A DNA stretch of 64,000 nt. It comes from Burkholderia lata (GTDB lineage Bacteria; Pseudomonadota; Gammaproteobacteria; Burkholderiales; Burkholderiaceae). The position numbers and the translations under genes are program-made. The stretch lies in the NCBI RefSeq assembly GCF_000012945.1, contig NC_007511.1, positions 2,914,001 through 2,978,000 of the forward strand, in the 5' to 3' direction. This document shows, in pieces, positions 1 through 64,000 of the stretch. The first letter of the stretch is position 1. The number at the start of each line of letters is the position of its first letter. The notes beneath the pieces were generated by a model. It searched no databases, was not told where the DNA came from, and saw only the letters and a program-made list of their open reading frames with translations.

Positions 1-360
1 GCGACAGGCTGGGTGCAGGCGCTGCGCGAGCCGAAGCTCGGCCGCGCGATCGTCGCGCTGCATCGCGATCCGGGCCGCAACTGGAGCGTGGCGGAACTCG
101 CGACCGAAGCAGGCGTGTCGCGTTCGGTGTTCGCCGAACGCTTTCTCGCGGCCACCGGGATGACGCCGGTGCGCTACCTGACCGAATTGCGGATGCGGCT
201 CGCCGCGCAATGGATCACGCGCGACCACGAGACGATCGAGGCCGTCGCGTACCGGCTCGGCTACGGCTCGCTCGCCGCGTTCAGCCGCGCGTTCAAGCGC
301 GTGGTGGGCAAGCCGCCGGGCGCCGTGCGCGCGGACGGTGAGGTGCGTGTCGAGGCGTAA
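1..360 (+). CDS. AraC-family regulator, C-terminal part (cut by window start)
   Basis: The reading frame is open from the first base, so the gene begins upstream; 119 codons are visible. They hold the two helix-turn-helix motifs of an AraC/XylS DNA-binding domain: the first around 'WSVAELATEAGVSRSVFAERF', the second around 'ETIEAVAYRLGYGSLAAFSRAFK', followed by the usual 'G.PPGAVR' end. The effector domain lies outside the window, so the ligand and targets are unknown. The last codons and stop are part of an imperfect direct repeat that recurs 130 bp downstream. Confidence 0.9.
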   Translation, partial: ATGWVQALREPKLGRAIVALHRDPGRNWSVAELATEAGVSRSVFAERFLAATGMTPVRYLTELRMRLAAQWITRDHETIEAVAYRLGYGSLAAFSRAFKRVVGKPPGAVRADGEVRVEA

Positions 361-565
361 TGCGTGACACGTGATGCTCGCGGCGGTTGCCTGGCGTCGC
401 GCAAGTCGTCGTCATCACGCGTGACGGCAGCGCTTAGTCGCTACGTGCTGCGTGCTACGTGCTACGTGCTACGTGCCTGTCGAAGCGTAATGCGTGACGC
501 GTGATGCTTGCGTCTGCCGCCACACGTCGCGCAAATCGCCGCCACGTGTGACCGCAGCGTTCAAT
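349..565. repeat. Imperfect direct repeat, about 87 bp, offset 130 bp
   Basis: Bases 349-435 (the last codons and stop of the AraC gene plus downstream DNA) recur with substitutions at 479-565. Shared blocks include GCGTAATGCGTGAC, CGTGATGCT and GTCGCGCAA. The second copy runs into the end of the small leftward gene at 561-728. It looks like an old local duplication of the 3' end of the regulator gene. Confidence 0.7.
441..475. repeat. Five tandem copies of the heptamer CTACGTG
   Basis: Five consecutive 7-bp units CTACGTG, the second being CTGCGTG, lie between the two copies of the longer direct repeat. This is a simple-sequence tract that could vary in copy number between strains. It lies outside genes. 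Confidence 0.85.
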
Positions 566-728
566 CGTTGCGCGCTGCCAGCCTGTCGACCAGCGCCGTC
601 GCGCATTGCACCGCAAGCGCCGCACACTGCTCGGCATCCACGACTGCCCCGCTCGCCACGGTGCCCTGCACGATCCGACCCAGCAAATCCTTCGAGAGAT
701 CGGCGATCTCGTAGTCCCGTTCCGTCAT
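561..728 (-). CDS. Small hypothetical protein, 55 aa
   Basis: A 56-codon frame reads leftward from ATG at 728 to TGA at 561. The ribosome binding site AGGAGGA sits about 5 bases before the ATG, which makes a strong case for a real gene. The product starts MTERDYEIADLSKDLL, is acidic at the N-terminus and largely helical with Ala/Val-rich stretches. It has no signal peptide and no membrane segment. I do not recognise a family. It follows the transglutaminase-like gene in the same direction after 56 bp, so the two may be co-transcribed. Confidence 0.65.
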   Translation of the reverse strand: MTERDYEIADLSKDLLGRIVQGTVASGAVVDAEQCAALAVQCATALVDRLAARND

Positions 729-784
729 GATGTTCCTCCTGCGCGTCGACCGATGGCATCGATGCGCTCACATCCCCTGCCCGT

Positions 785-2728
785 TCAACGCCCTTTCGCC
801 CGCACGACGATCTGCGCCTGCGTGTCGCGTTCGATGCGCTCGAGCGACGCGCGCAGCGCGGTGAATTCGTCCGGCGTACACACCTGACGGCCGAAATTCG
901 CCGTCATCCGCCGCGTGACCTGCACGGCGCGCGCGGCCGCATCGAATACGTAATGCGACGTGAAGTCGACGAAGCGGTCGTGTACGGCCGTATCGGCCGG
1001 CAGGTCGGTCACCGCGACGTCGGCCGGCAGCGCGATCTGGCCGGTCTCGTCGAACGTGCCGCCGATGCAGCCCCACGGCTGCGTGCGCACGGGCTCGGCG
1101 AGCCAGTTCTCGACCTGCGTCGCGATGCCGCCCGTCAGGCTCGACAGTGCGGGCAACGCAGTCGTGCCGTCAGGCCACACGAAATGATCGAGCGTGCCCG
1201 ACATCGTCACGTCGAACGGCCCGTCGGTTACACGCCGGTCGCTGGTCGACAGTTGCGCGCGGCCGCGCAAGCCGCTCTGCCGCAAACGGTTGTTCGCGAG
1301 CTGCGCGATGCCGTCGGGTGTCGCGCGGCGAAACAGGTTGCGCTCGAGTTCGGCCGTCCAGCCGTCGTCCTCGATGTACGCCTGAAAACGCGTGGCGCCC
1401 GGCCCGGCCGCATCGATCTCGACCCGCGCGATGCGGCCGCGCGGCTGCGTGGCCGGTGTGCGCGACAGCACGCCCGTGTCGACCAGCAGTGCAGGCCGGT
1501 CCATCACGATCGGCGGCAGATAGCCGAATGCGATGCCGGCCGTCGTCGTATCCGCAAAGCGCGCGAGATCGGGCAGCCACGTGATCGCGTGATTGATCGC
1601 ACCGCCGCCGTAGCCGGGCACCGACGGCAGCGTGTAGACGGACCCGAGATTGAGCAGCACCGGTTCGCTGCGAATGCCGACCGCCGCGAGCAGCGCGCCG
1701 AACAGCGCGACATGATCCTTGCAGTCGCCGTAGCGGTTGCGCAGGATGTCCGTCACGCGATGCGGCGCGGCAGCCGTTTCGCCGAGAAACAGCCCGACAT
1801 AGCGGATGTTCGCCTGCACCCAGTCGTACAGGATGCGCGCCTTGTCGCGCGGATCGGCCACGCCCGCGGTGAGCGTGCGCGCCAGTTGCGCCACGGCCGG
1901 ATCGTCCGCGCCCGGATCGACGGCCGCGTTGCGATAGCGCGCGGCGAACGCCGCATAGTCGGGCAGCGTCGACACGACGAGCCGGTCGCCGTAGGTCGCG
2001 TAGCCGACCGCGCCGTTCTCGATGCGGTCGTACGGGCCGTGCCGGTAGTCGAATTCGTAGCGCGTGCGGCCATTCGCGGTGACCGGCGGCAGCGCGACGT
2101 AGCCGCGTGCATCCGCGTACAGCGGCATGTCGGCCGGCACGTCGAAGATCAGCCGCTGACTGTCGACCGGCTCGCGCGACGGCTCCACGGTATAGCCGAA
2201 GTAGCCGCGGTTGACCGGCTTCGTGCGGGTCTTGCGGAACGCCACGCGCGTGCTCGACCCGGCTTCGACGCCGGGAAACACGACGGTACGCAGCAGGCCG
2301 TCCTGGAACGTCGGCGCGCCGGCCGAGCGCGGTTCCTGCACGTCACGGATGCCGTCCGCGCCGACCGGATGCGCGACCCCGTCGCGATCGATCGTCTCGG
2401 CCGCGAGCAGGTCCACCTTCTCGAGATTCTTGTCGAACCACACGTAGCGCTGCGCGATGGCATCGATACCGTTCGCGTCGTTCGCGCGCAGCGTCGAATC
2501 GTCGTGCTCGTCGAGCGCGCCGTCGTGCTGGATCACGAATTCGTGGACATCGCTGACGACCGTGACGGGCGCGTCGCCGCCCGTATCGCGTGCGGCGCCC
2601 GGGTCGCGCACGTCGGCCATGGCCGCGCCGGCGCCGAGCGCGATCGCGCAGGCGAGCAGGCGGCCGGTCCATCCGGAAGGAAAAAGCACCACGTCGAAGC
2701 GCTCCGCGCGTTCATTGCCGGGCGCCAC
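785..2728 (-). CDS. Exported DUF3857/transglutaminase-like protein
   Basis: 647 codons from a GTG at 2728. The N-terminus carries a hydrophobic stretch (residues about 24-38) ending AMA-DV, read as a signal peptide with an unusually long n-region; an internal GTG near residue 13 or 14 is an alternative start. Residues about 60-250 match the DUF3857 beta domain. Residues about 290-350 match a transglutaminase-like core with the catalytic cysteine in RYGDCKDH (Cys336). Such proteins are periplasmic or surface-attached. The substrate is unknown; peptide or cell-envelope crosslinking or hydrolysis is only a family-level guess. Confidence 0.82.
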   Translation of the reverse strand: MAPGNERAERFDVVLFPSGWTGRLLACAIALGAGAAMADVRDPGAARDTGGDAPVTVVSDVHEFVIQHDGALDEHDDSTLRANDANGIDAIAQRYVWFDKNLEKVDLLAAETIDRDGVAHPVGADGIRDVQEPRSAGAPTFQDGLLRTVVFPGVEAGSSTRVAFRKTRTKPVNRGYFGYTVEPSREPVDSQRLIFDVPADMPLYADARGYVALPPVTANGRTRYEFDYRHGPYDRIENGAVGYATYGDRLVVSTLPDYAAFAARYRNAAVDPGADDPAVAQLARTLTAGVADPRDKARILYDWVQANIRYVGLFLGETAAAPHRVTDILRNRYGDCKDHVALFGALLAAVGIRSEPVLLNLGSVYTLPSVPGYGGGAINHAITWLPDLARFADTTTAGIAFGYLPPIVMDRPALLVDTGVLSRTPATQPRGRIARVEIDAAGPGATRFQAYIEDDGWTAELERNLFRRATPDGIAQLANNRLRQSGLRGRAQLSTSDRRVTDGPFDVTMSGTLDHFVWPDGTTALPALSSLTGGIATQVENWLAEPVRTQPWGCIGGTFDETGQIALPADVAVTDLPADTAVHDRFVDFTSHYVFDAAARAVQVTRRMTANFGRQVCTPDEFTALRASLERIERDTQAQIVVRAKGR

Positions 2729-2956
2729 GGCTGTGTGCCGGCGCGGATGGTTCGATCCGCATGACGAGCACGCGACACCTCACACGCCGCGTGCCCGTCG
2801 TGCGAACCAGTGTGGGTGACGTACCGGCGAGCGTCAAGCCGCGCGGCGACGAGGCTGCGCGCGATGCGGCGAGCCGGCCACACGTGCCACGCGTGCCGCG
2901 CCGGCGTCGCCACGCCGCCATTGCCGCCCCGGTGCATCCTGCTCGGGGCTAGCGTG

Positions 2957-2984
2957 CCTTTTGTATCACGTTGCGATATATAAT
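2957..2984 (+). promoter_or_regulatory. Probable promoter with a palindromic operator in the -35/-10 spacer
   Basis: A TATAAT -10 box lies at 2979-2984, about 82 bp before the gene at 3067. Immediately upstream is ATCACGTTGCGAT (2965-2977), an imperfect palindrome with flanking TRTA bases. Nearly the same arrangement occurs, facing the other way, at 4447-4474. The -35 region is weak (CCTTTT), as expected of a promoter that depends on a regulator or is tightly repressed. The cognate regulator is not identified. Confidence 0.55.
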
Positions 2985-3066
2985 TCAGGCAGATCATCCG
3001 TGCGTGCGACGTCGGCGGAACACCACTCCGCCGAACGCGACACGCCGACATGGGGAAGGAGACATC

Positions 3067-3252
3067 ATGCTGATCAATAGCGACTTCGAAATGGGCTACC
3101 TCGTGATCGCGTTCGCGCTGCTGGGCGTGATCTTGTTCGGCGCGCTGCTGACGGCGCTGCATCTCGAACGGTGGCATCCGAAGCTGGTCGGCGCCGCGCT
3201 CGGCGCGTTGCTGGGCATCGTGCTGATCGAAGCGATGCCGATGCTGACATGA
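3067..3252 (+). CDS. Small membrane protein, 61 aa
   Basis: Starts at ATG 3067 behind GGAAGGAG. The product MLINSDFEMGYL... has two hydrophobic segments (about residues 10-28 and 39-57) joined by a short HLERWHPK stretch, so a two-helix hairpin in the inner membrane is likely. Family not recognised. It is the first of three small same-strand genes (3067-3808) behind the palindrome promoter. Upstream in-frame starts exist, but the ribosome binding site picks this one. Confidence 0.7.
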   Translation: MLINSDFEMGYLVIAFALLGVILFGALLTALHLERWHPKLVGAALGALLGIVLIEAMPMLT

Positions 3253-3328
3253 ACACGGGCCGGCGCCCATTCGTCCGATCACGCGCCGTGCGGGGTCGGA
3301 ACGACCGGCGCCCGACACGGAGGCCGTC

Positions 3329-3604
3329 ATGGCTTCGCCGCTCTGCCTGACCTATCGCCAGTGCGGGATTCGCGCAGTCGCGCTCGTCGACCCGGTGGCC
3401 GGCGAAGGGCTCGAACTCGGCGCGCTGTACGAGCCGCTCGCCGTCGTGGTGTGGCGCGACGCCAGCGGATGCCACGAGGCGCACCTGCTCGACCCGAAAC
3501 ATCACGTGTTCCGCAACGACGCGGACGCACTCAGGATCTCGATCGCGCTGGCCAAGCGTTTCATCGACACGATGCTCGCCGGCACGTTCATGCCCGCCGG
3601 CTGA
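3329..3604 (+). CDS. Hypothetical protein, 91 aa
   Basis: A soluble protein without signal peptide: MASPLCLTYRQCGIRAVALV... to ...DTMLAGTFMPAG. It contains two N-terminal cysteines and reads like a small mixed alpha/beta domain. A purine-rich CACGGAGG sits just upstream of the ATG as ribosome binding site. It lies between two genes for small membrane proteins, so it may be a cytoplasmic partner of them. No family recognised. Confidence 0.65.
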   Translation: MASPLCLTYRQCGIRAVALVDPVAGEGLELGALYEPLAVVVWRDASGCHEAHLLDPKHHVFRNDADALRISIALAKRFIDTMLAGTFMPAG

Positions 3605-3649
3605 CGGCCGGCCGCGACGCCCTTCGTCCTTCGTCATGCTGGAGGCGAC

Positions 3650-3808
3650 ATGGAACACGGTATCGTCCAGACGCTCTTGCTGCTCGCGCTCCTCGTGTTT
3701 GCGGTGCTGTTCTTCACGGCCGGGCGCGGCCGCGACCGCACGCGCGACAAGCTGCTGCACCGGCCCGCGCGACGCTCGTCACGCTCGCATCCGCATCATC
3801 ATCCGTAA
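3650..3808 (+). CDS. Small membrane protein with basic, His-rich tail, 52 aa
   Basis: ATG at 3650 follows TGGAGGCGAC, a good ribosome binding site. One membrane segment (residues about 6-23, LLLLALLVFAVLFF) is followed by a strongly basic tail (RGRDRTRDK...) ending in SHPHHHP. The tail should lie in the cytoplasm and could bind metal, nucleic acid or lipid head groups. It ends the small-gene unit and is followed by a strong terminator hairpin. Too short for most gene finders; family unknown. Confidence 0.6.
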   Translation: MEHGIVQTLLLLALLVFAVLFFTAGRGRDRTRDKLLHRPARRSSRSHPHHHP

Positions 3809-3837
3809 TCGCGTCATCACGCGACCGCACCGCGCAT

Positions 3838-3885
3838 AAAAATCGGCCGGCGGCCGCGCGTCGAACGACGCGCATGCCGCCGGCC
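3838..3885. terminator. Bidirectional Rho-independent terminator
   Basis: A long stem pairs GGCCGGCGGC (3845-3854) with GCCGCCGGCC (3876-3885), and inside it GCGCGTCG (3856-3863) with CGACGCGC (3866-3873). An A-run at its left edge becomes a U-tract for leftward transcripts. It therefore ends the leftward gene at 3931-4251 and probably also the rightward small-gene unit. Confidence 0.75.
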
Positions 3886-3930
3886 TTCCAGCGGAGGTCC
3901 GGTACCGCGGGCGGTGCGCGCGATGCGCGC

Positions 3931-4251
3931 CTACACGCCCCACATCACGTGCCGCCCTTGCTCGCGAGCCGCACGCATCATGTCCAGCAGCGGCCACGCG
4001 CGCTGCGCGAGCCCGCCCGCATGCGGCGACACCTCGTCGCGCAGCGCCTGCGTCGAATGCTCGTGTGCGCGTTCGCGCGCCGCATCGTCCCTGATGGCCT
4101 GTTCGAGCCGCGCGATCGCACCCGGCAGCTCGTCGGTGGAAATCACGCCGCGGACGTCGAGCCCCTTGCCGACCAGCCCCAGCAGATACTGCGCCAGGTC
4201 GCGCAACATCACGATATCGGGTGCGGCGGAGGTTCGAAACGTGATCAGCAT
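3931..4251 (-). CDS. DUF1840 family protein
   Basis: The product from ATG 4251 is MLITFRTSAAPDIVMLRDLA..., 106 aa, the pattern of the small DUF1840 proteins of beta-proteobacteria, with HAGGLAQRAWPLLDMMRAA towards the end. The internal ATG at 4251 was chosen over upstream ones because AAGGGG lies 8 bases before it and the family starts with MLITF. Soluble and cytoplasmic; function unknown. It faces the small-gene unit at 3067-3808 and its promoter carries the same palindrome, suggesting shared control. Confidence 0.8.
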   Translation of the reverse strand: MLITFRTSAAPDIVMLRDLAQYLLGLVGKGLDVRGVISTDELPGAIARLEQAIRDDAARERAHEHSTQALRDEVSPHAGGLAQRAWPLLDMMRAAREQGRHVMWGV

Positions 4252-4446
4252 CGTCATTTCCCCTTGTCGTCGCCGCGAACCGTACGGCGCATCGTGCCGC
4301 CGGTCGCGGCGAGGCCCGGTGGCCATCCCGCTGCGCATAAGCGCCGCCCGTTCTTCTGAACCGGACGTTCGCCCGGCACGATGCGCGCGTCGCGCGGCCG
4401 GGTTCGTTTGTGGCGTAATGGCCGGATGCCACCAAGGCCTGCTTTG

Positions 4447-4474
4447 ATTTTATATCACATTGTGATGTATTCAA
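4447..4474 (-). promoter_or_regulatory. Promoter of the DUF1840 gene with perfect palindrome ATCACA-T-TGTGAT
   Basis: Read leftward: -35 TTGAAT (4469-4474), 16-bp spacer, -10 TAAAAT (4447-4452). The spacer holds a perfect 13-bp palindrome ATCACATTGTGAT (4454-4466). The same element, less perfect, lies in the equivalent position of the promoter at 2957-2984. A transcription factor binding here would cover the RNA polymerase site, so repression is the simplest reading. The rest of 4252-4561 holds no gene that I can see. Confidence 0.6.
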
Positions 4475-4561
4475 GCGTACGGACCCTGAATGGCCGCAAT
4501 CCCGTGGCGAATGCGCCGACGGGTGCGGCACGCACCGTGTGATGCGCGCCGCTTCTCCCCG

Positions 4562-5038
4562 TTACTTGCAGTCGCCCACGCGCTTGCCGCGCCACGTCCA
4601 CGCGAGCGTGTACGCGCCGGCCTGTGCGTGCTGCCCGTGCAGTTGCCCCTTCAGGTCGTAGCTCGTCGGCGTGACGGCGCCCGTCACCGTGCCGTTGCCG
4701 CGCCCCTGTTCGTTCGCGCAGGACAGCGCGACCTTCAGCGTCGTGCCCGCGTAGTCCCAGTTCGTGATCGTGCAGTGGACGTTGTCGCGCTGCAGGCGGG
4801 CGGCCATCGTCTTGCGCAGGTTTTTCGCATCCGCATCGGTCAGGCACTGGTCCGGCATCGGATCGGTGCCTTGCGGCAGCGGCTTGCCGTTCAGCGTGTA
4901 CGCGGTGTCGTCGTGCCAGATGCCTGGCGATACGGTCTGCGCAAAGGACGCGGCGGCGAAGCCCGCGAGCACGGTGGCGGACAATGCGCGCGCGCCGTGG
5001 CGCAGGAAACGGGTGGCAGTCGTGGCGGCGATCGTCAT
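4562..5038 (-). CDS. DUF3617 family exported protein
   Basis: 158 aa with an N-terminal signal peptide (hydrophobic core ALSATVLAGFAAASFA, cleavage near AQT). The mature part starts SPGIWHDDTAYTLNGK and carries cysteines at QCLTD, VHCTI, LSCAN and the C-terminal GDCK, as in periplasmic DUF3617 proteins, which probably form two disulfides. Function unknown. It is preceded by an AT-rich 150-bp stretch that should hold its promoter. Confidence 0.8.
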   Translation of the reverse strand: MTIAATTATRFLRHGARALSATVLAGFAAASFAQTVSPGIWHDDTAYTLNGKPLPQGTDPMPDQCLTDADAKNLRKTMAARLQRDNVHCTITNWDYAGTTLKVALSCANEQGRGNGTVTGAVTPTSYDLKGQLHGQHAQAGAYTLAWTWRGKRVGDCK

Positions 5039-5196
5039 GAAGTCTCTCGGAAAGGATTTGTTGTTGATTCGAAGCGCGCGAATCTTACCAAATCTTTCCG
5101 ACGAAACCGGCTAATTGTTTTCTATTGCTTACGATCTGACGCGATACGTCAGGTTGAATCGTTTTCATCCGCCGGCGGAGCCGCTTTGCCCGCCCG

Positions 5197-7167
5197 CTAC
5201 CCGACATTCATCGGCAACAACACCATCTGCTTGCCCTCGACATGCAGGCGCGCCTGCAGCTCGACGGGCGTCTGGTTGTGCAGCCAGGCCGTGAGGAAAT
5301 TCACGCGCCGGAAGATCAGCTTGCTCGCGAAGCACACCGAGTTCGGGTACTCGTCGAGCGTCGACGATGCGAGGTTCATGAATTCGACGACGGGATTCGT
5401 GCCGAACGCGATCCGGTAGTCGGCCGCGATGCCGTGGCGGCGGCAGTGCGCGACATAGTAGTCGAGCGAATCGGTGATCGTATGGCGCAGCCGTTCGAGA
5501 TGTTCGTGACCGTCGTACGCCTTCGCATCGACTTCGCCGACCGCGAGAAAGATCACGTTGCGGAAGTGCCCGGGAAACAGCCGGTTGACCCACAGCAGCG
5601 CGTGCATGCTCGCGCCGCGATGCTTGCCGACCAGCAACACGGCCGTCGGCTGCAACGGGTCGGGCTTGCCCGGCGCGTCGGCCTCGTCGATCTCGGGCGG
5701 CTTGCCCGAGAACAGTTCGTCTTCCTTGGCGAGCTGCAGGCGCGTATAGGCGTAGTGGCGGTTGATCATGAAGCACAGCGCGATCACCGCGCTCGTCACG
5801 AGCACCGTGAGCCAGCCGCCCGCCGTGAACTTCTCGATCAGCGTGATGACGAGCACGGTCGCCGTCACGCTCAGCCCGAGTGCTGACAGGAAGAAGTGCT
5901 TGAACCAGCCCTGCTGGCTGCGATGATGCCACCAGTACGTGCACAGCCCGAGCAGCGACAGGCTGAACGTGAGGAACACGTTGATGCTGTACAGCACGAC
6001 GAGCACGTCGACGCTGCCGTGCGTCCACAAGAGGATCAGCAGGCTCGACAGCCCGACGACGATGATGCCGTTCTGCCGCACGAGGCGCCCCGACAGGTCG
6101 CGGAAATGGCGCGGCACCCATGAATCCGACGCCATGTTCGACAGCACGGCCGGGCCGTCGAGGAAGCCCGTCTGCGCGCCGACCATCAGCAGCCCGGCCT
6201 CGAACGCGAGCACGGCCGCGAGCAATGCGTGGCGCGCGAACGCCGAGCCGAGCCCGAGATGGTCGATCACGCTGCCGAACACGACCGCGTTGAGCGTCTC
6301 GCCGTCGACGGGCTTCGCATGCCACAGCATGTACAGCAGGATGATGCCGCCGGCCGTGAACGCGAGCGACGTCGACATGTACCACATCGTCACCTTGCCG
6401 TTCGGCACGCGCGGGTCCGCCAGCATGTTCACGTTGTTCGATACGGCCTCGAGGCCCGTATAGGTACCGCCGCCGAGCGAGAACGCGCGCATCAGCAGCG
6501 CGAGCAGCACGAACAGGCCTAGCGACTGCGACATGCCGTGCGCTTCGTGCACGGCGTCGGGCACCACCATCACGAGGTTGCTGCCGTGCACGGCGACGCC
6601 GTACACGATCAGCCCGAAGTGCAGGATCACGAAGCCGATGAAGATCGGCAGCAGCACCATGATCGATTCGCGCATCCCGCGGAAGTTGAGGCCCGTCATC
6701 ATCAGGATCAGCACGATCTCGGTCGTGAGCTTGAACGCCTGCGCGCTCACCGGCAGCAGGCTGAAGAACGCGTCGACCCCGCTCGCGAGCGACGTCGCGA
6801 CAGTCAGCACGTAGTCGACCAGCAGCGCCGCGCCGGATACCAGCCCCGGCTTCGATCCGAGCAGCGACGTCGCGACGCGGTAGCCGCCGCCGCCCGTCGG
6901 GAACAGCTCGATCACCTGGTTGTAGCCGAGCGCGATGATGAACACGGTTGCGGCGGTCGCAAGTGCGAGGAACAGCGCGAGCGCATGGTGCTGGCCGAGC
7001 GCGAGAAACGCCTCCTCAGGGCCGTAGCACGACGACGATAACCCGTCGGCGCCGAGCCCGACCCACGCCAGCAACGGGGTCACGGCAATCGCATGCCGCG
7101 TGCGCGGATCGAGCGGGTCGAGCGGCTTTCCGACGAGCAACTGCCACACCTTCTGGAACGTGGTCAT
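5197..7167 (-). CDS. KimA-like APC-superfamily permease
   Basis: 656 aa from ATG 7167, preceded by GGGAGGGG. About twelve membrane segments follow a cytoplasmic N-terminus; the sequence GYNQVIELFPTGGGGYRVA and GGGTYTGLEAVSNNVN are typical of the APC family branch containing the potassium importer KimA (YdaO) of Bacillus. A soluble C-terminal region of about 150 residues (from about 500) follows the last helix. Potassium or amino acid uptake are both possible; the KimA comparison is by remembered family pattern. The start was set by the ribosome binding site; longer in-frame starts lack one. Confidence 0.8.
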   Translation of the reverse strand: MTTFQKVWQLLVGKPLDPLDPRTRHAIAVTPLLAWVGLGADGLSSSCYGPEEAFLALGQHHALALFLALATAATVFIIALGYNQVIELFPTGGGGYRVATSLLGSKPGLVSGAALLVDYVLTVATSLASGVDAFFSLLPVSAQAFKLTTEIVLILMMTGLNFRGMRESIMVLLPIFIGFVILHFGLIVYGVAVHGSNLVMVVPDAVHEAHGMSQSLGLFVLLALLMRAFSLGGGTYTGLEAVSNNVNMLADPRVPNGKVTMWYMSTSLAFTAGGIILLYMLWHAKPVDGETLNAVVFGSVIDHLGLGSAFARHALLAAVLAFEAGLLMVGAQTGFLDGPAVLSNMASDSWVPRHFRDLSGRLVRQNGIIVVGLSSLLILLWTHGSVDVLVVLYSINVFLTFSLSLLGLCTYWWHHRSQQGWFKHFFLSALGLSVTATVLVITLIEKFTAGGWLTVLVTSAVIALCFMINRHYAYTRLQLAKEDELFSGKPPEIDEADAPGKPDPLQPTAVLLVGKHRGASMHALLWVNRLFPGHFRNVIFLAVGEVDAKAYDGHEHLERLRHTITDSLDYYVAHCRRHGIAADYRIAFGTNPVVEFMNLASSTLDEYPNSVCFASKLIFRRVNFLTAWLHNQTPVELQARLHVEGKQMVLLPMNVG

Positions 7168-7643
7168 GGTCCCCTCCCGGCACGCCCGGCGCCACGCGCT
7201 GCGTGATCCTTTAAAGCTAATCGACACACGGGCGCGGCGCCAGTCCGCATCTTCCATAGGGGCCGCACGGCGGCCCGGCACCGCTTTCAGCATGTAAGCG
7301 GACAACGCCGGCAGGCACGCGCCGGATCGTCCGTTTACACGCATTCGCGCAACACGGCGAACCTGCCGGCTACCTTTCCGGCCGCCTTCAAACGCGTGCC
7401 GGCCCCGCCCGGTGCATCGGCCGCCGCCGGCCGAAGCCGACCCGCCCCGCTCGCCGCCCACCTCCCCGCCCGCACCGATGCGGCCGGCACCCGCGTCCCG
7501 GTCGTGCGTGGTTCCTCGCAATTCGACTTTTGTGCGCGCGCAACAATGGCGATGCCTCGCGCCCGGCGCCCTGCGGGAAACTCGCCTCCCGCACGGCACC
7601 GGGCGCGACGGTCTTCGAAAACCACATCTCACGAGGACATACC
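7168..7643. other. Intergenic region between divergent permease and rpfF
   Basis: 476 bp with no convincing gene. It must hold the divergent promoters of the permease (left) and rpfF (right). I could not pick out a clear -35/-10 pair. The sequence is GC-rich and several frames stay open by composition only. Confidence 0.5.
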
Positions 7644-8507
7644 ATGCAACTCCAATCCCATCCCGCGTGCCGCCCGTTTTATGAAGCCGGCGAACTCACG
7701 CAACTGACAGCCTTTTATGAAGAGGGACGTAATGTCATGTGGATGATGCTGCGATCGGAGCCGCGGCCGTGCTTCAACCAGCAACTCGTTACCGACATCA
7801 TCCATCTCGCACGCGTTGCACGCGACTCGGGCCTGCCGTTCGACTTCTGGGTGACGGGCTCGCTCGTCCCCGAGCTGTTCAACGTCGGCGGCGACCTGAG
7901 CTTTTTCGTCGACGCGATCCGCAGCGGCAAGCGTGACCTGCTGATGGCCTATGCGCGCTCGTGCATCGACGGCGTGTACGAGATCTACACGGGCTTCGGC
8001 ACCGGGGCGATCTCGATCGCGATGGTCGAGGGCAGCGCGCTCGGCGGTGGTTTCGAGGCCGCGCTCGCGCATCACTACATGCTCGCGCAGAAGGGCGTGA
8101 AGCTCGGGTTCCCCGAGATCGCGTTCAACCTGTTCCCGGGCATGGGCGGCTATTCGCTCGTCGCGCGCAAGGCCGATCGGGGCGTTGCGGAGCAACTGAT
8201 CTCGACCGGTGAAGCGCACGCAGCCGAGTGGTACGAGGATCGCGGCCTGGTCGACCAGACGTTCGACGCAGGTGACGCATATCTCGCGACGCGCACCTTC
8301 ATCGACGTGATGAAGCCGAAGCTGAACGGCGTGCGCGCGATGCTGCGCGCGCGCGAGCGGGTGTTCCAGCTCACGCGCTCCGAGCTGATGGACATCACGG
8401 AAGCGTGGGTGCATGCGGCGTTCACGATCGAGCCGAAGGATCTCGCGTATATGGAACGCCTCGTGATGCTGCAGAACCGGCGCGTGTCGAAGCTGCGCAC
8501 GGTGTAA
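7644..8507 (+). CDS. rpfF: BDSF (cis-2-dodecenoic acid) synthase RpfF
   Basis: 287 aa, crotonase fold. RpfF makes the diffusible signal cis-2-dodecenoic acid by dehydration and thioester cleavage of 3-hydroxydodecanoyl-ACP. The two catalytic glutamates expected from the Xanthomonas enzyme (E141/E161) are present as E138 in GGGFEAAL and E158 in GFPEIAF. The oxyanion-hole region SALGGG is intact. ATG 7644 was chosen because the protein then has the family's usual length and start; a weak GAGGA lies upstream. It is convergent with rpfR, the receptor, exactly as in Burkholderia cenocepacia. Confidence 0.95.
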   Translation: MQLQSHPACRPFYEAGELTQLTAFYEEGRNVMWMMLRSEPRPCFNQQLVTDIIHLARVARDSGLPFDFWVTGSLVPELFNVGGDLSFFVDAIRSGKRDLLMAYARSCIDGVYEIYTGFGTGAISIAMVEGSALGGGFEAALAHHYMLAQKGVKLGFPEIAFNLFPGMGGYSLVARKADRGVAEQLISTGEAHAAEWYEDRGLVDQTFDAGDAYLATRTFIDVMKPKLNGVRAMLRARERVFQLTRSELMDITEAWVHAAFTIEPKDLAYMERLVMLQNRRVSKLRTV

Positions 8508-8515
8508 CGCGGCGA

Positions 8516-8538
8516 GCGCCGCCGCTGGCCGGCGGCGC
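8516..8538. terminator. Hairpin between convergent rpfF and rpfR
   Basis: A perfect 9-bp GC stem (8516-8524 with 8530-8538) and 5-base loop lies in the 48 bp between the two stop codons. There is no T-run, so it is at best a weak or Rho-assisted bidirectional terminator. A second short palindrome CGTTCGTGAACG (8540-8551) follows. Confidence 0.4.
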
Positions 8539-8555
8539 CCGTTCGTGAACGAAGC

Positions 8556-10559
8556 TCAGGCGATCAGCCTGAGCTTTCTCGTCTCCGCGAGCCACGCCTC
8601 AAACGCCTGTGCCGGCATCGGGCGGGCGTAGTAGTAGCCCTGCGCATGATCGACGTCGAGCTGCTTGAGGAATTCGGCTTCCGCATGCGTTTCGACGCCC
8701 TCGGCGACCACCGCGAAATTCAGCGCCTTCGCGAGCGACACAACCGAGCGCACCAGCGCCTGCGAGCGCGGATTGCGGTCGATGGCCGTGATGAACGTGC
8801 GATCGAGCTTGATCGCGTCGAGCGGCAGGCGCGACAACTGCGACAGCGACGAATAGCCAGTGCCGAAATCGTCGAGATGGATCTCCGCGCCAAGCTGGCG
8901 GAACTGCCGCATCAAGCCGTTGGCCGCGTCTTCGTCCTCGATGAAGCAGCTCTCGGTCAGCTCGATGTCGAGCAGGCCGGGCTTGAGCCCCGCCGCGTCG
9001 AGGATCGACGCCATCTGGTGCACGATGTTCATGTCCTGCAACTGCCGCGCGGACACGTTCACCGCGATCCGGATGCCGAGCCCCTTCGCCTTCCATGCGG
9101 CGGCCTGCGCGGCCGCGGTACGCATCACCCAGCGCCCGAGCGGCGCGATCAGGCCCGACTCCTCCGCGAAGCGGATGAACTCGACCGGCGCGACGAGCCC
9201 GCGATCGGGCGACTGCCAGCGGACCAGCGCCTCGACCCCGTGCACGTCGCCGGTCGCGATATCGACGACCGGCTGGTAGTGCAGCACGAACTGCTCCTCT
9301 TCGAGCGCTTTGCGCAGGTTCGTGTCGAGCCACATGTACTTCGCGACCTTCTGGTTCATCTCCAGCGAGAACACGCGATACGTATGCTTGCCCTCTTCCT
9401 TCGCGACGTACATGGCCGTATCGGCGCTGCGGATCAGCGTCTCGAGCGAATCGCCGTGCTGCGGATGCATCGCGATGCCGATCGAGCAGCTCGTGTAGAC
9501 CTCCATCAGCCCGAGATGAATCGGCGTGCGCAGCCGTTCGAGAATGATCTGCGCGGTCGCTTCGAGCAGCGGCCGCGTGCCGTGCTCGAACAGCACGAGG
9601 AATTCGTCGCCACCGAGCCGCGCGAGCGTCGCGCCGGACGGCAGGCAACCGCTGATGATCGCCGACACGTCCTGCAGCAGCCGGTCGCCGGTGATGTGCC
9701 CGTAGTGATCGTTGACGCGCTTGAAGTTGTCGAGATCGAGGAACAGGATGCCGACCTGCCCGCGCGTCGCGGCCGTCTCGGCCGCGATCGCCGCGTGGAT
9801 GCGCTCGCTGATCGCATGGCGGTTCGGCAGGCCGGTCAGCACGTCGGTGTTCGCGAGTTCGCTGAGCCGCTGCTGCGCGCTGCGCTCCTCGGTAATGTCG
9901 ATGCCCGAGCAGATCAGGAACTGCTCTTCGACGCCGCTGCCGCTCTGCACGAACTTGTTGCGGAACTGGAACAGGCGCGGCCCGTTGACCGTGTTGATGT
10001 AGCGCTCGACCGCGAACGAGTGGTTGCTCGCGAAAAAGCCCGTGATGTTGCTGCGCGACTGCGCGCCCTGCTCGGGGGTCATGAACAGCTCGAACGCGCT
10101 GCGGCCGATCACGTCGACCTCGCGCTTGCCCGTCACTTCCTCGCACAGGCGGTTGAAGCGCTGCACCATCCCGTTGCGGTCGAGAATCACCACGAGCGAA
10201 TTCACTTCGGACACGACCTGCTCGGCGAACGCAAGCCCGTTCGCGAGATCGCCCGCGACGGACTCGGCATCGGAATAGGCGGACGCCGTGCCGGCCCAGT
10301 TGGTCGTGTCGACCTTCCGGCCGACGAGATGGAGGCGAACCGGTTCGCCGAACAGCGTGATGTCGAGCACGAGGTGCGACGTGACACCGGTCAGCGCGCG
10401 GATGTGCGCGGCCTGTTCGCCCGTCAGCGCGACGGCAACGTTGGTCAGGCCGCGGACGGCCGCCAGTTCGAGTGCATTGCTGTCGCTGCCGAGACGCCAG
10501 CAGGGGCTGCGCGTACCGACGTGCGCCTCGAGCACCGCGCTATCGTTTTCGTCATCCAT
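8556..10559 (-). CDS. rpfR: BDSF receptor and cyclic-di-GMP enzyme RpfR
   Basis: 667 aa. Domains in order: N-terminal RpfF-interaction (FI) domain (about 1-95), PAS domain that binds BDSF (about 105-220), GGDEF domain with intact GGDEF at 316-320, EAL domain with intact EAL at 443-445 and the metal/catalytic stretch LDDFGTGYSS. In Burkholderia, BDSF binding to PAS stimulates phosphodiesterase activity and lowers cyclic-di-GMP, controlling biofilm, motility and virulence; the FI domain binds and restrains RpfF. Both output motifs are intact, so both activities are possible. Confidence 0.95.
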   Translation of the reverse strand: MDDENDSAVLEAHVGTRSPCWRLGSDSNALELAAVRGLTNVAVALTGEQAAHIRALTGVTSHLVLDITLFGEPVRLHLVGRKVDTTNWAGTASAYSDAESVAGDLANGLAFAEQVVSEVNSLVVILDRNGMVQRFNRLCEEVTGKREVDVIGRSAFELFMTPEQGAQSRSNITGFFASNHSFAVERYINTVNGPRLFQFRNKFVQSGSGVEEQFLICSGIDITEERSAQQRLSELANTDVLTGLPNRHAISERIHAAIAAETAATRGQVGILFLDLDNFKRVNDHYGHITGDRLLQDVSAIISGCLPSGATLARLGGDEFLVLFEHGTRPLLEATAQIILERLRTPIHLGLMEVYTSCSIGIAMHPQHGDSLETLIRSADTAMYVAKEEGKHTYRVFSLEMNQKVAKYMWLDTNLRKALEEEQFVLHYQPVVDIATGDVHGVEALVRWQSPDRGLVAPVEFIRFAEESGLIAPLGRWVMRTAAAQAAAWKAKGLGIRIAVNVSARQLQDMNIVHQMASILDAAGLKPGLLDIELTESCFIEDEDAANGLMRQFRQLGAEIHLDDFGTGYSSLSQLSRLPLDAIKLDRTFITAIDRNPRSQALVRSVVSLAKALNFAVVAEGVETHAEAEFLKQLDVDHAQGYYYARPMPAQAFEAWLAETRKLRLIA

Positions 10560-11123
10560 GAAGACGCCCCGATCCAGAAAAAACGCACAGTGTAGACGGA
10601 GGCGAGCCGGCCGACCGCCGTTCCGGGCCGCGCATCGTGCGCGCCCGGCAAGGCGACCGTGATTGCCGTGATGATGGGCCTCGTCCCGTACTTGTTTCCC
10701 GCTAATGCGACCCGGCGTTCGCGCGTCATGCGCGCAGGTGCTGCCTAACGAATGATGAGAGCCATCTTATCAAATGACGATCAGGATTGGCACTCACATT
10801 TAGAGCAGAGTGTCAAGGAATTGGGACTCGATTGGCAAGCCGGATTTTTCATGATTGGCAGCTCGCTCAATTCCAGTTGCGGCGGTGCGCAACGGGTTCG
10901 GCGAATCGGGCTGAGTGCCCCGCCAGGCGGGCGTTTGCGGCTGATTCCGGCAATCGCGGAAAGCGCTGTGACAAGACCATGACGACAGGGTCGGATCGCC
11001 GTCAAGCGACCCGACTTTCCGTCGAATTTGATTCTTTTTGTGCGTTAATGCGCGACTTTATTCCACAGTCCGTTGCAATGCCGTTCGAGCACCGGCGTGG
11101 GGCGCCGGTGCCGGTTGCACGGC
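10560..11123. other. Intergenic region upstream of rpfR
   Basis: 564 bp without a convincing gene. A segment at about 10750-10870 is clearly lower in GC than its surroundings and contains ATTGGCA three times in the same orientation (10786-10792, 10831-10837, 10854-10860). A 76-codon frame from 10752 spans it but has no good ribosome binding site and no recognisable product. The region may carry rpfR control sites or a degraded gene. Confidence 0.45.
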
Positions 11124-14100
11124 TCAGCCCGCCGCGCCGTATCCGCCGCCGCCCGGCGTTTCGACGACGAATACGTCACCCGCCGCCATCTGCGCGCGGC
11201 CGATATGGTCGAGCGCCTCGACCGTGCCGTCCGCGCGCTCGATCGTGTTGCGGCCGAGCGCGCCGGCCTCGCCGCCCGCCGCACCGAACGGCGCGTGGAT
11301 CCGGTTGTTCGACAGGATCGACGCGGTCATCGGCTCCAGGAAGCGGATGCGCCGCACCGCGCCGTCGCCGCCGCGCCAGCGCCCACCGCCGCCCGATCCG
11401 GCGCGGATCCGGTGCGAGTCGAGCCGCACCGGGTAGCGCCATTCGAGCACCTCCGGATCGGTGAGCCGCGAGTTCGTCATGTGCGTCTGCACCGCGCCGA
11501 CGCCCGCAAAACCGTCGCCGGCGCCACTGCCGCCCGCAATCGTCTCGTAGTACTGGTAGCGATCGTTGCCGAATGTGAAGTTATTCATCGTTCCCTGGCT
11601 CGACGCGACGCAGCCGAGCGCGCCGTACAGCGCGTTGGTGATGGCCGACGACGTCTCGACGTTGCCCGACACGACCGCCGCCGGATACTCGGGGTTCAGC
11701 ATCGAGCGGGCGGGCACGATCACCGTGAGCGGCTTCAGGCAGCCGGCGTTCAGCGGGATGTCGTCGCCGACCAGCGTGCGGAACACGTACAGCACGGCCG
11801 CCATGCAGACGGCCTTCGGCGCGTTGAAGTTGTTGTCGAGCTGCGCGGACGTGCCCGTGAAATCGATTTCCGCGCGCCGCGCCGCCTGGTCGACGCGGAT
11901 CGCGACGCGAATCTCCGCACCGTTGTCGAGCGCGTAGCGGTACGCGCCGTCCTGCAGCGCGCCGATCACGCGCCGCACGGCTTCTTCCGCGTTGTCCTGC
12001 ACGTGCCCCATGAACGCGAGCACGACGTCGCGGCCGAACTGCGCGACCATCCGGCGCAGCTCGTCGACGCCCTTCTGGTTCGCGGCGACCTGCGCGCGCA
12101 GGTCGGCCATGTTCTGCTCGACGTTGCGCGCCGGGTAGCGGCCCGACGCGAGCAGCCCACGGGTCTCCGCATCGCGCAGCGTGCCGGCCGACACCAGCTG
12201 CCAGTTGTCGATCAGCACGCCCTCCTCGTCGATGTGGGTCGAATCGGGCGGCATCGAGCCCGGCGTCGTGCCGCCAATGTCCGCGTGGTGACCGCGCGAG
12301 CCGACGTAGAACAGCGGCGCGTCCGAGCCGTCCGCGAACACCGGCGTGATGACCGTCACGTCCGGCAGGTGCGTGCCGCCGTGATACGGGTCGTTCAACA
12401 TGAACACGTCGCCGTCGCGCATGCGGCCGCGGTTGCGCTCGATCACCGTGCGGATGCTCTCGCCCATCGAGCCGAGGTGTACGGGCATGTGCGGCGCGTT
12501 CGCGATCAGGTTGCCGTCGCCGTCGAAGATCGCGCACGAGAAGTCGAGGCGCTCCTTGATGTTCACCGAGTACGCGGTGTTCTGCAGCCGCAGCCCCATC
12601 TGCTCGGCAATCGACATGAACAGGTTGTTGAAGATCTCGAGCCGCACCGGATCGGCGTCGGTGCCGAGCGAGCGGCGCGTCGGCAGCGGCGTGGTGCGTG
12701 TCAGCACGAGGTTGCCCTGCGCGGTCATCTCGGCGCGCCAGCCGGGCTCGACGACGGTCGTGCCGTTCTTCTCCGCGACGATTGCCGGGCCGTCGATCGC
12801 GTCGCCGGCCAGCAGCGTGTCGCGCACGTACAGCGCCGCGTCGTGCCATTGGCCACCGGAATAAAAGCGCACCGCGGAATGGGCGCGCAGCGCGGCATCG
12901 TCGCCGTTGCCTGCGTTGCGCGGCGCGAGCGGCGCGATCTCCACCGGCGCGTCCGAGCGGCCGATCGCCTCGACCGACGCGAGCTCGGCGACGAGCGGCG
13001 TGCCCGGCATCAGGAACGCGTAGCGCTGCCGGTATGCGGCCTCGAACGCCTGCTGCATCTCGGCGACGCTGCCCGCCGGCACGTCGAGCGCCGAATCGGT
13101 GCCCTGGTAGCGCAGGTGCACGCGCCGCTCGATCGCGATCCGCGCCGGCGGCACGCCCTGTTCGAGCAGCGCGCCGACCGCCTCGTCGGCCAGCCGGTCG
13201 AGCGCCGCATTCAGCGCCGGCAGCGAATCGTCCGACAACACGGCCTCGACCGCGCGCTCGCGCATCGCGGTCTGGTCGGCGAGGCCCATCCCGTACGCGG
13301 AAAGCACACCCGCGAGCGGATGCGCGAACACCTGCGTCATCCCGAGCGCGTCGGCCACGCCGCACGCGTGCTGGCCGCCCGCGCCGCCGAAGGTCGTCAG
13401 CACGTAGCGCGACACGTCGTGGCCGCGCTGCACGGAGATCTTCTTGATCGCGTTCGCCATGCTGCCGATCGCGATTTCCAGGAAACCTTCAGCGAGCGCC
13501 TCGGGCGTCTCGCGCCGCCCGGTGGCCGCGTGGATCTCGTCGGCGAGCGCCGCGAACTTCGCGACCACGCCGTCGCGGTCGAGCGGTTCGTCCGCGTGCG
13601 GGCCGAATACGCGCGGGAAATGATCGGGCTGGATCTTGCCGAGCATCACGTTGCAGTCGGTCACCGTCAGCGGGCCGCCGCGCCGGTACGCGGCCGGCCC
13701 CGGGTTCGCGCCGGCCGATTCGGGCCCGACGCGCAGCCGCGCGCCGTCGAAGCCGAGCACCGAGCCGCCGCCCGCGGCCACCGTATGGATGCTCATCATC
13801 GGCGCGCGCATCCGCACGCCGGCCACCTGCGTCTCGAACACGCGCTCGAACTCGCCGTGGTAGTGCGACACGTCGGTCGACGTGCCGCCCATGTCGAAGC
13901 CGATCACACGCTCGAAGCCGGCCGCCTGCGCGGCGCGCACCATCCCGACGATGCCGCCGGCCGGGCCCGACAGGATCGCGTCCTTGCCCTGGAACGCGTC
14001 GGCGCGCGTCAGCCCGCCGCTGCTCTGCATGAACTGCAGGTTCACGCCCGGCATCTCGTGCGCGACCTGCTCGACATAGCGGCGCAGGATCGGCGACAGG

Positions 14101-14774
14101 TATGCGTCGACGACGGTCGTATCGCCGCGCGACACCATCTTCATCAACGGCGACACCTCGTGCGACACCGACACCTGCGTGAAGCCGATGCGGCGCGCCA
14201 GTTCCGCCAGCGCGCGTTCGTGCGCGGTGTAGCGATAGCCGTGGATCAGCACGATCGCGAGCGCACGTACGCCCGAGTCGAACACGCGGCGCAGCGATGC
14301 TTCGGCGCCTTGCGCATCGAACGGCACGACGATGTCGCCGTGCGCGCCGATGCGTTCGTCGATCTCGACGACGGTCTCGTACAGCGCGTCGGGCAGCACG
14401 ATGTCGAGATCGAACAGCCTCGGCCGGTTCTGGTACGCGATGCGCAGCACGTCGCGGAAGCCGCGCGTCGTCGCGAGCGCCGTGCGTTCGCCCTTGCGTT
14501 CGAGCAGCGCGTTGGTCGCGACCGTCGTGCCCATCTTCACCATGTCGACGCGCGCGGGCGTGATCGGCTCGCCGGCCGCGAGGCCGAGCAGGTGGCGGAT
14601 CCCGGCCACGGCCGCGTCGCGGTACTGCTCGGGGTTCTCCGACAGCAGTTTGTGCGTGACGAGCGTGCCGTCGGGCCGGCGCGCGACGATGTCGGTGAAC
14701 GTGCCGCCGCGGTCGATCCAGAATTGCCAGCGTGCGGTGTCGGAGGGAACGGGGGAAAGGTGTCGGTCAGTCAT
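11124..14774 (-). CDS. 5-oxoprolinase (fused HyuA-HyuB type, ATP-hydrolysing)
   Basis: 1216 aa from ATG 14774. The N-terminal half is a HyuA-type domain with ATP-binding motifs [11 protein letters not shown] (about 19-29) and later [12 protein letters not shown]. The C-terminal half, from about residue 685 ([17 protein letters not shown]), is HyuB-type and ends in the Gly-rich [14 protein letters not shown]. The single-chain fusion is the architecture of ATP-dependent 5-oxoprolinase, converting 5-oxoproline to glutamate. It lies downstream of a D-glutamate-cyclase-like gene and an MFS carrier, which fits use of 5-oxo-proline or D-glutamate. A longer start at 14858 is possible but would overlap the candidate terminator. 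Confidence 0.88.
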
Positions 14775-14863
14775 GATGTCGGGTCGATGCGTCGTGGAAT
14801 CGTAGGACGAGCGCCGCCGCACGGCGCGCGTCGCGCGCCGTGTCACGGGGTCGGTCAAAGGGG

Positions 14864-14888
14864 AAGAAAAACGAAGGGCGGAGCGCCC
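14864..14888 (-). terminator. Weak candidate terminator after the MFS gene
   Basis: Read leftward, GGGCG-CTC-CGCCC (14876-14888) is followed by TTCGTTTTTC. The stem is only 5 bp. If it works, 5-oxoprolinase needs its own promoter or read-through. Confidence 0.3.
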
Positions 14889-14894
14889 CGCCGC

Positions 14895-16193
14895 TTATGC
14901 GGCGTCGAGTTCGCGGCCGCGTGTCTCGGGCAGCGTCAGCGCGGCGACGATCACCACGCCGTACGCGGCGACCGCGAAGATGCCGATGCTCATGCCGAGC
15001 CCGTATTGCTTGGACAGCGCGCCGATCAGGAACGGGAACAGCGCACCGATTGCGCGGCCCACGTTGTAGCAGAAGCCCTGGCCGGAGCCGCGCACGCGGG
15101 TCGGGAACAGTTCGGTGAGGAACGCGCCCATTCCGGAGAAGATGCCCGATGCGAAGAAGCCGAGCGGGAAGCCGAGCCACAGCATCGATGCGTTGGTCAG
15201 GTTCAGCGACGTGTACGCGAATGCGATCACCATCGAGCCGACCGCGAACAGGATGAAGTTCGGCTTGCGGCCAAGGCGGTCGGTCAGGTACGCGCTCGTC
15301 AGGTAGCCGACCCACGAGCCGAAGATGATCATCGCGAGATAGCCGCCGGTACCCATCACCGTGAGGTGACGCTCGGTCTTCAGGAAGGTCGGCAGCCACG
15401 TCGTGATCGCGTAGTAGCCGCCCTGCGCGCCGGTCGTCAGCAGCGCCGCGCGCAGCGTCGTCGTGATCAGCTTCGGCGCGAAGATCTCGGTGAGGCGCGG
15501 CGCATCGGCCACTTTCGCCTGCGCGGCCTTCTCCTTCTCGTAGACGTCCGGCTCTTTCACGTAGCGGCGGATCGCGACGACCAGCAGCGCCGGTGCCAGC
15601 CCGACGAGGAACAGCGCGCGCCACGCCTGCTCGGCCGGCAGCACCGAGAACAGCAGCGCATACAGCAGCGCGCACAGCCCCCAGCCGATCGCCCAGCCCG
15701 ACTGCACGAGGCCGACCGCCTTGCCGCGATCGCGCGCGCGGATCACCTCGCCGATCAGCACCGCGCCGGCCGTCCATTCGCCGCCGAAGCCGAAGCCCAT
15801 CAGTGCGCGCGCCGCGACCAGCTGGTGGTAGTTCTGCGCGAGCCCGCACAGCGCGGTGAACACGGCGAACCACAGCACGGTGAGCTGCAGCGTGCGCACG
15901 CGGCCGATCCGGTCGGACAGGATCCCGGCGATCCAGCCGCCGAGCGCCGACGCGAGCAGCGTGATCGTGCCGATGAAGCCCGCATCCGCGAGCGAGATGC
16001 CCCAGGTCGCGACGAGCGTCGGGATCACGAACGACAGCATCTGCGTGTCCATCCCGTCGAGCATGTAGCCGACCTTGCAGCTCCAGAACGCGCGGCGCTC
16101 GCGCGGCTGCGCATCCGCGTACCACGAGAACAGGCCGTTGCGCTCGGGGCTCGCGGGCTCCGCGGCGTTCGCCGCGAGGGTCTTGCTTTCCAT
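14895..16193 (-). CDS. MFS transporter, metabolite:H+ symporter type
   Basis: 432 aa, twelve predicted membrane helices. The N-terminal part has GYMLDGMDTQMLSFVIPTL and the loop-2/3 signature GWIAGILSDRIGRVRTL, typical of the aromatic-acid/sugar-acid symporter branch. ATG 16193 has a GGAG ribosome binding site. It sits between the hydro-lyase (78 bp upstream) and 5-oxoprolinase genes on the same strand, so its likely cargo is 5-oxoproline, glutamate or a related acid (inference from context). Confidence 0.85.
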   Translation of the reverse strand: MESKTLAANAAEPASPERNGLFSWYADAQPRERRAFWSCKVGYMLDGMDTQMLSFVIPTLVATWGISLADAGFIGTITLLASALGGWIAGILSDRIGRVRTLQLTVLWFAVFTALCGLAQNYHQLVAARALMGFGFGGEWTAGAVLIGEVIRARDRGKAVGLVQSGWAIGWGLCALLYALLFSVLPAEQAWRALFLVGLAPALLVVAIRRYVKEPDVYEKEKAAQAKVADAPRLTEIFAPKLITTTLRAALLTTGAQGGYYAITTWLPTFLKTERHLTVMGTGGYLAMIIFGSWVGYLTSAYLTDRLGRKPNFILFAVGSMVIAFAYTSLNLTNASMLWLGFPLGFFASGIFSGMGAFLTELFPTRVRGSGQGFCYNVGRAIGALFPFLIGALSKQYGLGMSIGIFAVAAYGVVIVAALTLPETRGRELDAA

Positions 16194-16271
16194 GGTGGTG
16201 CTCCTGTCGTTATGCGCCGTCGAATGGCAATCGTGCGTGCGGTTTGTCGTGCGGGTGGTCGTCGCCCGAAA

Positions 16272-17054
16272 TCAGAATACGGCCAGCGACGCGTTCGTGA
16301 TGTCGGTCATCAGCATGTGGCCGGGCGTATGCGCGATCGCGATCGGCAGCTTCGCGTCCATCAGCGCGGTTTGCGGCGTCACGCCGCACGCCCAGAACAC
16401 CGGCAGCTCGCCGTCGCGGATCGTCACCGCGTCGCCGAACTCGGGGGCATTCAGATCGGCGATGCCCAGTTCGCGCGGATCGCCGAGATGAATCGGCGCG
16501 CCATGCACGCCGGGGAACCGGCTCGTGATCTGCACCGCGCGGATCGCGTCGGCGCCGCGCATCGGCCGCATCGACACGACGAGCTGGCCGCCGAAGATCC
16601 CCGCGCGGCGATTCGGAATCGACGTGCGGTACATCGGCACGTTGCGCCCCTCCTCGACGTGGCGCAAGCCAATCCCTTCGCGGGCCAGCATGTCCTCGAA
16701 CGAGAACGAGCAGCCGATCGCGAACACGACGAAATCGTCGCGCCACAGCGCTTCCAGCGATTCGACGCGTTCGGTCAGGCGGCCGTCGCGGTAGACGTTG
16801 TAGCTCGGCACGTCGGTGCGGATGTCGAGATCCTCGCCGAGCGCGTCGACCCGGAACGCGCCCGGTTCGCCGACGCCCAGCAGCGGGCAGGCTTTCGGGT
16901 TCGCCTGGCAGAAGCGCAGGAAATCGTGCGCGACCGCTTCAGGCAGGATCGCGAGGTTCGCTTGCGCGTACGGGCCGCAGTGGCCGGCGGTCGGGCCGCG
17001 GAACGCGCCGTGGCGCACGGACTGGCGGAATTCGGAAGGCGTCATGGTGGTCAA
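16272..17054 (-). CDS. Putative hydro-lyase, DUF1445 / D-glutamate cyclase family
   Basis: 260 aa, the normal length for the family. Recognisable stretches are the N-terminal [43 protein letters not shown] and near the end FWACGVTPQ and [10 protein letters not shown]. Mammalian D-glutamate cyclase of this family converts D-glutamate to 5-oxo-D-proline. Its placement with a 5-oxoprolinase makes the pair a plausible route from D-glutamate to L-glutamate pool or from an analogue. First gene of the unit, divergent from a LysR gene. Confidence 0.85.
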
Positions 17055-17256
17055 GGCTTGTGGCAGATCGGTATGTCGTCGGGATGACGGTGCCGTGTCA
17101 TCGGATACGGCGAAGAATAGAAAAGAAAAAATTTTGTCGCCAACGAGTTTTTTTGCGCTTCGTGTATAGAATTTCTTAACGGATCTTGGGGTTTTCCCCG
17201 GCTTCGTTCACTTTTCCTCACCGGCAAAGTGCGCATCCACCCTCCGTCCGGCCGCC

Positions 17257-18189
17257 ATGAACACGCGTTTTCTCGAAACCTTCGTCACGCTCGCGAAGCT
17301 GCGCAACTTCCGCACGACGGCCGCCGCGCTGCACGCGACGCCGGCCGCGATCTCGCAGCGCCTGAAGGCGCTCGAGGACGAACTACAGACGGTACTCGTC
17401 GACCGCGACAGCCGCGAGTTCCGGCTCACGCCGAACGGCGAATACCTGCTCGGCTATGCGAAAGCCGTGGTCGAGGCGACCCAGGAGCTGCAGGCCGCCG
17501 CGTCCGGCGAGAGCGCACTGCGCGGCAAGCTGCGGCTCGGCGTGATCGAGACCGTCGTGCACAGCTGGCTGCCGCACTACATGCGGCGGCTCGCGGCCGA
17601 CTATCCGCAGCTCGAGATCGACCTGACCGTCGACGTCAGCGTCGTGCTGCAACGCCGGCTGATGGCGGGCGAGCTCGACCTGATCATCCGCGTGGAAGGC
17701 AGCGACGAGGCGTCGGTCGTGTGCGATGCGCTCGCGAACTATCCGGTGCGCTGGATCGCGCGCGCGGGGCTGCTGCCGAACACGCGCACGGGGCTGGCGC
17801 GGCAGGTGCTGCGCCAGCCGATTCTCACCTACGGGCGCGGTACGGCGCCCCATCGTGCGCTCGAGGATATCGTCCGCACGCTCGCGCACGCGCACGGCGT
17901 GCCGCTGTCGGACACGCGCATCACCGGGTCGCCGTCGATCTCGGTGATCGTGCAGCTCGTGCGCGACGGATTTGGCGTGGCGGCGATTCCGGTGCTGTTC
18001 GTCGATGCGTTGATCGAAAGCGGTGAAGTCGTGGAGCTGCCGCTACAGCCGTCGCCGCCGTCGATCGTCGTGTCGATGTCGCGACGAGCCGATGCGCCGC
18101 GGTTCGTGCATGGCGCGTCGATTGCGGCGCGGGCCGCATGTCACGAGTATTGCGAGAAGAGCAAGCGGTTGCTGGTCGAAGCGCTTTGA
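17257..18189 (+). CDS. LysR-family regulator of the 5-oxoprolinase unit
   Basis: 310 aa. N-terminal winged helix-turn-helix (MNTRFLETFVTLAKLRNFRT..., residues 1-60) and LysR substrate-binding domain from about 90. It is divergent from the hydro-lyase gene across 202 bp; that gap is AT-rich and contains the run TATAGAATTTC and A/T tracts suitable for divergent promoters. By LysR habit it probably activates the leftward unit in response to its substrate. Confidence 0.9.
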   Translation: MNTRFLETFVTLAKLRNFRTTAAALHATPAAISQRLKALEDELQTVLVDRDSREFRLTPNGEYLLGYAKAVVEATQELQAAASGESALRGKLRLGVIETVVHSWLPHYMRRLAADYPQLEIDLTVDVSVVLQRRLMAGELDLIIRVEGSDEASVVCDALANYPVRWIARAGLLPNTRTGLARQVLRQPILTYGRGTAPHRALEDIVRTLAHAHGVPLSDTRITGSPSISVIVQLVRDGFGVAAIPVLFVDALIESGEVVELPLQPSPPSIVVSMSRRADAPRFVHGASIAARAACHEYCEKSKRLLVEAL

Positions 18190-18357
18190 TGCGGTGCGGG
18201 CCGGTGGATGGCGAGGTCGGGCATCCGGCACGCATTCGACATCGCCGCGCGAATCGCCCACAATCCCCAGCGACGCGTGGCCGCCACGCGTCGTGAATGC
18301 CGGCACGGCCGTCCGGCATTGACCGCTTCGCACGCCCCTGCACAACAAGAAGGCAAC

Positions 18358-19290
18358 ATGCAGACACGCACCGCTTCCGCTCGCCTGAACCTCGCGCGCG
18401 CCGTCATCGTCGCGCTGTACGTCGTGTCACTGCTGCTGCCGGTCGCCGCCGAACCGCCGAATGCGGCCGGCGCCGTGACCTGGCTGCGCGGTTATATGGT
18501 GCTCGCGATCGGCCCGCTCGCAATCCTCGACCTGCAATTTGCGTGGCTCGGCAACCCGCTGCTGCTCGTTGCGCTGATCAAGCCGAACCGAATCGTGTCC
18601 GCGCTGATTGCGGTGGCCGTGGTGTTCGCGCTCGGATGGCACACGATCCCGACCGGCCCGGACTTCAAGCCGATCCACGCGTTCGGCATCGGGTACTACC
18701 TGTGGATGGCAGCGATGGTCGGCGGCGCCGCGTTGCCGTGGATCGGTGGGCGCCTGAAGCAGGATGCCGCCGCGCCAGCGGCGGCGATCGCGCCGGATGC
18801 CCCGGCCGCATCGATCGATCCGATGGATTTCATTGATCCGATGGATGCGATGGAGGCCGCCGAGCGTGCCGATTCCGGCGGCGCGGCGCAACTCGACACC
18901 GCACCGTCACCGCCCGTTTCGCCGATTCCGCCGAGCCACTGGACCGTGACCGCGACCGATACGCGTATCGACGTGACCGATCACAACGGCGCAACGCACG
19001 GAATCGCGCTGTCCGACCTTGGCGCGGTCGTGATCGAAACCAACGACCAGGGGCCGTACGGGTCGTCCGTCTGGTGGATCCTGTTCGATACGAACAAGCA
19101 GTTCGCGTGCGGGTTCCCGCAGGGCGCCGACGGCGCGAAAGCGGCGGTCGACCGGCTGCTCGACCTGCCGGGCATCGATCACCGCAAGGTCATCGACGCG
19201 CAGACGTCGGTCAGGAACGCGATGTTCCCGATCTGGCAGCGTGCGGCGCGGGTGGAGGCGAAAGACGGTGAAGCGCAACGGGCCGACTGA
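18358..19290 (+). CDS. Membrane protein with cytoplasmic or periplasmic C-terminal domain
   Basis: 310 aa from ATG 18358 (AGAAGG upstream). Four hydrophobic segments within the first 140 residues, then a Pro/Ala/Asp-rich linker (about 140-190) with the repeat DPMDFIDPMDAME, then a soluble domain of about 120 residues starting WTVTATDTRIDVTDHNG. The soluble part resembles PH-like beta domains of bacterial membrane proteins only loosely. No family recognised and no operon partner. Confidence 0.7.
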   Translation: MQTRTASARLNLARAVIVALYVVSLLLPVAAEPPNAAGAVTWLRGYMVLAIGPLAILDLQFAWLGNPLLLVALIKPNRIVSALIAVAVVFALGWHTIPTGPDFKPIHAFGIGYYLWMAAMVGGAALPWIGGRLKQDAAAPAAAIAPDAPAASIDPMDFIDPMDAMEAAERADSGGAAQLDTAPSPPVSPIPPSHWTVTATDTRIDVTDHNGATHGIALSDLGAVVIETNDQGPYGSSVWWILFDTNKQFACGFPQGADGAKAAVDRLLDLPGIDHRKVIDAQTSVRNAMFPIWQRAARVEAKDGEAQRAD

Positions 19291-19381
19291 ATCCGCGTCG
19301 CAGCAAAGTTGAAGGGCACGGACGTGGAGACTCACGGCCGTGCCCCTGTCACCCGGCATCAGCCAGCCGGGGTCACCTTCT

Positions 19382-21082
19382 TTAGTGCGACCGCCCCGTA
19401 TCCGTCCCCGGCGCGAACTCGATACCCCGCAGTACTTCCGCAAACTTCGCAGTCCGCAGCACGGCGAATTGCTCATGCGCCGCCGTCGTCGCGCTCGTGT
19501 TCTTCAGCACGTCGCGCACCGCCACCAGCCGGTTCGGGTCCGCACCGACGTCACCGTTGCCGCTGACCGTCGACGTAATCGCCCAGATCGTCACCGTGCC
19601 GTCGCGTTCGACGCGGCCCGTCAGGTTGCGCAGGCCGGCCGTCGCCGGTGCCCACGGCAGGCCCGTCGCCGAATTGTTGCCCGCCGGATAGCCCGCGACC
19701 GAATACGGCTGGCCCAGGTTCAACCCGCTCTGCAGCGTATAGGCAAGCTTCCACTGCTTCGTGCCTGCGTCGTAGACCCACTTCTGCAGGCCCGCCGTCG
19801 TCTGCGCAGCGGCATGCGTGTACAGGTCCGCGCCGCCCGTGTAACCGTCGCCTTCGTCCGCGACGTACAGCGTGTTCGCGTCGGCGAACCAGAGCCCGAA
19901 CGGATAGGAGAGCGTCGTCGCGGTCTTGTTCGGCGTGGTCGGGAAGCCGGCCAGCACGCACATGTTGTTCGGCAGGCCAGCCGTCTGCAACGTGGCGGCG
20001 TTGTACGCGAGCGGCGCCGTCGGCAGCACGGCCTTCGGCGACGGCACGCCGACGCCCGACGGGCACGCGGTGCCGGTCGTATCGACGAAGTACACCGTGT
20101 TCACGCCGTTGCCGCCGCTGCCCTTCGTGTAGTACACGACGTTGTCGTGCACCGCGATGCCGCGGAAGTTGTCGTCCTTGCCGATCTTGTCGGCCTTCGC
20201 GCCGAGCTCCGTGACCGAGAAGCTCGCGAGCGGCGTCGGCACGCCCGGATCCTGCTGCGCTTCGTGATGCTTCGCGCCGTCGATGAGCTGCGCGCCCGCG
20301 CCGAGGATCACGTTGTCCGGCTGCGGGTTCGAACCGTTGCCGGCGTTGCCCGACGTGTAGTAAATCTCGCGGCCGTCGCGATTGTTCAGGATCGCCGCGC
20401 GGCCGTTGTTGCCGCTGTACGCATTCGTCTCGGTGAAGCGGAAATGCCCGTGGCGATCGATGCGCGCGATCGCGCGGTAGAAGTTCTGCCCGTCCGGGTT
20501 CGTCGTATCGACCGCGAGCGGCGTGTTCGAGTTCGACACGTCGACCGTGTTGACCGGCGCGACGTAACCCATGAACGTCAGGTAGCTGCCGTCGAGCGAC
20601 AGGTGCAGGCCAAGCTCCGACTTCGAGCTGAAGCTCGTCACCATCTGGTCGTGCGCGAAGCCCTTCTGCAGGCTGTTCGGCACTTCGAGCGTGCTGACGA
20701 CACCGCCGGCCGGCGTGATCTGGTCGAGGAAGATGCGCGAGGTGATGCCGAAGCTGCCGTCGTAGCGGTCGTTGTTCCACACATACGGATAGGTACCGTC
20801 GTTCGGCGCGCCGGATGCCGCGCCGCAACCGCCGGTGGTCTTCGCGCAGTTCGGCGGCAGGATCGCGCCGGGCTGGACGTTGCTCGACACGTTGTCGTAC
20901 ACGCTGCGGCTGAGGACCAGGAAGCCCGGCACGAAGCCCGGCGTAAAACGGCTGTCGCCGTCGTTGTCGTGCGGGGCAGCCTGCGCGCCGATGCTCGCGG
21001 CAATCAGCGTCAGTGCAAAGACAGGAACGGTACGATCGCGCAACGCGCGGCGGCGCTTCGCGGACAAGGCGAAATTCGGCAT
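19382..21082 (-). CDS. Exported hypothetical protein, probable beta-propeller
   Basis: 566 aa from ATG 21082, with signal peptide (core VPVFALTLIAASIGAQA, cleavage before APHDNDGD). The mature protein is rich in Gly, Asn, Asp and Thr and has spaced blocks such as GLWFADANTLYVADEGDGY and AILNNRDGREIYYTSGNAGNG, as in repeated-blade propellers. Four cysteines probably form disulfides. Periplasmic or secreted. Enzymatic role not evident. It stands alone, 198 bp after the ABM-domain gene. Confidence 0.7.
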   Translation of the reverse strand: MPNFALSAKRRRALRDRTVPVFALTLIAASIGAQAAPHDNDGDSRFTPGFVPGFLVLSRSVYDNVSSNVQPGAILPPNCAKTTGGCGAASGAPNDGTYPYVWNNDRYDGSFGITSRIFLDQITPAGGVVSTLEVPNSLQKGFAHDQMVTSFSSKSELGLHLSLDGSYLTFMGYVAPVNTVDVSNSNTPLAVDTTNPDGQNFYRAIARIDRHGHFRFTETNAYSGNNGRAAILNNRDGREIYYTSGNAGNGSNPQPDNVILGAGAQLIDGAKHHEAQQDPGVPTPLASFSVTELGAKADKIGKDDNFRGIAVHDNVVYYTKGSGGNGVNTVYFVDTTGTACPSGVGVPSPKAVLPTAPLAYNAATLQTAGLPNNMCVLAGFPTTPNKTATTLSYPFGLWFADANTLYVADEGDGYTGGADLYTHAAAQTTAGLQKWVYDAGTKQWKLAYTLQSGLNLGQPYSVAGYPAGNNSATGLPWAPATAGLRNLTGRVERDGTVTIWAITSTVSGNGDVGADPNRLVAVRDVLKNTSATTAAHEQFAVLRTAKFAEVLRGIEFAPGTDTGRSH

Positions 21083-21279
21083 GGACAAGGCTCCGTACGA
21101 CATCGAGTGAGGACGTTGTTGGTGGACAGACTGACGACGTGAAGCCCCGCCACCTTAGCCATGCTTGATGAAGAATTGATTGCACGCGATCTCGCGGAAA
21201 CCCGCTTGCGTATACGGGTTTCCCGGTGCAGCGCCTTGTTATTTATCCGTAATGCGAAAGAAATGAATCAGACAGCCAT

Positions 21280-21606
21280 TCAGGCCGATTTCCCCGCATG
21301 CGGCTGCGTGAGCTTGCCGTCGCCATACTCGCGCAACACTTTCGAAATCACCACGCGATAGCCGTCCAGCCAGCGTGCCTGTTTCGTCTTTGCCTCGAGA
21401 TGCGCCGGGTGCTGCATCAGCTGCTGCAGCGCCGCCTCCGACTCCCAGTAGTAGACGTTCTGGATCAGCCCCGCTTCGGCGTTCTCCCACGTCTCCTCGC
21501 CGAGATAGCCGGGCGTCGCGCGCGCCATGTCGGCAATCTGCCGGTCGAGCCGGTGGAATTCGTCGTCGTATTGCCCGGCACGGAAAATGAAGGTCGACGC
21601 GTACAT
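21280..21606 (-). CDS. Small ABM-like (antibiotic biosynthesis monooxygenase fold) protein
   Basis: 108 aa from ATG 21606. The order FIFRAGQYDDEFHRL, ATPGYLGEETWENAEAG, VYYWESEAALQQLMQHPAHLEAK and RWLDGYRVVISKV is the usual ferredoxin-like layout of ABM/heme-degrading-like stress proteins. No cofactor residues can be assigned with certainty. It follows the Cys-cluster gene by 65 bp on the same strand and may be the last gene of the sulfatase unit. Confidence 0.75.
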   Translation of the reverse strand: MYASTFIFRAGQYDDEFHRLDRQIADMARATPGYLGEETWENAEAGLIQNVYYWESEAALQQLMQHPAHLEAKTKQARWLDGYRVVISKVLREYGDGKLTQPHAGKSA

Positions 21607-21671
21607 GCCCGCTCCATCGAAAGCGATTGAAAGAGCGCCGATTGTAAGGCACATGTAGCGTGTCGGGATTG

Positions 21672-22658
21672 TTACGCGGCGAGCATACCGAGGTCCGGAC
21701 GGTCGGCGAGCCACGCGTCGATGCGCGGTGCGTCGTCACGCAGGCCGGCCGCGGGCGCCGGCATCGCGACCAGTGCGTGCCGTGCACGTTCAAGCGCCTG
21801 AGCGAAGCCCCGCAGCTCGCGCGTCGCGGGCCGGTCGTCGGCATGCCGGCGCGCGAGTGCTGCTTCGATGTTCACACCGATCAACGCGAGTTGCGCGTCG
21901 ATGAATGCGATGCACAGCGCGTGGCATTGCGCGGACACCGATGCAACAGCCGACAGGACCGGCACGATCGACACGGTCAGATAGCCGCCGGGCGCAAGCC
22001 GCGACAGCGCATGCCGCACGTCCTGCCCGCCATCGGTCAACGATGCGAACACCGCATCCCGCCACACTGCGCGCTCGAACACGAGCGCATCGCGATACGC
22101 GTCGAGCGCCGCACGGTCTTCGATCTGCCCGGCCGTCACCAGCGGAATCGGAAAGGAAGATGCAACGGACGATCGCGCGCTCGCCGCTTCGACGATGCAG
22201 TTCGCGCCGAGCCATCCCGCATCGTCACGCCGCGCGGCCAGCACGCGGGACTGCAAGCGGTCGGGCAGCATCGGATCGAGCGGCACCGCGCGGCAGATCG
22301 ACGGCTTGTCCGCATGCACGCTGCAGCGTCCGTCGTCGGCCAGCGCCGCGCACCGGCCGAGCGACGGATAGTCGTAGCCCTGCAGCGTCAGCGCGATCCA
22401 TTCGTTCCCCGCGCCGTCGGTGCGATGAAACAACCGCGCCGCCAGCGCATCGGACGCCGCGACGTCGTCCGCATCGAGCGCATGCTCGCGGCCGCCCGCA
22501 CGCCAACGCTCGCCGATGCGCCGCTTCGGCACGCGACGGATCGTCAGCGCACCGACGAAGCGATGCCGATGCCGGAACAGTTCGCGCAACGACAGCGTCG
22601 GCGCGCTGTTGCAGCAGCGTCCGCAGGCGTTGCACGCGAGCAGGTAAGTGTCTACCAC
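21672..22658 (-). CDS. YkgJ-type cysteine-cluster protein
   Basis: 328 aa starting at GTG 22658, which overlaps the stop of the upstream binding-protein gene, so translation is probably coupled. The N-terminal CNACGRCC (residues about 10-17) and later CAALADDGRCSVHADKPSIC form the Zn/Fe-binding Cys pattern of the YkgJ family. The C-terminal 150 residues are extra compared with short YkgJ proteins and unrecognised. Its role beside a sulfatase and its maturase is unknown; metal or cluster supply is a guess. An alternative longer start at 22745 would overlap more. Confidence 0.78.
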   Translation of the reverse strand: MVDTYLLACNACGRCCNSAPTLSLRELFRHRHRFVGALTIRRVPKRRIGERWRAGGREHALDADDVAASDALAARLFHRTDGAGNEWIALTLQGYDYPSLGRCAALADDGRCSVHADKPSICRAVPLDPMLPDRLQSRVLAARRDDAGWLGANCIVEAASARSSVASSFPIPLVTAGQIEDRAALDAYRDALVFERAVWRDAVFASLTDGGQDVRHALSRLAPGGYLTVSIVPVLSAVASVSAQCHALCIAFIDAQLALIGVNIEAALARRHADDRPATRELRGFAQALERARHALVAMPAPAAGLRDDAPRIDAWLADRPDLGMLAA

Positions 22659-23461
22659 GGCCGCCGCACCGAATCCTGGTAGCGCGTGAGGATGAAACGC
22701 GCGACGTCGTCCGAGTGGTACGCGGCGACGAGCTGCGTCACCCACGGCTTCGCGCGATCGGCATCGCGCACGGTCAGCACGTTCGCATACGGCGAGCGCG
22801 CATCCTCGAGGCTGATGCTGTCGCGCGCGGGTTGCAGCCCGGCACGCGCGGCATCGTCGCTGTCGATCGCGACGAACGCGGCCGTATCGAGCGCCGCGTA
22901 GAGGCGATCGCGACGCAGCGCGACGAGCTTCAGCCCGAGCCGATTGCCGGTCACGTCGCGCAGCGTCGCACGCAGGCCGGCCCGCTCGCGCAGCGTCACC
23001 AGCGTATCGTTCTGCAGCAGCACGAGCGCGCGCGCCATCCCGCGCGAATCGGCGGGAATCGCAACCGTCGCACCGGGCTGCAGTTCGTTCAGGTTCTTCA
23101 ATTTGCGCGAATAGAGCGCCATCGGCAACGTGACGGTCGGCGCGATGCCGGTCAGCGCGTAGCGTTTCTGCGCGCGCGTCGCGGCAAGCTGTTGTGCATC
23201 CTCGAAGCTGGCCGCGTCAATCTGGCCGTCGGCCAGCGCCGCGTCGATGCGCGATGCATCGTCGAACTCGACCACGTCGATGCCGAATCCTCGCGATGCG
23301 GCGACCCGCTTCACTTCGTCCAGGACCTGCGCATGTACACCGCGCGTCACGCCGACGCGCACCGCCGGTGCGGCCGATTCGGCGGCAGCGGTCAAACCCG
23401 AATGACCGACCGCGCACGCAACGATCAGCCACGCGCCCACGTCATGCAAGACACGCTTCAT
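22652..23461 (-). CDS. NLPA/MetQ-type periplasmic binding protein (orphan)
   Basis: 269 aa. Signal peptide (LIVACAVGHSGLTAAA) without a lipobox cysteine, unlike most MetQ lipoproteins. The mature part has the NLPA pattern: RVGVTRGVHAQVLDEVKR, FEDAQQLAATR, VAIPADSRGMARALVLLQ, then SPYANVLTVRDADR. It overlaps the end of the formylglycine-enzyme gene (ATGA), so it is co-translated with it. No ABC permease or ATPase accompanies it here, so it must use a transporter encoded elsewhere or have another role. Confidence 0.82.
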   Translation of the reverse strand: MKRVLHDVGAWLIVACAVGHSGLTAAAESAAPAVRVGVTRGVHAQVLDEVKRVAASRGFGIDVVEFDDASRIDAALADGQIDAASFEDAQQLAATRAQKRYALTGIAPTVTLPMALYSRKLKNLNELQPGATVAIPADSRGMARALVLLQNDTLVTLRERAGLRATLRDVTGNRLGLKLVALRRDRLYAALDTAAFVAIDSDDAARAGLQPARDSISLEDARSPYANVLTVRDADRAKPWVTQLVAAYHSDDVARFILTRYQDSVRRPW

Positions 23462-24507
23462 GATGCATCCCTCAGAATCGTGCGAAACCCGATATGCGAC
23501 GCGCCGAGATCGGCTTCCTGCTGTTCGCGCGACGACGCGCGATAGCGCACGCAGTAATCGCGCGAGCACAGGAACGAGCCGCCCTTGATGACCATCGGCG
23601 TATCGTGCCGGCGCGTCGGCGGCGCGACGGCCGCCGTGTCGCCGTTCGTGTGCGACTGGTGCGGGCCCGTGTATGCGTCCTTGGTCCATTCCCATGCGTT
23701 GCCGATCATGTCGTAGAGCCGGAACCCGTTCGCCGCGTAGCAGCCGACCGGCGCGAGCCCCGCATGGCCGTCCTCGGCCGTGTCGAGCACCGGGAACACG
23801 CCTTGCCAGTAGTTCGCGGCCGGCTTGCCCTGCGCATCGCGCGGCGCCGCGTCGAGCGACGCATCGTCGCGACCGGCCTTGCCCGCGTATTCCCATTCGG
23901 CCTCGGTCGGCAGGTCGCGGCCGAGCCAGCGCGCATACGCGAGCGCATCGCGCTGCGTCACGAGCGTGACGGGCAGGTTGCCGAGCCCGTCGACGCCGCT
24001 GCCCGGCCCGCGCGGATGACGCCACGATGCGCCCTTCACCCACGACCACCACGCCAGGTCGCGCGCGTTCATCTCGTCGCGCGTCGGCACATGGAACACG
24101 GCCGCCCCATCCTGCTGCTCGGCCTCGGTCACGTAGCCGGTCGCCTGCACGAACGCGGCGAACTGCGCGATCGTCACGTCGGTCTGGTCGATCCAGAACC
24201 CGCCGACACGCGTGCGGCCGTCACCGACCGGGCGCTCGTCCGCATAGCCGCGCGTGCTGCCGAACACGAACGCGCCGCCGCGCAAGTGCACCATCCCGGC
24301 CTTCGGGTCGTCGCGCCACTTGGCCGGCAGCCCCGAATAGCGCGCGCACTGTCGCTCCGTGCCGAGCGGCGCGAGCGCGCGGCCGTGATTCGCGTCGTCG
24401 AATGCATCGCCCGCCGGTGCGACGGGATTCGCATAGCCGGCCGCGAACGCGGCGGCGAACAGCGTGGCGGCCAGCGCCGCACCGATCGTCCAGAACCGGA
24501 ACCGCAT
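23458..24507 (-). CDS. Exported formylglycine-generating enzyme (sulfatase maturase)
   Basis: 349 aa. FGE-sulfatase domain from about residue 70 (GMVHLRGGAFVFGS) to the end. The copper-binding active-site cysteine pair is intact: C314 and C319 in GGSFLCSRDYC, which separates it from EgtB-type relatives. The N-terminus (FWTIGAALAATLFAAAFAAG) is a signal peptide, so the enzyme acts in the periplasm. It lies 16 bp after the arylsulfatase gene, its presumed substrate. The function is oxidation of the sulfatase active-site Cys to formylglycine. Confidence 0.88.
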   Translation of the reverse strand: MRFRFWTIGAALAATLFAAAFAAGYANPVAPAGDAFDDANHGRALAPLGTERQCARYSGLPAKWRDDPKAGMVHLRGGAFVFGSTRGYADERPVGDGRTRVGGFWIDQTDVTIAQFAAFVQATGYVTEAEQQDGAAVFHVPTRDEMNARDLAWWSWVKGASWRHPRGPGSGVDGLGNLPVTLVTQRDALAYARWLGRDLPTEAEWEYAGKAGRDDASLDAAPRDAQGKPAANYWQGVFPVLDTAEDGHAGLAPVGCYAANGFRLYDMIGNAWEWTKDAYTGPHQSHTNGDTAAVAPPTRRHDTPMVIKGGSFLCSRDYCVRYRASSREQQEADLGASHIGFRTILRDAS

Positions 24508-24523
24508 CGTGTCGCTCCCGGGT

Positions 24524-26482
24524 TCAGTAGTAGCCGCGCGGACGCAGCGGTTCGACACCGCCGACGTTGCTCATGTAGGTCTTCCACTGGTCGACGAGCG
24601 TGCTGATCACCGACGGGTTCTGCGCGGACACGTCGGTCGTCTCGCCGCGATCCGACGCGAGGTCGTACAGCTGCCAGTGACCGTCGGGCGGCCCGAGCGG
24701 CGGCTCGGTCCACAAGGCCTTCCAGCGGCCGTCGGCGCTGCGCAGGTATGCACGGCCGTAGGCTTCGTCGCCGAACGGCGCGGTATGCACTTCGCCCGTC
24801 GCCGTGCCCGTCAGCACCGGCAGCAACGACTGGCCGGTGACCGGATACACGTAGCGGTTGTTGTAGACGACCTTGCCCTTGTTCTGGTCGACACCCGTCA
24901 GTGTGTTGACGAGCGGCGGCGCCGGCTGCGACGGCGGCGTGACGCCCGCGACCGCGAGGAACGTCGCCGTGTTGTCGGTCACGTGCGTGAAGGCGCGCAG
25001 CGTCGGCAACTGCTGCGTCTGGCCCGGCAGGCGGACGATCGTCGGCGTCGATACGCCGCCTTCAGCGGAATACCCCTTCGTGAGCCGGAACGGCGACGCG
25101 CTCACTTCGGCCCAGCGCAACCCGTACTGCAGGCGCTGCGCGTTCTGCTTGCCGTTGTCGGTGCCGAGCGTCGAATAGATCGGGTCCTGCCCGTTCGCGG
25201 TGTCGGTCGCCGTCGGGTCGGCGCCGCCGTCGATCGGCCAGCCTTCCGCGCCGTTGTCCGACTGGAACATGATGAACGTGTTGTCGTATTCGCCGATGTC
25301 CTTCAGGTGCTGGATCAGCAGGCCGATGTTGTAGTCGAGGTTCTCGACCATCCCCGCATAGATCTCCATGTAGCGCGCCTGCGCCTTGCGCTCGGCCGGC
25401 GTCAGGCTCGACCACAGCTTGTCGACCTTGCCGGGGCCGTAGTCGCTGTAGCCGTCCGCGGCCGAATGCACCGCGCTGATGTATTTCGCGGCGGCCGTGC
25501 CGTTGTTCGCGGTCGCGGGCGACGCGGCCGTCGTTTCAGGCAGGCCGTCGAACGGCTTGAAATCGGCGGGGATCAGGCCGAGCGCCTTCTGCCGCGCGAT
25601 CCGCGCGTTGCGGATCGCGTCGTAGCCGGCGTCGTACACGCCCGCGTACTTGTGCAGCCACGGATCGGGTACCTGCAGCGGCCAGTGCGGCGACGTGAAG
25701 GCCGCGTACGCGAAGAACGGCTTGCCGTCGCGCTGGTTCGAGTCGATGTACGAAATCAGCTTCTGCGTATAGAAGTCGGTCGAATAGAACACGGCCGGGC
25801 TGCCGCCCGTGCCGCCCGGCTGTCCGGGCTGGCCAGGCTGCACGTAGCGGCCGTCTTCCGTGTAGTTCGACGAGCCGGCCGGCTCGTGCGCGAAGTGGTT
25901 CGTCGCCGCGCCGCCGAGCAGCACGTAGCTGCGCTCGAAGCCCCACTGGTCCGGCGTCTGCCCGCTGCCCGTCGCGCTGCCGACGATCCCCGAGCCGATG
26001 TGCCACTTGCCCGCGATGTACGTGTGATAGCCGGCATCCTTCAATAGTTGTGCGAACGACAATGCACGATCGTTCAGGTAGCCCTCGTAGCCGGGCAGCC
26101 CGCGCCGTTCGTCGGTCGGCACGCCCATCGTGCCTTCGCCGACGAGATGGTGGTCGGTGCCGGACACCAGCATCGCGCGCGTGATCGCGCAGACGGTGCC
26201 CGTGTGATGGTTCGACAGGATGCGGCCCGACGCGACGAGCGCGTCGAGGTTCGGCGTGTTGATCTCGCCGCCGAATGCATGGATGTCGGAATAGCCGAGA
26301 TCGTCGGCCATGATGTACAGGATGTTCGGGCGCTTCTGAGCCAGCGGCGGCGTGGTGCTGGTGGGTGACGGCGGCGGATCGCTGTCGACGCCGCCGCACG
26401 ATGCGAGCGACAGCGCGCCGGCAATCGCGGCGCAGACGACACGGAAACGAAAAGCATGTAACGGCGACGCGGACTTTTTCAT
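24524..26482 (-). CDS. Lipoprotein arylsulfatase
   Basis: 652 aa from ATG 26482. The signal peptide ends in the lipobox LASC (Cys29), so the enzyme is anchored to a membrane. The metal-binding aspartates appear in ILYIMADDLGYSD (D60, D61) and the sulfatase fold runs to the end. The active-site motif is C98-A-I-T-R102; the canonical C-x-P/A-x-R has Ile at the third position here. Cys98 is available for conversion to formylglycine by the adjacent exported FGE. Substrate unknown; release of sulfate from aryl or alkyl sulfate esters fits the sulfur theme of the window. Confidence 0.88.
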   Translation of the reverse strand: MKKSASPLHAFRFRVVCAAIAGALSLASCGGVDSDPPPSPTSTTPPLAQKRPNILYIMADDLGYSDIHAFGGEINTPNLDALVASGRILSNHHTGTVCAITRAMLVSGTDHHLVGEGTMGVPTDERRGLPGYEGYLNDRALSFAQLLKDAGYHTYIAGKWHIGSGIVGSATGSGQTPDQWGFERSYVLLGGAATNHFAHEPAGSSNYTEDGRYVQPGQPGQPGGTGGSPAVFYSTDFYTQKLISYIDSNQRDGKPFFAYAAFTSPHWPLQVPDPWLHKYAGVYDAGYDAIRNARIARQKALGLIPADFKPFDGLPETTAASPATANNGTAAAKYISAVHSAADGYSDYGPGKVDKLWSSLTPAERKAQARYMEIYAGMVENLDYNIGLLIQHLKDIGEYDNTFIMFQSDNGAEGWPIDGGADPTATDTANGQDPIYSTLGTDNGKQNAQRLQYGLRWAEVSASPFRLTKGYSAEGGVSTPTIVRLPGQTQQLPTLRAFTHVTDNTATFLAVAGVTPPSQPAPPLVNTLTGVDQNKGKVVYNNRYVYPVTGQSLLPVLTGTATGEVHTAPFGDEAYGRAYLRSADGRWKALWTEPPLGPPDGHWQLYDLASDRGETTDVSAQNPSVISTLVDQWKTYMSNVGGVEPLRPRGYY

Positions 26483-26694
26483 TGTTCTGAACGCTCGATC
26501 TACGGGATCGGCGATCTTAGCGTCGCGCACGCGGCACCCAAAGTCCGATTCGTCACATGCTAACGGGGTGACGGAATATGCGCGCCAGCAGAATGCCCGC
26601 CATCAGCGCACACGCATGTGCGCGCCCGCAAAGCACGCAGAAACCGGCGCTGCCGGGCGCCGCGTCTACGGCGCCCGATGCGTCGACGCCGGCT

Positions 26695-27414
26695 TCAGCT
26701 GCGCCCGCCGAGACTGCCGCCACCGTCCACGGCCAGCACCTGCCCCGTGACGAAGCCCGCCTCGTCCGACAGGAAGAATGCAATCGCCACGGCCACGTCG
26801 TCGGACGTGCCGAGCCGGCGCGCGGGGATCGTCGCGAGCACCTTGCGCTCGGCTTCGCTGCCGACGGGCCGCGTCTGCCGGAACAGCTCCGTCTCGATCG
26901 GCCCCGGCGCAACCGCGTTGACGGTCACGCCATGTTCGGCGAGTTCGAGCGCCCACGTGCGCGTGCAGCCGACGAGCGCACTCTTCGCGGCGGAATACGC
27001 GGTGCGATCGAGGCTGCCGAAAATCGCGCGGCTGCAGATGTTGACGATGCGTCCGTGGCCGCGTGCCTTCATCGCATCCGCGAAGTGCTGCGTGACCTGG
27101 ATCGCGGCCCGCACGTTGAGATCGAACACGGTCTGCAGCGACTGGAAATCAATCTGTCCCAGCGGTTGCGGCAACACGATGCCCGCGTTGTTCACGATGC
27201 CGTCGACATCGTGCTGCTCGCTGATGCGTGCCAGGGTGGCCGCCGTCTGCTCGATGTCGGCGAGATCGCACGCGAGCAATTCGCCGGGGAAGTCGATGCC
27301 CTGCGCGTGACGCGCAAGGCCGATGACGTGATGACCGTGCCGGGCGAGCAACGTGCTGACCGCGAGGCCGATGCCGCGCGATGCGCCGGTGACGAGATAG
27401 GTGCGAGATGACAT
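26695..27414 (-). CDS. Short-chain dehydrogenase/reductase (FabG-like)
   Basis: 239 aa from ATG 27414. Classical SDR features: NAD(P)-binding TGASRGIG (9-16), NNAG (75-78), catalytic S128, Y140 and K144 (YSAAK), and the PGPIETE loop after. The basic residue pattern near position 35 (ARHAQG) suggests NADPH. Substrate not predictable. It stands alone between the sulfatase and curli units. Confidence 0.9.
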   Translation of the reverse strand: MSSRTYLVTGASRGIGLAVSTLLARHGHHVIGLARHAQGIDFPGELLACDLADIEQTAATLARISEQHDVDGIVNNAGIVLPQPLGQIDFQSLQTVFDLNVRAAIQVTQHFADAMKARGHGRIVNICSRAIFGSLDRTAYSAAKSALVGCTRTWALELAEHGVTVNAVAPGPIETELFRQTRPVGSEAERKVLATIPARRLGTSDDVAVAIAFFLSDEAGFVTGQVLAVDGGGSLGGRS

Positions 27415-27873
27415 GCGTGCTCCCGAAGTCCGTTCATGTGAATAGCGTGGAGAGATGTTTCCGGGGCGGAAGCCCGGAACCTGCACTTTCGTCGGACGAT
27501 TCTACGTGCGTAACGGGACGTTACGTCGTGTCGTTACGGGCGAACCCGTAGCAACACGTTACGTTTTCTTCGATCAGCATCGCCAGGAATTTCCAAATCA
27601 GGATTTTCCGGAAATATCGTCTGATTTAATTGTAATACTCCATTTATAAAAGAAAGTTTGTTAATGAATATCGAACTCGCAAACGTTTTACGTGAAAGAA
27701 ACATGGCACCCAAAAATTAGACGAATAACGACTTAAAAATATAAACCGTTTAAAACAGCGGCAGGCATGCCTCTTGCTGACTCCCCCCACCATGTGCCGC
27801 GTTCGACCAGGAACGAATAACCCGAAAATCGGGCGGCACCTTATTTCGTACAAATGATTCCGGGGTCGGGGAA
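27415..27873. other. AT-rich region upstream of the curli operon
   Basis: 459 bp with no gene; about 27590-27760 is far more AT-rich than the rest of the window. It includes the perfect palindrome TTTCCGGAAA (27605-27614) and several A/T tracts that suit a silenced, bendable promoter. The promoter of csgE must lie here. I see no csgD-like regulator gene nearby. Confidence 0.55.
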
Positions 27874-28479
27874 ATGGTATCGAGCGCAAGCAGGCGATTG
27901 GCCTGGGGGGCCGTGACGTGCCTGTCGCTATTCGCGACGGCACACGCACTGGCACAAGACACCGTCGACGTGGCGCCTGCCGCCGCGGCGAACGGCGGAC
28001 ATCCGATTGCGCCGCCCTCGACGCTGCTGAACGCCGAACGCGTCCTCGAAGCACCGAAGCCCGCGCCCGGCGCGGGCCCGGCCACGGCGAAGCCGGCCAC
28101 CGGCGCCGCGTCGGCCGGTGCCCAGGCCGCCGCCCGCCATGCCCTTCCGGAAGACCAGCTCGGCGGCACGGTCACGACCGATGCCGTGACGCTCGCCGGC
28201 CGCGATTTCTATACCTACTTCTCGCAGACGTGGTCGGAAATCCCGCTGAGCGAGCGCTACATGGTCGCCATTCACGAACGCCCGTCCGGGCGATACGGCA
28301 GCCTGATCTGGGTCGAATTCCAGCAAAAACGCGTATTCCAGACCTTCCTGCCGATCGCACGGGCCAACGTCAAGGCCGTGGCGGAAAGCGCCGCCAATAT
28401 TTCCTTTCAAACCGTCATTCAGGACGATCTGTCGAATTTGTTGTTTCCCGATTCGGATCTGGCCAAAGACGAGATTTAG
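27874..28479 (+). CDS. csgE: Curli assembly protein CsgE
   Basis: 201 aa with signal peptide (AVTCLSLFATAHALA). The first 90 mature residues are a Pro/Ala-rich linker; the CsgE domain covers about 90-200: GRDFYTYFSQTWSEIP, RYMVAIHERPSGRYGSLIWVEFQQKRVFQTFLP, then the FQTVIQDDL end. CsgE is the periplasmic adaptor that directs curlin subunits to the CsgG pore. The long linker is unusual compared with the about 130-residue E. coli protein. First gene of the unit csgE-F-G-B-A. Confidence 0.88.
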   Translation: MVSSASRRLAWGAVTCLSLFATAHALAQDTVDVAPAAAANGGHPIAPPSTLLNAERVLEAPKPAPGAGPATAKPATGAASAGAQAAARHALPEDQLGGTVTTDAVTLAGRDFYTYFSQTWSEIPLSERYMVAIHERPSGRYGSLIWVEFQQKRVFQTFLPIARANVKAVAESAANISFQTVIQDDLSNLLFPDSDLAKDEI

Positions 28480-28509
28480 TCGATTAATCAAAAACAGGGG
28501 TTAGGGAAA

Positions 28510-28947
28510 ATGAATCGAATCAGATTGAGCTTGATCGCCCTGGTCGCGATGACCGCGGTGTCGCCGTATGCGTGGTCGTCGACGCTGGTTTACCAGCCGA
28601 ACAACCCGAACTTCGGCGGCAACCCGGCAAACGGCCCGAATCTGCTCAACGAGGCCAATGCGCAGAACAAGCACACGGATCCGTCGCTGTCGGCGTATTC
28701 GTCGCCGACGTCCACGTCGTCGCTCGACCAGTTCAATGCGCAGCTGCAGCAGGCGATCCTGTCGCGCGTCGCCGGCTCGGTGACGAACTCGATCGTCGGC
28801 ACCAACGGCGAGCTCAAGCCGGGGACGATCAGCACCGGCAACTTCACGATCGTCGTGAGTGCAGCCGGCAACGGCAGCCTGCAAGTGACGACCACCGACA
28901 AGACGACGGGTGCGACCTCGACGTTCATCGTCAGCAACGGCCAATAA
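28510..28947 (+). CDS. csgF: Curli assembly protein CsgF
   Basis: 145 aa with signal peptide (LSLIALVAMTAVSPYAWS). The mature N-terminus STLVYQPNNPNFGGNPANG matches the segment by which CsgF binds in the CsgG channel. It anchors the CsgB nucleator at the cell surface. 30 bp after csgE with an AGGGG ribosome binding site. Confidence 0.92.
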   Translation: MNRIRLSLIALVAMTAVSPYAWSSTLVYQPNNPNFGGNPANGPNLLNEANAQNKHTDPSLSAYSSPTSTSSLDQFNAQLQQAILSRVAGSVTNSIVGTNGELKPGTISTGNFTIVVSAAGNGSLQVTTTDKTTGATSTFIVSNGQ

Positions 28948-28972
28948 ATCGAAAAAAACGACTGAGCGAATC

Positions 28973-29911
28973 ATGAAAAAAAATGCTGAACGCACTCGCT
29001 TCAACACGGGGATGACACGGATCGCGATGGGTGCGGTGTTGCTGCTGTCGCTGGTCGGCTGCGTCACGCGGCCGATGCCGGCACTGAGCAACGCGACGCT
29101 GACGCCGCCGACGCGCACCACGCGCGACCTCACGCATCTCCCGCCGCCGAAGGGCAAGATCGTCGCGGCCGTGTACGGCTTTCGCGACCTGACGGGGCAG
29201 TACAAGGCCTCGCCGGACAGCTCCTTCTCGTCGCAGGTCACGCAGGGCGGCGCGTCGTTCCTCGTCAAGGCGATGCGCGACTCCGGCTGGTTCACGCCGG
29301 TGGAACGCGAGAACCTGCAGGATCTGCTGACCGAACGCAAGATCATGCGCGCCACCGACGGCTCGGATGCGAAGAAGGCGCAGAACGACGCGATGGCGCC
29401 GCTGATGCCCGCGAACATCGTGCTCGAGGGCGGCATCGTCGGCTACGACACGAACGTCCGGACCGGCGGGGCCGGCGTCGCCTACCTCGGGATCAGCGGA
29501 TCGACGCAGTACCGGATCGACCAGGTCACCGTCAACCTGCGCGCGATCGACATCCGCACGGGCCAGGTGCTCAACAGCGTGTCGACGACCAAGACCGTCT
29601 ACTCCTATCAGGTCGACACGGGCATCTATCGCTTCGTCGGCTTCAAGGACCTGCTGCAGGCGGAAGCCGGGCTGACGCGTAATGAACCCGCGCAGATCTG
29701 CGTGAACGAAGCGATCGAATCGGCGCTCACGCACCTGATCGTCCAGGGCGTCGCGAACCAGACCTGGGTGCTGAAGAACGATCAGGACTGGTACGACCCG
29801 ACGATGCAGCGGTATCTGCAGGAAGACCGGAAATACGCGCAGGACATGGAGGACGCGAACACCGCGTACGACCCGCAGAAGATCGATCGTTCGGCTGCGT
29901 CCACTCATTAA
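28973..29911 (+). CDS. csgG: Curli secretion channel lipoprotein CsgG
   Basis: 312 aa from ATG 28973. Lipobox LVGC near residue 24 gives an acylated outer-membrane protein. The CsgG core runs from KIVAAVYGFRDLTGQYK through FTPVERENLQDLLTERK and VLEGGIVGYDTNVRTGG to TTKTVYSYQVDTGIYRFV, with the family's central loop. It forms the nonameric pore exporting curlin subunits. 25 bp after csgF. Confidence 0.93.
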   Translation: MKKNAERTRFNTGMTRIAMGAVLLLSLVGCVTRPMPALSNATLTPPTRTTRDLTHLPPPKGKIVAAVYGFRDLTGQYKASPDSSFSSQVTQGGASFLVKAMRDSGWFTPVERENLQDLLTERKIMRATDGSDAKKAQNDAMAPLMPANIVLEGGIVGYDTNVRTGGAGVAYLGISGSTQYRIDQVTVNLRAIDIRTGQVLNSVSTTKTVYSYQVDTGIYRFVGFKDLLQAEAGLTRNEPAQICVNEAIESALTHLIVQGVANQTWVLKNDQDWYDPTMQRYLQEDRKYAQDMEDANTAYDPQKIDRSAASTH

Positions 29912-29940
29912 CCGGCATCACGCCGGCCAGCGGAGAAAAC

Positions 29941-30483
29941 ATGATGAATCGACAGCGTGATCGGAACGGGCGCGCCCGCGCGATGCGACGGGTGCTCGCG
30001 ATCGTGGGGGCAGCAGCAGCGATGCAGGCGGCGTCGGCGGCACCCGTGCCGCTCAACGACCTCGGCCCGCCGGAACCCGCGTTCGACTACAGCGGCAACA
30101 TCGTCGCGGTCCGGCAGAGCGGCGTCGGCAATAACGCATCGCTCGACCAGGCGGGCCACAACGGTGCGCTGATCTGGCAGGCCGGCGACGGCAACGCGAT
30201 CGTCGCGCGGCAGACCGGTGCGCAGAACTGGATCGCGGCGTCGCAGGTCGGCCTGGGCAACACATTGAATGCGACCCAGCGCGGCAACGGCAACACGTTG
30301 CAGGTGCAACAGAACGGCGTCGGCAATTCGGTCGAATCGACGCAGGTCGGCACGTCGCTGTCGGCGCGCGTCACGCAGAACGGCATCAACAACGCGGTGA
30401 ACATCGTGCAGGGCGGATCGAACACCGGCATCCAGGTGATCCAGACCGGCAACGGCGCGCGCGCCACGGTGGTGACGCGGTAA
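29941..30483 (+). CDS. csgB: CsgB-like curlin nucleator
   Basis: 180 aa with signal peptide (VLAIVGAAAAMQAASA). The mature protein has about eleven imperfect 11-residue strands such as NTLQVQQNGVGN and NAVNIVQGGSN, i.e. five to six curlin repeats with conserved Q and N. It precedes the longer curlin gene and ends in a basic tail (ARATVVTR), a CsgB trait that helps surface attachment. GGAG precedes the ATG. CsgA identity cannot be excluded for this shorter gene. Confidence 0.8.
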   Translation: MMNRQRDRNGRARAMRRVLAIVGAAAAMQAASAAPVPLNDLGPPEPAFDYSGNIVAVRQSGVGNNASLDQAGHNGALIWQAGDGNAIVARQTGAQNWIAASQVGLGNTLNATQRGNGNTLQVQQNGVGNSVESTQVGTSLSARVTQNGINNAVNIVQGGSNTGIQVIQTGNGARATVVTR

Positions 30484-30614
30484 CGGTTACGCGGTTTGCA
30501 CGTGCTTTGCTCGAAGTGGTGTGAGGTGTGGACGTGAGAGCGTCCTCAATTGGCGGGGGTGCCGGCTAAAGATCGACTTTTCCGGCGAATTTTCTTTCGA
30601 ATCAGGAGCAACAA

Positions 30615-31988
30615 ATGAAGGTGACCAAGTCTGCAATCGCAATCGCAGTGCTGATGCTCGCATCGGCTGCCGCACAGGCCGATTCGTCGGGGAACAACGT
30701 GAACATCGGACAATCCGGCAACTTCAACTCGGCAACCGTCGAACAGACGGCGACGAGCGGTGATTCGGTGACGATCAACCAGTCGGCAGCCGGCAACGAT
30801 CCCCGCTACGGGTTCGTCGCCAACGTGACGACCCAGGGCGGCAACGGCGACACGACCGTGATCCAGCAGAACTCCTGGTGGGCGCAGCCGTATTCGAGCG
30901 TGAACGTGTCGCAGACGAACACGTCGAACGAGCGGAACTACGTGACGCAATCCGGCGGCGGCGATTTCTCGGCGACCATCACGCAATCGGCGTCGGTTTA
31001 CACCGGCGGCCCGCAATACGACACCAACACGATCAACCAGTACAGCTACATCGACAGCGCGTCGATTTCGCAATCGGGCGGCGGCTGGAACACCGTGACG
31101 ATCAACCAGGGCACGCCGAGCCAGTCGGCGATCGGCAACAACGCGACGGTGACGCAGGCGGACACGACCGGCAACACCGTCGGCATCACGCAGACCGGCA
31201 ACAACGGCACCGCGAACGTCCAGACGACCTGGGCCGGCGGGAACGCGACGTCGATCACGCAAACGGGCGGCACGACCAACGCCAGCGTGACGCAGTTCGC
31301 CGAAAGTGGCGACCGGGTCACGACGACCCAGAGCGGCACCGAAACCGCCACCGTGAGCTCGTGGTTCGGCGGCGGCAACAACACGACGATCTCGCAATCG
31401 GGTGGCGTGAACGGCAACAACGCGACGGTGAACCAGATCGCGGCGGCCGGCAACACGACGTCGATCACGCAGACCGCCGACGGCAACAACGCGACGGTCA
31501 ATCAGTGGTTCGAGTTCGGCGACAACGCGACGATCAACCAGTCGGCAGCGTCGAACAACGCGACGATCACGCAGCAGTACGGCTACGGCAACAGCGCGTC
31601 CATCACGCAAACGGCCGCGTTCAACACGGCGTCGATCTCGCAAAACAACTCGGCCGGTTCGTCGGCATCCATCACGCAGGCTTCGGCGGACAACCAGGCG
31701 TCTGTGGCGCAAACGGCATCGGGCTCGTCGACGACGGTGAGCCAGTCGGGCGACATCGGCAACTACGCCAATGCATCGCAGACGGGTGCGGATGACGTGC
31801 TGAGCCTCTCGCAGGCCGGTGGCTTCAACATCATCAACGCATCGCAAGTGTCGGGCTCGGGCAACCAGGGCTACGTGACGCAGAACGGCTACTTCAACAA
31901 CGCCACGCTGGTACAGCAAGGCAACGCGAACTACGCGAGCATCAACCAGAACGGCGCCTACAACACCGTTTCGCTCAAGCAGCACTAA
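30615..31988 (+). CDS. csgA: Very long curlin subunit, CsgA-like
   Basis: 457 aa with signal peptide (AIAIAVLMLASAAAQA). The mature part is almost entirely about 33 strands of 11 residues of type x-A-x-I-T-Q-x-x-x-x-N, equal to about sixteen full curlin repeats; E. coli CsgA has five. Many repeats keep internal Q and N, with Trp/Tyr-rich insertions near the start (SWWAQPYS, YTGGPQYD). It should form an extracellular amyloid fibre with larger building blocks. Strong ribosome binding site AGGAG; 131 bp after csgB; followed by a strong terminator. Confidence 0.9.
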   Translation: MKVTKSAIAIAVLMLASAAAQADSSGNNVNIGQSGNFNSATVEQTATSGDSVTINQSAAGNDPRYGFVANVTTQGGNGDTTVIQQNSWWAQPYSSVNVSQTNTSNERNYVTQSGGGDFSATITQSASVYTGGPQYDTNTINQYSYIDSASISQSGGGWNTVTINQGTPSQSAIGNNATVTQADTTGNTVGITQTGNNGTANVQTTWAGGNATSITQTGGTTNASVTQFAESGDRVTTTQSGTETATVSSWFGGGNNTTISQSGGVNGNNATVNQIAAAGNTTSITQTADGNNATVNQWFEFGDNATINQSAASNNATITQQYGYGNSASITQTAAFNTASISQNNSAGSSASITQASADNQASVAQTASGSSTTVSQSGDIGNYANASQTGADDVLSLSQAGGFNIINASQVSGSGNQGYVTQNGYFNNATLVQQGNANYASINQNGAYNTVSLKQH

Positions 31989-32005
31989 GCACCGCCGGCG
32001 TCACG

Positions 32006-32040
32006 AAAAGGCCGGACGGTTGCCCGTTCGGCCTTTTTTT
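32006..32040 (+). terminator. Rho-independent terminator after csgA
   Basis: A 14-bp stem (32006-32019 with 32024-32037, one G-T pair) around the loop TTGC ends in a run of T. It should stop most transcripts before the CsgH-like gene, favouring high csgA mRNA. Confidence 0.88.
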
Positions 32041-32059
32041 CATTCGACAGGGGACGATC

Positions 32060-32380
32060 ATGGTTGGCATTCACGATCTCAACGCCTATTTCGACGTCGC
32101 CGCCAGTGCCGGCGGCGTGAACATCGTGCCGCACGTGCAGGCGGCCGCGCCGGTCGACGTGTCGTACAGCCTGCGCATCACCAAAACCGGCGGCGCCGGC
32201 TCGGCCTCGCTGACACGCTCCGGCGAATCGCGACTCGCCGGCGGCGAGGATCGGCCGCTCGCGACGCTGCGGCTGAGCGTCGATTCGGGCGATATCTGCA
32301 AGGCGACGCTGGTGCTGCACGTCAATGGCGAGCACGCGGAGTATTCGGTGGACTGCAATCCGCAGCGGGCGTCGAATTGA
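32060..32380 (+). CDS. csgH: CsgH/CsgC-like curli chaperone without a signal peptide
   Basis: 106 aa, MVGIHDLNAYFDVAASAGG... with alternating hydrophobic strands such as VSYSLRITKTGGAGSASLTRSG and ATLVLHVNGEHAEYSVDC, as in the immunoglobulin-like CsgC/CsgH inhibitors of premature amyloid formation. It directly follows the curlin gene. Cys occurs at DICK and SVDC. The known proteins are periplasmic, but no in-frame signal peptide or earlier start is found here. Assignment is from context plus fold pattern. Confidence 0.6.
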   Translation: MVGIHDLNAYFDVAASAGGVNIVPHVQAAAPVDVSYSLRITKTGGAGSASLTRSGESRLAGGEDRPLATLRLSVDSGDICKATLVLHVNGEHAEYSVDCNPQRASN

Positions 32381-32462
32381 ACCGGTGCGGCGCCGGCGCG
32401 TCGTGCCGCATGCCGGGCATGCGTCGGCGGCCCGACGCTCCCGGCATCCGCGCGCGCCGTCG

Positions 32463-33770
32463 TCAGCCGGCCCGCCCCGCCGCGACCGGCATCGTGCGTC
32501 GCGACGCGATCCGCAACGCCAGCACGCCGCCGGCCAGCAGCGCGACCGCGACGAGCAGCAGCGCGAGGTCGTACGCATGCGTGACGTCCTTGATCCGCCC
32601 CATCACCGGCGGCAGCGCAAGCCCCGCGATGTTCGCGACCGCGTTGATCAACGCGATCGACGCGGCGGCCGTGAGCCCCGACACGTACTCGGTCGTCACG
32701 GCCCAGAACACGGGCGTCGCGGCCCAGTTGAAGCCGACCGCGAGCACGAGCAGCGCATACGCGACGGGCAGCGTCGGCGTATAGATCGCCGCGATCAGCA
32801 ACGCGCCGGCCAGCAGCATCGGCACGCCGAGATGCAGCGCGCGTTCGCCGCCGAGATCCGAATGCCGGCCGTTCACGTACATCGCGACGCACGCGAACAG
32901 GAACGGCAGCGCGGACAGGCTGCCGACCGCGAAACTCGATTGTCCCGACAGGCTCTTCACGAGCAGCGGCAGGAACAGCGTGAGGCCGATCGTGCCGAAT
33001 GCCTGCAGCAGCCAGAACGCGGCGAGCGCCCACACCTTGCCGTCGCCGAACGCACGCCGCAGCGCGGCGCCATGCGACAGGTGCTCGCGCGGCGCGCTGT
33101 CGCGCAGCGTCGCTTCGAGCCACGCGCGCTCGTCGGCCGGCAGCCAGCGTGCATGCGCGGGCGTGTCGGGCAGGCGGCGCAGCACGACGAACCCGAGCAG
33201 CAGCGCGGGCACGCCTTCGAGCAGGAACAGCCAGCGCCAGCCTTCGATGCCCAGCACGCCGTTCAGGTTCAGCAGCGCGCCGGACAGCGGCAACCCGATC
33301 ACCGACGCGAGCGTCGCGCCGATATAGAAGAACGACATCGCGCGCGCACGATCGCTCGGCGGATACCACGCCGACAGGTAGTAGATGATTCCCGGCGTGA
33401 ATCCCGCTTCCGCCGCGCCGAGCAGCAGGCGCATCGCATAGAGTTGCCCCGGCGTATGGACGGTGCTCATCGCGGCCGCGACGATGCCCCACGTGATCAT
33501 GATCCGCGCGATCCAGCGGCGTGCGCCGACGCGCGCGAGGAACAGGTTGCTCGGCACCTCGAACAGGATGTAGGTCACGTAGAACAGCCCCGCGCCCAAC
33601 CCGTACATTTCGGCGCTCAGCCCGAGATCGGCGTTCATCTGCAGCGCCGCGACCGAGATGTTCGAGCGGTCGATATACGCGACGAGATACAGCAGCATCA
33701 GGAACGGAATCAGGCGCAGGTTCAGGCGTCGCATCGTCGCGGCGTGCAACGGCGGGGCGGCAGCGGTCAT
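32463..33770 (-). CDS. MFS transporter, anion:cation symporter (ACS) type
   Basis: 435 aa from ATG 33770 with AGGAG upstream. Twelve membrane helices; YLVAYIDRSNISVAAL and VPSNLFLARVGARRWIARIM are typical of the ACS branch carrying organic acids such as tartrate, galactarate or phthalate. No catabolic genes lie beside it, so the cargo is unknown. Confidence 0.87.
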   Translation of the reverse strand: MTAAAPPLHAATMRRLNLRLIPFLMLLYLVAYIDRSNISVAALQMNADLGLSAEMYGLGAGLFYVTYILFEVPSNLFLARVGARRWIARIMITWGIVAAAMSTVHTPGQLYAMRLLLGAAEAGFTPGIIYYLSAWYPPSDRARAMSFFYIGATLASVIGLPLSGALLNLNGVLGIEGWRWLFLLEGVPALLLGFVVLRRLPDTPAHARWLPADERAWLEATLRDSAPREHLSHGAALRRAFGDGKVWALAAFWLLQAFGTIGLTLFLPLLVKSLSGQSSFAVGSLSALPFLFACVAMYVNGRHSDLGGERALHLGVPMLLAGALLIAAIYTPTLPVAYALLVLAVGFNWAATPVFWAVTTEYVSGLTAAASIALINAVANIAGLALPPVMGRIKDVTHAYDLALLLVAVALLAGGVLALRIASRRTMPVAAGRAG

Positions 33771-33974
33771 CGGTGTGTCTCCTGGTTCGTCCCGCGCGTC
33801 GTGCGGGACGGTACGGCCGCCGCACGCGGCGGCAGCGTCGCGCCGCGTGAGGCGCGGCGTCATCCAGGCCAGTCTAGGAGCCGCGTGAATTTCGCGTCAA
33901 TTACCGGGACGTCATCTCGATATGTGAGATGCGTGTGGCGATCGGCGCCCCGCGTGCGTATGGGTCGATTCGGC

Positions 33975-34868
33975 TCAGTAACGCATCACGAGAAACAGCC
34001 CGGCGGCCGCGAGTGCCATGCCCGGCCACGCGAGCGCGCCGATCGTCTCGCCCAGCGCGACGAGTGCGATCAGCGCGGTCGCGGGCGGGATCAGGAAGAA
34101 CAGCGCCGACACGCGCGACGCCTCGCCGTACCGCACCATCGCGAGCAGCAGCGAGATCGCGATCAGCGAGTTGCAGATGACGAGGTACGCGAGCGAACCG
34201 GCGAGCCCGGCGGTCCATTGCACGTGCATCGGTTCGAGCGCGAACCCGAGCGGCGCGGTGACCGCCAGGCCGACCGTGTACTGCACGAGGTTCGCGGTGA
34301 CCGGATGCACGTCGGTGCCGAAGCGCTTTTCCCACAGCGTGCCGCCGGTGATGCATGCGAGCGCGAACAGGGCGAACGCGAGCGCCCAAGGCGACGCGAC
34401 GTCGACCGACGAACGCGCGAGGATCACCAGCACCGCGCCCGCGGCACCGAGCGCGAGCCCGATCCAGCGCAGCACGCCGACGCGCTCGCCGGCAATCATC
34501 GGCGCGAGCAGCCCGACGAGAATCGGCTGCTGCGACGTGACGAGCGCGACAGCGCCGGCCGACATGCCGAGCTTCAGGCTCAGGTACGTGAATGCGAAAT
34601 AGCCGGCCTGCAGCAACAGGCCGACCACGACGAGATCGCGCCATGCGCGCGCCGTGCGCGGCAACGCGGGGCGCAGCCACAGGAACGGGCCGGCGAGCAG
34701 CGCGACGACGCAGGCATAGCGCAGCGCGAGGAACGTGAGCGGATCGGCATAGCGCAAGCCGAGCTTCAGGAACACGAAGCCGCTTGCCCACAGCAGCAGG
34801 AACAGCGCGGGCGCGATGCGCAGCCAGCCGGGTTGCCGGGCGGCATTCGGAGTATCGATCGCCGTCAT
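33975..34868 (-). CDS. EamA/DMT-family transporter
   Basis: 297 aa, ten membrane helices in two EamA halves (LFLLLWASGFVFLKLGLRYADPLTF at the start; SLAYLVICNSLIAISLLLAMVRYGEASRVSALFFLIPP in the second). ATG 34868 was preferred to 34874 because GGGA lies 6 bases before it. Drug/metabolite exporter family, cargo unknown. Confidence 0.85.
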   Translation of the reverse strand: MTAIDTPNAARQPGWLRIAPALFLLLWASGFVFLKLGLRYADPLTFLALRYACVVALLAGPFLWLRPALPRTARAWRDLVVVGLLLQAGYFAFTYLSLKLGMSAGAVALVTSQQPILVGLLAPMIAGERVGVLRWIGLALGAAGAVLVILARSSVDVASPWALAFALFALACITGGTLWEKRFGTDVHPVTANLVQYTVGLAVTAPLGFALEPMHVQWTAGLAGSLAYLVICNSLIAISLLLAMVRYGEASRVSALFFLIPPATALIALVALGETIGALAWPGMALAAAGLFLVMRY

Positions 34869-35100
34869 GCGCATTCCCAGTGTGTCGTCGCCGGGATATC
34901 CGCCCCGCTTGCGCCGGGGCCGCGTGTATGTGCGCGCATCAGCGGCGCACCGGGTGACCGGTGAAGTTCGGTACGGTCACGGTCGCGACGATGACGACCT
35001 GCGGTTCCCGCTTCATCACGGCATGCCCCCGGTATATTCGGCGTGCGACGATCATACGCCGCGTCAGCCGATCATGCTTCGTGGGGATCTCGCGCCAACC

Positions 35101-36012
35101 TCAATCATCCGACGCCAGCATGCGCGGTATCTCGTCGACGAGCGCATCGATGACGACGCGCACCTTCGACGGCACCTGGCGCGATGCCGGCCGCACCGCG
35201 AACACTTCGGCACCCGACACGCTGTTGCTGTCCATCACGAGCGCGAGGCGGCCGTCGCGCAGGTAAGGCGCCATCAGCCAGCACGGCAGCCATGCGAGGC
35301 CCGCGCCGGCGGCGGCCGCATCGGCGATCGCCAGCAGGTCGTCGAGCCGCAGGCGGCCGGCCGGGCGATGGTCGTGCACCGCGCCGTCCGCGCCGACGAC
35401 CCGCCACGGCGTCGGTTGCCCGCCGCGCGAATACGCGATGCCGACGTGCGACGCGAGTGCGTCGAGCCCCGCCGGCCGGCCATGACGTTCGAGATACGCG
35501 GGCGACGCGCAGATGCCCATGCGCTGCACGCCGAGCTTCCGGCCGACGAGCGCGCTCGTATCGGCCAGCTCGCCGATGCGCACCGCGATGTCGAAGCCGT
35601 CGTTGACCAGGTCGGCCACGCGATCGCTGAACGACACGTCGATCTCGAGCCGCGGATGGCGCTCGACGAGGCGCCGCATGACGGGCGCCACGCATTGCCG
35701 CCCGAACAGCACGGGCACGCTGACCCGCAGCCGCCCCGCCGGCTCGCGTTGCCCCGCGTCGAGCGCGGCCTCCGTCTCGCCGAGTTCGGCCAGCAGCCGC
35801 CGGCACTGCTCGTAGTAGACGAGCCCTTCGTCGGTCAGGCCGAGCTGGCGCGTCGTGCGCTGCAGGAGCCGGGTGCCGAGACGGCGTTCGAGCCGCGCGA
35901 CGACCTTCGCGACGGCCGAGCGCGTGACGCCGAGCCGCAGCGCGGCCGCCGCGAAGCTGCCCGACTCCACCACGTCGACAAATTCGGCCACGCCTCTCAG
36001 CCGCTCGTCCAT
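35101..36012 (-). CDS. LysR-family regulator
   Basis: 303 aa from ATG 36012 (GGAG 9 bases upstream). Winged helix-turn-helix at residues 1-60 (FVDVVESGSFAAAALRLGVTRSAVAKVVARLE) and substrate domain of the CrgA-like type. Divergent from the dehydrogenase gene at 36139 across 126 bp, so it probably controls it. Confidence 0.9.
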   Translation of the reverse strand: MDERLRGVAEFVDVVESGSFAAAALRLGVTRSAVAKVVARLERRLGTRLLQRTTRQLGLTDEGLVYYEQCRRLLAELGETEAALDAGQREPAGRLRVSVPVLFGRQCVAPVMRRLVERHPRLEIDVSFSDRVADLVNDGFDIAVRIGELADTSALVGRKLGVQRMGICASPAYLERHGRPAGLDALASHVGIAYSRGGQPTPWRVVGADGAVHDHRPAGRLRLDDLLAIADAAAAGAGLAWLPCWLMAPYLRDGRLALVMDSNSVSGAEVFAVRPASRQVPSKVRVVIDALVDEIPRMLASDD

Positions 36013-36138
36013 GCCATTCCGCTCCGGTTGGGTCACAGGGTTGTTTCCGCACAGGCGACAGTCATTGGCCGATTTCTCGCCAATGCGTCCCCATGCGCAA
36101 CACTATGATAGTCCGCTCTATCTCGAAAAGGAGTCGAC

Positions 36139-37158
36139 ATGCACGCATGGCAAGTGAAACCGGGCGACGGCGTGGCCGGGCTTCGGCGCATCGACGCGAC
36201 ACGCCGCGCGGTCGGGCCGACCGACGTGGTCGTGAAGATCCACGCAGCCGGACTGAACTACCGCGACCTGATGTTCGCGCGCGGCGACTATCTCGGCATC
36301 GGCACGGACGCGCTGATCCCGGTTGCCGACGGCGCCGGCGAAGTCATCGAAACCGGCCGCGACGTCACGCGCTTCAAGCCGGGCGATCGCGTGATCAACA
36401 CGTACTTCCCGCACTGGATCGACGGGCCGCCGACGCCGCGGAAAGTATCCGGATCGCCCGGCGCACAATTCGACGGCGTGCTGGCCGAACATTTCGTGTC
36501 CGACGAAGCCGCGCTGGTCGCGATTCCCGCGCACCTGAACTACGACGAGGCGGCGACGCTGTCGTGCGCGGGCATCACCGCGTGGAACGCACTGTTCGCC
36601 GACGGCGGCCTGGGGCCCGGCGCGACCGTCGTGCTGCTCGGCACGGGCGGCGTGTCGATCGTCGCATTGCAACTCGCGCGTGCGGCGGGGCTGCGCACCA
36701 TCGTCACGTCGTCGAGCGATGCGAAGCTCGAACGCGCCCGCGCACTCGGTGCGGACGCAACCATCAACTATCGCGCGACGCCCGACTGGCAGCACGAAGT
36801 GCTGCGGCTCACCGGCGGCGCGGGGGCGGGTCTGGTCGTTGAAGTCGGCGGCAAGGATACGCTGCCGCGCTCGGTCGCCGCGACGAAGATGGGCGGCATC
36901 GTGTCGGTAATCGGCGGCCTCAGCAGCTTCGCCGGCCCCGAACTCGGGCTGCTGTCGCTGATCGGCGGGATCCGCCAGTTGCACGGGATCATGGTCGGCA
37001 GCCGCGCGATGCTCGACGACGTCGTGCGGCTGGTCGACGCGAAGCGGATCAAGCCGGTGGTCGATCGCGTGTTCGGCTTCGACGAAGCACCGCAGGCGTA
37101 TGCGTACCTGCAGTCGGGGCAGCACTTCGGCAAGGTCGTGATTCGCGTCGCGCAGTAA
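36139..37158 (+). CDS. Medium-chain dehydrogenase, NAD(P)-dependent quinone/alcohol oxidoreductase type
   Basis: 339 aa. GroES-like N-terminal domain (HAAGLNYRDLMFARGDYLG, GDGAGEV-like stretch VADGAGEVIETG) and Rossmann domain with LGTGGVSIVALQLARAAG. It lacks the Zn-ligand Cys set of classical alcohol dehydrogenases, so it belongs to the zinc-free branch. Reduces or oxidises an unknown carbonyl or quinone substrate. AAAGGAG ribosome binding site. Confidence 0.88.
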   Translation: MHAWQVKPGDGVAGLRRIDATRRAVGPTDVVVKIHAAGLNYRDLMFARGDYLGIGTDALIPVADGAGEVIETGRDVTRFKPGDRVINTYFPHWIDGPPTPRKVSGSPGAQFDGVLAEHFVSDEAALVAIPAHLNYDEAATLSCAGITAWNALFADGGLGPGATVVLLGTGGVSIVALQLARAAGLRTIVTSSSDAKLERARALGADATINYRATPDWQHEVLRLTGGAGAGLVVEVGGKDTLPRSVAATKMGGIVSVIGGLSSFAGPELGLLSLIGGIRQLHGIMVGSRAMLDDVVRLVDAKRIKPVVDRVFGFDEAPQAYAYLQSGQHFGKVVIRVAQ

Positions 37159-37170
37159 GCGCGTCGAGGC

Positions 37171-37190
37171 GGCGGGCAGTTCGGCCCGCC
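37171..37190. terminator. Hairpin between convergent dehydrogenase and porin genes
   Basis: GGCGGGC (37171-37177) pairs with GCCCGCC (37184-37190) around AGTTCG. No U-tract; a probable modest bidirectional terminator. Confidence 0.4.
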
Positions 37191-37211
37191 ACCTCTTCCG
37201 TCATCGCGCCG

Positions 37212-38396
37212 TCAGAACTTGTGACGGATCCCCGCGTGAACCATCAGCTGCTTCGAGGTCGACGACAGGTCCGCCGCGCCGGGAATATAGGCCTGGTCGA
37301 GCGACGACCCCGTCGCATCGCCCGCGATCCGCTGGTACGCGCCCATCAGGTACACGTCCGTGCGCTTCGACAGGTTGTAGTCGGCCATCAGCCCGAGCGA
37401 ATGGATCTTCGGCTTCGCGCTGCCCGTCGTCGCGTCATAGCGTACCGTCGTGTACACGTACTGCGCACCGACGAACAGCGCGGGCGTGAACTGGTATTTG
37501 CCGTTCACCTCGAAGTTCTGGTACTTGATCGCCGACACCGTGCCACCCGCGAGCGGGCCGGTCACCGGCTCGATCGTTTCGTCGCCGAACAGGTAGCCGA
37601 CGTTCGCGGTCGGCCGCGTGACGTTGCTGTTCGTGTACGCGAACCCGACCGTCGCCGGCCCCGCCGTGTAGTTGATGCCCGCACCGAAGATCCGCAGCCG
37701 CGCCGACGCGAAGTTCGCATCGGCGCCGACCGATCCCGAGCCCGCGATCGCGCCGCCCGACGTTGCGCCCGGGTTGTCCGCATTCAGGAAAGCCGCGCCG
37801 ACGAGCAACCCGCCCTGCTCGTACTGCGCGCCGACGCTCCACTGCCGGTTGTTCGCGAAGCCCGTGTCGTTGCTGAAGCTGTACGTGCCGCCGAACGAGA
37901 AGCCGGCAAAATCCGGGCTCGCATACTTCACCGTGTTGTTCACGCGAAACGTGTTGCCGGTGTTGTCGTTGTCGAGCGGATGCGAGAACGGGTAGACGCC
38001 CCAGCTGCCGTTTGCGGTCGTGGGCGCGAGATAGTCGACCACCGCATCGTATTGCCGGCCGAGCGTCAGCGTGCCGAAACGCGCGCTGCCGAGCCCGACG
38101 TAGGCCTGCCGCCCGAACATGCGGCCGCCCTGCGCGAGCGTGCCGGTGTTCACGTTGAAGCCGTTCTCGAGCTGGAACAGCGCGCTGTAGCCGCCGCCCA
38201 GATCCTCGGTGCCCTTCACCCCCCAGCGGCTGCCCTGCGCGAAGCCGCTCGCCATCTGCCACGCACTGTGGCCGCCGACGTTGTTCGTGTAGTCGATGCC
38301 CGCATCGACGAGGCCGTACAGCGTGACACTGCCTTGCGCGAACGCGGGCGCTGCACACAGCGCCGGAATCGCGACGAATAACGATCTCCAGTTCAT
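37212..38396 (-). CDS. OmpC-type general porin
   Basis: 394 aa. Signal peptide (SLFVAIPALCAAPAFA) then QGSVTLYGLVDAGIDYTNN, the standard start of Burkholderia trimeric porins, with SRWGVKGTEDLGGGYSALFQLENGF in strand 2-4 and a terminal phenylalanine (GIRHKF) for BAM recognition. 52 bp after the binding-protein gene, so it is the last gene of a unit M20-amidohydrolase/binding protein/porin and may admit the same substrate. Confidence 0.92.
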   Translation of the reverse strand: MNWRSLFVAIPALCAAPAFAQGSVTLYGLVDAGIDYTNNVGGHSAWQMASGFAQGSRWGVKGTEDLGGGYSALFQLENGFNVNTGTLAQGGRMFGRQAYVGLGSARFGTLTLGRQYDAVVDYLAPTTANGSWGVYPFSHPLDNDNTGNTFRVNNTVKYASPDFAGFSFGGTYSFSNDTGFANNRQWSVGAQYEQGGLLVGAAFLNADNPGATSGGAIAGSGSVGADANFASARLRIFGAGINYTAGPATVGFAYTNSNVTRPTANVGYLFGDETIEPVTGPLAGGTVSAIKYQNFEVNGKYQFTPALFVGAQYVYTTVRYDATTGSAKPKIHSLGLMADYNLSKRTDVYLMGAYQRIAGDATGSSLDQAYIPGAADLSSTSKQLMVHAGIRHKF

Positions 38397-38448
38397 TCGG
38401 TTTCCTTATTTATATTTTCGTGACCGCCCGTTGTCCGGGCGTCGCCGC

Positions 38449-39237
38449 TTACTTCGCGCCGTAGATGTCGAAGTCGAAGTACTTCTTGTTGATCCGCTGG
38501 TACGTGCCGTTCGCGAGGATTGTCGCGAGCGCGCGGTTGAAGGCGTCGCGCAGGTCGTTGTCCTGCTTGCGCAGCCCGAGCCCGTCGCCCTGCCCGAAGT
38601 ACTTCACGTCGTCGATCGCCGCGCCGACGAACGCGAAATCCTTGCCCTGCGGCTTCTTCAGGAAACCGTCGCTGGCCGCGATCGATGCCTGGAACGCCGC
38701 GTCGAGCCGGCCCGTCACGAGATCGGCATAGACCTGGTCCTGGTTCTGGTACGACACGATCTGGACGCCGGCCGGCTGCCAGTTCGCGACCGCGTAGTCG
38801 GCCTGCGCTGAACCCTGCTCGACGCCCACGCGCTTGCCCTTCAGCGCATCGGCCGTCGGCAGCAGCGGCGAGCCCTTGCGCGCGATGAGGCGCGCCGGCG
38901 CATTCGAGATCCGGTTCGTGAAGGCGATCTGCTGCTGCCGCTTCGGCGTGATCGTCATCGACGACGCAATCACGTCGAACTTGCGCGCGAGCAGCCCCGG
39001 AATCATCCCGTCGAAACTCGACTCGACCCACACGCAGCGCGCACGCAGCTCCGCGCACAACGCGTTCGTGATGTCGATCCCGAAGCCCGTCAGCGTGCCG
39101 TCGGGCAGCTTGTATTCGAGCGGCGGGTAAGTCGGATCGACCGCGAGGCGGATCTCCTTGCCCGCCCAGTCGCCCGCATGCGCCGCGCTCGCCGCCAGCG
39201 CCATCGCGAGCGCCGCCATCCGTTTCCATTGCTTCAT
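38449..39237 (-). CDS. Periplasmic amino-acid-binding protein (HisJ/ArgT type, orphan)
   Basis: 262 aa with signal peptide (MAALAMALAASAAHA). The mature start WAGKEIRLAVDPTYPPLEYKLPDGTLTGFGIDI and the KFDVIASSMTITPKRQQQIAFT block match lysine/arginine/ornithine- or octopine-type binding proteins. No permease or ATPase gene lies alongside. It lies 50 bp downstream of the M20 gene. Confidence 0.88.
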   Translation of the reverse strand: MKQWKRMAALAMALAASAAHAGDWAGKEIRLAVDPTYPPLEYKLPDGTLTGFGIDITNALCAELRARCVWVESSFDGMIPGLLARKFDVIASSMTITPKRQQQIAFTNRISNAPARLIARKGSPLLPTADALKGKRVGVEQGSAQADYAVANWQPAGVQIVSYQNQDQVYADLVTGRLDAAFQASIAASDGFLKKPQGKDFAFVGAAIDDVKYFGQGDGLGLRKQDNDLRDAFNRALATILANGTYQRINKKYFDFDIYGAK

Positions 39238-39287
39238 TGCCAGTCTCCTTCCTTGTGTGAATCTTCAGTCAAATTCGTACGGGCACA

Positions 39288-40457
39288 TCACGCGAGGTAG
39301 CGTTCCGCCAGTGCGATCCAGTAGCTCGCGCCCGTGGCGAGGCATGCGTCGTTGAAATCGTAGCCGGGGTGGTGCAGCCCGCATCCGGCGGCGCCGTCGC
39401 CGTTGCCGATCGACAGGTAGCTGCCGGGGCATGCGTTCAGCATGAACGCGAAGTCCTCGCTGGCCGCGATCGGCCGCAGATGCGGGATCAGCGCGCCATC
39501 GCCGCCCCATTCGCGGGCGACGTCGCGTGCAAACGCGGTTTGCTCTGCGTGATTGACCAGCACCGGGTACTCGTGCCGGTAGTCGATCTCGGCAGTAGCG
39601 CCATAGCTCGCGGCCTGCCCGTGCACGATCTCGCGAATTCGCCGCTCCAGCAGCGCGCGCACGTCCGGCGACAGCGCGCGCACGCTGAGTTCCAGATCCG
39701 CGTGTGGCGGGATCACGTTCGATGCGGTGCCCGCATGGATCGAGCCGGCCGTCACGATTGCCAGGTCCTGCGGGTTCACGTTGCGCGACACGACGGTCTG
39801 CAGCGCCATCACGATCGACGCGCACACGACCACCGGATCGATCGTCGTATGCGGCGCCGCGCCATGCCCGCCGCGCCCGGTCACGCGCACGCGCACCTCG
39901 TCGGCCGAGGCCATCGCCGGGCCGTCGCAGAAACCGAGCACGCCGGCCGGCAGGCCCGGCACGTTGTGCATCGCGAACACCGCATCGCACGGAAACTGCT
40001 CGAACAGCCCGTCGTCGATCATCCGCTTCGCGCCGCCGAGCCCTTCCTCGGCCGGCTGGAAAATCAGGTTCAGCGTGCCTGTAAAGCGTTCGCGCTCAGC
40101 CAGGCAGCGCGCCGCCGCGAGCAGCATCGCCGTATGGCCGTCGTGGCCGCACGCGTGCATCACGCCGTCGCACCGGCTCGCGTGCGGCAGCCCGGTCGTC
40201 TCGCGGATCGGCAGTGCGTCCATGTCCGCGCGCAGCCCGAGCCGTTTTCCGGGGCCGCGCGTCAACGTGCCGACCACGCCGGTGCCGCCGAGACCGCGCG
40301 TCACCCGATAACCCCACGTTGTCAGGAAGCCGGCCACGAGATCGCTCGTCGCGTGCTCCTCGAAGCCAAGCTCCGGATGCGCGTGCAGCCGGCGGCGCAG
40401 CGCAATCATCTCCGCCTCGATGGCCGCCATTTCCGGCTGGATATGTTTATGTTCCAA
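39288..40457 (-). CDS. M20 family amidohydrolase (hippurate hydrolase-like)
   Basis: 389 aa. The start is taken as TTG 40457, 8 bases after GAGGAG. Metal ligands are seen in HACGHDGHTA (Cys103, His105) and FQPAEEG (Glu138), the dimerisation domain lies between, and a late His in LHHPGYDFND completes the site. Cleaves an N-acyl or N-carbamoyl amino acid. Binding protein and porin genes follow on the same strand; a LysR gene is divergent, so this is a small substrate-induced unit. Confidence 0.87.
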   Translation of the reverse strand: MEHKHIQPEMAAIEAEMIALRRRLHAHPELGFEEHATSDLVAGFLTTWGYRVTRGLGGTGVVGTLTRGPGKRLGLRADMDALPIRETTGLPHASRCDGVMHACGHDGHTAMLLAAARCLAERERFTGTLNLIFQPAEEGLGGAKRMIDDGLFEQFPCDAVFAMHNVPGLPAGVLGFCDGPAMASADEVRVRVTGRGGHGAAPHTTIDPVVVCASIVMALQTVVSRNVNPQDLAIVTAGSIHAGTASNVIPPHADLELSVRALSPDVRALLERRIREIVHGQAASYGATAEIDYRHEYPVLVNHAEQTAFARDVAREWGGDGALIPHLRPIAASEDFAFMLNACPGSYLSIGNGDGAAGCGLHHPGYDFNDACLATGASYWIALAERYLA

Positions 40458-40593
40458 CCCCGATTCTCCTCGATGCATTCCGGTTGCCGATCGCCCGAAT
40501 GACCGATCGTGGCCGCATCGTAGGCAGCGAAAATCCCGGCGAACAGCCGCGGTTTCGTTATGATGACAACCTTTCGTTGTCGGGTATCGCACC

Positions 40594-41553
40594 ATGAGCA
40601 CGATCAAGCTGCATCAGTTGCAGGCGCTCGTCGCGAGCGCGGAGGCCGGCAGCATCCGCGGCGCGGCACGCACGCTCGGGCTGTCGCAGGCGGCCGTCAC
40701 ACGCGCGCTGCGCGAGCTGGAGGCCAGCGAACGCCTGCCGCTGCTGGTCCGCGCGCCGGAGGGGATCGGCTTCACCGAATACGGCAAGACGCTGCTCACG
40801 CACGCGAAGCTCGTGCTGAAACAGCTCGAACACGCGCAGAGCGATCTCGAACGCATGCGCGGCCGCGTCGAAGGCCGGTTGAGCATCGGCGTCACGCCGT
40901 GGCTCACGATGACGTTCCTCGCGGAAGCGGTGCTGCGCTTTCGCGCGCAGATGCCCGACGTGCGCCTCGAACTCTACGAAGCGCTGATGGCCGTTGCGCA
41001 GCCGCTGTTGCGCGACGGCAGCATGGACTTCGCGCTCGGGCACGTGCAACCGGGCGGCACGCAGGAATTCGCATTCGAGCCGATGCTGCGCTACGAGACC
41101 GCGGTGATGGTGCGCGCCGGCCATCCGCTCGAACACGCGCGGTCGATCCATGACCTGCTCGATAACGACTGGGTATTGAATTTCGCGGCCGACGGACAGG
41201 CCGCGCTCGTCGAATACCTGTTCACGCGCCACGGTGCCGACATCGACGAACGGCGTATCGTGCGTGCGCAGTCGGTGGCGATGCTGCAGACGATGCTCGA
41301 GCAGGCCGACATGTGCACGTGGTGCCCGACGATCCTCGCGGCCGTGCCGTCGTTCGGCGAACGGATGCGCGCGCTGCAGTTGAACGAGACCTTCGAGCCG
41401 CGCGACCTCGGGATCGTCACGCGGCGCAGCAGCACGCTCAGCGACGCCGCGCGCTTCTTCATCGACTGCCTGCTGCACGTGATCCGCCGACATGCGCGAT
41501 CGGCACGCAAGGCGGATCTCGCGCTGTTCAGGACGCTGTCGCTGCTGATCTGA
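40594..41553 (+). CDS. LysR-family regulator of the M20 unit
   Basis: 319 aa; N-terminal HTH (LHQLQALVASAEAGSIRGAARTLGLSQAAVTRALRELE). Divergent from the amidohydrolase gene with 136 bp between the starts, in which AT-rich DNA at 40558-40580 (TTATGATGACAAC) overlaps the probable operator. It converges on the TonB-receptor gene. Confidence 0.9.
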   Translation: MSTIKLHQLQALVASAEAGSIRGAARTLGLSQAAVTRALRELEASERLPLLVRAPEGIGFTEYGKTLLTHAKLVLKQLEHAQSDLERMRGRVEGRLSIGVTPWLTMTFLAEAVLRFRAQMPDVRLELYEALMAVAQPLLRDGSMDFALGHVQPGGTQEFAFEPMLRYETAVMVRAGHPLEHARSIHDLLDNDWVLNFAADGQAALVEYLFTRHGADIDERRIVRAQSVAMLQTMLEQADMCTWCPTILAAVPSFGERMRALQLNETFEPRDLGIVTRRSSTLSDAARFFIDCLLHVIRRHARSARKADLALFRTLSLLI

Positions 41554-41622
41554 CGCGCGGCAGGCGCGGCAGTCGCGGCTCGCCGCCGCGCCGCCGCCTG
41601 CGCCTCATGCACGTGCTGCCCG

Positions 41623-43944
41623 TCAGATCTTCGCCGTGAGCGTGATCCCGACCGTGCGCGGATCGCCGTACAGCACCGGATACGCGCCATACGACGGCAG
41701 CAGCTCGAGCTTCTTGTAGACCTTGTTGGTCAGGTTCGTCACATAGCCCGTCACGATGTACTTCTGGTTCGGCGTCGTGTAGGACACGTGCGCGTTCAGC
41801 ACCGTGTAGCCGCCCTGCCAGAGCTGCGGCATCGTCTGCCGCGTCGCGCTGAAGTACTCGCGGCTGCGGTAATTCACGTCGCCGCCGGCCGTCAGCGTGC
41901 CGAACGACACCGGCACGCGATAGTCGAAGCCCGCGTTGATCGTCGTATGCGGCGAACGCGCGAACGAGTTGCCGACGGCGGTCGGCACGTAGCGGAACTC
42001 CGTGTAGCGCGTGTTCAGCATCCCGAGGTTCGCGAACAGGTAGAGGCTGTTGACCGGCTGCGCCTTCAGCTCCAGCTCGAAGCCGTCCGCGCGCCCCTGC
42101 CCCGCGTTCGACAGCGTCGACACCGGCGGCCCGCCGAACGGGTTCGGCGCCAGCGCGAACACCTGGATGTCGCGATAGTCGTAGTGGAACACGCTCGCGT
42201 TGACGATCAGCCGCTTGTCGAACCACTCGCTCTTGATGCCGACTTCGTAGTCGGTCAGGTACTCCGGCGACACGGTCGATATCGTGCTCTGCGTATACGC
42301 ATTGCCGTTGTAACCACCCGACCGGAAGCCGCGCGCATAGCGGAAATACGCGCGCACGTTGCTGCTGAGCGCATATTCGGGCGTGAGGTCCCAGGTCGGC
42401 GCGCGCCACGTGTTCGTCTGGTTCTGCCGCGCGCTGACCGCCAGCGGCGACGACACCGACGACGGATCCCACCAGCTGCCCGGATTGCTGAACGTCACGT
42501 TGCCGGTGTCCTGCAACCCGGTCAGGTTGATGTTCTTGCGCTCGATCGTGTAACGCAGCCCGCCCGTCACGTTGAAGCGGTCGGTGAACCGGTACTTCAC
42601 GCTGCCGAAGATCGCCGCGCTCTGCGTGTGCTGCGTGAGGTCGGTCAAGTGGTAGAACGCGGGCGACGGCGAGCCCGGCAGGCCGCCGCCGGCCCCCTGC
42701 TCGGCCAGTTGCTCGGTGAACAGGTGCGTGCCGACGAGCCAGCTGAACCGGTCGTTCTGCGGCGATTCGAGCCGGAATTCCTGCGAGAACTGGCGGCTCG
42801 ACAAGCGATCGTGCGAGCGCGCGGCGTCGAACGCGGAATAGTCCTCGTCGTCCTGGTACCAGCGGTGTAGCCCTTCGAACGCGGTGATCGACGTCAGCGT
42901 CACCGCCGGGTTGATGCGCCAGTGCGCGGTAAGCGACGTGCCCCAGGTCGAGATGTGATCGCTCGACGGCGCGTTGAGCGACACCGTGTACGGATCGCTC
43001 GACCCGACGAAGCCGAACTGGTTCGCGCCGCCCGTCCCCGCGCCCTGCGCGTGCCACGCATTGCCGCCGCCTGTGTAGTTGCGGCCGTGGATGTTGAACA
43101 GGAAGTCGGTATCCGAGGTCGGCACGGCGAGCACCTGGAAGCGCACCGCATTGTCGTGGAAGCCGCCGAAACGCCCTTGCTGCACGGTATTCGTGTAGAA
43201 GCTGTCGGCGTTCTCGTGATACACCGACACGCGTGCAGCCAGCACGTCGTTCTTGCCGATCGGGCCGCCGATCGCGGCTTCCGCGAGCCGGCTGTTGTAC
43301 TGGCCGAGCCCGATCTTGCCGTAGCCGCTCACGTCGAAGGTCGGCTTCTGCGACGTGATGCTGAGCGCGCCGCCGACGGTATTCTTGCCCCACAGCGTGC
43401 CCTGCGGGCCGCGCAGCACTTCGATGCGATCGAGGTCGAACAACGGGAAGCCCTGCCCGAACACGCTGTTGATGTAGACGTCGTCGAAGTACACGCCGAT
43501 CGGGCTCAGCGACAGGTCCGACGGATCGTTGCTGCCGACGCCGCGCATGAACCAGCGCGGCCGCTCGCGGCCTTCGGTCGATTGCCCGGTGAAGTTCGGC
43601 ACGTACTTCGTGACGTCGTTGACCACGCGCAGCTCGTTGTTCCTGATCGTGTCGCCGCTCAACGCGCTCACCGCGACCGGCACATCCTGGATGCTCTCCT
43701 TGCGCCGGCGCGCGGTCACCGTCACCGTGCCGAGGTTCGTTTCGCGTGTCGCCGTGCCGCGGCTCACACGGGATGCACGGGCTGCCGCCGGTGCGGCCGC
43801 GGCTGCATCGTCCGCGCCCGGTTGCGCCGGCTTCGCGTCCGGCGCCGCCGTCACCGCGCCCTCTTCCGCCCATGCGGGCAACGATACGGCCCCGCCCGTC
43901 AGCAGTCCCCCCAGCGCGGTGACGATTAGTTTTTTCCTGAACAT
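41623..43944 (-). CDS. TonB-dependent outer-membrane receptor
   Basis: 773 aa from ATG 43944. Signal peptide, an Ala-rich linker, TonB box-like LGTVTVTARRR, plug domain (IQDVPVAVSALSG, RIEVLRGPQGTLWGKNTVGGALSITSQKP) and a 22-strand barrel ending in VGITLTAKI. The plug resembles receptors for small organic compounds rather than the signalling siderophore type: no N-terminal secretin-like domain. A sigma-54 promoter 63 bp upstream and dedicated TonB-ExbBD genes nearby tie it to the organosulfur regulon. Confidence 0.9.
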   Translation of the reverse strand: MFRKKLIVTALGGLLTGGAVSLPAWAEEGAVTAAPDAKPAQPGADDAAAAAPAAARASRVSRGTATRETNLGTVTVTARRRKESIQDVPVAVSALSGDTIRNNELRVVNDVTKYVPNFTGQSTEGRERPRWFMRGVGSNDPSDLSLSPIGVYFDDVYINSVFGQGFPLFDLDRIEVLRGPQGTLWGKNTVGGALSITSQKPTFDVSGYGKIGLGQYNSRLAEAAIGGPIGKNDVLAARVSVYHENADSFYTNTVQQGRFGGFHDNAVRFQVLAVPTSDTDFLFNIHGRNYTGGGNAWHAQGAGTGGANQFGFVGSSDPYTVSLNAPSSDHISTWGTSLTAHWRINPAVTLTSITAFEGLHRWYQDDEDYSAFDAARSHDRLSSRQFSQEFRLESPQNDRFSWLVGTHLFTEQLAEQGAGGGLPGSPSPAFYHLTDLTQHTQSAAIFGSVKYRFTDRFNVTGGLRYTIERKNINLTGLQDTGNVTFSNPGSWWDPSSVSSPLAVSARQNQTNTWRAPTWDLTPEYALSSNVRAYFRYARGFRSGGYNGNAYTQSTISTVSPEYLTDYEVGIKSEWFDKRLIVNASVFHYDYRDIQVFALAPNPFGGPPVSTLSNAGQGRADGFELELKAQPVNSLYLFANLGMLNTRYTEFRYVPTAVGNSFARSPHTTINAGFDYRVPVSFGTLTAGGDVNYRSREYFSATRQTMPQLWQGGYTVLNAHVSYTTPNQKYIVTGYVTNLTNKVYKKLELLPSYGAYPVLYGDPRTVGITLTAKI

Positions 43945-44006
43945 CGATGAGTCATCCTGTTTGATCGGTTGAACGCACGTGCGTGCGCGACGCACGGGTT
44001 ACCTAT

Positions 44007-44022
44007 TGCAATTCGGATGCCA
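44007..44022 (-). promoter_or_regulatory. Sigma-54 promoter of the TonB-dependent receptor
   Basis: Read leftward: TGGCATCCGAATTGCA, with GG (-24) and GC (-12) ten bases apart, close to the consensus TGGCACGNNNNTTGCW. It lies 63 bp before the receptor start codon. Confidence 0.7.
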
Positions 44023-44073
44023 GCATCGAGAAGCCCGTCGCACGGGGCTTCCGGCATGTGTGTGGCGCAGGTG

Positions 44074-44091
44074 GTGTTGCATGCGCATCTG
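44074..44091. promoter_or_regulatory. Degenerate enhancer site for the sigma-54 activator (candidate)
   Basis: GTGTTGC-ATGC-GCATCTG keeps the 7-4-7 layout of the perfect sites at 51018 and 57133, with three mismatches. It is about 75 bp upstream of the -12 element of the receptor promoter. A lone GCAACAC half site lies at 44112-44118. Confidence 0.35.
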
Positions 44092-44135
44092 TGACGGGAA
44101 GCAAACTGCTTGTCACGCAACACTCGATGAGGTCG

Positions 44136-45353
44136 TCAGGATAGCTTTGCAGTCACGGGCTGCGATGCGTCGCGCCGCCCCGTTGCGACGCGTAACGCGA
44201 ACGCGACCAGCACGACGACGGGCAGCCAGCACAGAAACACGCCCGGCAACCCGACGACCGGTACGAGCGCGCTGCCGGCCAGCGGGCCGCAGAACGCGCC
44301 CGTCATCGACGCGAGGTTGTAGAGGCTCGACACCTGGCTCTTGTCGGCCGGGTGACGACCGAGACGCTGCATGTTGGCGAGATGCAGCAGCGACGAACCG
44401 GCGCACAGCGCGGCAAGTCCCGCGCCGACGAGCCATACGTCATGCGCAAGACCCAGCGCGAGCAACCCGGTCACGCCGCCGGCAAGACTGAGCGCCTGGC
44501 AACGGCGCGCCGTCATCCGCTGCGCGACATGCCCGAGCCCGAACAGCGCGATCACCGCGACGACGCCTTGCAGCGTCAGCAGCGCGACGGCCTTCGTCTG
44601 CGACAACCCGAGCGACTGGATCGCCAGCACCACCGTATAGGCAGCGGCGAGCGAACGCGTCGCGCTGTTCACGGCTTCCAGCACGAGCTGTTCGCGCACG
44701 TCGTGACTCCATGCGAGCGCCAGCAACGCGCGCAGGCCGCCGGTTTCGGGTTGCGCACTGCGCGGCGCACGCTCCGCGTCGCCGAGCAGCGTCCGGCTGA
44801 ACAGCGCCATGCCCGCGAAGCTTGCCGATGCCGCGCAGAACGTCGCGACCGCGCCATGCGCGCCGATCAGCCAGCTCGCGAGCCACGGCCCGACCATGCC
44901 GGACCCGACCGACATCGCCGCGCGGTACCAGCCGGCGCGCGCGAGGCCGATCTGCGCGAGACGCGCGAGGAACACGCCGTTGATCGACACGATCCGGAAC
45001 GGAATGCACAGCCCGATCAACACTTGCGTGAGCGCGATCGGCGGCCATGCGCCGGTAAACGGCACGACGAGATTGAGCAGCATCGGGCCCATGCTCGCGA
45101 CGAAGTACACGCGCCGCGCGCCGTAGCGCGCGACGAGCAACCCGGCCGGCAGCGTCATCAACGCGATGCCGAGCGGCTCCATCGCCGCGATGATGCCGAG
45201 CCGGGCGCTGTCGACGCCGAGCGCGAGCGCGTACAGCGTCGTCGCGAGTTGCGCCATGCTGATCGTCGTCCCGCTCGCGAGCGCCAGTAGCATGAAGCCG
45301 CCGGTGAAGCGCTCGCGCCGCCAGGCGTCGGCGACGCGTGCCGGCGCGCTCAC
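44136..45353 (-). CDS. MFS transporter of the organosulfur operon
   Basis: 405 aa from GTG 45353, overlapping the stop of the upstream DszB-like gene (GTGA). Eleven to twelve membrane helices; LLVARYGARRVYFVASMGPM is an MFS loop-2/3 motif variant. It may import the substrate or export the desulfurised product. Coupled translation with a DszB-like protein favours a role in the same pathway. Confidence 0.82.
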   Translation of the reverse strand: MSAPARVADAWRRERFTGGFMLLALASGTTISMAQLATTLYALALGVDSARLGIIAAMEPLGIALMTLPAGLLVARYGARRVYFVASMGPMLLNLVVPFTGAWPPIALTQVLIGLCIPFRIVSINGVFLARLAQIGLARAGWYRAAMSVGSGMVGPWLASWLIGAHGAVATFCAASASFAGMALFSRTLLGDAERAPRSAQPETGGLRALLALAWSHDVREQLVLEAVNSATRSLAAAYTVVLAIQSLGLSQTKAVALLTLQGVVAVIALFGLGHVAQRMTARRCQALSLAGGVTGLLALGLAHDVWLVGAGLAALCAGSSLLHLANMQRLGRHPADKSQVSSLYNLASMTGAFCGPLAGSALVPVVGLPGVFLCWLPVVVLVAFALRVATGRRDASQPVTAKLS

Positions 45354-46426
45354 CGCGCGGCGTCGCGAGACAGCGTCGCGATGCCGTCGAGTGCGCGCCG
45401 GTCGATCCACCCGCGCACGTCGAAGTCGGCCGGCAAGAATCGCCAGTCGACGAGGAAGCGCTTGAAATCGTCGAGCGCGGCGATCGACGCTTCGTCGAGG
45501 TCCGTGCGCAGCCGCCGGTGCACGTCCGCGCCGTACGCGAGCCGCAGCCAGTCATGGCCCGATCCCGTCTCGCGGCCGAGATAGCCGAGCACTTCCTGCT
45601 CGTGCTCGCGCGCCCAGCCTTCGACATCGGTCACGCGCGCGAGGAAGCGGCAGACGATGTCGGGATGCCGTTCGAGCGTCGACGCATTGACGGTCAGCGG
45701 CCGCGGCGACCCGTTGTTGATGCGGATCTGCGGATCGGGATGAAAGCCGATGTCGATCACCGGCTGCGCGCCGATCAGGTGCGCGGTTTCGAGCCCGAGC
45801 GATCCCTTCACGTAGATCGCGTCGACCTCGCCCCGCACGAGCGCGGCCGCTTCGGCCGCATAGAGCCGGCGGCTCGACAGGCTCGCGGGATGGCTGAATG
45901 CCGCGTCGCGCGTCGCTGGCGTCGACACCGGTGCGCGCAGGTTCGACGCGGGCACGTCGATCCATTCGACGTCGGCGGGACCGAGCCCGTCGAGCGACAG
46001 CGCGCTGACGAAGCCACGCAGCGCCGCCGCGCGGAAGATGTCGATGCGCTCGGCGTCGCGGCGCGGCAGGCCGACGCGGCGCCCGCGCAGGTCCTTCGGC
46101 CGCGTCAGGCCACTTTCCGGCAGCGCGACGATCGCCTGCGCCTCGTCAACCCAGGTCAGTGCGACCACGCGCGTATCGGCGCCGGCCGCGCGCGCCCACA
46201 GCGCGGGAATGCTGCCGCCCTGCCGGAATGCGTTGTCGAGCGAATGATCGACATGTGCGTGATGCAGCGTCGCGTGCTGGCTCTCCTGCAGCGCGCGCAC
46301 GGTGATGCCGTCGCCGGCGAATTCGCTGTCGAGCCAGCCGAGATGCGCGGCGATGCCGAGCGGTGTCGGCACCGGGCAGCGGGTGTACCAGATCGACTGG
46401 ACGTTAGGGGAAGCCGTGATGCTCAT
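45350..46426 (-). CDS. DszB-like desulfinase / binding-protein-fold protein 1
   Basis: 358 aa from ATG 46426, no signal peptide, so cytoplasmic despite its periplasmic-binding-protein fold. The pattern WYTRCPVPTPLG (Cys17) corresponds to DszB's catalytic Cys27 region, and His58 and Arg68 with RQGG to DszB His60, Arg70 and Gly73. DszB hydrolyses an aryl sulfinate to sulfite. Thus a C-S-bond hydrolase on a sulfinate is likely; automatic annotation would say ABC substrate-binding protein. Lies between exbD (34 bp) and the MFS gene. Confidence 0.75.
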   Translation of the reverse strand: MSITASPNVQSIWYTRCPVPTPLGIAAHLGWLDSEFAGDGITVRALQESQHATLHHAHVDHSLDNAFRQGGSIPALWARAAGADTRVVALTWVDEAQAIVALPESGLTRPKDLRGRRVGLPRRDAERIDIFRAAALRGFVSALSLDGLGPADVEWIDVPASNLRAPVSTPATRDAAFSHPASLSSRRLYAAEAAALVRGEVDAIYVKGSLGLETAHLIGAQPVIDIGFHPDPQIRINNGSPRPLTVNASTLERHPDIVCRFLARVTDVEGWAREHEQEVLGYLGRETGSGHDWLRLAYGADVHRRLRTDLDEASIAALDDFKRFLVDWRFLPADFDVRGWIDRRALDGIATLSRDAAR

Positions 46427-46460
46427 GGATGCGTTCGGAAAAAGAGTCGTCAGCCGCGCA

Positions 46461-46871
46461 TCAGCCGCGCGGCGCGGTGAGCACCGACAGCCGCGTGATG
46501 CCCGCATGCTCGATCGCGGCCATCAGCTTCGCGACCGTGCCGTACGGCACGTGCTCGTCGGCCTGCAGGTCGAGCGCGACGTCGGGCCGGCCGGCCTTCA
46601 GCGCGGCCAGCTCGGCCGGCACCGCGGCGAGTGCGACCACGCGCTTGTCGAGATACACGACGCCCTTGTCGTCGACGCTCACGGTGACGTTCGGCTTGCG
46701 ATCGGCCGGCGCCGTGGCGACCGTGTTCGGCAGATTCACGTGCACCGCGTTGTTGAGCAGCGGCGCCGTGACGATGAAGGCGACGAGCAACACGAGCATC
46801 ACGTCGACGAGCGGCGTGATGTTGATTTCGCTGAGCACGTCGTCGTTGTCGGAGGAAGAAGAGAAAGCCAT
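46461..46871 (-). CDS. exbD: ExbD, TonB-system proton channel subunit
   Basis: 136 aa. Cytoplasmic N-terminus, a single membrane helix (INITPLVDVMLVLLVAFIVTAPL) with the essential Asp in PLVDVM, and a periplasmic domain. Its ATG overlaps the exbB stop codon (TAATG). It works with ExbB and TonB at the inner membrane. Confidence 0.92.
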   Translation of the reverse strand: MAFSSSSDNDDVLSEINITPLVDVMLVLLVAFIVTAPLLNNAVHVNLPNTVATAPADRKPNVTVSVDDKGVVYLDKRVVALAAVPAELAALKAGRPDVALDLQADEHVPYGTVAKLMAAIEHAGITRLSVLTAPRG

Positions 46872-47587
46872 TATGCGAACGCCTCCTGACGGGTGTCGCC
46901 GGCACGGCGCGCCGGCGCGGGCGCGACGGCCGCGGCCGGCACGCGGAAGCCGGCCCTCTGCGCGAGCGTGACGAAATCGGTGGCGAACGCATCGAGATCG
47001 GCCGACGCGGCCTTCACGCGGCGCACGAAGAAGTTGTACGCGAGCACGGCCGGCACCGCGACCGCGATGCCGATCCCGGTCGCGACGAGCGCCTCGCCGA
47101 TTGGCCCGGCCACGACGTCGATGCTCGCCGACGCGCTGTGCGTGATCGCGGTCAACGCGTGGATGATGCCGAACACGGTGCCGAACAGGCCGACGAACGG
47201 CGCGGTGCTGCCGATCGACGCGAGCACCGCCAGCCCCGCCTCTTCGCGCCGGCGCGCGTTGTGGATCTGCTGCCGCAGATGCCGTTCGAGCAGGTCGTGG
47301 CGGCTCCAGCTGTGTTCGAGATCGTGCGCGTTGCTCTCGTCGGCGCGTCGCAGCGCGTCGAAGCCCGTCGCGGCGAGTTCGCCCACCGGGCTGTTCGCGC
47401 CGTCGAGCGCGGCGGCCTCGTGAAAGCTGTTCGCGGCCCAGAACGCGCTGACGTAACGCCGGTTGCGCACGCTCGCCCGCAGGCTCTGGATCGCCTTCAC
47501 GACGATCAGCGTCCACGTGACGACGGAAAAGACGACGAGCAGCCAGAGCGCGCCCTGGACGATGAAGGTGGTCGGGATACCGTTCAT
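46871..47587 (-). CDS. exbB: ExbB, TonB-system channel subunit
   Basis: 238 aa with three membrane helices. The MotA/TolQ/ExbB signature GSTAPFVGLFGTVFGIIHAL and IGEALVATGIGIAVAVPAVLAYNFF are intact. 41 bp after tonB. With ExbD it transmits proton-motive force to TonB. Confidence 0.93.
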   Translation of the reverse strand: MNGIPTTFIVQGALWLLVVFSVVTWTLIVVKAIQSLRASVRNRRYVSAFWAANSFHEAAALDGANSPVGELAATGFDALRRADESNAHDLEHSWSRHDLLERHLRQQIHNARRREEAGLAVLASIGSTAPFVGLFGTVFGIIHALTAITHSASASIDVVAGPIGEALVATGIGIAVAVPAVLAYNFFVRRVKAASADLDAFATDFVTLAQRAGFRVPAAAVAPAPARRAGDTRQEAFA

Positions 47588-47628
47588 GATGTGAGTTCCT
47601 TGAAAAATGTGGCGGGCCGCCCGGCGGG

Positions 47629-48450
47629 TCAGCCCAGCTTGAAATCGATCGGCACGTTGACCCAGCCGTCGACCGCTTCGTCGCCGCGCTTCGCGGGCAC
47701 GAACGTCCAGCGCTTCACCGCGGCCACCGCCGCGGTGTCGAGCATGCGGCGGCCGCTGCTCGTGCGGACCTCGACGGAATCGGGCGAGCCGTTCGCGAGC
47801 ACGTGCACGCGCAGCACGACGCGCCCTTCCCAGCCCTGGTCCTGCGCGAACGCCGGATAGTCGGGCGCCGGGTTGCGCAGGTAGGCCGCGTCGCCGATCG
47901 GTGCGGTTTCACGCACGGGTGCGGCAGGCGCGGGAGCCGGTGCGGCTTGCGCAGCGACGGCCGGTACCGCCGTCGCGGTGACCGCCTCGCGGGTGACTTG
48001 CGGCGCGGCAGCGGGCGCAGGCGCCGGATGCACGATGGCCGCACGCGGCGTCGGCGTCGGCGTCGGCGCCTGCTTCAGCGGCTTCGGCGGCACCACCGGT
48101 GGCGGTGGATGCGCGGCCTGCGGCAACGGTTCGGGCGGCCGCGTCAGCTCGACCGTCATCGGCAGCGGCCGCGGCGGCTGCACGGGCGGCGCGGCCGGCG
48201 CGCGCGCGGCCAGCAGCGCGACACCCGCATGCAGTGCCGCGACTGCAAGCGCGATCGCACCCGTGACGCGCCACGCGCCCGGCTTCGCCGCTCGCGGATC
48301 CGGCCGTGCCGAAGGCGAAGGCGAAGCGGACGGCGGACGCGCCACTGCCACCGCCCTGCCCGCCACCCCGCTCGCACCTGCGCGCGGCGCAGCACGCGCC
48401 GCATGCCGGCGTGCCGGCGGCACGCCGTATTCGATCGTCAGACCTGTCAT
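47629..48450 (-). CDS. tonB: TonB energy-transducing protein
   Basis: 273 aa. A long basic cytoplasmic N-terminus (about 60 residues) precedes the membrane helix (VTGAIALAVAALHAGVALLAA), then a Pro-rich spacer (about 90-190) and a TonB C-terminal domain (PDYPAFAQDQGWEGRVVLRVHV...VKRWTFVPAKRG). It spans the periplasm to the receptor plug. Placed within the monooxygenase/DszB operon, it probably serves the receptor at 41623-43944. Confidence 0.92.
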   Translation of the reverse strand: MTGLTIEYGVPPARRHAARAAPRAGASGVAGRAVAVARPPSASPSPSARPDPRAAKPGAWRVTGAIALAVAALHAGVALLAARAPAAPPVQPPRPLPMTVELTRPPEPLPQAAHPPPPVVPPKPLKQAPTPTPTPRAAIVHPAPAPAAAPQVTREAVTATAVPAVAAQAAPAPAPAAPVRETAPIGDAAYLRNPAPDYPAFAQDQGWEGRVVLRVHVLANGSPDSVEVRTSSGRRMLDTAAVAAVKRWTFVPAKRGDEAVDGWVNVPIDFKLG

Positions 48451-48483
48451 GCTCGACTCCTTGCAATGACGCGCCGCGGCGCG

Positions 48484-49530
48484 CTACGCGACCCACGCAT
48501 GGCGTTGCCGGTCGATGTGCGTGAACGGCGCCGGGTCGATCCACGCGCGCGCATCGAAATCCTGTTCGAGAAAGCCCCATTCGACGAGGAAGTCCTTGAA
48601 CGCGACCAGCCCGTCGATCGACGTTTGCGCGAGCCCCGTCTCCAGATGGCGATGCACGTCCGCGCCGTACGCATAGCGCACCCACTCGTCGGATGCGCGC
48701 GTCTCGCGGCCGATATAGGCGACCGTCTCCGCCGGATGGCGCGCGGCCCAATCGCCCGCCCCCACCACGACCGACAGGAAGCGGCTCACGAGATCGGGGC
48801 GCGCGTCGATCAGCGCGCGGTCGACGGTCAGCGTGCGCGGCGTGCCGTTGCCGATCCGCACCAGCGGATCGGGGTGCGCACCGAGATCGATGACGACCTG
48901 CGCGTCGATCAGATGCACGGTTTCGAGCCCCTCGACGCCTTTCACGAACACCGCATCGACCTCGCCGCGCACGAGCGCCGCGATCTCGAGCCCGTACTCG
49001 TGCGGGCCGCGCGTGAACGAAGCGGGCCCCGTGCGACGTTCGCGTTCGTCGGGCAGGTCGACCCATTCGGCGTCGCCGTGCCCGAGCCCTTCCAGTTCGA
49101 GCGCGCTCAGGAAGCCTTTCAGCGCGGCCGCCCGCCAGAAGTCGATGCTGATCGGATGGCGCGGCAACCCGAGCCGCCGGCCGCGCAGATCGCGCACCGA
49201 GCGGATGCCGCGCTCGGGCAACGTGACGATCGCCTGGAATTCGTTGGTCCACGACAGGCCGATCACGCGCGTATCGGCGCCGCGTGCTCGCGCCCACAGC
49301 GCGGGAATGTTGCCGCCCTGCCGGAACGAGTGCGGCAGGCTGTGATCGAAATGCGATTCGCGCTTGCCGGCATCGGCCGTCTCCTGCAGCGAATTCAGCG
49401 TGATGCCGTCCGGCCCGAACTCCTCATCGAACCAGCCGCGATGCACGGCGATGCCGAGCGCGGTCGGCACCGGGCAACGCGTGTACCAGAGTGCGTCGCA
49501 GGCCGTGGCCTGCGCAGCGAGTGTCGTCAT
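48484..49530 (-). CDS. DszB-like desulfinase / binding-protein-fold protein 2
   Basis: 348 aa from ATG 49530, no signal peptide. Cys19 in WYTRCPVP, His60 and Arg70-QG-Gly73 match the DszB residues Cys27, His60, Arg70 and Gly73 in layout. It follows the flavin monooxygenase gene by 50 bp, mirroring the DszA-DszB order of dibenzothiophene desulfurisation. I infer that the monooxygenase yields a sulfinate and this protein releases sulfite from it. Direct sequence relatives 1 and 3 lie in the same window. Confidence 0.77.
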   Translation of the reverse strand: MTTLAAQATACDALWYTRCPVPTALGIAVHRGWFDEEFGPDGITLNSLQETADAGKRESHFDHSLPHSFRQGGNIPALWARARGADTRVIGLSWTNEFQAIVTLPERGIRSVRDLRGRRLGLPRHPISIDFWRAAALKGFLSALELEGLGHGDAEWVDLPDERERRTGPASFTRGPHEYGLEIAALVRGEVDAVFVKGVEGLETVHLIDAQVVIDLGAHPDPLVRIGNGTPRTLTVDRALIDARPDLVSRFLSVVVGAGDWAARHPAETVAYIGRETRASDEWVRYAYGADVHRHLETGLAQTSIDGLVAFKDFLVEWGFLEQDFDARAWIDPAPFTHIDRQRHAWVA

Positions 49531-49580
49531 GGTGAATGTCCTTGTCGATGGGGTTGGAAGGCGCGGGAATGCCGTTGCGG

Positions 49581-50753
49581 TCATGCGCCGGCCACACGCA
49601 GCGCCGCCTGCGTGGCGCGCGCGTTTCGCGCGCCGTCGACGAGCGGCAGCACTTCCTCGCCTACGCGGTACGCCTCCTCGAGATGCGGGTTGCTCGCCAG
49701 AATGAACGTCGAGACGCCGATGTCGACGTATTCCGCGAGCCGCTCGGCCACCTGCTCGTGGCTGCCGACGATCACGCAGCCGGGGCCGCCGCGAATCTGC
49801 GACATCCCGGCCCACAGGTTCGGGCCGACGATCAGGTCGTCGAAGTGCTGCGTGTTGCCCTGGTGCAGCGCGAACTGGCGTTTCGCGCCGACCGATTCCG
49901 ACGACTCGCCGCGCCCGCCGAAGCCGTTGCGCGTCGCGTCGCCCACGGTCGCGAACATCTGCCGCAACTCGGCCCACGCCTGCTCCTCGGTGTCGCGCGC
50001 GAGGATGTCGATGCGCATGCCGAAGCGCAGGTCGCGCTCGGCGTGCTGGCGATCGAGCGCGCGGCGTGCCGCATCGATCACCTCCTTCTGTTTCGCGAGC
50101 GGCTCGCCCCAGTTCAGGTGCACGTCGCCATGCTTCGCGGCGACCGCGAGCGCGGCGTCGCTCGCGCCGGCCAGGTAGATGCGCGGCGGCTTCTGGCCGC
50201 TCAGCGGCGGCAGCAGGCCACCGGCTTCGACGCGGTAGAAGCGGCCGTCGAACGTGAACGGCTCGCCGGCCGCGACGCCCTTCACGACATCGAGGAATTC
50301 GTCGGTCCGCGCATAGCGGCTGTCGTGATCGATGAAATCGCCGTATGCCCGCTGATCGGGGCCGCCGCCGCCGGTGACGACGTTCCACTCCACGCGGCCG
50401 CGGCTGATCCGCTGCAGGCTCGCGGCCATCTGCGCCGCATAGACCGGATGCACGAAATGCGGCTGCAACGCGATCAGGAGCCGCAGCCGGCGCGTCTCGC
50501 GCGCCAGCGCGGCCGCCACGACCCACGGCTCCTCGGTGAAGCGGAAGATCGGAATCAGCGCGCCGTGGAAGCCGGCGATATCGGCCGCGCGCGCGACCTG
50601 CGACAGATAGTCGATGTAGCCGAAATCGTCGTCGTCGACTTTCGGCGCGACGCGCGATGCGCGCTGGCGATTCCATTCGCCGCGCGTATGCAGGTCGTGT
50701 GCGCGCCGGCCGTCACCATGCATCGGCAGGCGCCACAGAAATTCAACAGCCAT
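49581..50753 (-). CDS. FMNH2-dependent monooxygenase, SsuD/DszA-type
   Basis: 390 aa, luciferase-like (LLM) fold. Motifs: QPHFVHPVYAAQMAASLQRIS, then WNVVTGGGGPDQRAYGDFIDHDSRYARTDEFL, characteristic of alkanesulfonate and sulfone monooxygenases. Such enzymes use reduced FMN and oxygen to cleave or oxidise C-S bonds. No flavin reductase gene is present here, so it must be supplied from elsewhere. ATG 50753 has AGGAG. First gene of the long leftward operon, 71 bp from a sigma-54 promoter. Confidence 0.88.
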   Translation of the reverse strand: MAVEFLWRLPMHGDGRRAHDLHTRGEWNRQRASRVAPKVDDDDFGYIDYLSQVARAADIAGFHGALIPIFRFTEEPWVVAAALARETRRLRLLIALQPHFVHPVYAAQMAASLQRISRGRVEWNVVTGGGGPDQRAYGDFIDHDSRYARTDEFLDVVKGVAAGEPFTFDGRFYRVEAGGLLPPLSGQKPPRIYLAGASDAALAVAAKHGDVHLNWGEPLAKQKEVIDAARRALDRQHAERDLRFGMRIDILARDTEEQAWAELRQMFATVGDATRNGFGGRGESSESVGAKRQFALHQGNTQHFDDLIVGPNLWAGMSQIRGGPGCVIVGSHEQVAERLAEYVDIGVSTFILASNPHLEEAYRVGEEVLPLVDGARNARATQAALRVAGA

Positions 50754-50823
50754 CGGAGTTCTCCTGGTCGGGCCATTCGGATTGCGTGCGGCATCGGCGT
50801 GCCGCGCGTGTGCTGCGCTGTAA

Positions 50824-50839
50824 AGCACGCGGTGTGCCA
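50824..50839 (-). promoter_or_regulatory. Sigma-54 promoter of the leftward monooxygenase operon
   Basis: Read leftward: TGGCACACCGCGTGCT, GG and GC ten bases apart, TGGCAC perfect. 71 bp before the start codon of the monooxygenase gene. Enhancer sites 50987-51035 lie about 160-200 bp upstream. Confidence 0.7.
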
Positions 50840-50986
50840 ACGTGCTCGCCACTGCGCGTGCCGGCCCGTCGATGAATGTGCACAACGCCTTGTCGGTCGG
50901 GCATCAGCGGGAATCGCTCAGCGCTCACCGGTTGTTCGCGGACACGGCAAAACACGCCCGCACCGCGCTGCTGCACCAACCCCACC

Positions 50987-51006
50987 GCTGCTGCGCGCGC
51001 AACAGC
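50987..51006. promoter_or_regulatory. Enhancer site (UAS1) for the sigma-54 activator
   Basis: Inverted repeat GCTGCTGC-GCGC-GCAACAGC, one mismatch between arms. Its centre is 30 bp (about three turns) from the perfect UAS2. Located between the divergent sigma-54 promoters at 50824 and 51110. Confidence 0.65.
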
Positions 51007-51017
51007 GGCCGACGCGA

Positions 51018-51035
51018 CTGTTGCTGGCGCAACAG
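51018..51035. promoter_or_regulatory. Enhancer site (UAS2), perfect inverted repeat
   Basis: CTGTTGC-TGGC-GCAACAG, a perfect 7-4-7 inverted repeat. Its centre lies about 97 bp upstream of the -12 element of the rightward promoter, the usual distance for a sigma-54 activator. The same sequence outside the spacer recurs at 57133-57150. Confidence 0.75.
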
Positions 51036-51109
51036 GCCATGCATCGGCACGCGCATCGCCCCTCCCGCGCGACGCCCGCGCCGCGTGCGGCCGCGCCGTT
51101 TCCGTTCAC

Positions 51110-51125
51110 TGGCCCGGAACTTGCA
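51110..51125 (+). promoter_or_regulatory. Sigma-54 promoter of the rightward transport operon
   Basis: TGGCCCGGAACTTGCA matches TGGCACGNNNNTTGCW at all but one fixed position. It is 84 bp before the DszB-like gene 3. Confidence 0.75.
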
Positions 51126-51208
51126 ACGTTGACCGGCCCGCGCGTGCGACACCGACACCGTGCGCGACCGGGTTTCATCCATGCTTACGCAGAGAGGGAA
51201 TCTCACCC

Positions 51209-52285
51209 ATGACAGACAGGCCCGATTCGTCATCGGACAAGCAGCAGACGTTCTGGTACGCCCGATCGCCCGTGCCGACCCCGCTCGGCATCGCCGTGCA
51301 TCTCGGCTGGCTCAACGGCGAGACGTCGGCCGACGGCGTCGCGATCCGCTCGCCGCGCGGCGCCACGCGGCACGACGTGTCGTCGATCAGCGATCACACG
51401 CTCGCGCAGTCGTTTCGCCAGGGCGGCAGCATCCCCGCGATGTGGGCGCGCTCGAACGGCGCGAACACGCGCGTGATCGGGCTGTCGTGGGTCGACGAAT
51501 CACAGTTGATCCTCGCGCGGCCCGAGTCGGGCATCCGCTCGGTGAAGGCATTGCGTGGGCGCCGCATCGCGATTCCGAGCCGCCCCGACGACCGCATCGA
51601 CATCTTTCGCGCGTCGGCGCTGCGCGGCTTCGTCAACGCGCTGAGCCTCGACGGGCTGACCACGCGCGACGTCGAACGCGTCGATGTGCACGCGCGCACG
51701 CTGCAGGCCGTCGGGCCGGCGCGCGCGGCGGACCTGTTCGTGTCGCCGCACGGCTTTTCGAGCCGCGCGCTGTACGCGGCCGAAGCCGGTGCGCTGCTGC
51801 GCGGCGAGGTCGACGCGATCTACGTGAAGGGTTCGACCGGCCTCGAGATCGCGCAGCTGATCGGCGCGCACGTCGTGATCGACATCGGCTTTCATCCGGA
51901 GCGCTCGATCCGCAACAACAACGGCACGCCGCGCCCGCTGACCGTCAACGCGGACGTGCTCGCGAACCATCCGGACATCGTCGCCGGCTTCCTGAAGCTC
52001 GTGGTCGCAGCCGGCGACTGGGCCGGCACGCATCCCGACGAAACCGCGCACTACGTGGCCGGCGAAACCGCATCGTCGATCGACTGGGTGCGCGCCGCGT
52101 ACGGCAACCAGCTGCACCGGCATCTCGGCGTCAACCTCGACGACGAATCGGTCGCCGCGCTCGACGACTTCAAGACCTTCCTGCACGACCACGGCTTTCT
52201 GGAAGCCGACTTCGACGTCGCCGACTGGATTGACCCGCGTCCGCTCGCCGACGTGCTGCGGCCGTCGCTGCAGAAGCGCGCGTGA
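51209..52285 (+). CDS. DszB-like protein 3, catalytic residues replaced
   Basis: 358 aa from ATG 51209, no signal peptide. Overall similarity to DszB-like proteins 1 and 2 is high (FWYARSPVPTPLGIAVHLGW, SFRQGGSIPAMWAR, EVDAIYVKGSTGLE), but Ser20 stands where the catalytic Cys is expected and Ile60 where the His is expected; Arg70 and Gly73 remain. In DszB, Cys-to-Ser abolishes activity. It may bind rather than cleave a sulfur compound, act on another substrate, or regulate. First gene of the rightward operon, 31 bp before the binding-protein gene. Confidence 0.75.
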   Translation: MTDRPDSSSDKQQTFWYARSPVPTPLGIAVHLGWLNGETSADGVAIRSPRGATRHDVSSISDHTLAQSFRQGGSIPAMWARSNGANTRVIGLSWVDESQLILARPESGIRSVKALRGRRIAIPSRPDDRIDIFRASALRGFVNALSLDGLTTRDVERVDVHARTLQAVGPARAADLFVSPHGFSSRALYAAEAGALLRGEVDAIYVKGSTGLEIAQLIGAHVVIDIGFHPERSIRNNNGTPRPLTVNADVLANHPDIVAGFLKLVVAAGDWAGTHPDETAHYVAGETASSIDWVRAAYGNQLHRHLGVNLDDESVAALDDFKTFLHDHGFLEADFDVADWIDPRPLADVLRPSLQKRA

Positions 52286-52316
52286 GCCCCTTTTCCGCCC
52301 ACTGTTCCGGACCACC

Positions 52317-53423
52317 ATGAAACACACGCTCTCCCTCACGTCGCTGCGCCGCCCGCTGCGCGCGCTGTTCGCCGCGCTGCCGTTCGCCGCGGCATCGCTC
52401 GCCGCACCGGCCGCGCAGGCGGACGACGCGCCCAAGGTCGTGCGGATCGCCGTCGTCGCCTATTCGAGCGGCGGCAAGACGCAATACGCGGGCGCGTCCG
52501 CGTTGATCGACGCCGACAAGTCGCTCGCGAACGCGCTCGCCGCGCGGCACGTGACGCTGCAATGGGTGCCCGTGTCGACCGCGGCGGTCGGCACGCTCGT
52601 GAACGAAGCGTTCACGAACGGCAGCATCGATTTCGCCGGCTACGGCGACCTGCCGTCGGTTGTCGTCAACGCGTCGGGCACGCACACGCGCCTGATCGTG
52701 CCGGGCGGCGTCGGCAGCAACACGTACCTCGTCGTGCCGGCCGCGTCGACCGCGAAGTCGATCGTCGACCTGAAAGGCAAGCGCATCGCGCTCAATCGCG
52801 GCCGGCCCTGGGAAGTCACGTTCAGCAAGCTGCTCGCCGAGAACGGGCTGAAGCTGTCCGACTTCAAGATCTACAACCTCGACCCGCAGGCCGGGGCGGC
52901 GGCCGTCGCGGCCGGCCGGGTCGACGGCTTCTTCACGCTGTCCGACGCGTATTCGCTCGTCGACAAGCGCGTCGGCAAGATCATCTGGTCGACCAAGACC
53001 GCGCCCGACGACTGGAAGATGCGCGCGGAACTGTGGGCGTCCGACGATTTCGTCCGGCGCTATCCCGACATCACGCAGCTCGTCGCGACCGCCTACGTGC
53101 GCGCGGCGCACTGGATCTCGCAGCCGCAGAACCGCGACGCGTACGTAAAGATCCTGAGCGCGTCCGGCCAGCCGGAAAGCATCGTGCGCCGCGAATACGC
53201 GGATGAGGCGACCCCGTGGAAGGAGCAATGGACGCCGCTCTTCACGCCCGCGCTGACCGGCCACTACCGCGACGTCATCGCGTACAGCCGCCAGGCCGGC
53301 CTGACGTCCACGCCGGTCGACGTGAATGCGCTGCTCGCGCCGACGTTCGTCGCAACCGCGCTCAAGCAGCTCGGGCTCGACGGCTACTGGCGCGCGGACG
53401 CCGCGCGCGTCGCGAGCCGCTGA
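52317..53423 (+). CDS. ABC transporter substrate-binding protein (sulfonate/NitT-TauT type)
   Basis: 368 aa from ATG 52317. Signal peptide (LFAALPFAAASLAAPAAQA), then RIAVVAYSSGGKTQYAG, FTNGSIDFAGYGDLPSVVVNASG and LKGKRIALNRGRPWEVTFSKLLAENGL, the SsuA/TauA-like pattern. Periplasmic receptor for the two permeases that follow. Its stop codon overlaps the next start (TGATG). Confidence 0.88.
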   Translation: MKHTLSLTSLRRPLRALFAALPFAAASLAAPAAQADDAPKVVRIAVVAYSSGGKTQYAGASALIDADKSLANALAARHVTLQWVPVSTAAVGTLVNEAFTNGSIDFAGYGDLPSVVVNASGTHTRLIVPGGVGSNTYLVVPAASTAKSIVDLKGKRIALNRGRPWEVTFSKLLAENGLKLSDFKIYNLDPQAGAAAVAAGRVDGFFTLSDAYSLVDKRVGKIIWSTKTAPDDWKMRAELWASDDFVRRYPDITQLVATAYVRAAHWISQPQNRDAYVKILSASGQPESIVRREYADEATPWKEQWTPLFTPALTGHYRDVIAYSRQAGLTSTPVDVNALLAPTFVATALKQLGLDGYWRADAARVASR

Positions 53424-54238
53424 TGCCGATGCATGCCCTCGCGTCGAACGGCACACGCGCGCTCCGCCTGCCCGGCATGGCACGGCTCGGCGGGCTCGCG
53501 CTGTGGTGGGCCACGCCCGTCGCGTTCGTCGCGCTGTGGTGGCTCGCGAGCGCGCAGCGCTGGTTCCCGCCTCAGCTCCTCGTGCCGCCCGACCGGCTCG
53601 CGGCAACGCTGCGCACGCTGCTCGACACCGGCGAACTGCGCGACAACCTGCTGATCACGCTGCATCGCCTCGCGCTCGGCTTCGCGATCGGCGCGACCGG
53701 CGGTGCCGCATTCGGCATCCTGCTTGCGCGCAGCCGGCTGTTCGCCGACTACCTGCGGCCGACGTTCGACCTGCTGCGGCAAGTGCCGACGCTCACGCTG
53801 ATTCCGCTGCTGATCCTGCTGATCGGCGTCGACGAACCGCTGAAGCTCGTCGTCGTCGGCAAGGCCGTGTTCTTTCCGGTCGCGCTGGCCGCGTACACGG
53901 GCGTGCACGACGCGCCGCGCGATCTCGTCGAGATGGCGCGGCACTACGGGCTCGGCCGCTTCGCGCTGCTGCGCGACGTGCTGCTGCCCGCCGCGTTGCC
54001 ACCGCTGCTGACCGGCGTGCGGATCGCGCTCGCGCGCGCGTGGCTTGCGCTCGTCGCGGTCGAGCTGCTCAGCGCCGACAGCGGGATCGGCCAGATGATG
54101 GAACTGGCGCGGCAGATGCTGCGCCTCGACGTCGTGCTCATCGACGTCGCGGTGATCGGGCTGATCGGCTTCGCGATCGACCGGTCGATCGCGCTCGTGC
54201 AACGTTACGCATTGCGCTGGCAGACACCCACTCGCTGA
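53423..54238 (+). CDS. ABC transporter permease 1 (SsuC/TauC type)
   Basis: 271 aa, six membrane helices. The EAA loop that docks the ATPase is EMARHYGLGRFALLRDVLLPAALPPLL. Start overlaps the binding-protein stop. Forms the membrane channel together with permease 2. Confidence 0.88.
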   Translation: MPMHALASNGTRALRLPGMARLGGLALWWATPVAFVALWWLASAQRWFPPQLLVPPDRLAATLRTLLDTGELRDNLLITLHRLALGFAIGATGGAAFGILLARSRLFADYLRPTFDLLRQVPTLTLIPLLILLIGVDEPLKLVVVGKAVFFPVALAAYTGVHDAPRDLVEMARHYGLGRFALLRDVLLPAALPPLLTGVRIALARAWLALVAVELLSADSGIGQMMELARQMLRLDVVLIDVAVIGLIGFAIDRSIALVQRYALRWQTPTR

Positions 54239-54254
54239 ACGAACAGGTTTCCGA

Positions 54255-55033
54255 ATGACCCTCGCCCTACCCGCCTTCCCGTTCGCCGCGCTGCGCCGTC
54301 GTGCGCGCGGCCTCGTCGTGCCGGCTCTGCTGGTCGCCGCATGGCAATACGCGTCGTCCGGCGATGCGGCCCATCAATATGCGTTCGTGCCGTTGCAGCA
54401 GGTGTGCGCCGCGCTCGTCGAACTCGCACGCAGCGGCGAACTCGCGACCGATCTCGGCGCGAGCCTGCGCCGCACGACCCTCGGCCTGGCGGCCGGCGTC
54501 GCGTTCGGGCTCGTGTTCGGTGCGGCGATGGCGCGCTCGACGCTCGCGCGCAAGCTCGGCGAACCGGCGTTCCAGGCGCTACGCTACGTGCCGCTGCTCG
54601 GGCTGATTCCGCTGCTGAGCCTGTGGGCCGGCACCGGCGAATTCGCGAAGGTGTTCATCATCGCGCTCGCCGCGTTCTACCCGATGACCACCGCCAGCTT
54701 CGACGGGCTGCGCCGCGTCGACCCGCGCTATGTCGAACTCGCGCAGTCGTATCGCCTGACACGCATCGGCCTGTGGCGCGACGTGTTGATTCCGGGCGCG
54801 CTGCCCGACCTGTTCGCGGGCGTGTTGCAGGCCGTGCCGTTTGCGTGGATCACCGCGACCAGTAGCGAGCTGCTGTTCAACGCGGGTGCGGGGGTCGGCA
54901 GCCTGATGCAGAACGCGCAGGCCGGCGCGCGTGCCGACGTGTTGCTGGTCTGCGTGCTGGGGGTGACGGCGCTCGCCGTCGGCATGAGTGCGCTATGCGA
55001 GCGAATCGCGCAGCGCGCGCTGCGCTGGCGCGA

Positions 55034-55043
<10 letters not shown>
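54255..55043 (+). CDS. ABC transporter permease 2 (SsuC/TauC type)
   Basis: 262 aa, six membrane helices, EAA loop ELAQSYRLTRIGLWRDVLIPGALPDLF. Different in sequence from permease 1, so the channel is a heterodimer. No ATP-binding protein gene follows: the next gene is the convergent activator, overlapping its stop by 10 bp. The ATPase must come from another locus. Confidence 0.88.
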
Positions 55044-56152
<1,109 letters not shown>

Positions 56153-56272
56153 GGCACGACCGGCGTGTTGAACGGGGAAGGTTCGACGATAGCAAGGTGC
56201 GCGCCGGCCACGAACCAATTCATCGAGCTATCGGTATGACGGCGGCCGGATTGCGCCGGCCGCCGCGCGGCG

Positions 56273-56953
56273 TCACGCGAGGCCGGTCATCTTCCATTGC
56301 TGCTCGAGCGCACCCGGCCCGAATTCGAGCGAGCCGCCGAGCGGTTCCGCAAGCGCCTGGAAATACGCAGCCTCCTCGAGGATCAGGATGTACTTCGAAA
56401 CATCGAGGATCGATTTGCCCCAGAACGTCGCGCCGCCATTTGCCTCGATGATCGCCGGCACCTCCGGGTCGCGGCGGATCGTGTCGACGATGAAGCGCGG
56501 CTCGCCGGGACGACGATCGACGTACACCGGAATCTCGCGGGCGCGTGTGTAGCGCGCGGCCGGCGCATAGCGGATCGGCAGCGGGCGATGCGCGCTCGCC
56601 CAGGCGCCGAGGTACGGGCCGTGCACGTGGATCACGACGCCGACTTCCGGCGCCTCGCGGAACACGTCCGCATAGCGCGGCCCGTTGCCGCCCGCGCGCG
56701 CGTCGCCGTGCAGCACGTCGCCGTCGAACGTCACGACGACGGGCTGAATCTCCTGCGACGCGGCCCACGGGCTCGGCGCCGACAGCGCGACGATGAGTTC
56801 GGTGCCCGGCACACGCTGGAACGCCTGGAACGTGTTGGTCGCGGACAGCGTGCGCGTGTCCTTCAGCACGCGCTCGGCCTGCGTGAATTCGCGCGTGGCG
56901 CGCTCGACGAATGCCACGAGTTCGCCGCTGTCGAGGGTTGAGGTGACGGACAT
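56273..56953 (-). CDS. Class II aldolase/adducin-family protein
   Basis: 226 aa from ATG 56953 with AAGGAAA upstream. The core has the metal-binding VVIHVHGPYLGAW (HVH) and a later NGGATFWGKSILD, as in the aldolase/adducin fold. Sugar-phosphate aldolases and methylthioribulose-phosphate enzymes belong here, so a link to sulfur salvage is possible but unproved. A good sigma-54 promoter lies 80 bp upstream, and the activator gene follows 120 bp downstream on the same strand. Confidence 0.75.
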   Translation of the reverse strand: MSVTSTLDSGELVAFVERATREFTQAERVLKDTRTLSATNTFQAFQRVPGTELIVALSAPSPWAASQEIQPVVVTFDGDVLHGDARAGGNGPRYADVFREAPEVGVVIHVHGPYLGAWASAHRPLPIRYAPAARYTRAREIPVYVDRRPGEPRFIVDTIRRDPEVPAIIEANGGATFWGKSILDVSKYILILEEAAYFQALAEPLGGSLEFGPGALEQQWKMTGLA

Positions 56954-57032
56954 GAGGACGGTTTCCTTGATTGGGTGGACGGATGAGCTCGCATCGCGAT
57001 GTCGTGACACCGCGACGCACGGCCACCGGATC

Positions 57033-57048
57033 AGCAGCAATCGTGCCA
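57033..57048 (-). promoter_or_regulatory. Sigma-54 promoter of the aldolase-family gene
   Basis: Read leftward: TGGCACGATTGCTGCT, with TGGCACG perfect and GC at -12. 80 bp before the start codon. Read-through could raise expression of the activator gene downstream, giving positive feedback. Confidence 0.75.
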
Positions 57049-57132
57049 GCCGGGCATGCACGCGTCGAAGGCCCGCGCCACGGTGCGCGTGCGCCTGGCA
57101 CGACGCGCGCCGTGCGACTCACGCGAGCGCCT

Positions 57133-57150
57133 CTGTTGCGGGAGCAACAG
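57133..57150. promoter_or_regulatory. Enhancer site (UAS3) between divergent sigma-54 promoters
   Basis: CTGTTGC-GGGA-GCAACAG, identical in both arms to UAS2 at 51018-51035. About 100 bp from the leftward and 130 bp from the rightward promoter. Shared spacing and arms with UAS2 argue for one regulator. Confidence 0.75.
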
Positions 57151-57258
57151 CCTGCCGGCCCGGATTGCTGCGCGACGCGCAGCCGCCGACAGCGTGTGCG
57201 GCACACCGTACGACGCAGCGGCCCGTCGTACCTCGCGCCACGTGCCCAACGGCTGCGC

Positions 57259-57274
57259 TGGTTCGAAACTTGCG
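57259..57274 (+). promoter_or_regulatory. Sigma-54 promoter of the lipase gene
   Basis: TGGTTCGAAACTTGCG, GG and GC ten bases apart with CTTGC at -12. 68 bp before the ATG at 57342. Confidence 0.65.
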
Positions 57275-57341
57275 TCGTGGTCGGCCCGCGCCGCGCGCTG
57301 TCCGGCGCGTCCGATCCGACTTCACCGACACCCATCCGACC

Positions 57342-58625
57342 ATGACGCTCCTCCCCCTGCGCGGCAACACCGCGCGCACGCTGCTGGCTTCGGCGCTCGC
57401 CGTATCGTCTCTCCTCTCGCAGGCGGCTTCGCCCGGCCGCGTTCCCGTGCCCGATCCGTTGCAGGGCGACGGCCGCGTGTCCGCGTTCTACACGTGGGAC
57501 CGCGACATTCCGGCGACGCCCGGCGTGCTGCTGCGTTCCGAGCCGCTTCCAGCGACGCTCGGGCTCGCGAGCGCCGGCCGCCAGCTGCGCATCCTCTATG
57601 CATCGACCGACGGCGTCGGCGGCCGCACGCCGATCGCCGTGTCGGGTGCGCTGTTCGTGCCGCGCGGCACGCCGCCCGCGGGCGGCTGGCCGATCGTCGC
57701 GTGGGCGCACGGCACGTTCGGGATGGCCGACATCTGCGCGCCGTCGTGGTTCGGCCGCTCGTATCGCGACGTGCGCTACCTGAACACGTGGCTTCAGCAA
57801 GGGTTCGCGGTCGTCGCGACCGACTACCAGGGGCTCGGCACGCCCGGCCCGAATCCGCAGCTCAACAACCGCTCGAACAGCTATACGCTGCTCGACAGCG
57901 TGCGCGCAGTGCTCGGCGGCGTGCGGGGCCTCGCGAACGAGGTCGTGCTCGTCGGCCAGTCGCAAGGCGGCTCGGCCGTGTTCGCGGCGGCCGGCTACGC
58001 CCCCGCCTATGCGCCCGAACTCGCGATCCGCGCAACGGTTGCCACCGGCACGATCTACAACGCGTCGCCCGCCACGCTCGCGTCGCTGCCGAAGTTTGAA
58101 AGCGCGTACCGGCGCGATCCCGAACGCGTCGATCCGACACTCGCGTACCAGTTCTACTCGGTGCTCTCCGCGCAGCAGATCGACCCGTCGCTGCGCGCGG
58201 ACGAGGTGCTGACCGACCACGCATTGCCGATCCTCGAACAGTCGCGCATCAGTTGCCTCGCGTCGCTCGAAGACGACGCGGCGCTCGCGCACCTCACGCA
58301 TGCGAACACCGTGAAGCCCGGCGGCGATGCGCGGCTGAAGGCATGGTGGGATGAGTACCTGAAATACCCGACGCTGAAGATCGCCACGCCCGTCTTCATC
58401 GGTGCGGGCGCGGACGACGGGCTCGCACCGCTCGAACTCGCGCTCGCGAAGGATGCATGCGCGGCGGGCACGACCGTCGAGGCGCACCTGTATGCGGGCC
58501 GTGAACACAACGGCACCGTGAACGCGTCGCTCGCCGATTCGATTCCGTTCGTGAAGCGCGTGCTCGCCGGCGAAACGATCCGCCCGGTCTGCACGCCGGC
58601 CGCACAGCCGGCCGTGTCGCAATAG
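57342..58625 (+). CDS. Secreted lipase/esterase, alpha/beta hydrolase
   Basis: 427 aa from ATG 57342. Signal peptide (LLASALAVSSLLSQA). The nucleophile elbow GQSQGG places the catalytic serine at 207; a late REHNGTV gives the likely His and GAGADDGLAP the Asp. The layout is that of secretory lipases (LIP family). It is transcribed from a sigma-54 promoter with UAS3 upstream, so the organosulfur regulator probably controls it, possibly to release a sulfur-containing ester. Confidence 0.82.
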   Translation: MTLLPLRGNTARTLLASALAVSSLLSQAASPGRVPVPDPLQGDGRVSAFYTWDRDIPATPGVLLRSEPLPATLGLASAGRQLRILYASTDGVGGRTPIAVSGALFVPRGTPPAGGWPIVAWAHGTFGMADICAPSWFGRSYRDVRYLNTWLQQGFAVVATDYQGLGTPGPNPQLNNRSNSYTLLDSVRAVLGGVRGLANEVVLVGQSQGGSAVFAAAGYAPAYAPELAIRATVATGTIYNASPATLASLPKFESAYRRDPERVDPTLAYQFYSVLSAQQIDPSLRADEVLTDHALPILEQSRISCLASLEDDAALAHLTHANTVKPGGDARLKAWWDEYLKYPTLKIATPVFIGAGADDGLAPLELALAKDACAAGTTVEAHLYAGREHNGTVNASLADSIPFVKRVLAGETIRPVCTPAAQPAVSQ

Positions 58626-58676
58626 CAGAGGCGACGCGCTTTGCACGACGGCGCGAATGCATTTCGGAATCCGTTA

Positions 58677-58706
58677 TTGGATCGCGACGCCGCGCATTTT
58701 TATACT
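58677..58706 (+). promoter_or_regulatory. Sigma-70 promoter of groESL
   Basis: -35 TTGGAT (58677-58682), 18-bp spacer, -10 TATACT (58701-58706), directly upstream of the CIRCE element. Confidence 0.55.
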
Positions 58707-58708
58707 CG

Positions 58709-58735
58709 TCAGCACTCTCTGTTAAAGAGTGCCAG
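58709..58735. promoter_or_regulatory. CIRCE operator (HrcA site)
   Basis: Inverted repeat with core GCACTC-N9-GAGTGC, matching the CIRCE consensus in all twelve core bases; the outer bases are TCA and CAG. HrcA bound here represses groESL until heat shock. Confidence 0.92.
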
Positions 58736-58767
58736 CCAATTTCAACAGATCAGCACAGGACGAACCA

Positions 58768-59058
58768 ATGAGCCTACGCCCCTTGCACGACCGCGTGATC
58801 GTGAAGCGACTCGACCAGGAAACCACCACCGCGTCGGGGATCGTGATCCCCGACAGCGCCGCGGAAAAACCCGATCAGGGTGAAGTGATCGCCGTCGGCC
58901 CCGGCCGCAAGGATGCGGACGGCCAGCGCATCGTGCCCGACCTGCAGGTCGGCGAGCGCGTGCTGTTCGGCAAGTACGCAGGCCAGGCCGTCAAGGTCGA
59001 TGGCAACGAGTTTCTCGTGCTGCGCGAAGAAGACATCGTCGCGGTCGTCAACCAATAA
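58768..59058 (+). CDS. groES: Co-chaperonin GroES
   Basis: 96 aa: [16 protein letters not shown], mobile loop [18 protein letters not shown], then [23 protein letters not shown]. Forms the heptameric lid of GroEL. CIRCE operator upstream; 12 bp before groEL. Probably one of several groESL copies of the genome. Confidence 0.97.
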
Positions 59059-60711
<1,653 letters not shown>

Positions 60712-60774
60712 TGGTGTGACGTGTGTGCCGTGTGCCGGTTCGCCGGCATGCGCGCGACCTTGCAGACTCCCCCT

Positions 60775-60808
60775 GCGCGTGGCGATGAAAGTCGTCACGC
60801 GCTTTTTT
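60775..60808 (+). terminator. Rho-independent terminator of groESL
   Basis: An 11-bp stem (60775-60785 with 60792-60802, one G-T pair), loop TGAAAG, then TTTTTT. Confidence 0.88.
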
Positions 60809-60896
60809 CATTGGATCGATGAAACCGCGCCGTGGCAGGCCGGTGGCCGCGCTCGGGTAAGATGAACGCCCGTCCCGTCGCACTGCCCTCCACGCC

Positions 60897-61511
60897 ATGT
60901 CGACCACCCTCGCTACCTTGCTTCCGCTTGCCGGCGTCCTCTTGCTGAGCGTCGCCAGCCCCGGGCCGAACTTCGTGATCGTCACGTCGACCGCGGTCGA
61001 GTCGCGCCGCGCCGGCGTGATGACGGGCCTGGGCCTGGCCGCCGCGTCCGGCACCTGGGCGGCGATCGCGATCGCCGGGCTCAGCTTGCTCGTCACGCAT
61101 GTCGCATGGGTCCACACGGCGCTGCGGCTGGCGGGCGCCGCCTACCTGATCTGGCTCGGCCTGAAGATGATCGTGACCGCGCGCAAGCCGCTGCCCGTCG
61201 CCGCGCCGGCCGCCGCGTCCGACTGGCACGCCGCGAAGAAGGGCTACGTCGTCAGCATGACGAATCCGAAATCGGTCGCGTTCTACGGGAGCATCTTCGC
61301 GCTGATGGTGCCGGCCCACGCGCCGGCCTGGCTCGATCTCGCAGTCGTCACGCTGTCGGTGGCGATCTCGGCCGCGTGGTATTGCACGATGGCGCTGCTC
61401 GCCTCGCACCCGTCGGTGCGCGGGCTGCTGGTTCGACGCAAGGCCATGCTCGATACAACGGCCGGGCTGCTGCTGATGGGCGTTGGTGGGCGGATGCTCG
61501 CCGGACGCTGA
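60897..61511 (+). CDS. LysE/RhtB-family exporter
   Basis: 204 aa, five to six membrane helices. The N-terminal SPGPNFVIVTSTAVESRRAGVMTGLGLA is the LysE/RhtB signature and MTNPKSVAFYGSIFA the second-half motif. Exports amino acids or homoserine lactone-like compounds; cargo unknown. Confidence 0.9.
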   Translation: MSTTLATLLPLAGVLLLSVASPGPNFVIVTSTAVESRRAGVMTGLGLAAASGTWAAIAIAGLSLLVTHVAWVHTALRLAGAAYLIWLGLKMIVTARKPLPVAAPAAASDWHAAKKGYVVSMTNPKSVAFYGSIFALMVPAHAPAWLDLAVVTLSVAISAAWYCTMALLASHPSVRGLLVRRKAMLDTTAGLLLMGVGGRMLAGR

Positions 61512-62053
61512 TCGGCTGCGTTTCCGTTCACACAAGCGCACACGCGTCGAACCCCCACCGCTTCCCCGCCACGCTGACAGCACAATCCAGCATCTCCGGC
61601 AGTGCACGTAGCACACGGCGCGATCCCGCACGGGTCGCGCAACCTTTACGACCTTTTTACTTGCGCCCGCGCATGCGTTCACTAGAATGTGTTCGCAGTC
61701 CATCCCTCACCGAGTACGCACATGCGCATCCGAAGTCCTCGCCCTCCGAGTTGCTTTTCTGCCTGACAGGCAGGACGCCTGCGTCTCTCTTTTCCCGAGC
61801 CACCGTCCTGCCAGCAGGCGGACGGTGCGCGCCGTAGTCATTCCCGTGCACGCTTGAACACGACGTCGATGCGTTAGCCGCGCATCGCGCCATGCGAGCG
61901 TATTCGCGCGGAAATCTCCGTATCACGACGCGCCATCGATCCGCCGCCCCGGCAATGATCGATCGGCATCCCTGCATCCGGCATGTCGATCCGGCCGCAT
62001 TGATTTGCATACCTGATTTAACCCACGTAAGTTTCCGATACCGGAGCCCGAAC
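61512..62053 (+). other. Long gene-free region with probable promoter and structured leader
   Basis: No gene seen in 542 bp. A candidate promoter (-35 TTGCGC 61661-61666, 16 bp, -10 TAGAAT 61683-61688) would give a leader of about 360 bases before the gene at 62054. Within it are the palindrome CTGCCTG-A-CAGGCAG (61759-61773) and a strong hairpin CACCGTCC/GGACGGTG (61801-61827). It could be a regulatory leader or a small RNA; I recognise no riboswitch class. Confidence 0.4.
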
Positions 62054-62425
62054 ATGTTCGAGATCGACAAGCAGTACACCCGCGAATTCATCCACACCGC
62101 GTGCGGTGGCAGCAAACAGGCGTTCCTGCCGACGAAGAACGGCAAGGTCGTGGCCGCCTGCCTGCGCACGGACCTCAACCCGCACGCACCCGACGTGATC
62201 CTCTGCGACGGCAGCGCGTCCGCGCGGGCGGCCGGCAGGACTCTCGCCGCACAACGCAATGCGATTCCGGTGTTCATCCGCATGGCAACGGACGCATACC
62301 GTTTCGTCGGCCAGTACGTCGTCAGCGAATCGCTCACCGCCCCGCTCGACTGCGCGCCGTACGTGCGCAACAGCAGCTTCACGCCGGGGCAGATCTCGCG
62401 CGTGCTCAAGCTCAAGCGCTGCTGA
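62054..62425 (+). CDS. Hypothetical protein, 123 aa
   Basis: From ATG 62054: MFEIDKQYTREFIHTACGGSKQ, then FLPTKNGKVVAACLRTDLNPHAP and YRFVGQYVVSESL. The order resembles small PUA/SRA-like beta domains only vaguely. Soluble, no signal peptide, basic C-terminus (RVLKLKRC). It follows a long untranslated leader. Function unknown. Confidence 0.7.
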   Translation: MFEIDKQYTREFIHTACGGSKQAFLPTKNGKVVAACLRTDLNPHAPDVILCDGSASARAAGRTLAAQRNAIPVFIRMATDAYRFVGQYVVSESLTAPLDCAPYVRNSSFTPGQISRVLKLKRC

Positions 62426-62483
62426 CCCGCCTGGCAGGCGCGTTGCGCGCCCTGTCCCGGTCAACTTTCATACAGGAGCAATC

Positions 62484-62702
62484 ATGCTTGGCCTGACGTT
62501 CTGGAAACACGTGATCGGTGCGCGGACCGATGCAATCCGCGATGACAGGGCGGCTGCACACGACCGGCACCGACGGGTGTCGAGGACGCTCGTGCTGACC
62601 AGCGCCGCGGTGGCGTTCGCGGCGATCGCGTTCGGCGCGCCCGTCGTCGGCATTTCGGTCTTCCTGCTGACGACGCTGCCGTTCGTGCTGTCGGGTACCT
62701 GA
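62484..62702 (+). CDS. Small membrane protein, 72 aa
   Basis: ATG 62484 is preceded by ACAGGAGC. A basic N-terminal half (about 35 residues with many His and Arg) precedes a hydrophobic hairpin (LVLTSAAVAFAAIAFGAPVVGISVFLLTTLPFVL). Inner-membrane protein of unknown role. Confidence 0.65.
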   Translation: MLGLTFWKHVIGARTDAIRDDRAAAHDRHRRVSRTLVLTSAAVAFAAIAFGAPVVGISVFLLTTLPFVLSGT

Positions 62703-62834
62703 AGCGATACGTGTCGGGCTCGGTTCCATCGGCGATCGATACACGATTTTAATGCCGGGCCCACGCGTATCTAACACCGTCTTTACGCGCTTTTGTCTAG
62801 GATTTCCCTGTCATCCCGACACGGAGAGATCCGC

Positions 62835-63356
62835 ATGCAAACGCAGCAGGCCGCCGCTGGCGGCCACCCCGACCTTCCCCACCGACGCGGCGGCGCACCG
62901 TTCGCGACCCGGCTGGCCGACGCCTGCCCGCCGGACAACATCCTGCTCGACGTACCGGTCGAAAGCGCGATCCAGTTGTTCGACCTCGTCGCGCGATATA
63001 TCGAGCGCAGCAGCGGTGTCGCCGCGGAACGGATCAGGACCGAACTGATCAAGCGCGAGCAACTCGGCTCGACCGGCCTCGGCCAGGGCGTCGCGATTCC
63101 GCATGCGCGTGTCGACGGGCTTCGCTCGGCCATCGCGCTGTTCGTTCGCGCGCAGTATCCGTTCACCTTCAACGCGCCGGACCGCAAGCCCGTGCGCGAA
63201 TTCATCGTGCTCGTCCTCCCGAAAGAAGACGACCGCGCGCATCTCGAACTGCTCGCCGACGCGGCGCGGTGCTTCAGCGAGCGCCCGTTCCGGCAGGCAT
63301 CGCGCGACGCGCAGACGCCCGACGAGATTCACCAGCTGATGCAACACACGCATTGA
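62835..63356 (+). CDS. PtsN-like PTS EIIA (fructose/nitrogen type) domain protein
   Basis: 173 aa from ATG 62835. The EIIA domain (about 34-170) has the phosphorylatable histidine in GVAIPHARVDGL (His90) and ends VLPKEDDRAHLELLADAARCFSE. The first 30 residues are an extra leader without clear signal-peptide properties. Not in an rpoN operon, so a stand-alone paralogue of the nitrogen-PTS EIIA. Confidence 0.85.
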   Translation: MQTQQAAAGGHPDLPHRRGGAPFATRLADACPPDNILLDVPVESAIQLFDLVARYIERSSGVAAERIRTELIKREQLGSTGLGQGVAIPHARVDGLRSAIALFVRAQYPFTFNAPDRKPVREFIVLVLPKEDDRAHLELLADAARCFSERPFRQASRDAQTPDEIHQLMQHTH

Positions 63357-63415
63357 TGCCGTATTGATGCCGCACCGTGCGGCGGCACGCACTCCCTTCA
63401 TCCATCCGGATTCCC

Positions 63416-64000
63416 ATGTTCCCAGACCCTGAAAGTCCCACTCTTACGTCCCGTCGCGTAGCCGGCCTGGCGCGCTCACTGCCGTTCATGCAGGCCCTGC
63501 ACGGGCAGACCGTCGTCATCGTCGACGGCGGCGCCGCGAGCGATGCGCGCGCCCGTCAGGCGTTCGCGCAGGATGTCGCGCTGCTCGCGCTCACCGGCGT
63601 TCGACCGATCGTCGTCCAGGGTGTGCCGGCCACATCCGGCACGCAATCGATCCACGCCGTTCACGCGGCGATGGCGGGCGTCAATCATGAACTGGTGCGC
63701 CTGATCGGCAGTCACGGCGCCAAGGCGATCGGCATCGACGGTCACGACGGCGGCCTGCTCGTGGCAAGCGTGGATGCCGACCGCACCGGCACGAGCGCGG
63801 TCGCCCGCTTCGACGGCGCCGCACTGAATGCGTTTCTCGAGAACGGACTGGTACCCGTCGTGATGCCGGTCGCCCCGGACGACGCAGGCCGTGACCACCT
63901 GCTGCGCGCGGAACGGCTCGGCAGCCTCTTCGCGCAACGCACGGGCGCCGTGACGCTGGTGATGATGGTCGACAGCACGCTGCTGCGCGAACTCGGCGAG
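63416..64000 (+). CDS. ArgB-like amino-acid kinase family protein, N-terminal part
   Basis: 195 codons from ATG 63416; open to the window end. The pattern VVIVDGGAASD, ALLALTGVRPIVVQG, VNHELVRLIGSHGAKAIGIDGHDGGLL and FLENGLVPVVMPVA follows acetylglutamate kinase. The Gly-rich substrate loop normally HGGGP is replaced by QGVPATSG, so it may not act as an ordinary acetylglutamate kinase. It probably is a second, diverged ArgB; true argB is expected elsewhere. Confidence 0.65.
   Translation, partial: MFPDPESPTLTSRRVAGLARSLPFMQALHGQTVVIVDGGAASDARARQAFAQDVALLALTGVRPIVVQGVPATSGTQSIHAVHAAMAGVNHELVRLIGSHGAKAIGIDGHDGGLLVASVDADRTGTSAVARFDGAALNAFLENGLVPVVMPVAPDDAGRDHLLRAERLGSLFAQRTGAVTLVMMVDSTLLRELGE

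What the first reader, a model, noticed from the sequence alone, without database searches (positions are those of the whole stretch)
43945..57341. A sigma-54 regulon for organosulfur use, with one enhancer motif between two divergent promoter pairs
Five -24/-12 promoters (44007, 50824, 51110, 57033, 57259) precede the TonB receptor, monooxygenase operon, transport operon, aldolase gene and lipase gene. CTGTTGC-N4-GCAACAG occurs perfectly at 51018 and 57133 and once with a single mismatch (50987), each time between divergent sigma-54 promoters. A receiver-less SfnR-like activator is encoded between the two sites. This ties transporter, enzymes, receptor and lipase into one circuit with a testable operator.
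Basis: partly seen in the sequence, partly recalled or inferred. Interest (0 to 1): 0.85.

Follow-up and report, generated by a model that had tools for sequence, protein, structure and literature searches.

The report
Sigma-54 sulfur-scavenging gene switch
A Burkholderia bacterium carries a cluster of sulfur-scavenging genes whose sigma-54 promoters share one conserved DNA switch site, the same kind of site that stands before known sulfone-use genes in Pseudomonas, and the cluster includes relatives of the fuel-desulfurizing enzyme DszB that are filed as transport proteins.

Summary
CTGTTGC-N4-GCAACAG occurs perfectly only twice in the 8.68-Mb genome, at 51018 and 57133, plus a one-mismatch copy at 50988. 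The three sites are present in all 18 orthologous loci compared (window included), the pair always 30 bp apart. The four sigma-54 boxes beside them are 13/15 to 15/15 invariant. Activator and monooxygenase genes co-occur. The motif is an SfnR-family operator: it precedes sigma-54 boxes of sfnG and msuE in Pseudomonas, and a CTGCTG-N6-CAGCAG form precedes this genome's canonical sfn cluster. The window's activator is an SfnR paralogue.

Corrections: the TonB receptor has a conserved sigma-54 box (13 of 14 loci) but only degenerate enhancer copies. Three "substrate-binding proteins" are DszB-type homologues: two keep Cys27/His60/Arg70; the first gene of the transport operon has Ser/Ile instead in 17 of 17 relatives. 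The monooxygenase operon also encodes TonB, ExbB and ExbD.

Binding and RpoN dependence are inferred. This is a new variant of the SfnR regulon.

The parts
50988..51005 (.). Enhancer site UAS1, CTGCTGCGCGCGCAACAG (1 mismatch)
   Evidence: at most 2 mismatches in 18 of 18 loci, window included; 13/18 columns invariant
51018..51035 (.). Enhancer site UAS2, perfect palindrome, 30 bp from UAS1
   Evidence: 15/18 columns invariant
57133..57150 (.). Enhancer site UAS3, perfect palindrome
   Evidence: 11/18 columns invariant
50968..50974 (.). Conserved half-site CTGCTGC, 20 bp from UAS1
   Evidence: alignment; 5/7 columns invariant, P 0.04; weak
50825..50839 (-). Sigma-54 box TGGCACACCGCGTGC of the monooxygenase operon
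   Evidence: 13/15 columns invariant in 18 sequences
51110..51124 (+). Sigma-54 box TGGCCCGGAACTTGC of the DszB-type/ABC operon
   Evidence: 13/15 invariant
57034..57048 (-). Sigma-54 box TGGCACGATTGCTGC of the aldolase gene (possibly reading into the activator gene)
   Evidence: 15/15 invariant
57259..57273 (+). Sigma-54 box TGGTTCGAAACTTGC of the lipase gene (2 mismatches to the consensus)
   Evidence: read; 13/15 invariant
44008..44022 (-). Sigma-54 box TGGCATCCGAATTGC of the TonB-dependent receptor
   Evidence: kept in 13 of 14 loci
44074..44123 (.). Two degenerate enhancer copies (44074-44091, 3 mismatches; 44106-44123, 2 mismatches to CTGYTG-N6-CARCAG), 32 bp apart
   Evidence: the stretch is largely kept in 13 of 14 loci; chance not excluded
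55034..56152 (-). Receiver-less SfnR-type sigma-54 activator, 372 aa
   Evidence: PF00158 E 3e-71; 54-55% to two P. aeruginosa SfnR-type proteins
56153..56272 (-). Spacer between aldolase and activator genes with a 30-bp block invariant in 18 of 18 sequences: candidate separate promoter or regulator site of the activator; also a hairpin next to the aldolase stop
   Evidence: no sigma-70 consensus match; hairpin -24.9 kcal/mol
49581..50753 (-). Flavin monooxygenase of the SsuD/MsuD kind
   Evidence: PF00296; best solved relative MsuD, E 7e-80; start checked
48484..49530 (-). DszB-type desulfinase homologue 1 (Cys/His/Arg kept)
   Evidence: only PDB matches at E <= 0.001 are DszB, best 1e-12
47629..48450 (-). 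TonB
   Evidence: PF03544
46871..47587 (-). ExbB
   Evidence: PF01618
46461..46880 (-). ExbD
   Evidence: PF02472
45350..46507 (-). DszB-type desulfinase homologue 2 (Cys/His/Arg kept); a likely start is at 46426
   Evidence: only PDB matches at E <= 0.001 are DszB, best 2e-17
44136..45410 (-). MFS transporter
   Evidence: PF07690
41623..43944 (-). TonB-dependent receptor
   Evidence: PF00593, PF07715; start checked
51209..52285 (+). DszB-type protein 3 with Ser/Ile at the Cys27/His60 positions
   Evidence: only PDB matches at E <= 0.001 are DszB, best 6e-11; Ser and Ile in 17 of 17 relatives
52317..53423 (+). ABC transporter substrate-binding protein with a signal-peptide-like start (by eye)
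   Evidence: SsuA family 100.6 bits, below the cut-off of 163.5 (scanned as 52230-53423); start
53216..54238 (+). ABC permease (true start probably near 53.4 kb)
   Evidence: PF00528
54255..55043 (+). ABC permease
   Evidence: PF00528
56273..56953 (-). Class II aldolase/adducin-domain protein
   Evidence: PF00596 (scanned as 56273-57061)
57342..58625 (+). Secretory-lipase-like hydrolase
   Evidence: PF03583

Best explanation
The locus is an SfnR-type sigma-54 regulon for using organosulfur compounds. The receiver-less activator (55034-56152) binds the palindrome CTGYTG-N6-CARCAG, present as a 30-bp tandem between the monooxygenase and transport operons and once between the aldolase and lipase genes. 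From each intergenic region it drives two divergent RpoN promoters by DNA looping. As it has no sensor domain, its activity is probably set by its amount: by a separate, strictly conserved region before its own gene, and perhaps by read-through from the aldolase promoter (positive feedback, weakened by a hairpin between the two genes). The units so switched on make an SsuD/MsuD-like flavin monooxygenase, two Cys-type DszB-like desulfinases that would release sulfite from a sulfinate, a Ser-type DszB paralogue, an ABC importer without an ATPase of its own in the window, TonB-ExbB-ExbD and an MFS protein; the TonB receptor is likely part of it. Shown here: the sites, boxes, conservation, co-occurrence and family relations. 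Inferred: binding, looping, RpoN dependence, starvation response, substrates.
For: Only two perfect motif copies in the genome, both here; all three sites in 18 of 18 loci at fixed pair spacing; the four boxes beside them far more conserved than the rest of the intergenic DNA; activator in 18 of 61 Burkholderia genomes and monooxygenase in the same 18 plus one 82%-complete genome with a fragment. Of 13 CTGYTG-N6-CARCAG sites in this genome 12 were checked; 4 have a sigma-54 box of at most 1 mismatch within 250 bp: the three here and one before the canonical msuE-sfnG unit. In a P. aeruginosa record a perfect copy plus a 2-mismatch copy 31 bp on precede the sigma-54 box of msuE. In 5 further Pseudomonas genomes 7 sites of CTGTTG-N6-CAACAG were found (2 control sites); 4 precede sigma-54 boxes of sfnG (2) or msuE (2). 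The stretch SRNIVRARL is identical in this activator and the P. aeruginosa SfnR2-like protein. DszB is the only PDB match of the three 'SBPs'.
Against: No binding or expression data. The activator lies outside the clade of SfnR1 and canonical Burkholderia SfnR. UAS3 is less well kept (11/18 columns). The TonB receptor lacks a good site. Three of the 7 Pseudomonas sites are not before sfnG or msuE, and 2 of those 5 genomes have no site. No ABC ATPase signature was found in the window, and no flavin reductase among the genes scanned. The reversed control of the relaxed motif is commoner in the genome than the motif (27 against 13), and the control sites were not checked for sigma-54 boxes. The DszB relation is remote.
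Confidence: 0.82

Rival explanations
1. The palindromes are used by the canonical SfnR (on contig C1, next to sfnG) rather than by the local activator, or by both: one shared operator for two paralogous activators.
For: Both are SfnR-type with near-identical helices (SRNVLRARL, SRNIVRARL); both clusters carry the same 6-N6-6 geometry. All 18 owners of the cluster also list a 56-62% paralogue.
Against: UAS2 and UAS3 carry CTGTTG..CAACAG while the canonical site is CTGCTG..CAGCAG. The strict co-occurrence is with the local activator: in the capped listing, 38 of 61 genomes show a 56-62% paralogue, and 19 of these have neither the local activator nor the monooxygenase. UAS1 is a hybrid, so discrimination is not proven.
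Confidence: 0.3
2. The TonB receptor is not part of this regulon: its sigma-54 box answers to another activator.
For: No copy of the relaxed motif with fewer than 2 mismatches upstream; the receptor is kept in G009, which lacks the TonB-ExbBD block and the box.
Against: A conserved stretch with a GCAACAC half-site and a second degenerate copy 32 bp away in 13 of 14 loci; the receptor gene follows the operon directly.
Confidence: 0.35
3. The palindrome is the site of an unrelated repressor or architectural protein that happens to lie between divergent genes.
For: Perfect palindromes between divergent genes are common for repressors (general knowledge). A LysR-type regulator gene lies near the receptor (40594-41553).
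Against: The same palindrome lies about 80 to 155 bp upstream of sigma-54 boxes of sfnG and msuE in Pseudomonas, in one record beside SfnR-type genes.
Confidence: 0.05

Closest known systems
SfnR / SfnR1 / SfnR2 regulons of Pseudomonas (dimethyl sulfone and methanesulfonate use)
   Same: Receiver-less sigma-54 activator, 54-55% identity; same palindrome and -24/-12 arrangement before msuE and sfnG; flavin monooxygenase target. That msu genes group with sfnR1/sfnR2 in P. aeruginosa is stated in PMC8234197 (passages read); the names SfnR1 and SfnR2 for the two proteins of L173 are my assignment by gene order.
   Different: The activator is a separate paralogue; the targets are DszB-type proteins, TonB-ExbBD, an ABC importer, an aldolase and a lipase, not sfnG or msuEDC.
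Canonical Burkholderia sfn cluster (L065: sfnB, sfnG, msuE, sfnC-like, sfnR)
   Same: Same operator geometry, perfect sigma-54 box, same activator family.
   Different: CTGCTG-N6-CAGCAG instead of CTGTTG-N6-CAACAG; different enzymes.
[quoted passage not shown]
   Same: Only solved relative of the three proteins at E <= 0.001; Cys27, His60, Arg70 and Gly73 (named as active-site residues in PMC12168087, passages read) kept in two of them.
   Different: Remote (best E 2e-17 to 6e-11); in proteobacteria, beside a sigma-54 operator, with a Ser-type third copy.
SsuD / MsuD alkanesulfonate monooxygenases
   Same: Fold family and best match (E 7e-80 to MsuD).
   Different: Below the curated cut-off (315 of 518 bits); RSCED and RLHVI of SsuD read RFTEE and RIDIL here; no partner reductase seen in the cluster.

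Membership tests
SfnR-type sigma-54 regulon | Activator of AAA+ plus Fis-type helix without receiver or sensor domain | tested here: met
   (AAA+ from residue 25, nothing upstream); helix by alignment only; Pfam gives no helix domain
SfnR-type sigma-54 regulon | Activator orthologous to SfnR/SfnR1 | tested here: not met
   Tree of 27 rows: canonical SfnR groups with the SfnR1-like protein (96/95), the window's activator outside, position unresolved. It is therefore called SfnR-like, not SfnR.
SfnR-type sigma-54 regulon | -24/-12 promoters with the family palindrome upstream | tested here: met
   for four promoters; the TonB receptor only degenerately
SfnR-type sigma-54 regulon | Expression needs RpoN and the activator and is induced by sulfate limitation (CysB above SfnR in P. 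putida: title of Kouzuma 2008 seen in reference lists only) | not testable with these tools
   -
DszB desulfinase family | Sequence relation to DszB rather than to periplasmic binding proteins | tested here: met
   DszB the only PDB match at E <= 0.001 for all three; no signal peptide apparent by eye; Pfam NMT1 and, below cut-off, the SsuA family also match
DszB desulfinase family (homologues 1 and 2) | Catalytic Cys27, His60, Arg70 | tested here: met
   Cys in 17/17 and 12/12 relatives, His in 17/17 and 11/12, Arg in all of these
DszB desulfinase family (homologue 3, 51209-52285) | Catalytic Cys27 and His60 | tested here: not met
   Ser and Ile in 17/17 relatives; not claimed to be a desulfinase
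SsuD/MsuD alkanesulfonate monooxygenase | Score above the curated equivalog cut-off | tested here: not met
   315 bits against 518

The most novel reading that the evidence does not exclude
A second, paralogous SfnR circuit has evolved in Burkholderia that couples uptake by a dedicated TonB-ExbBD system to a sulfinate-releasing pathway built from a flavin monooxygenase and paired DszB-type proteins: Cys-type copies that desulfinate, and a Ser-type copy that binds the sulfinate without cleaving it and serves as carrier or as the missing sensor of the receiver-less activator. In a 210-row alignment the Cys27 position is Cys (157) or Ser (50), uncovered in 3, and never another residue, so the Ser type looks like an old, maintained subfamily.
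Probability: 0.2. Interest if true: 0.78.

Novelty: new variant of a known kind. Interest (0 to 1): 0.55.

Why it matters
It gives the SfnR family a concrete operator, CTGYTG-N6-CARCAG, supported in both Pseudomonas and Burkholderia, with which sulfur regulons can be scanned. It shows that a set of proteins filed as sulfonate-binding proteins are relatives of the desulfinase DszB and sit in a sulfur-scavenging circuit together with a TonB uptake system, so organosulfur use in these bacteria may be broader than SsuD, TauD and SfnG suggest. The two paralogous activators with T- and C-type operators are a natural test of how enhancer specificity diverges.

Tried and rejected
A wider regulon in this genome: the relaxed motif has 13 sites; 8 of the 12 checked have no sigma-54 box of at most 1 mismatch (GG and GC exact) within 250 bp; the thirteenth overlaps a checked site by all but 3 bases. 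Lying in a long open frame does not discriminate, since the enhancer sites here also overlap long frames in this GC-rich DNA. The 1-mismatch sites at C1:846048 and C2:53849 lie inside frames that by eye encode ThrS-like and FliR-like proteins. A half-site-plus-promoter pattern gave 29 places against 87 in the control; of these I looked closely only at L212, besides the window's own. The conserved block before the activator was sought elsewhere as a possible CysB/SsuR site: six places within 3 mismatches, its own included; no sulfur gene recognised by eye beside the other five. SfnR-type loci L068, L069, L092 and L134 show no exact CTGYTG-N6-CARCAG; exact copies in the Variovorax and Paraburkholderia records L174 and L175 were not followed up. 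So the motif is not shown to be universal. A search of 249 genomes of the family found the Ser-type protein at E <= 1e-130 in 10, all of the genus, with at most 8 candidates scored per genome; Paraburkholderia orthologues appear only in the protein search. Structure prediction of the DszB-type protein never started. Literature: in the listings shown by searches (several of them capped) and the passages read I saw no account of this locus or of an SfnR regulon in Burkholderia. The library does not hold four primary SfnR papers that I asked for, so whether this operator was footprinted there is not known to me.


Full report
The window is G000:C3:2914001-2978000 of an unnamed 8.68-Mb, three-contig genome whose nearest named matches are Burkholderia. 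The cluster runs from about 41.6 to 58.6 kb. On the minus strand lie a flavin monooxygenase, a DszB-type protein, TonB, ExbB, ExbD, a second DszB-type protein, an MFS protein and then a TonB-dependent receptor. On the plus strand lie a third DszB-type protein, an ABC binding protein and two permeases. The activator and an aldolase-domain gene follow on the minus strand, and a lipase-like gene on the plus strand.

Observation. The palindrome is perfect at 51018 and 57133 and has one mismatch at 50988. The two are the only perfect copies in the genome. With 2 mismatches allowed there is no excess over the reversed control (77 against 100), and no wider claim should rest on loose matches. In 61 Burkholderia genomes I count 29 perfect sites against 3 control sites: 23 in this locus (22 seen, one in G031) and 6 elsewhere. 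Five of those six were viewed; none has a sigma-54 box of at most 1 mismatch within 250 bp. The sixth (G021:C3) was not fetched. Of three further sites in other genera one overlaps a one-mismatch box.

Orthologues. The activator is found at 94-100% identity in 18 of 61 genomes, this one included. The monooxygenase is found at E <= 1e-150 in the same 18 and in G031, an 82%-complete assembly in which it sits at the end of a 5.5-kb contig. I fetched the other 17 loci. All 18 carry the three sites with at most 2 mismatches, and the pair is 30 bp apart in every one. The four central bases vary while most of the arms are kept. Over 18 sequences the monooxygenase, transport, aldolase and lipase sigma-54 boxes are invariant in 13, 13, 15 and 13 of 15 columns, against 88 of 379 and 42 of 320 columns outside the named boxes (the hypergeometric values given there treat columns as independent and are only a guide). 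Gene content is uniform where the fetched stretch reaches, but for one locus; four loci (L054, L055, L059, L063) do not reach the left end. The exception, L064 (genome G009), lacks the TonB-ExbB-ExbD-DszB2-MFS block and the receptor's sigma-54 box. A named record, B. cenocepacia CMCC(B)23006, has all five boxes letter for letter and three sites with one mismatch each to CTGYTG-N6-CARCAG.

What the motif is. In a P. aeruginosa record (pHPA0170-2) the region before msuE carries CTGTTGCCCGGGCAACAG, a second copy with 2 mismatches 31 bp on, and the box TGGTACGGCCCTTGC. Two sigma-54 activator genes lie on either side of that operon; I take them for SfnR1 and SfnR2 by gene order, which PMC8234197 describes (passages read; PMC8274868 lists PA2354 as SfnR1, passage read). 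I then searched five further Pseudomonas genomes for CTGTTG-N6-CAACAG: 7 sites in 3 genomes, 2 control sites. Four of the 7 precede one-mismatch sigma-54 boxes of sfnG (P. fildesensis, P. morbosilactucae) or msuE (P. fildesensis, Pseudomonas sp. PDM18), at about 80 to 155 bp. One lies beside an SfnB-like gene without such a box, one has a box but no recognised sulfur gene, and one has neither. In the window's own genome the canonical sfn cluster (sfnB, sfnG and msuE above their curated cut-offs) has CTGCTG-N6-CAGCAG; 19 of 21 fetched 2.3-kb stretches of that region, this genome's included, hold at least one exact copy, mostly in the aligned place. Here it stands with a perfect box TGGCACGCTCCTTGC. 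So the operator of this family appears to be CTGYTG-N6-CARCAG, and its use here fits the family.

The activator. It has 54-55% identity to the two P. aeruginosa proteins and 59% to the canonical SfnR of its own genome. In a 27-row tree the canonical SfnR groups with the SfnR1-like protein (96/95) and the SfnR2-like protein joins them (86/94); the window's activator stands apart with unresolved position. I call it a paralogue. Its stretch SRNIVRARL equals that of the SfnR2-like protein. How it is controlled is open. Between the aldolase stop and its start lie a hairpin (-24.9 kcal/mol in the window) and a 30-bp block invariant in 18 of 18. No sigma-70 consensus was found there and the block does not recur near sulfur genes that I recognised. 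A separate promoter under another regulator, in the manner of CysB above SfnR (title of Kouzuma 2008, seen only in reference lists), is a reasonable inference.

The enzymes. Three proteins that databases call sulfonate-binding proteins match no solved structure except DszB at E <= 0.001. DszB uses Cys27, His60, Arg70 and Gly73 (PMC12168087, passages read), and the proton of Cys27 was proposed to act in the chemistry (PMC6100217, title and abstract start in the listing). Two of the three keep Cys, His and Arg. The third, first in the transport operon, has Ser and Ile at the Cys and His positions in 17 of 17 relatives. In 210 aligned rows (the 207 listed homologues of two searches plus the three) the Cys position is Cys in 157, Ser in 50, and uncovered in 3. 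The set is biased towards close relatives. The monooxygenase is nearest MsuD and SsuD but below the curated cut-off. A monooxygenase giving a sulfinate followed by a desulfinase giving sulfite is the obvious pathway, by analogy with DszA and DszB; the substrate is unknown. No ABC ATPase signature was found in the window, and no flavin reductase was seen among the genes scanned, so these may come from elsewhere; the sfn cluster with the same kind of operator does encode MsuE.

The TonB receptor. Its box is kept in 13 of 14 loci, but upstream copies of the motif have 3 and 2 mismatches. It is probably, not certainly, in the circuit.

Verdict. It is a new variant of the SfnR regulon: a paralogous activator with a different set of targets. 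The unexpected part is the DszB-type content.

Noticed in passing
51209-52285 and 210-row alignment: The nucleophile position of this DszB-like family is Cys or Ser only; Ser-type and Cys-type proteins are listed from contigs of equal length in Jeongeupia sp. HS-3 and Paraburkholderia pallida, so probably the same contigs.
   Followed up: partly
56153-56272: A 30-bp block before the activator is invariant in 18 of 18 sequences, more so than the enhancer sites; what reads it is unknown.
   Followed up: partly
57162-57181: An element GGATTGCTGCGC-N-CGCAG, partly conserved, resembles in reverse one near the start of the canonical sfnC-like gene.
   Followed up: no
L064 (G009): Absence of the TonB-ExbBD-DszB2-MFS block together with the receptor's sigma-54 box.
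   Followed up: partly
L212 (G000:C3:333057-333134): A strong sigma-54 box TGGCACGGGGGTTGC stands before a gene that by eye resembles a carboxylate transporter.
   Followed up: no
L173 (P. aeruginosa pHPA0170-2): A plasmid record carries the msu operon with both SfnR-type genes beside type VI secretion genes, perhaps chromosomal DNA in a plasmid record.
   Followed up: no
rhizobial megaplasmids (H64-H80): DszB-like proteins of about 46-48% identity, two places in each of these listed records, occur on Sinorhizobium, Ensifer and Rhizobium plasmids.
   Followed up: no
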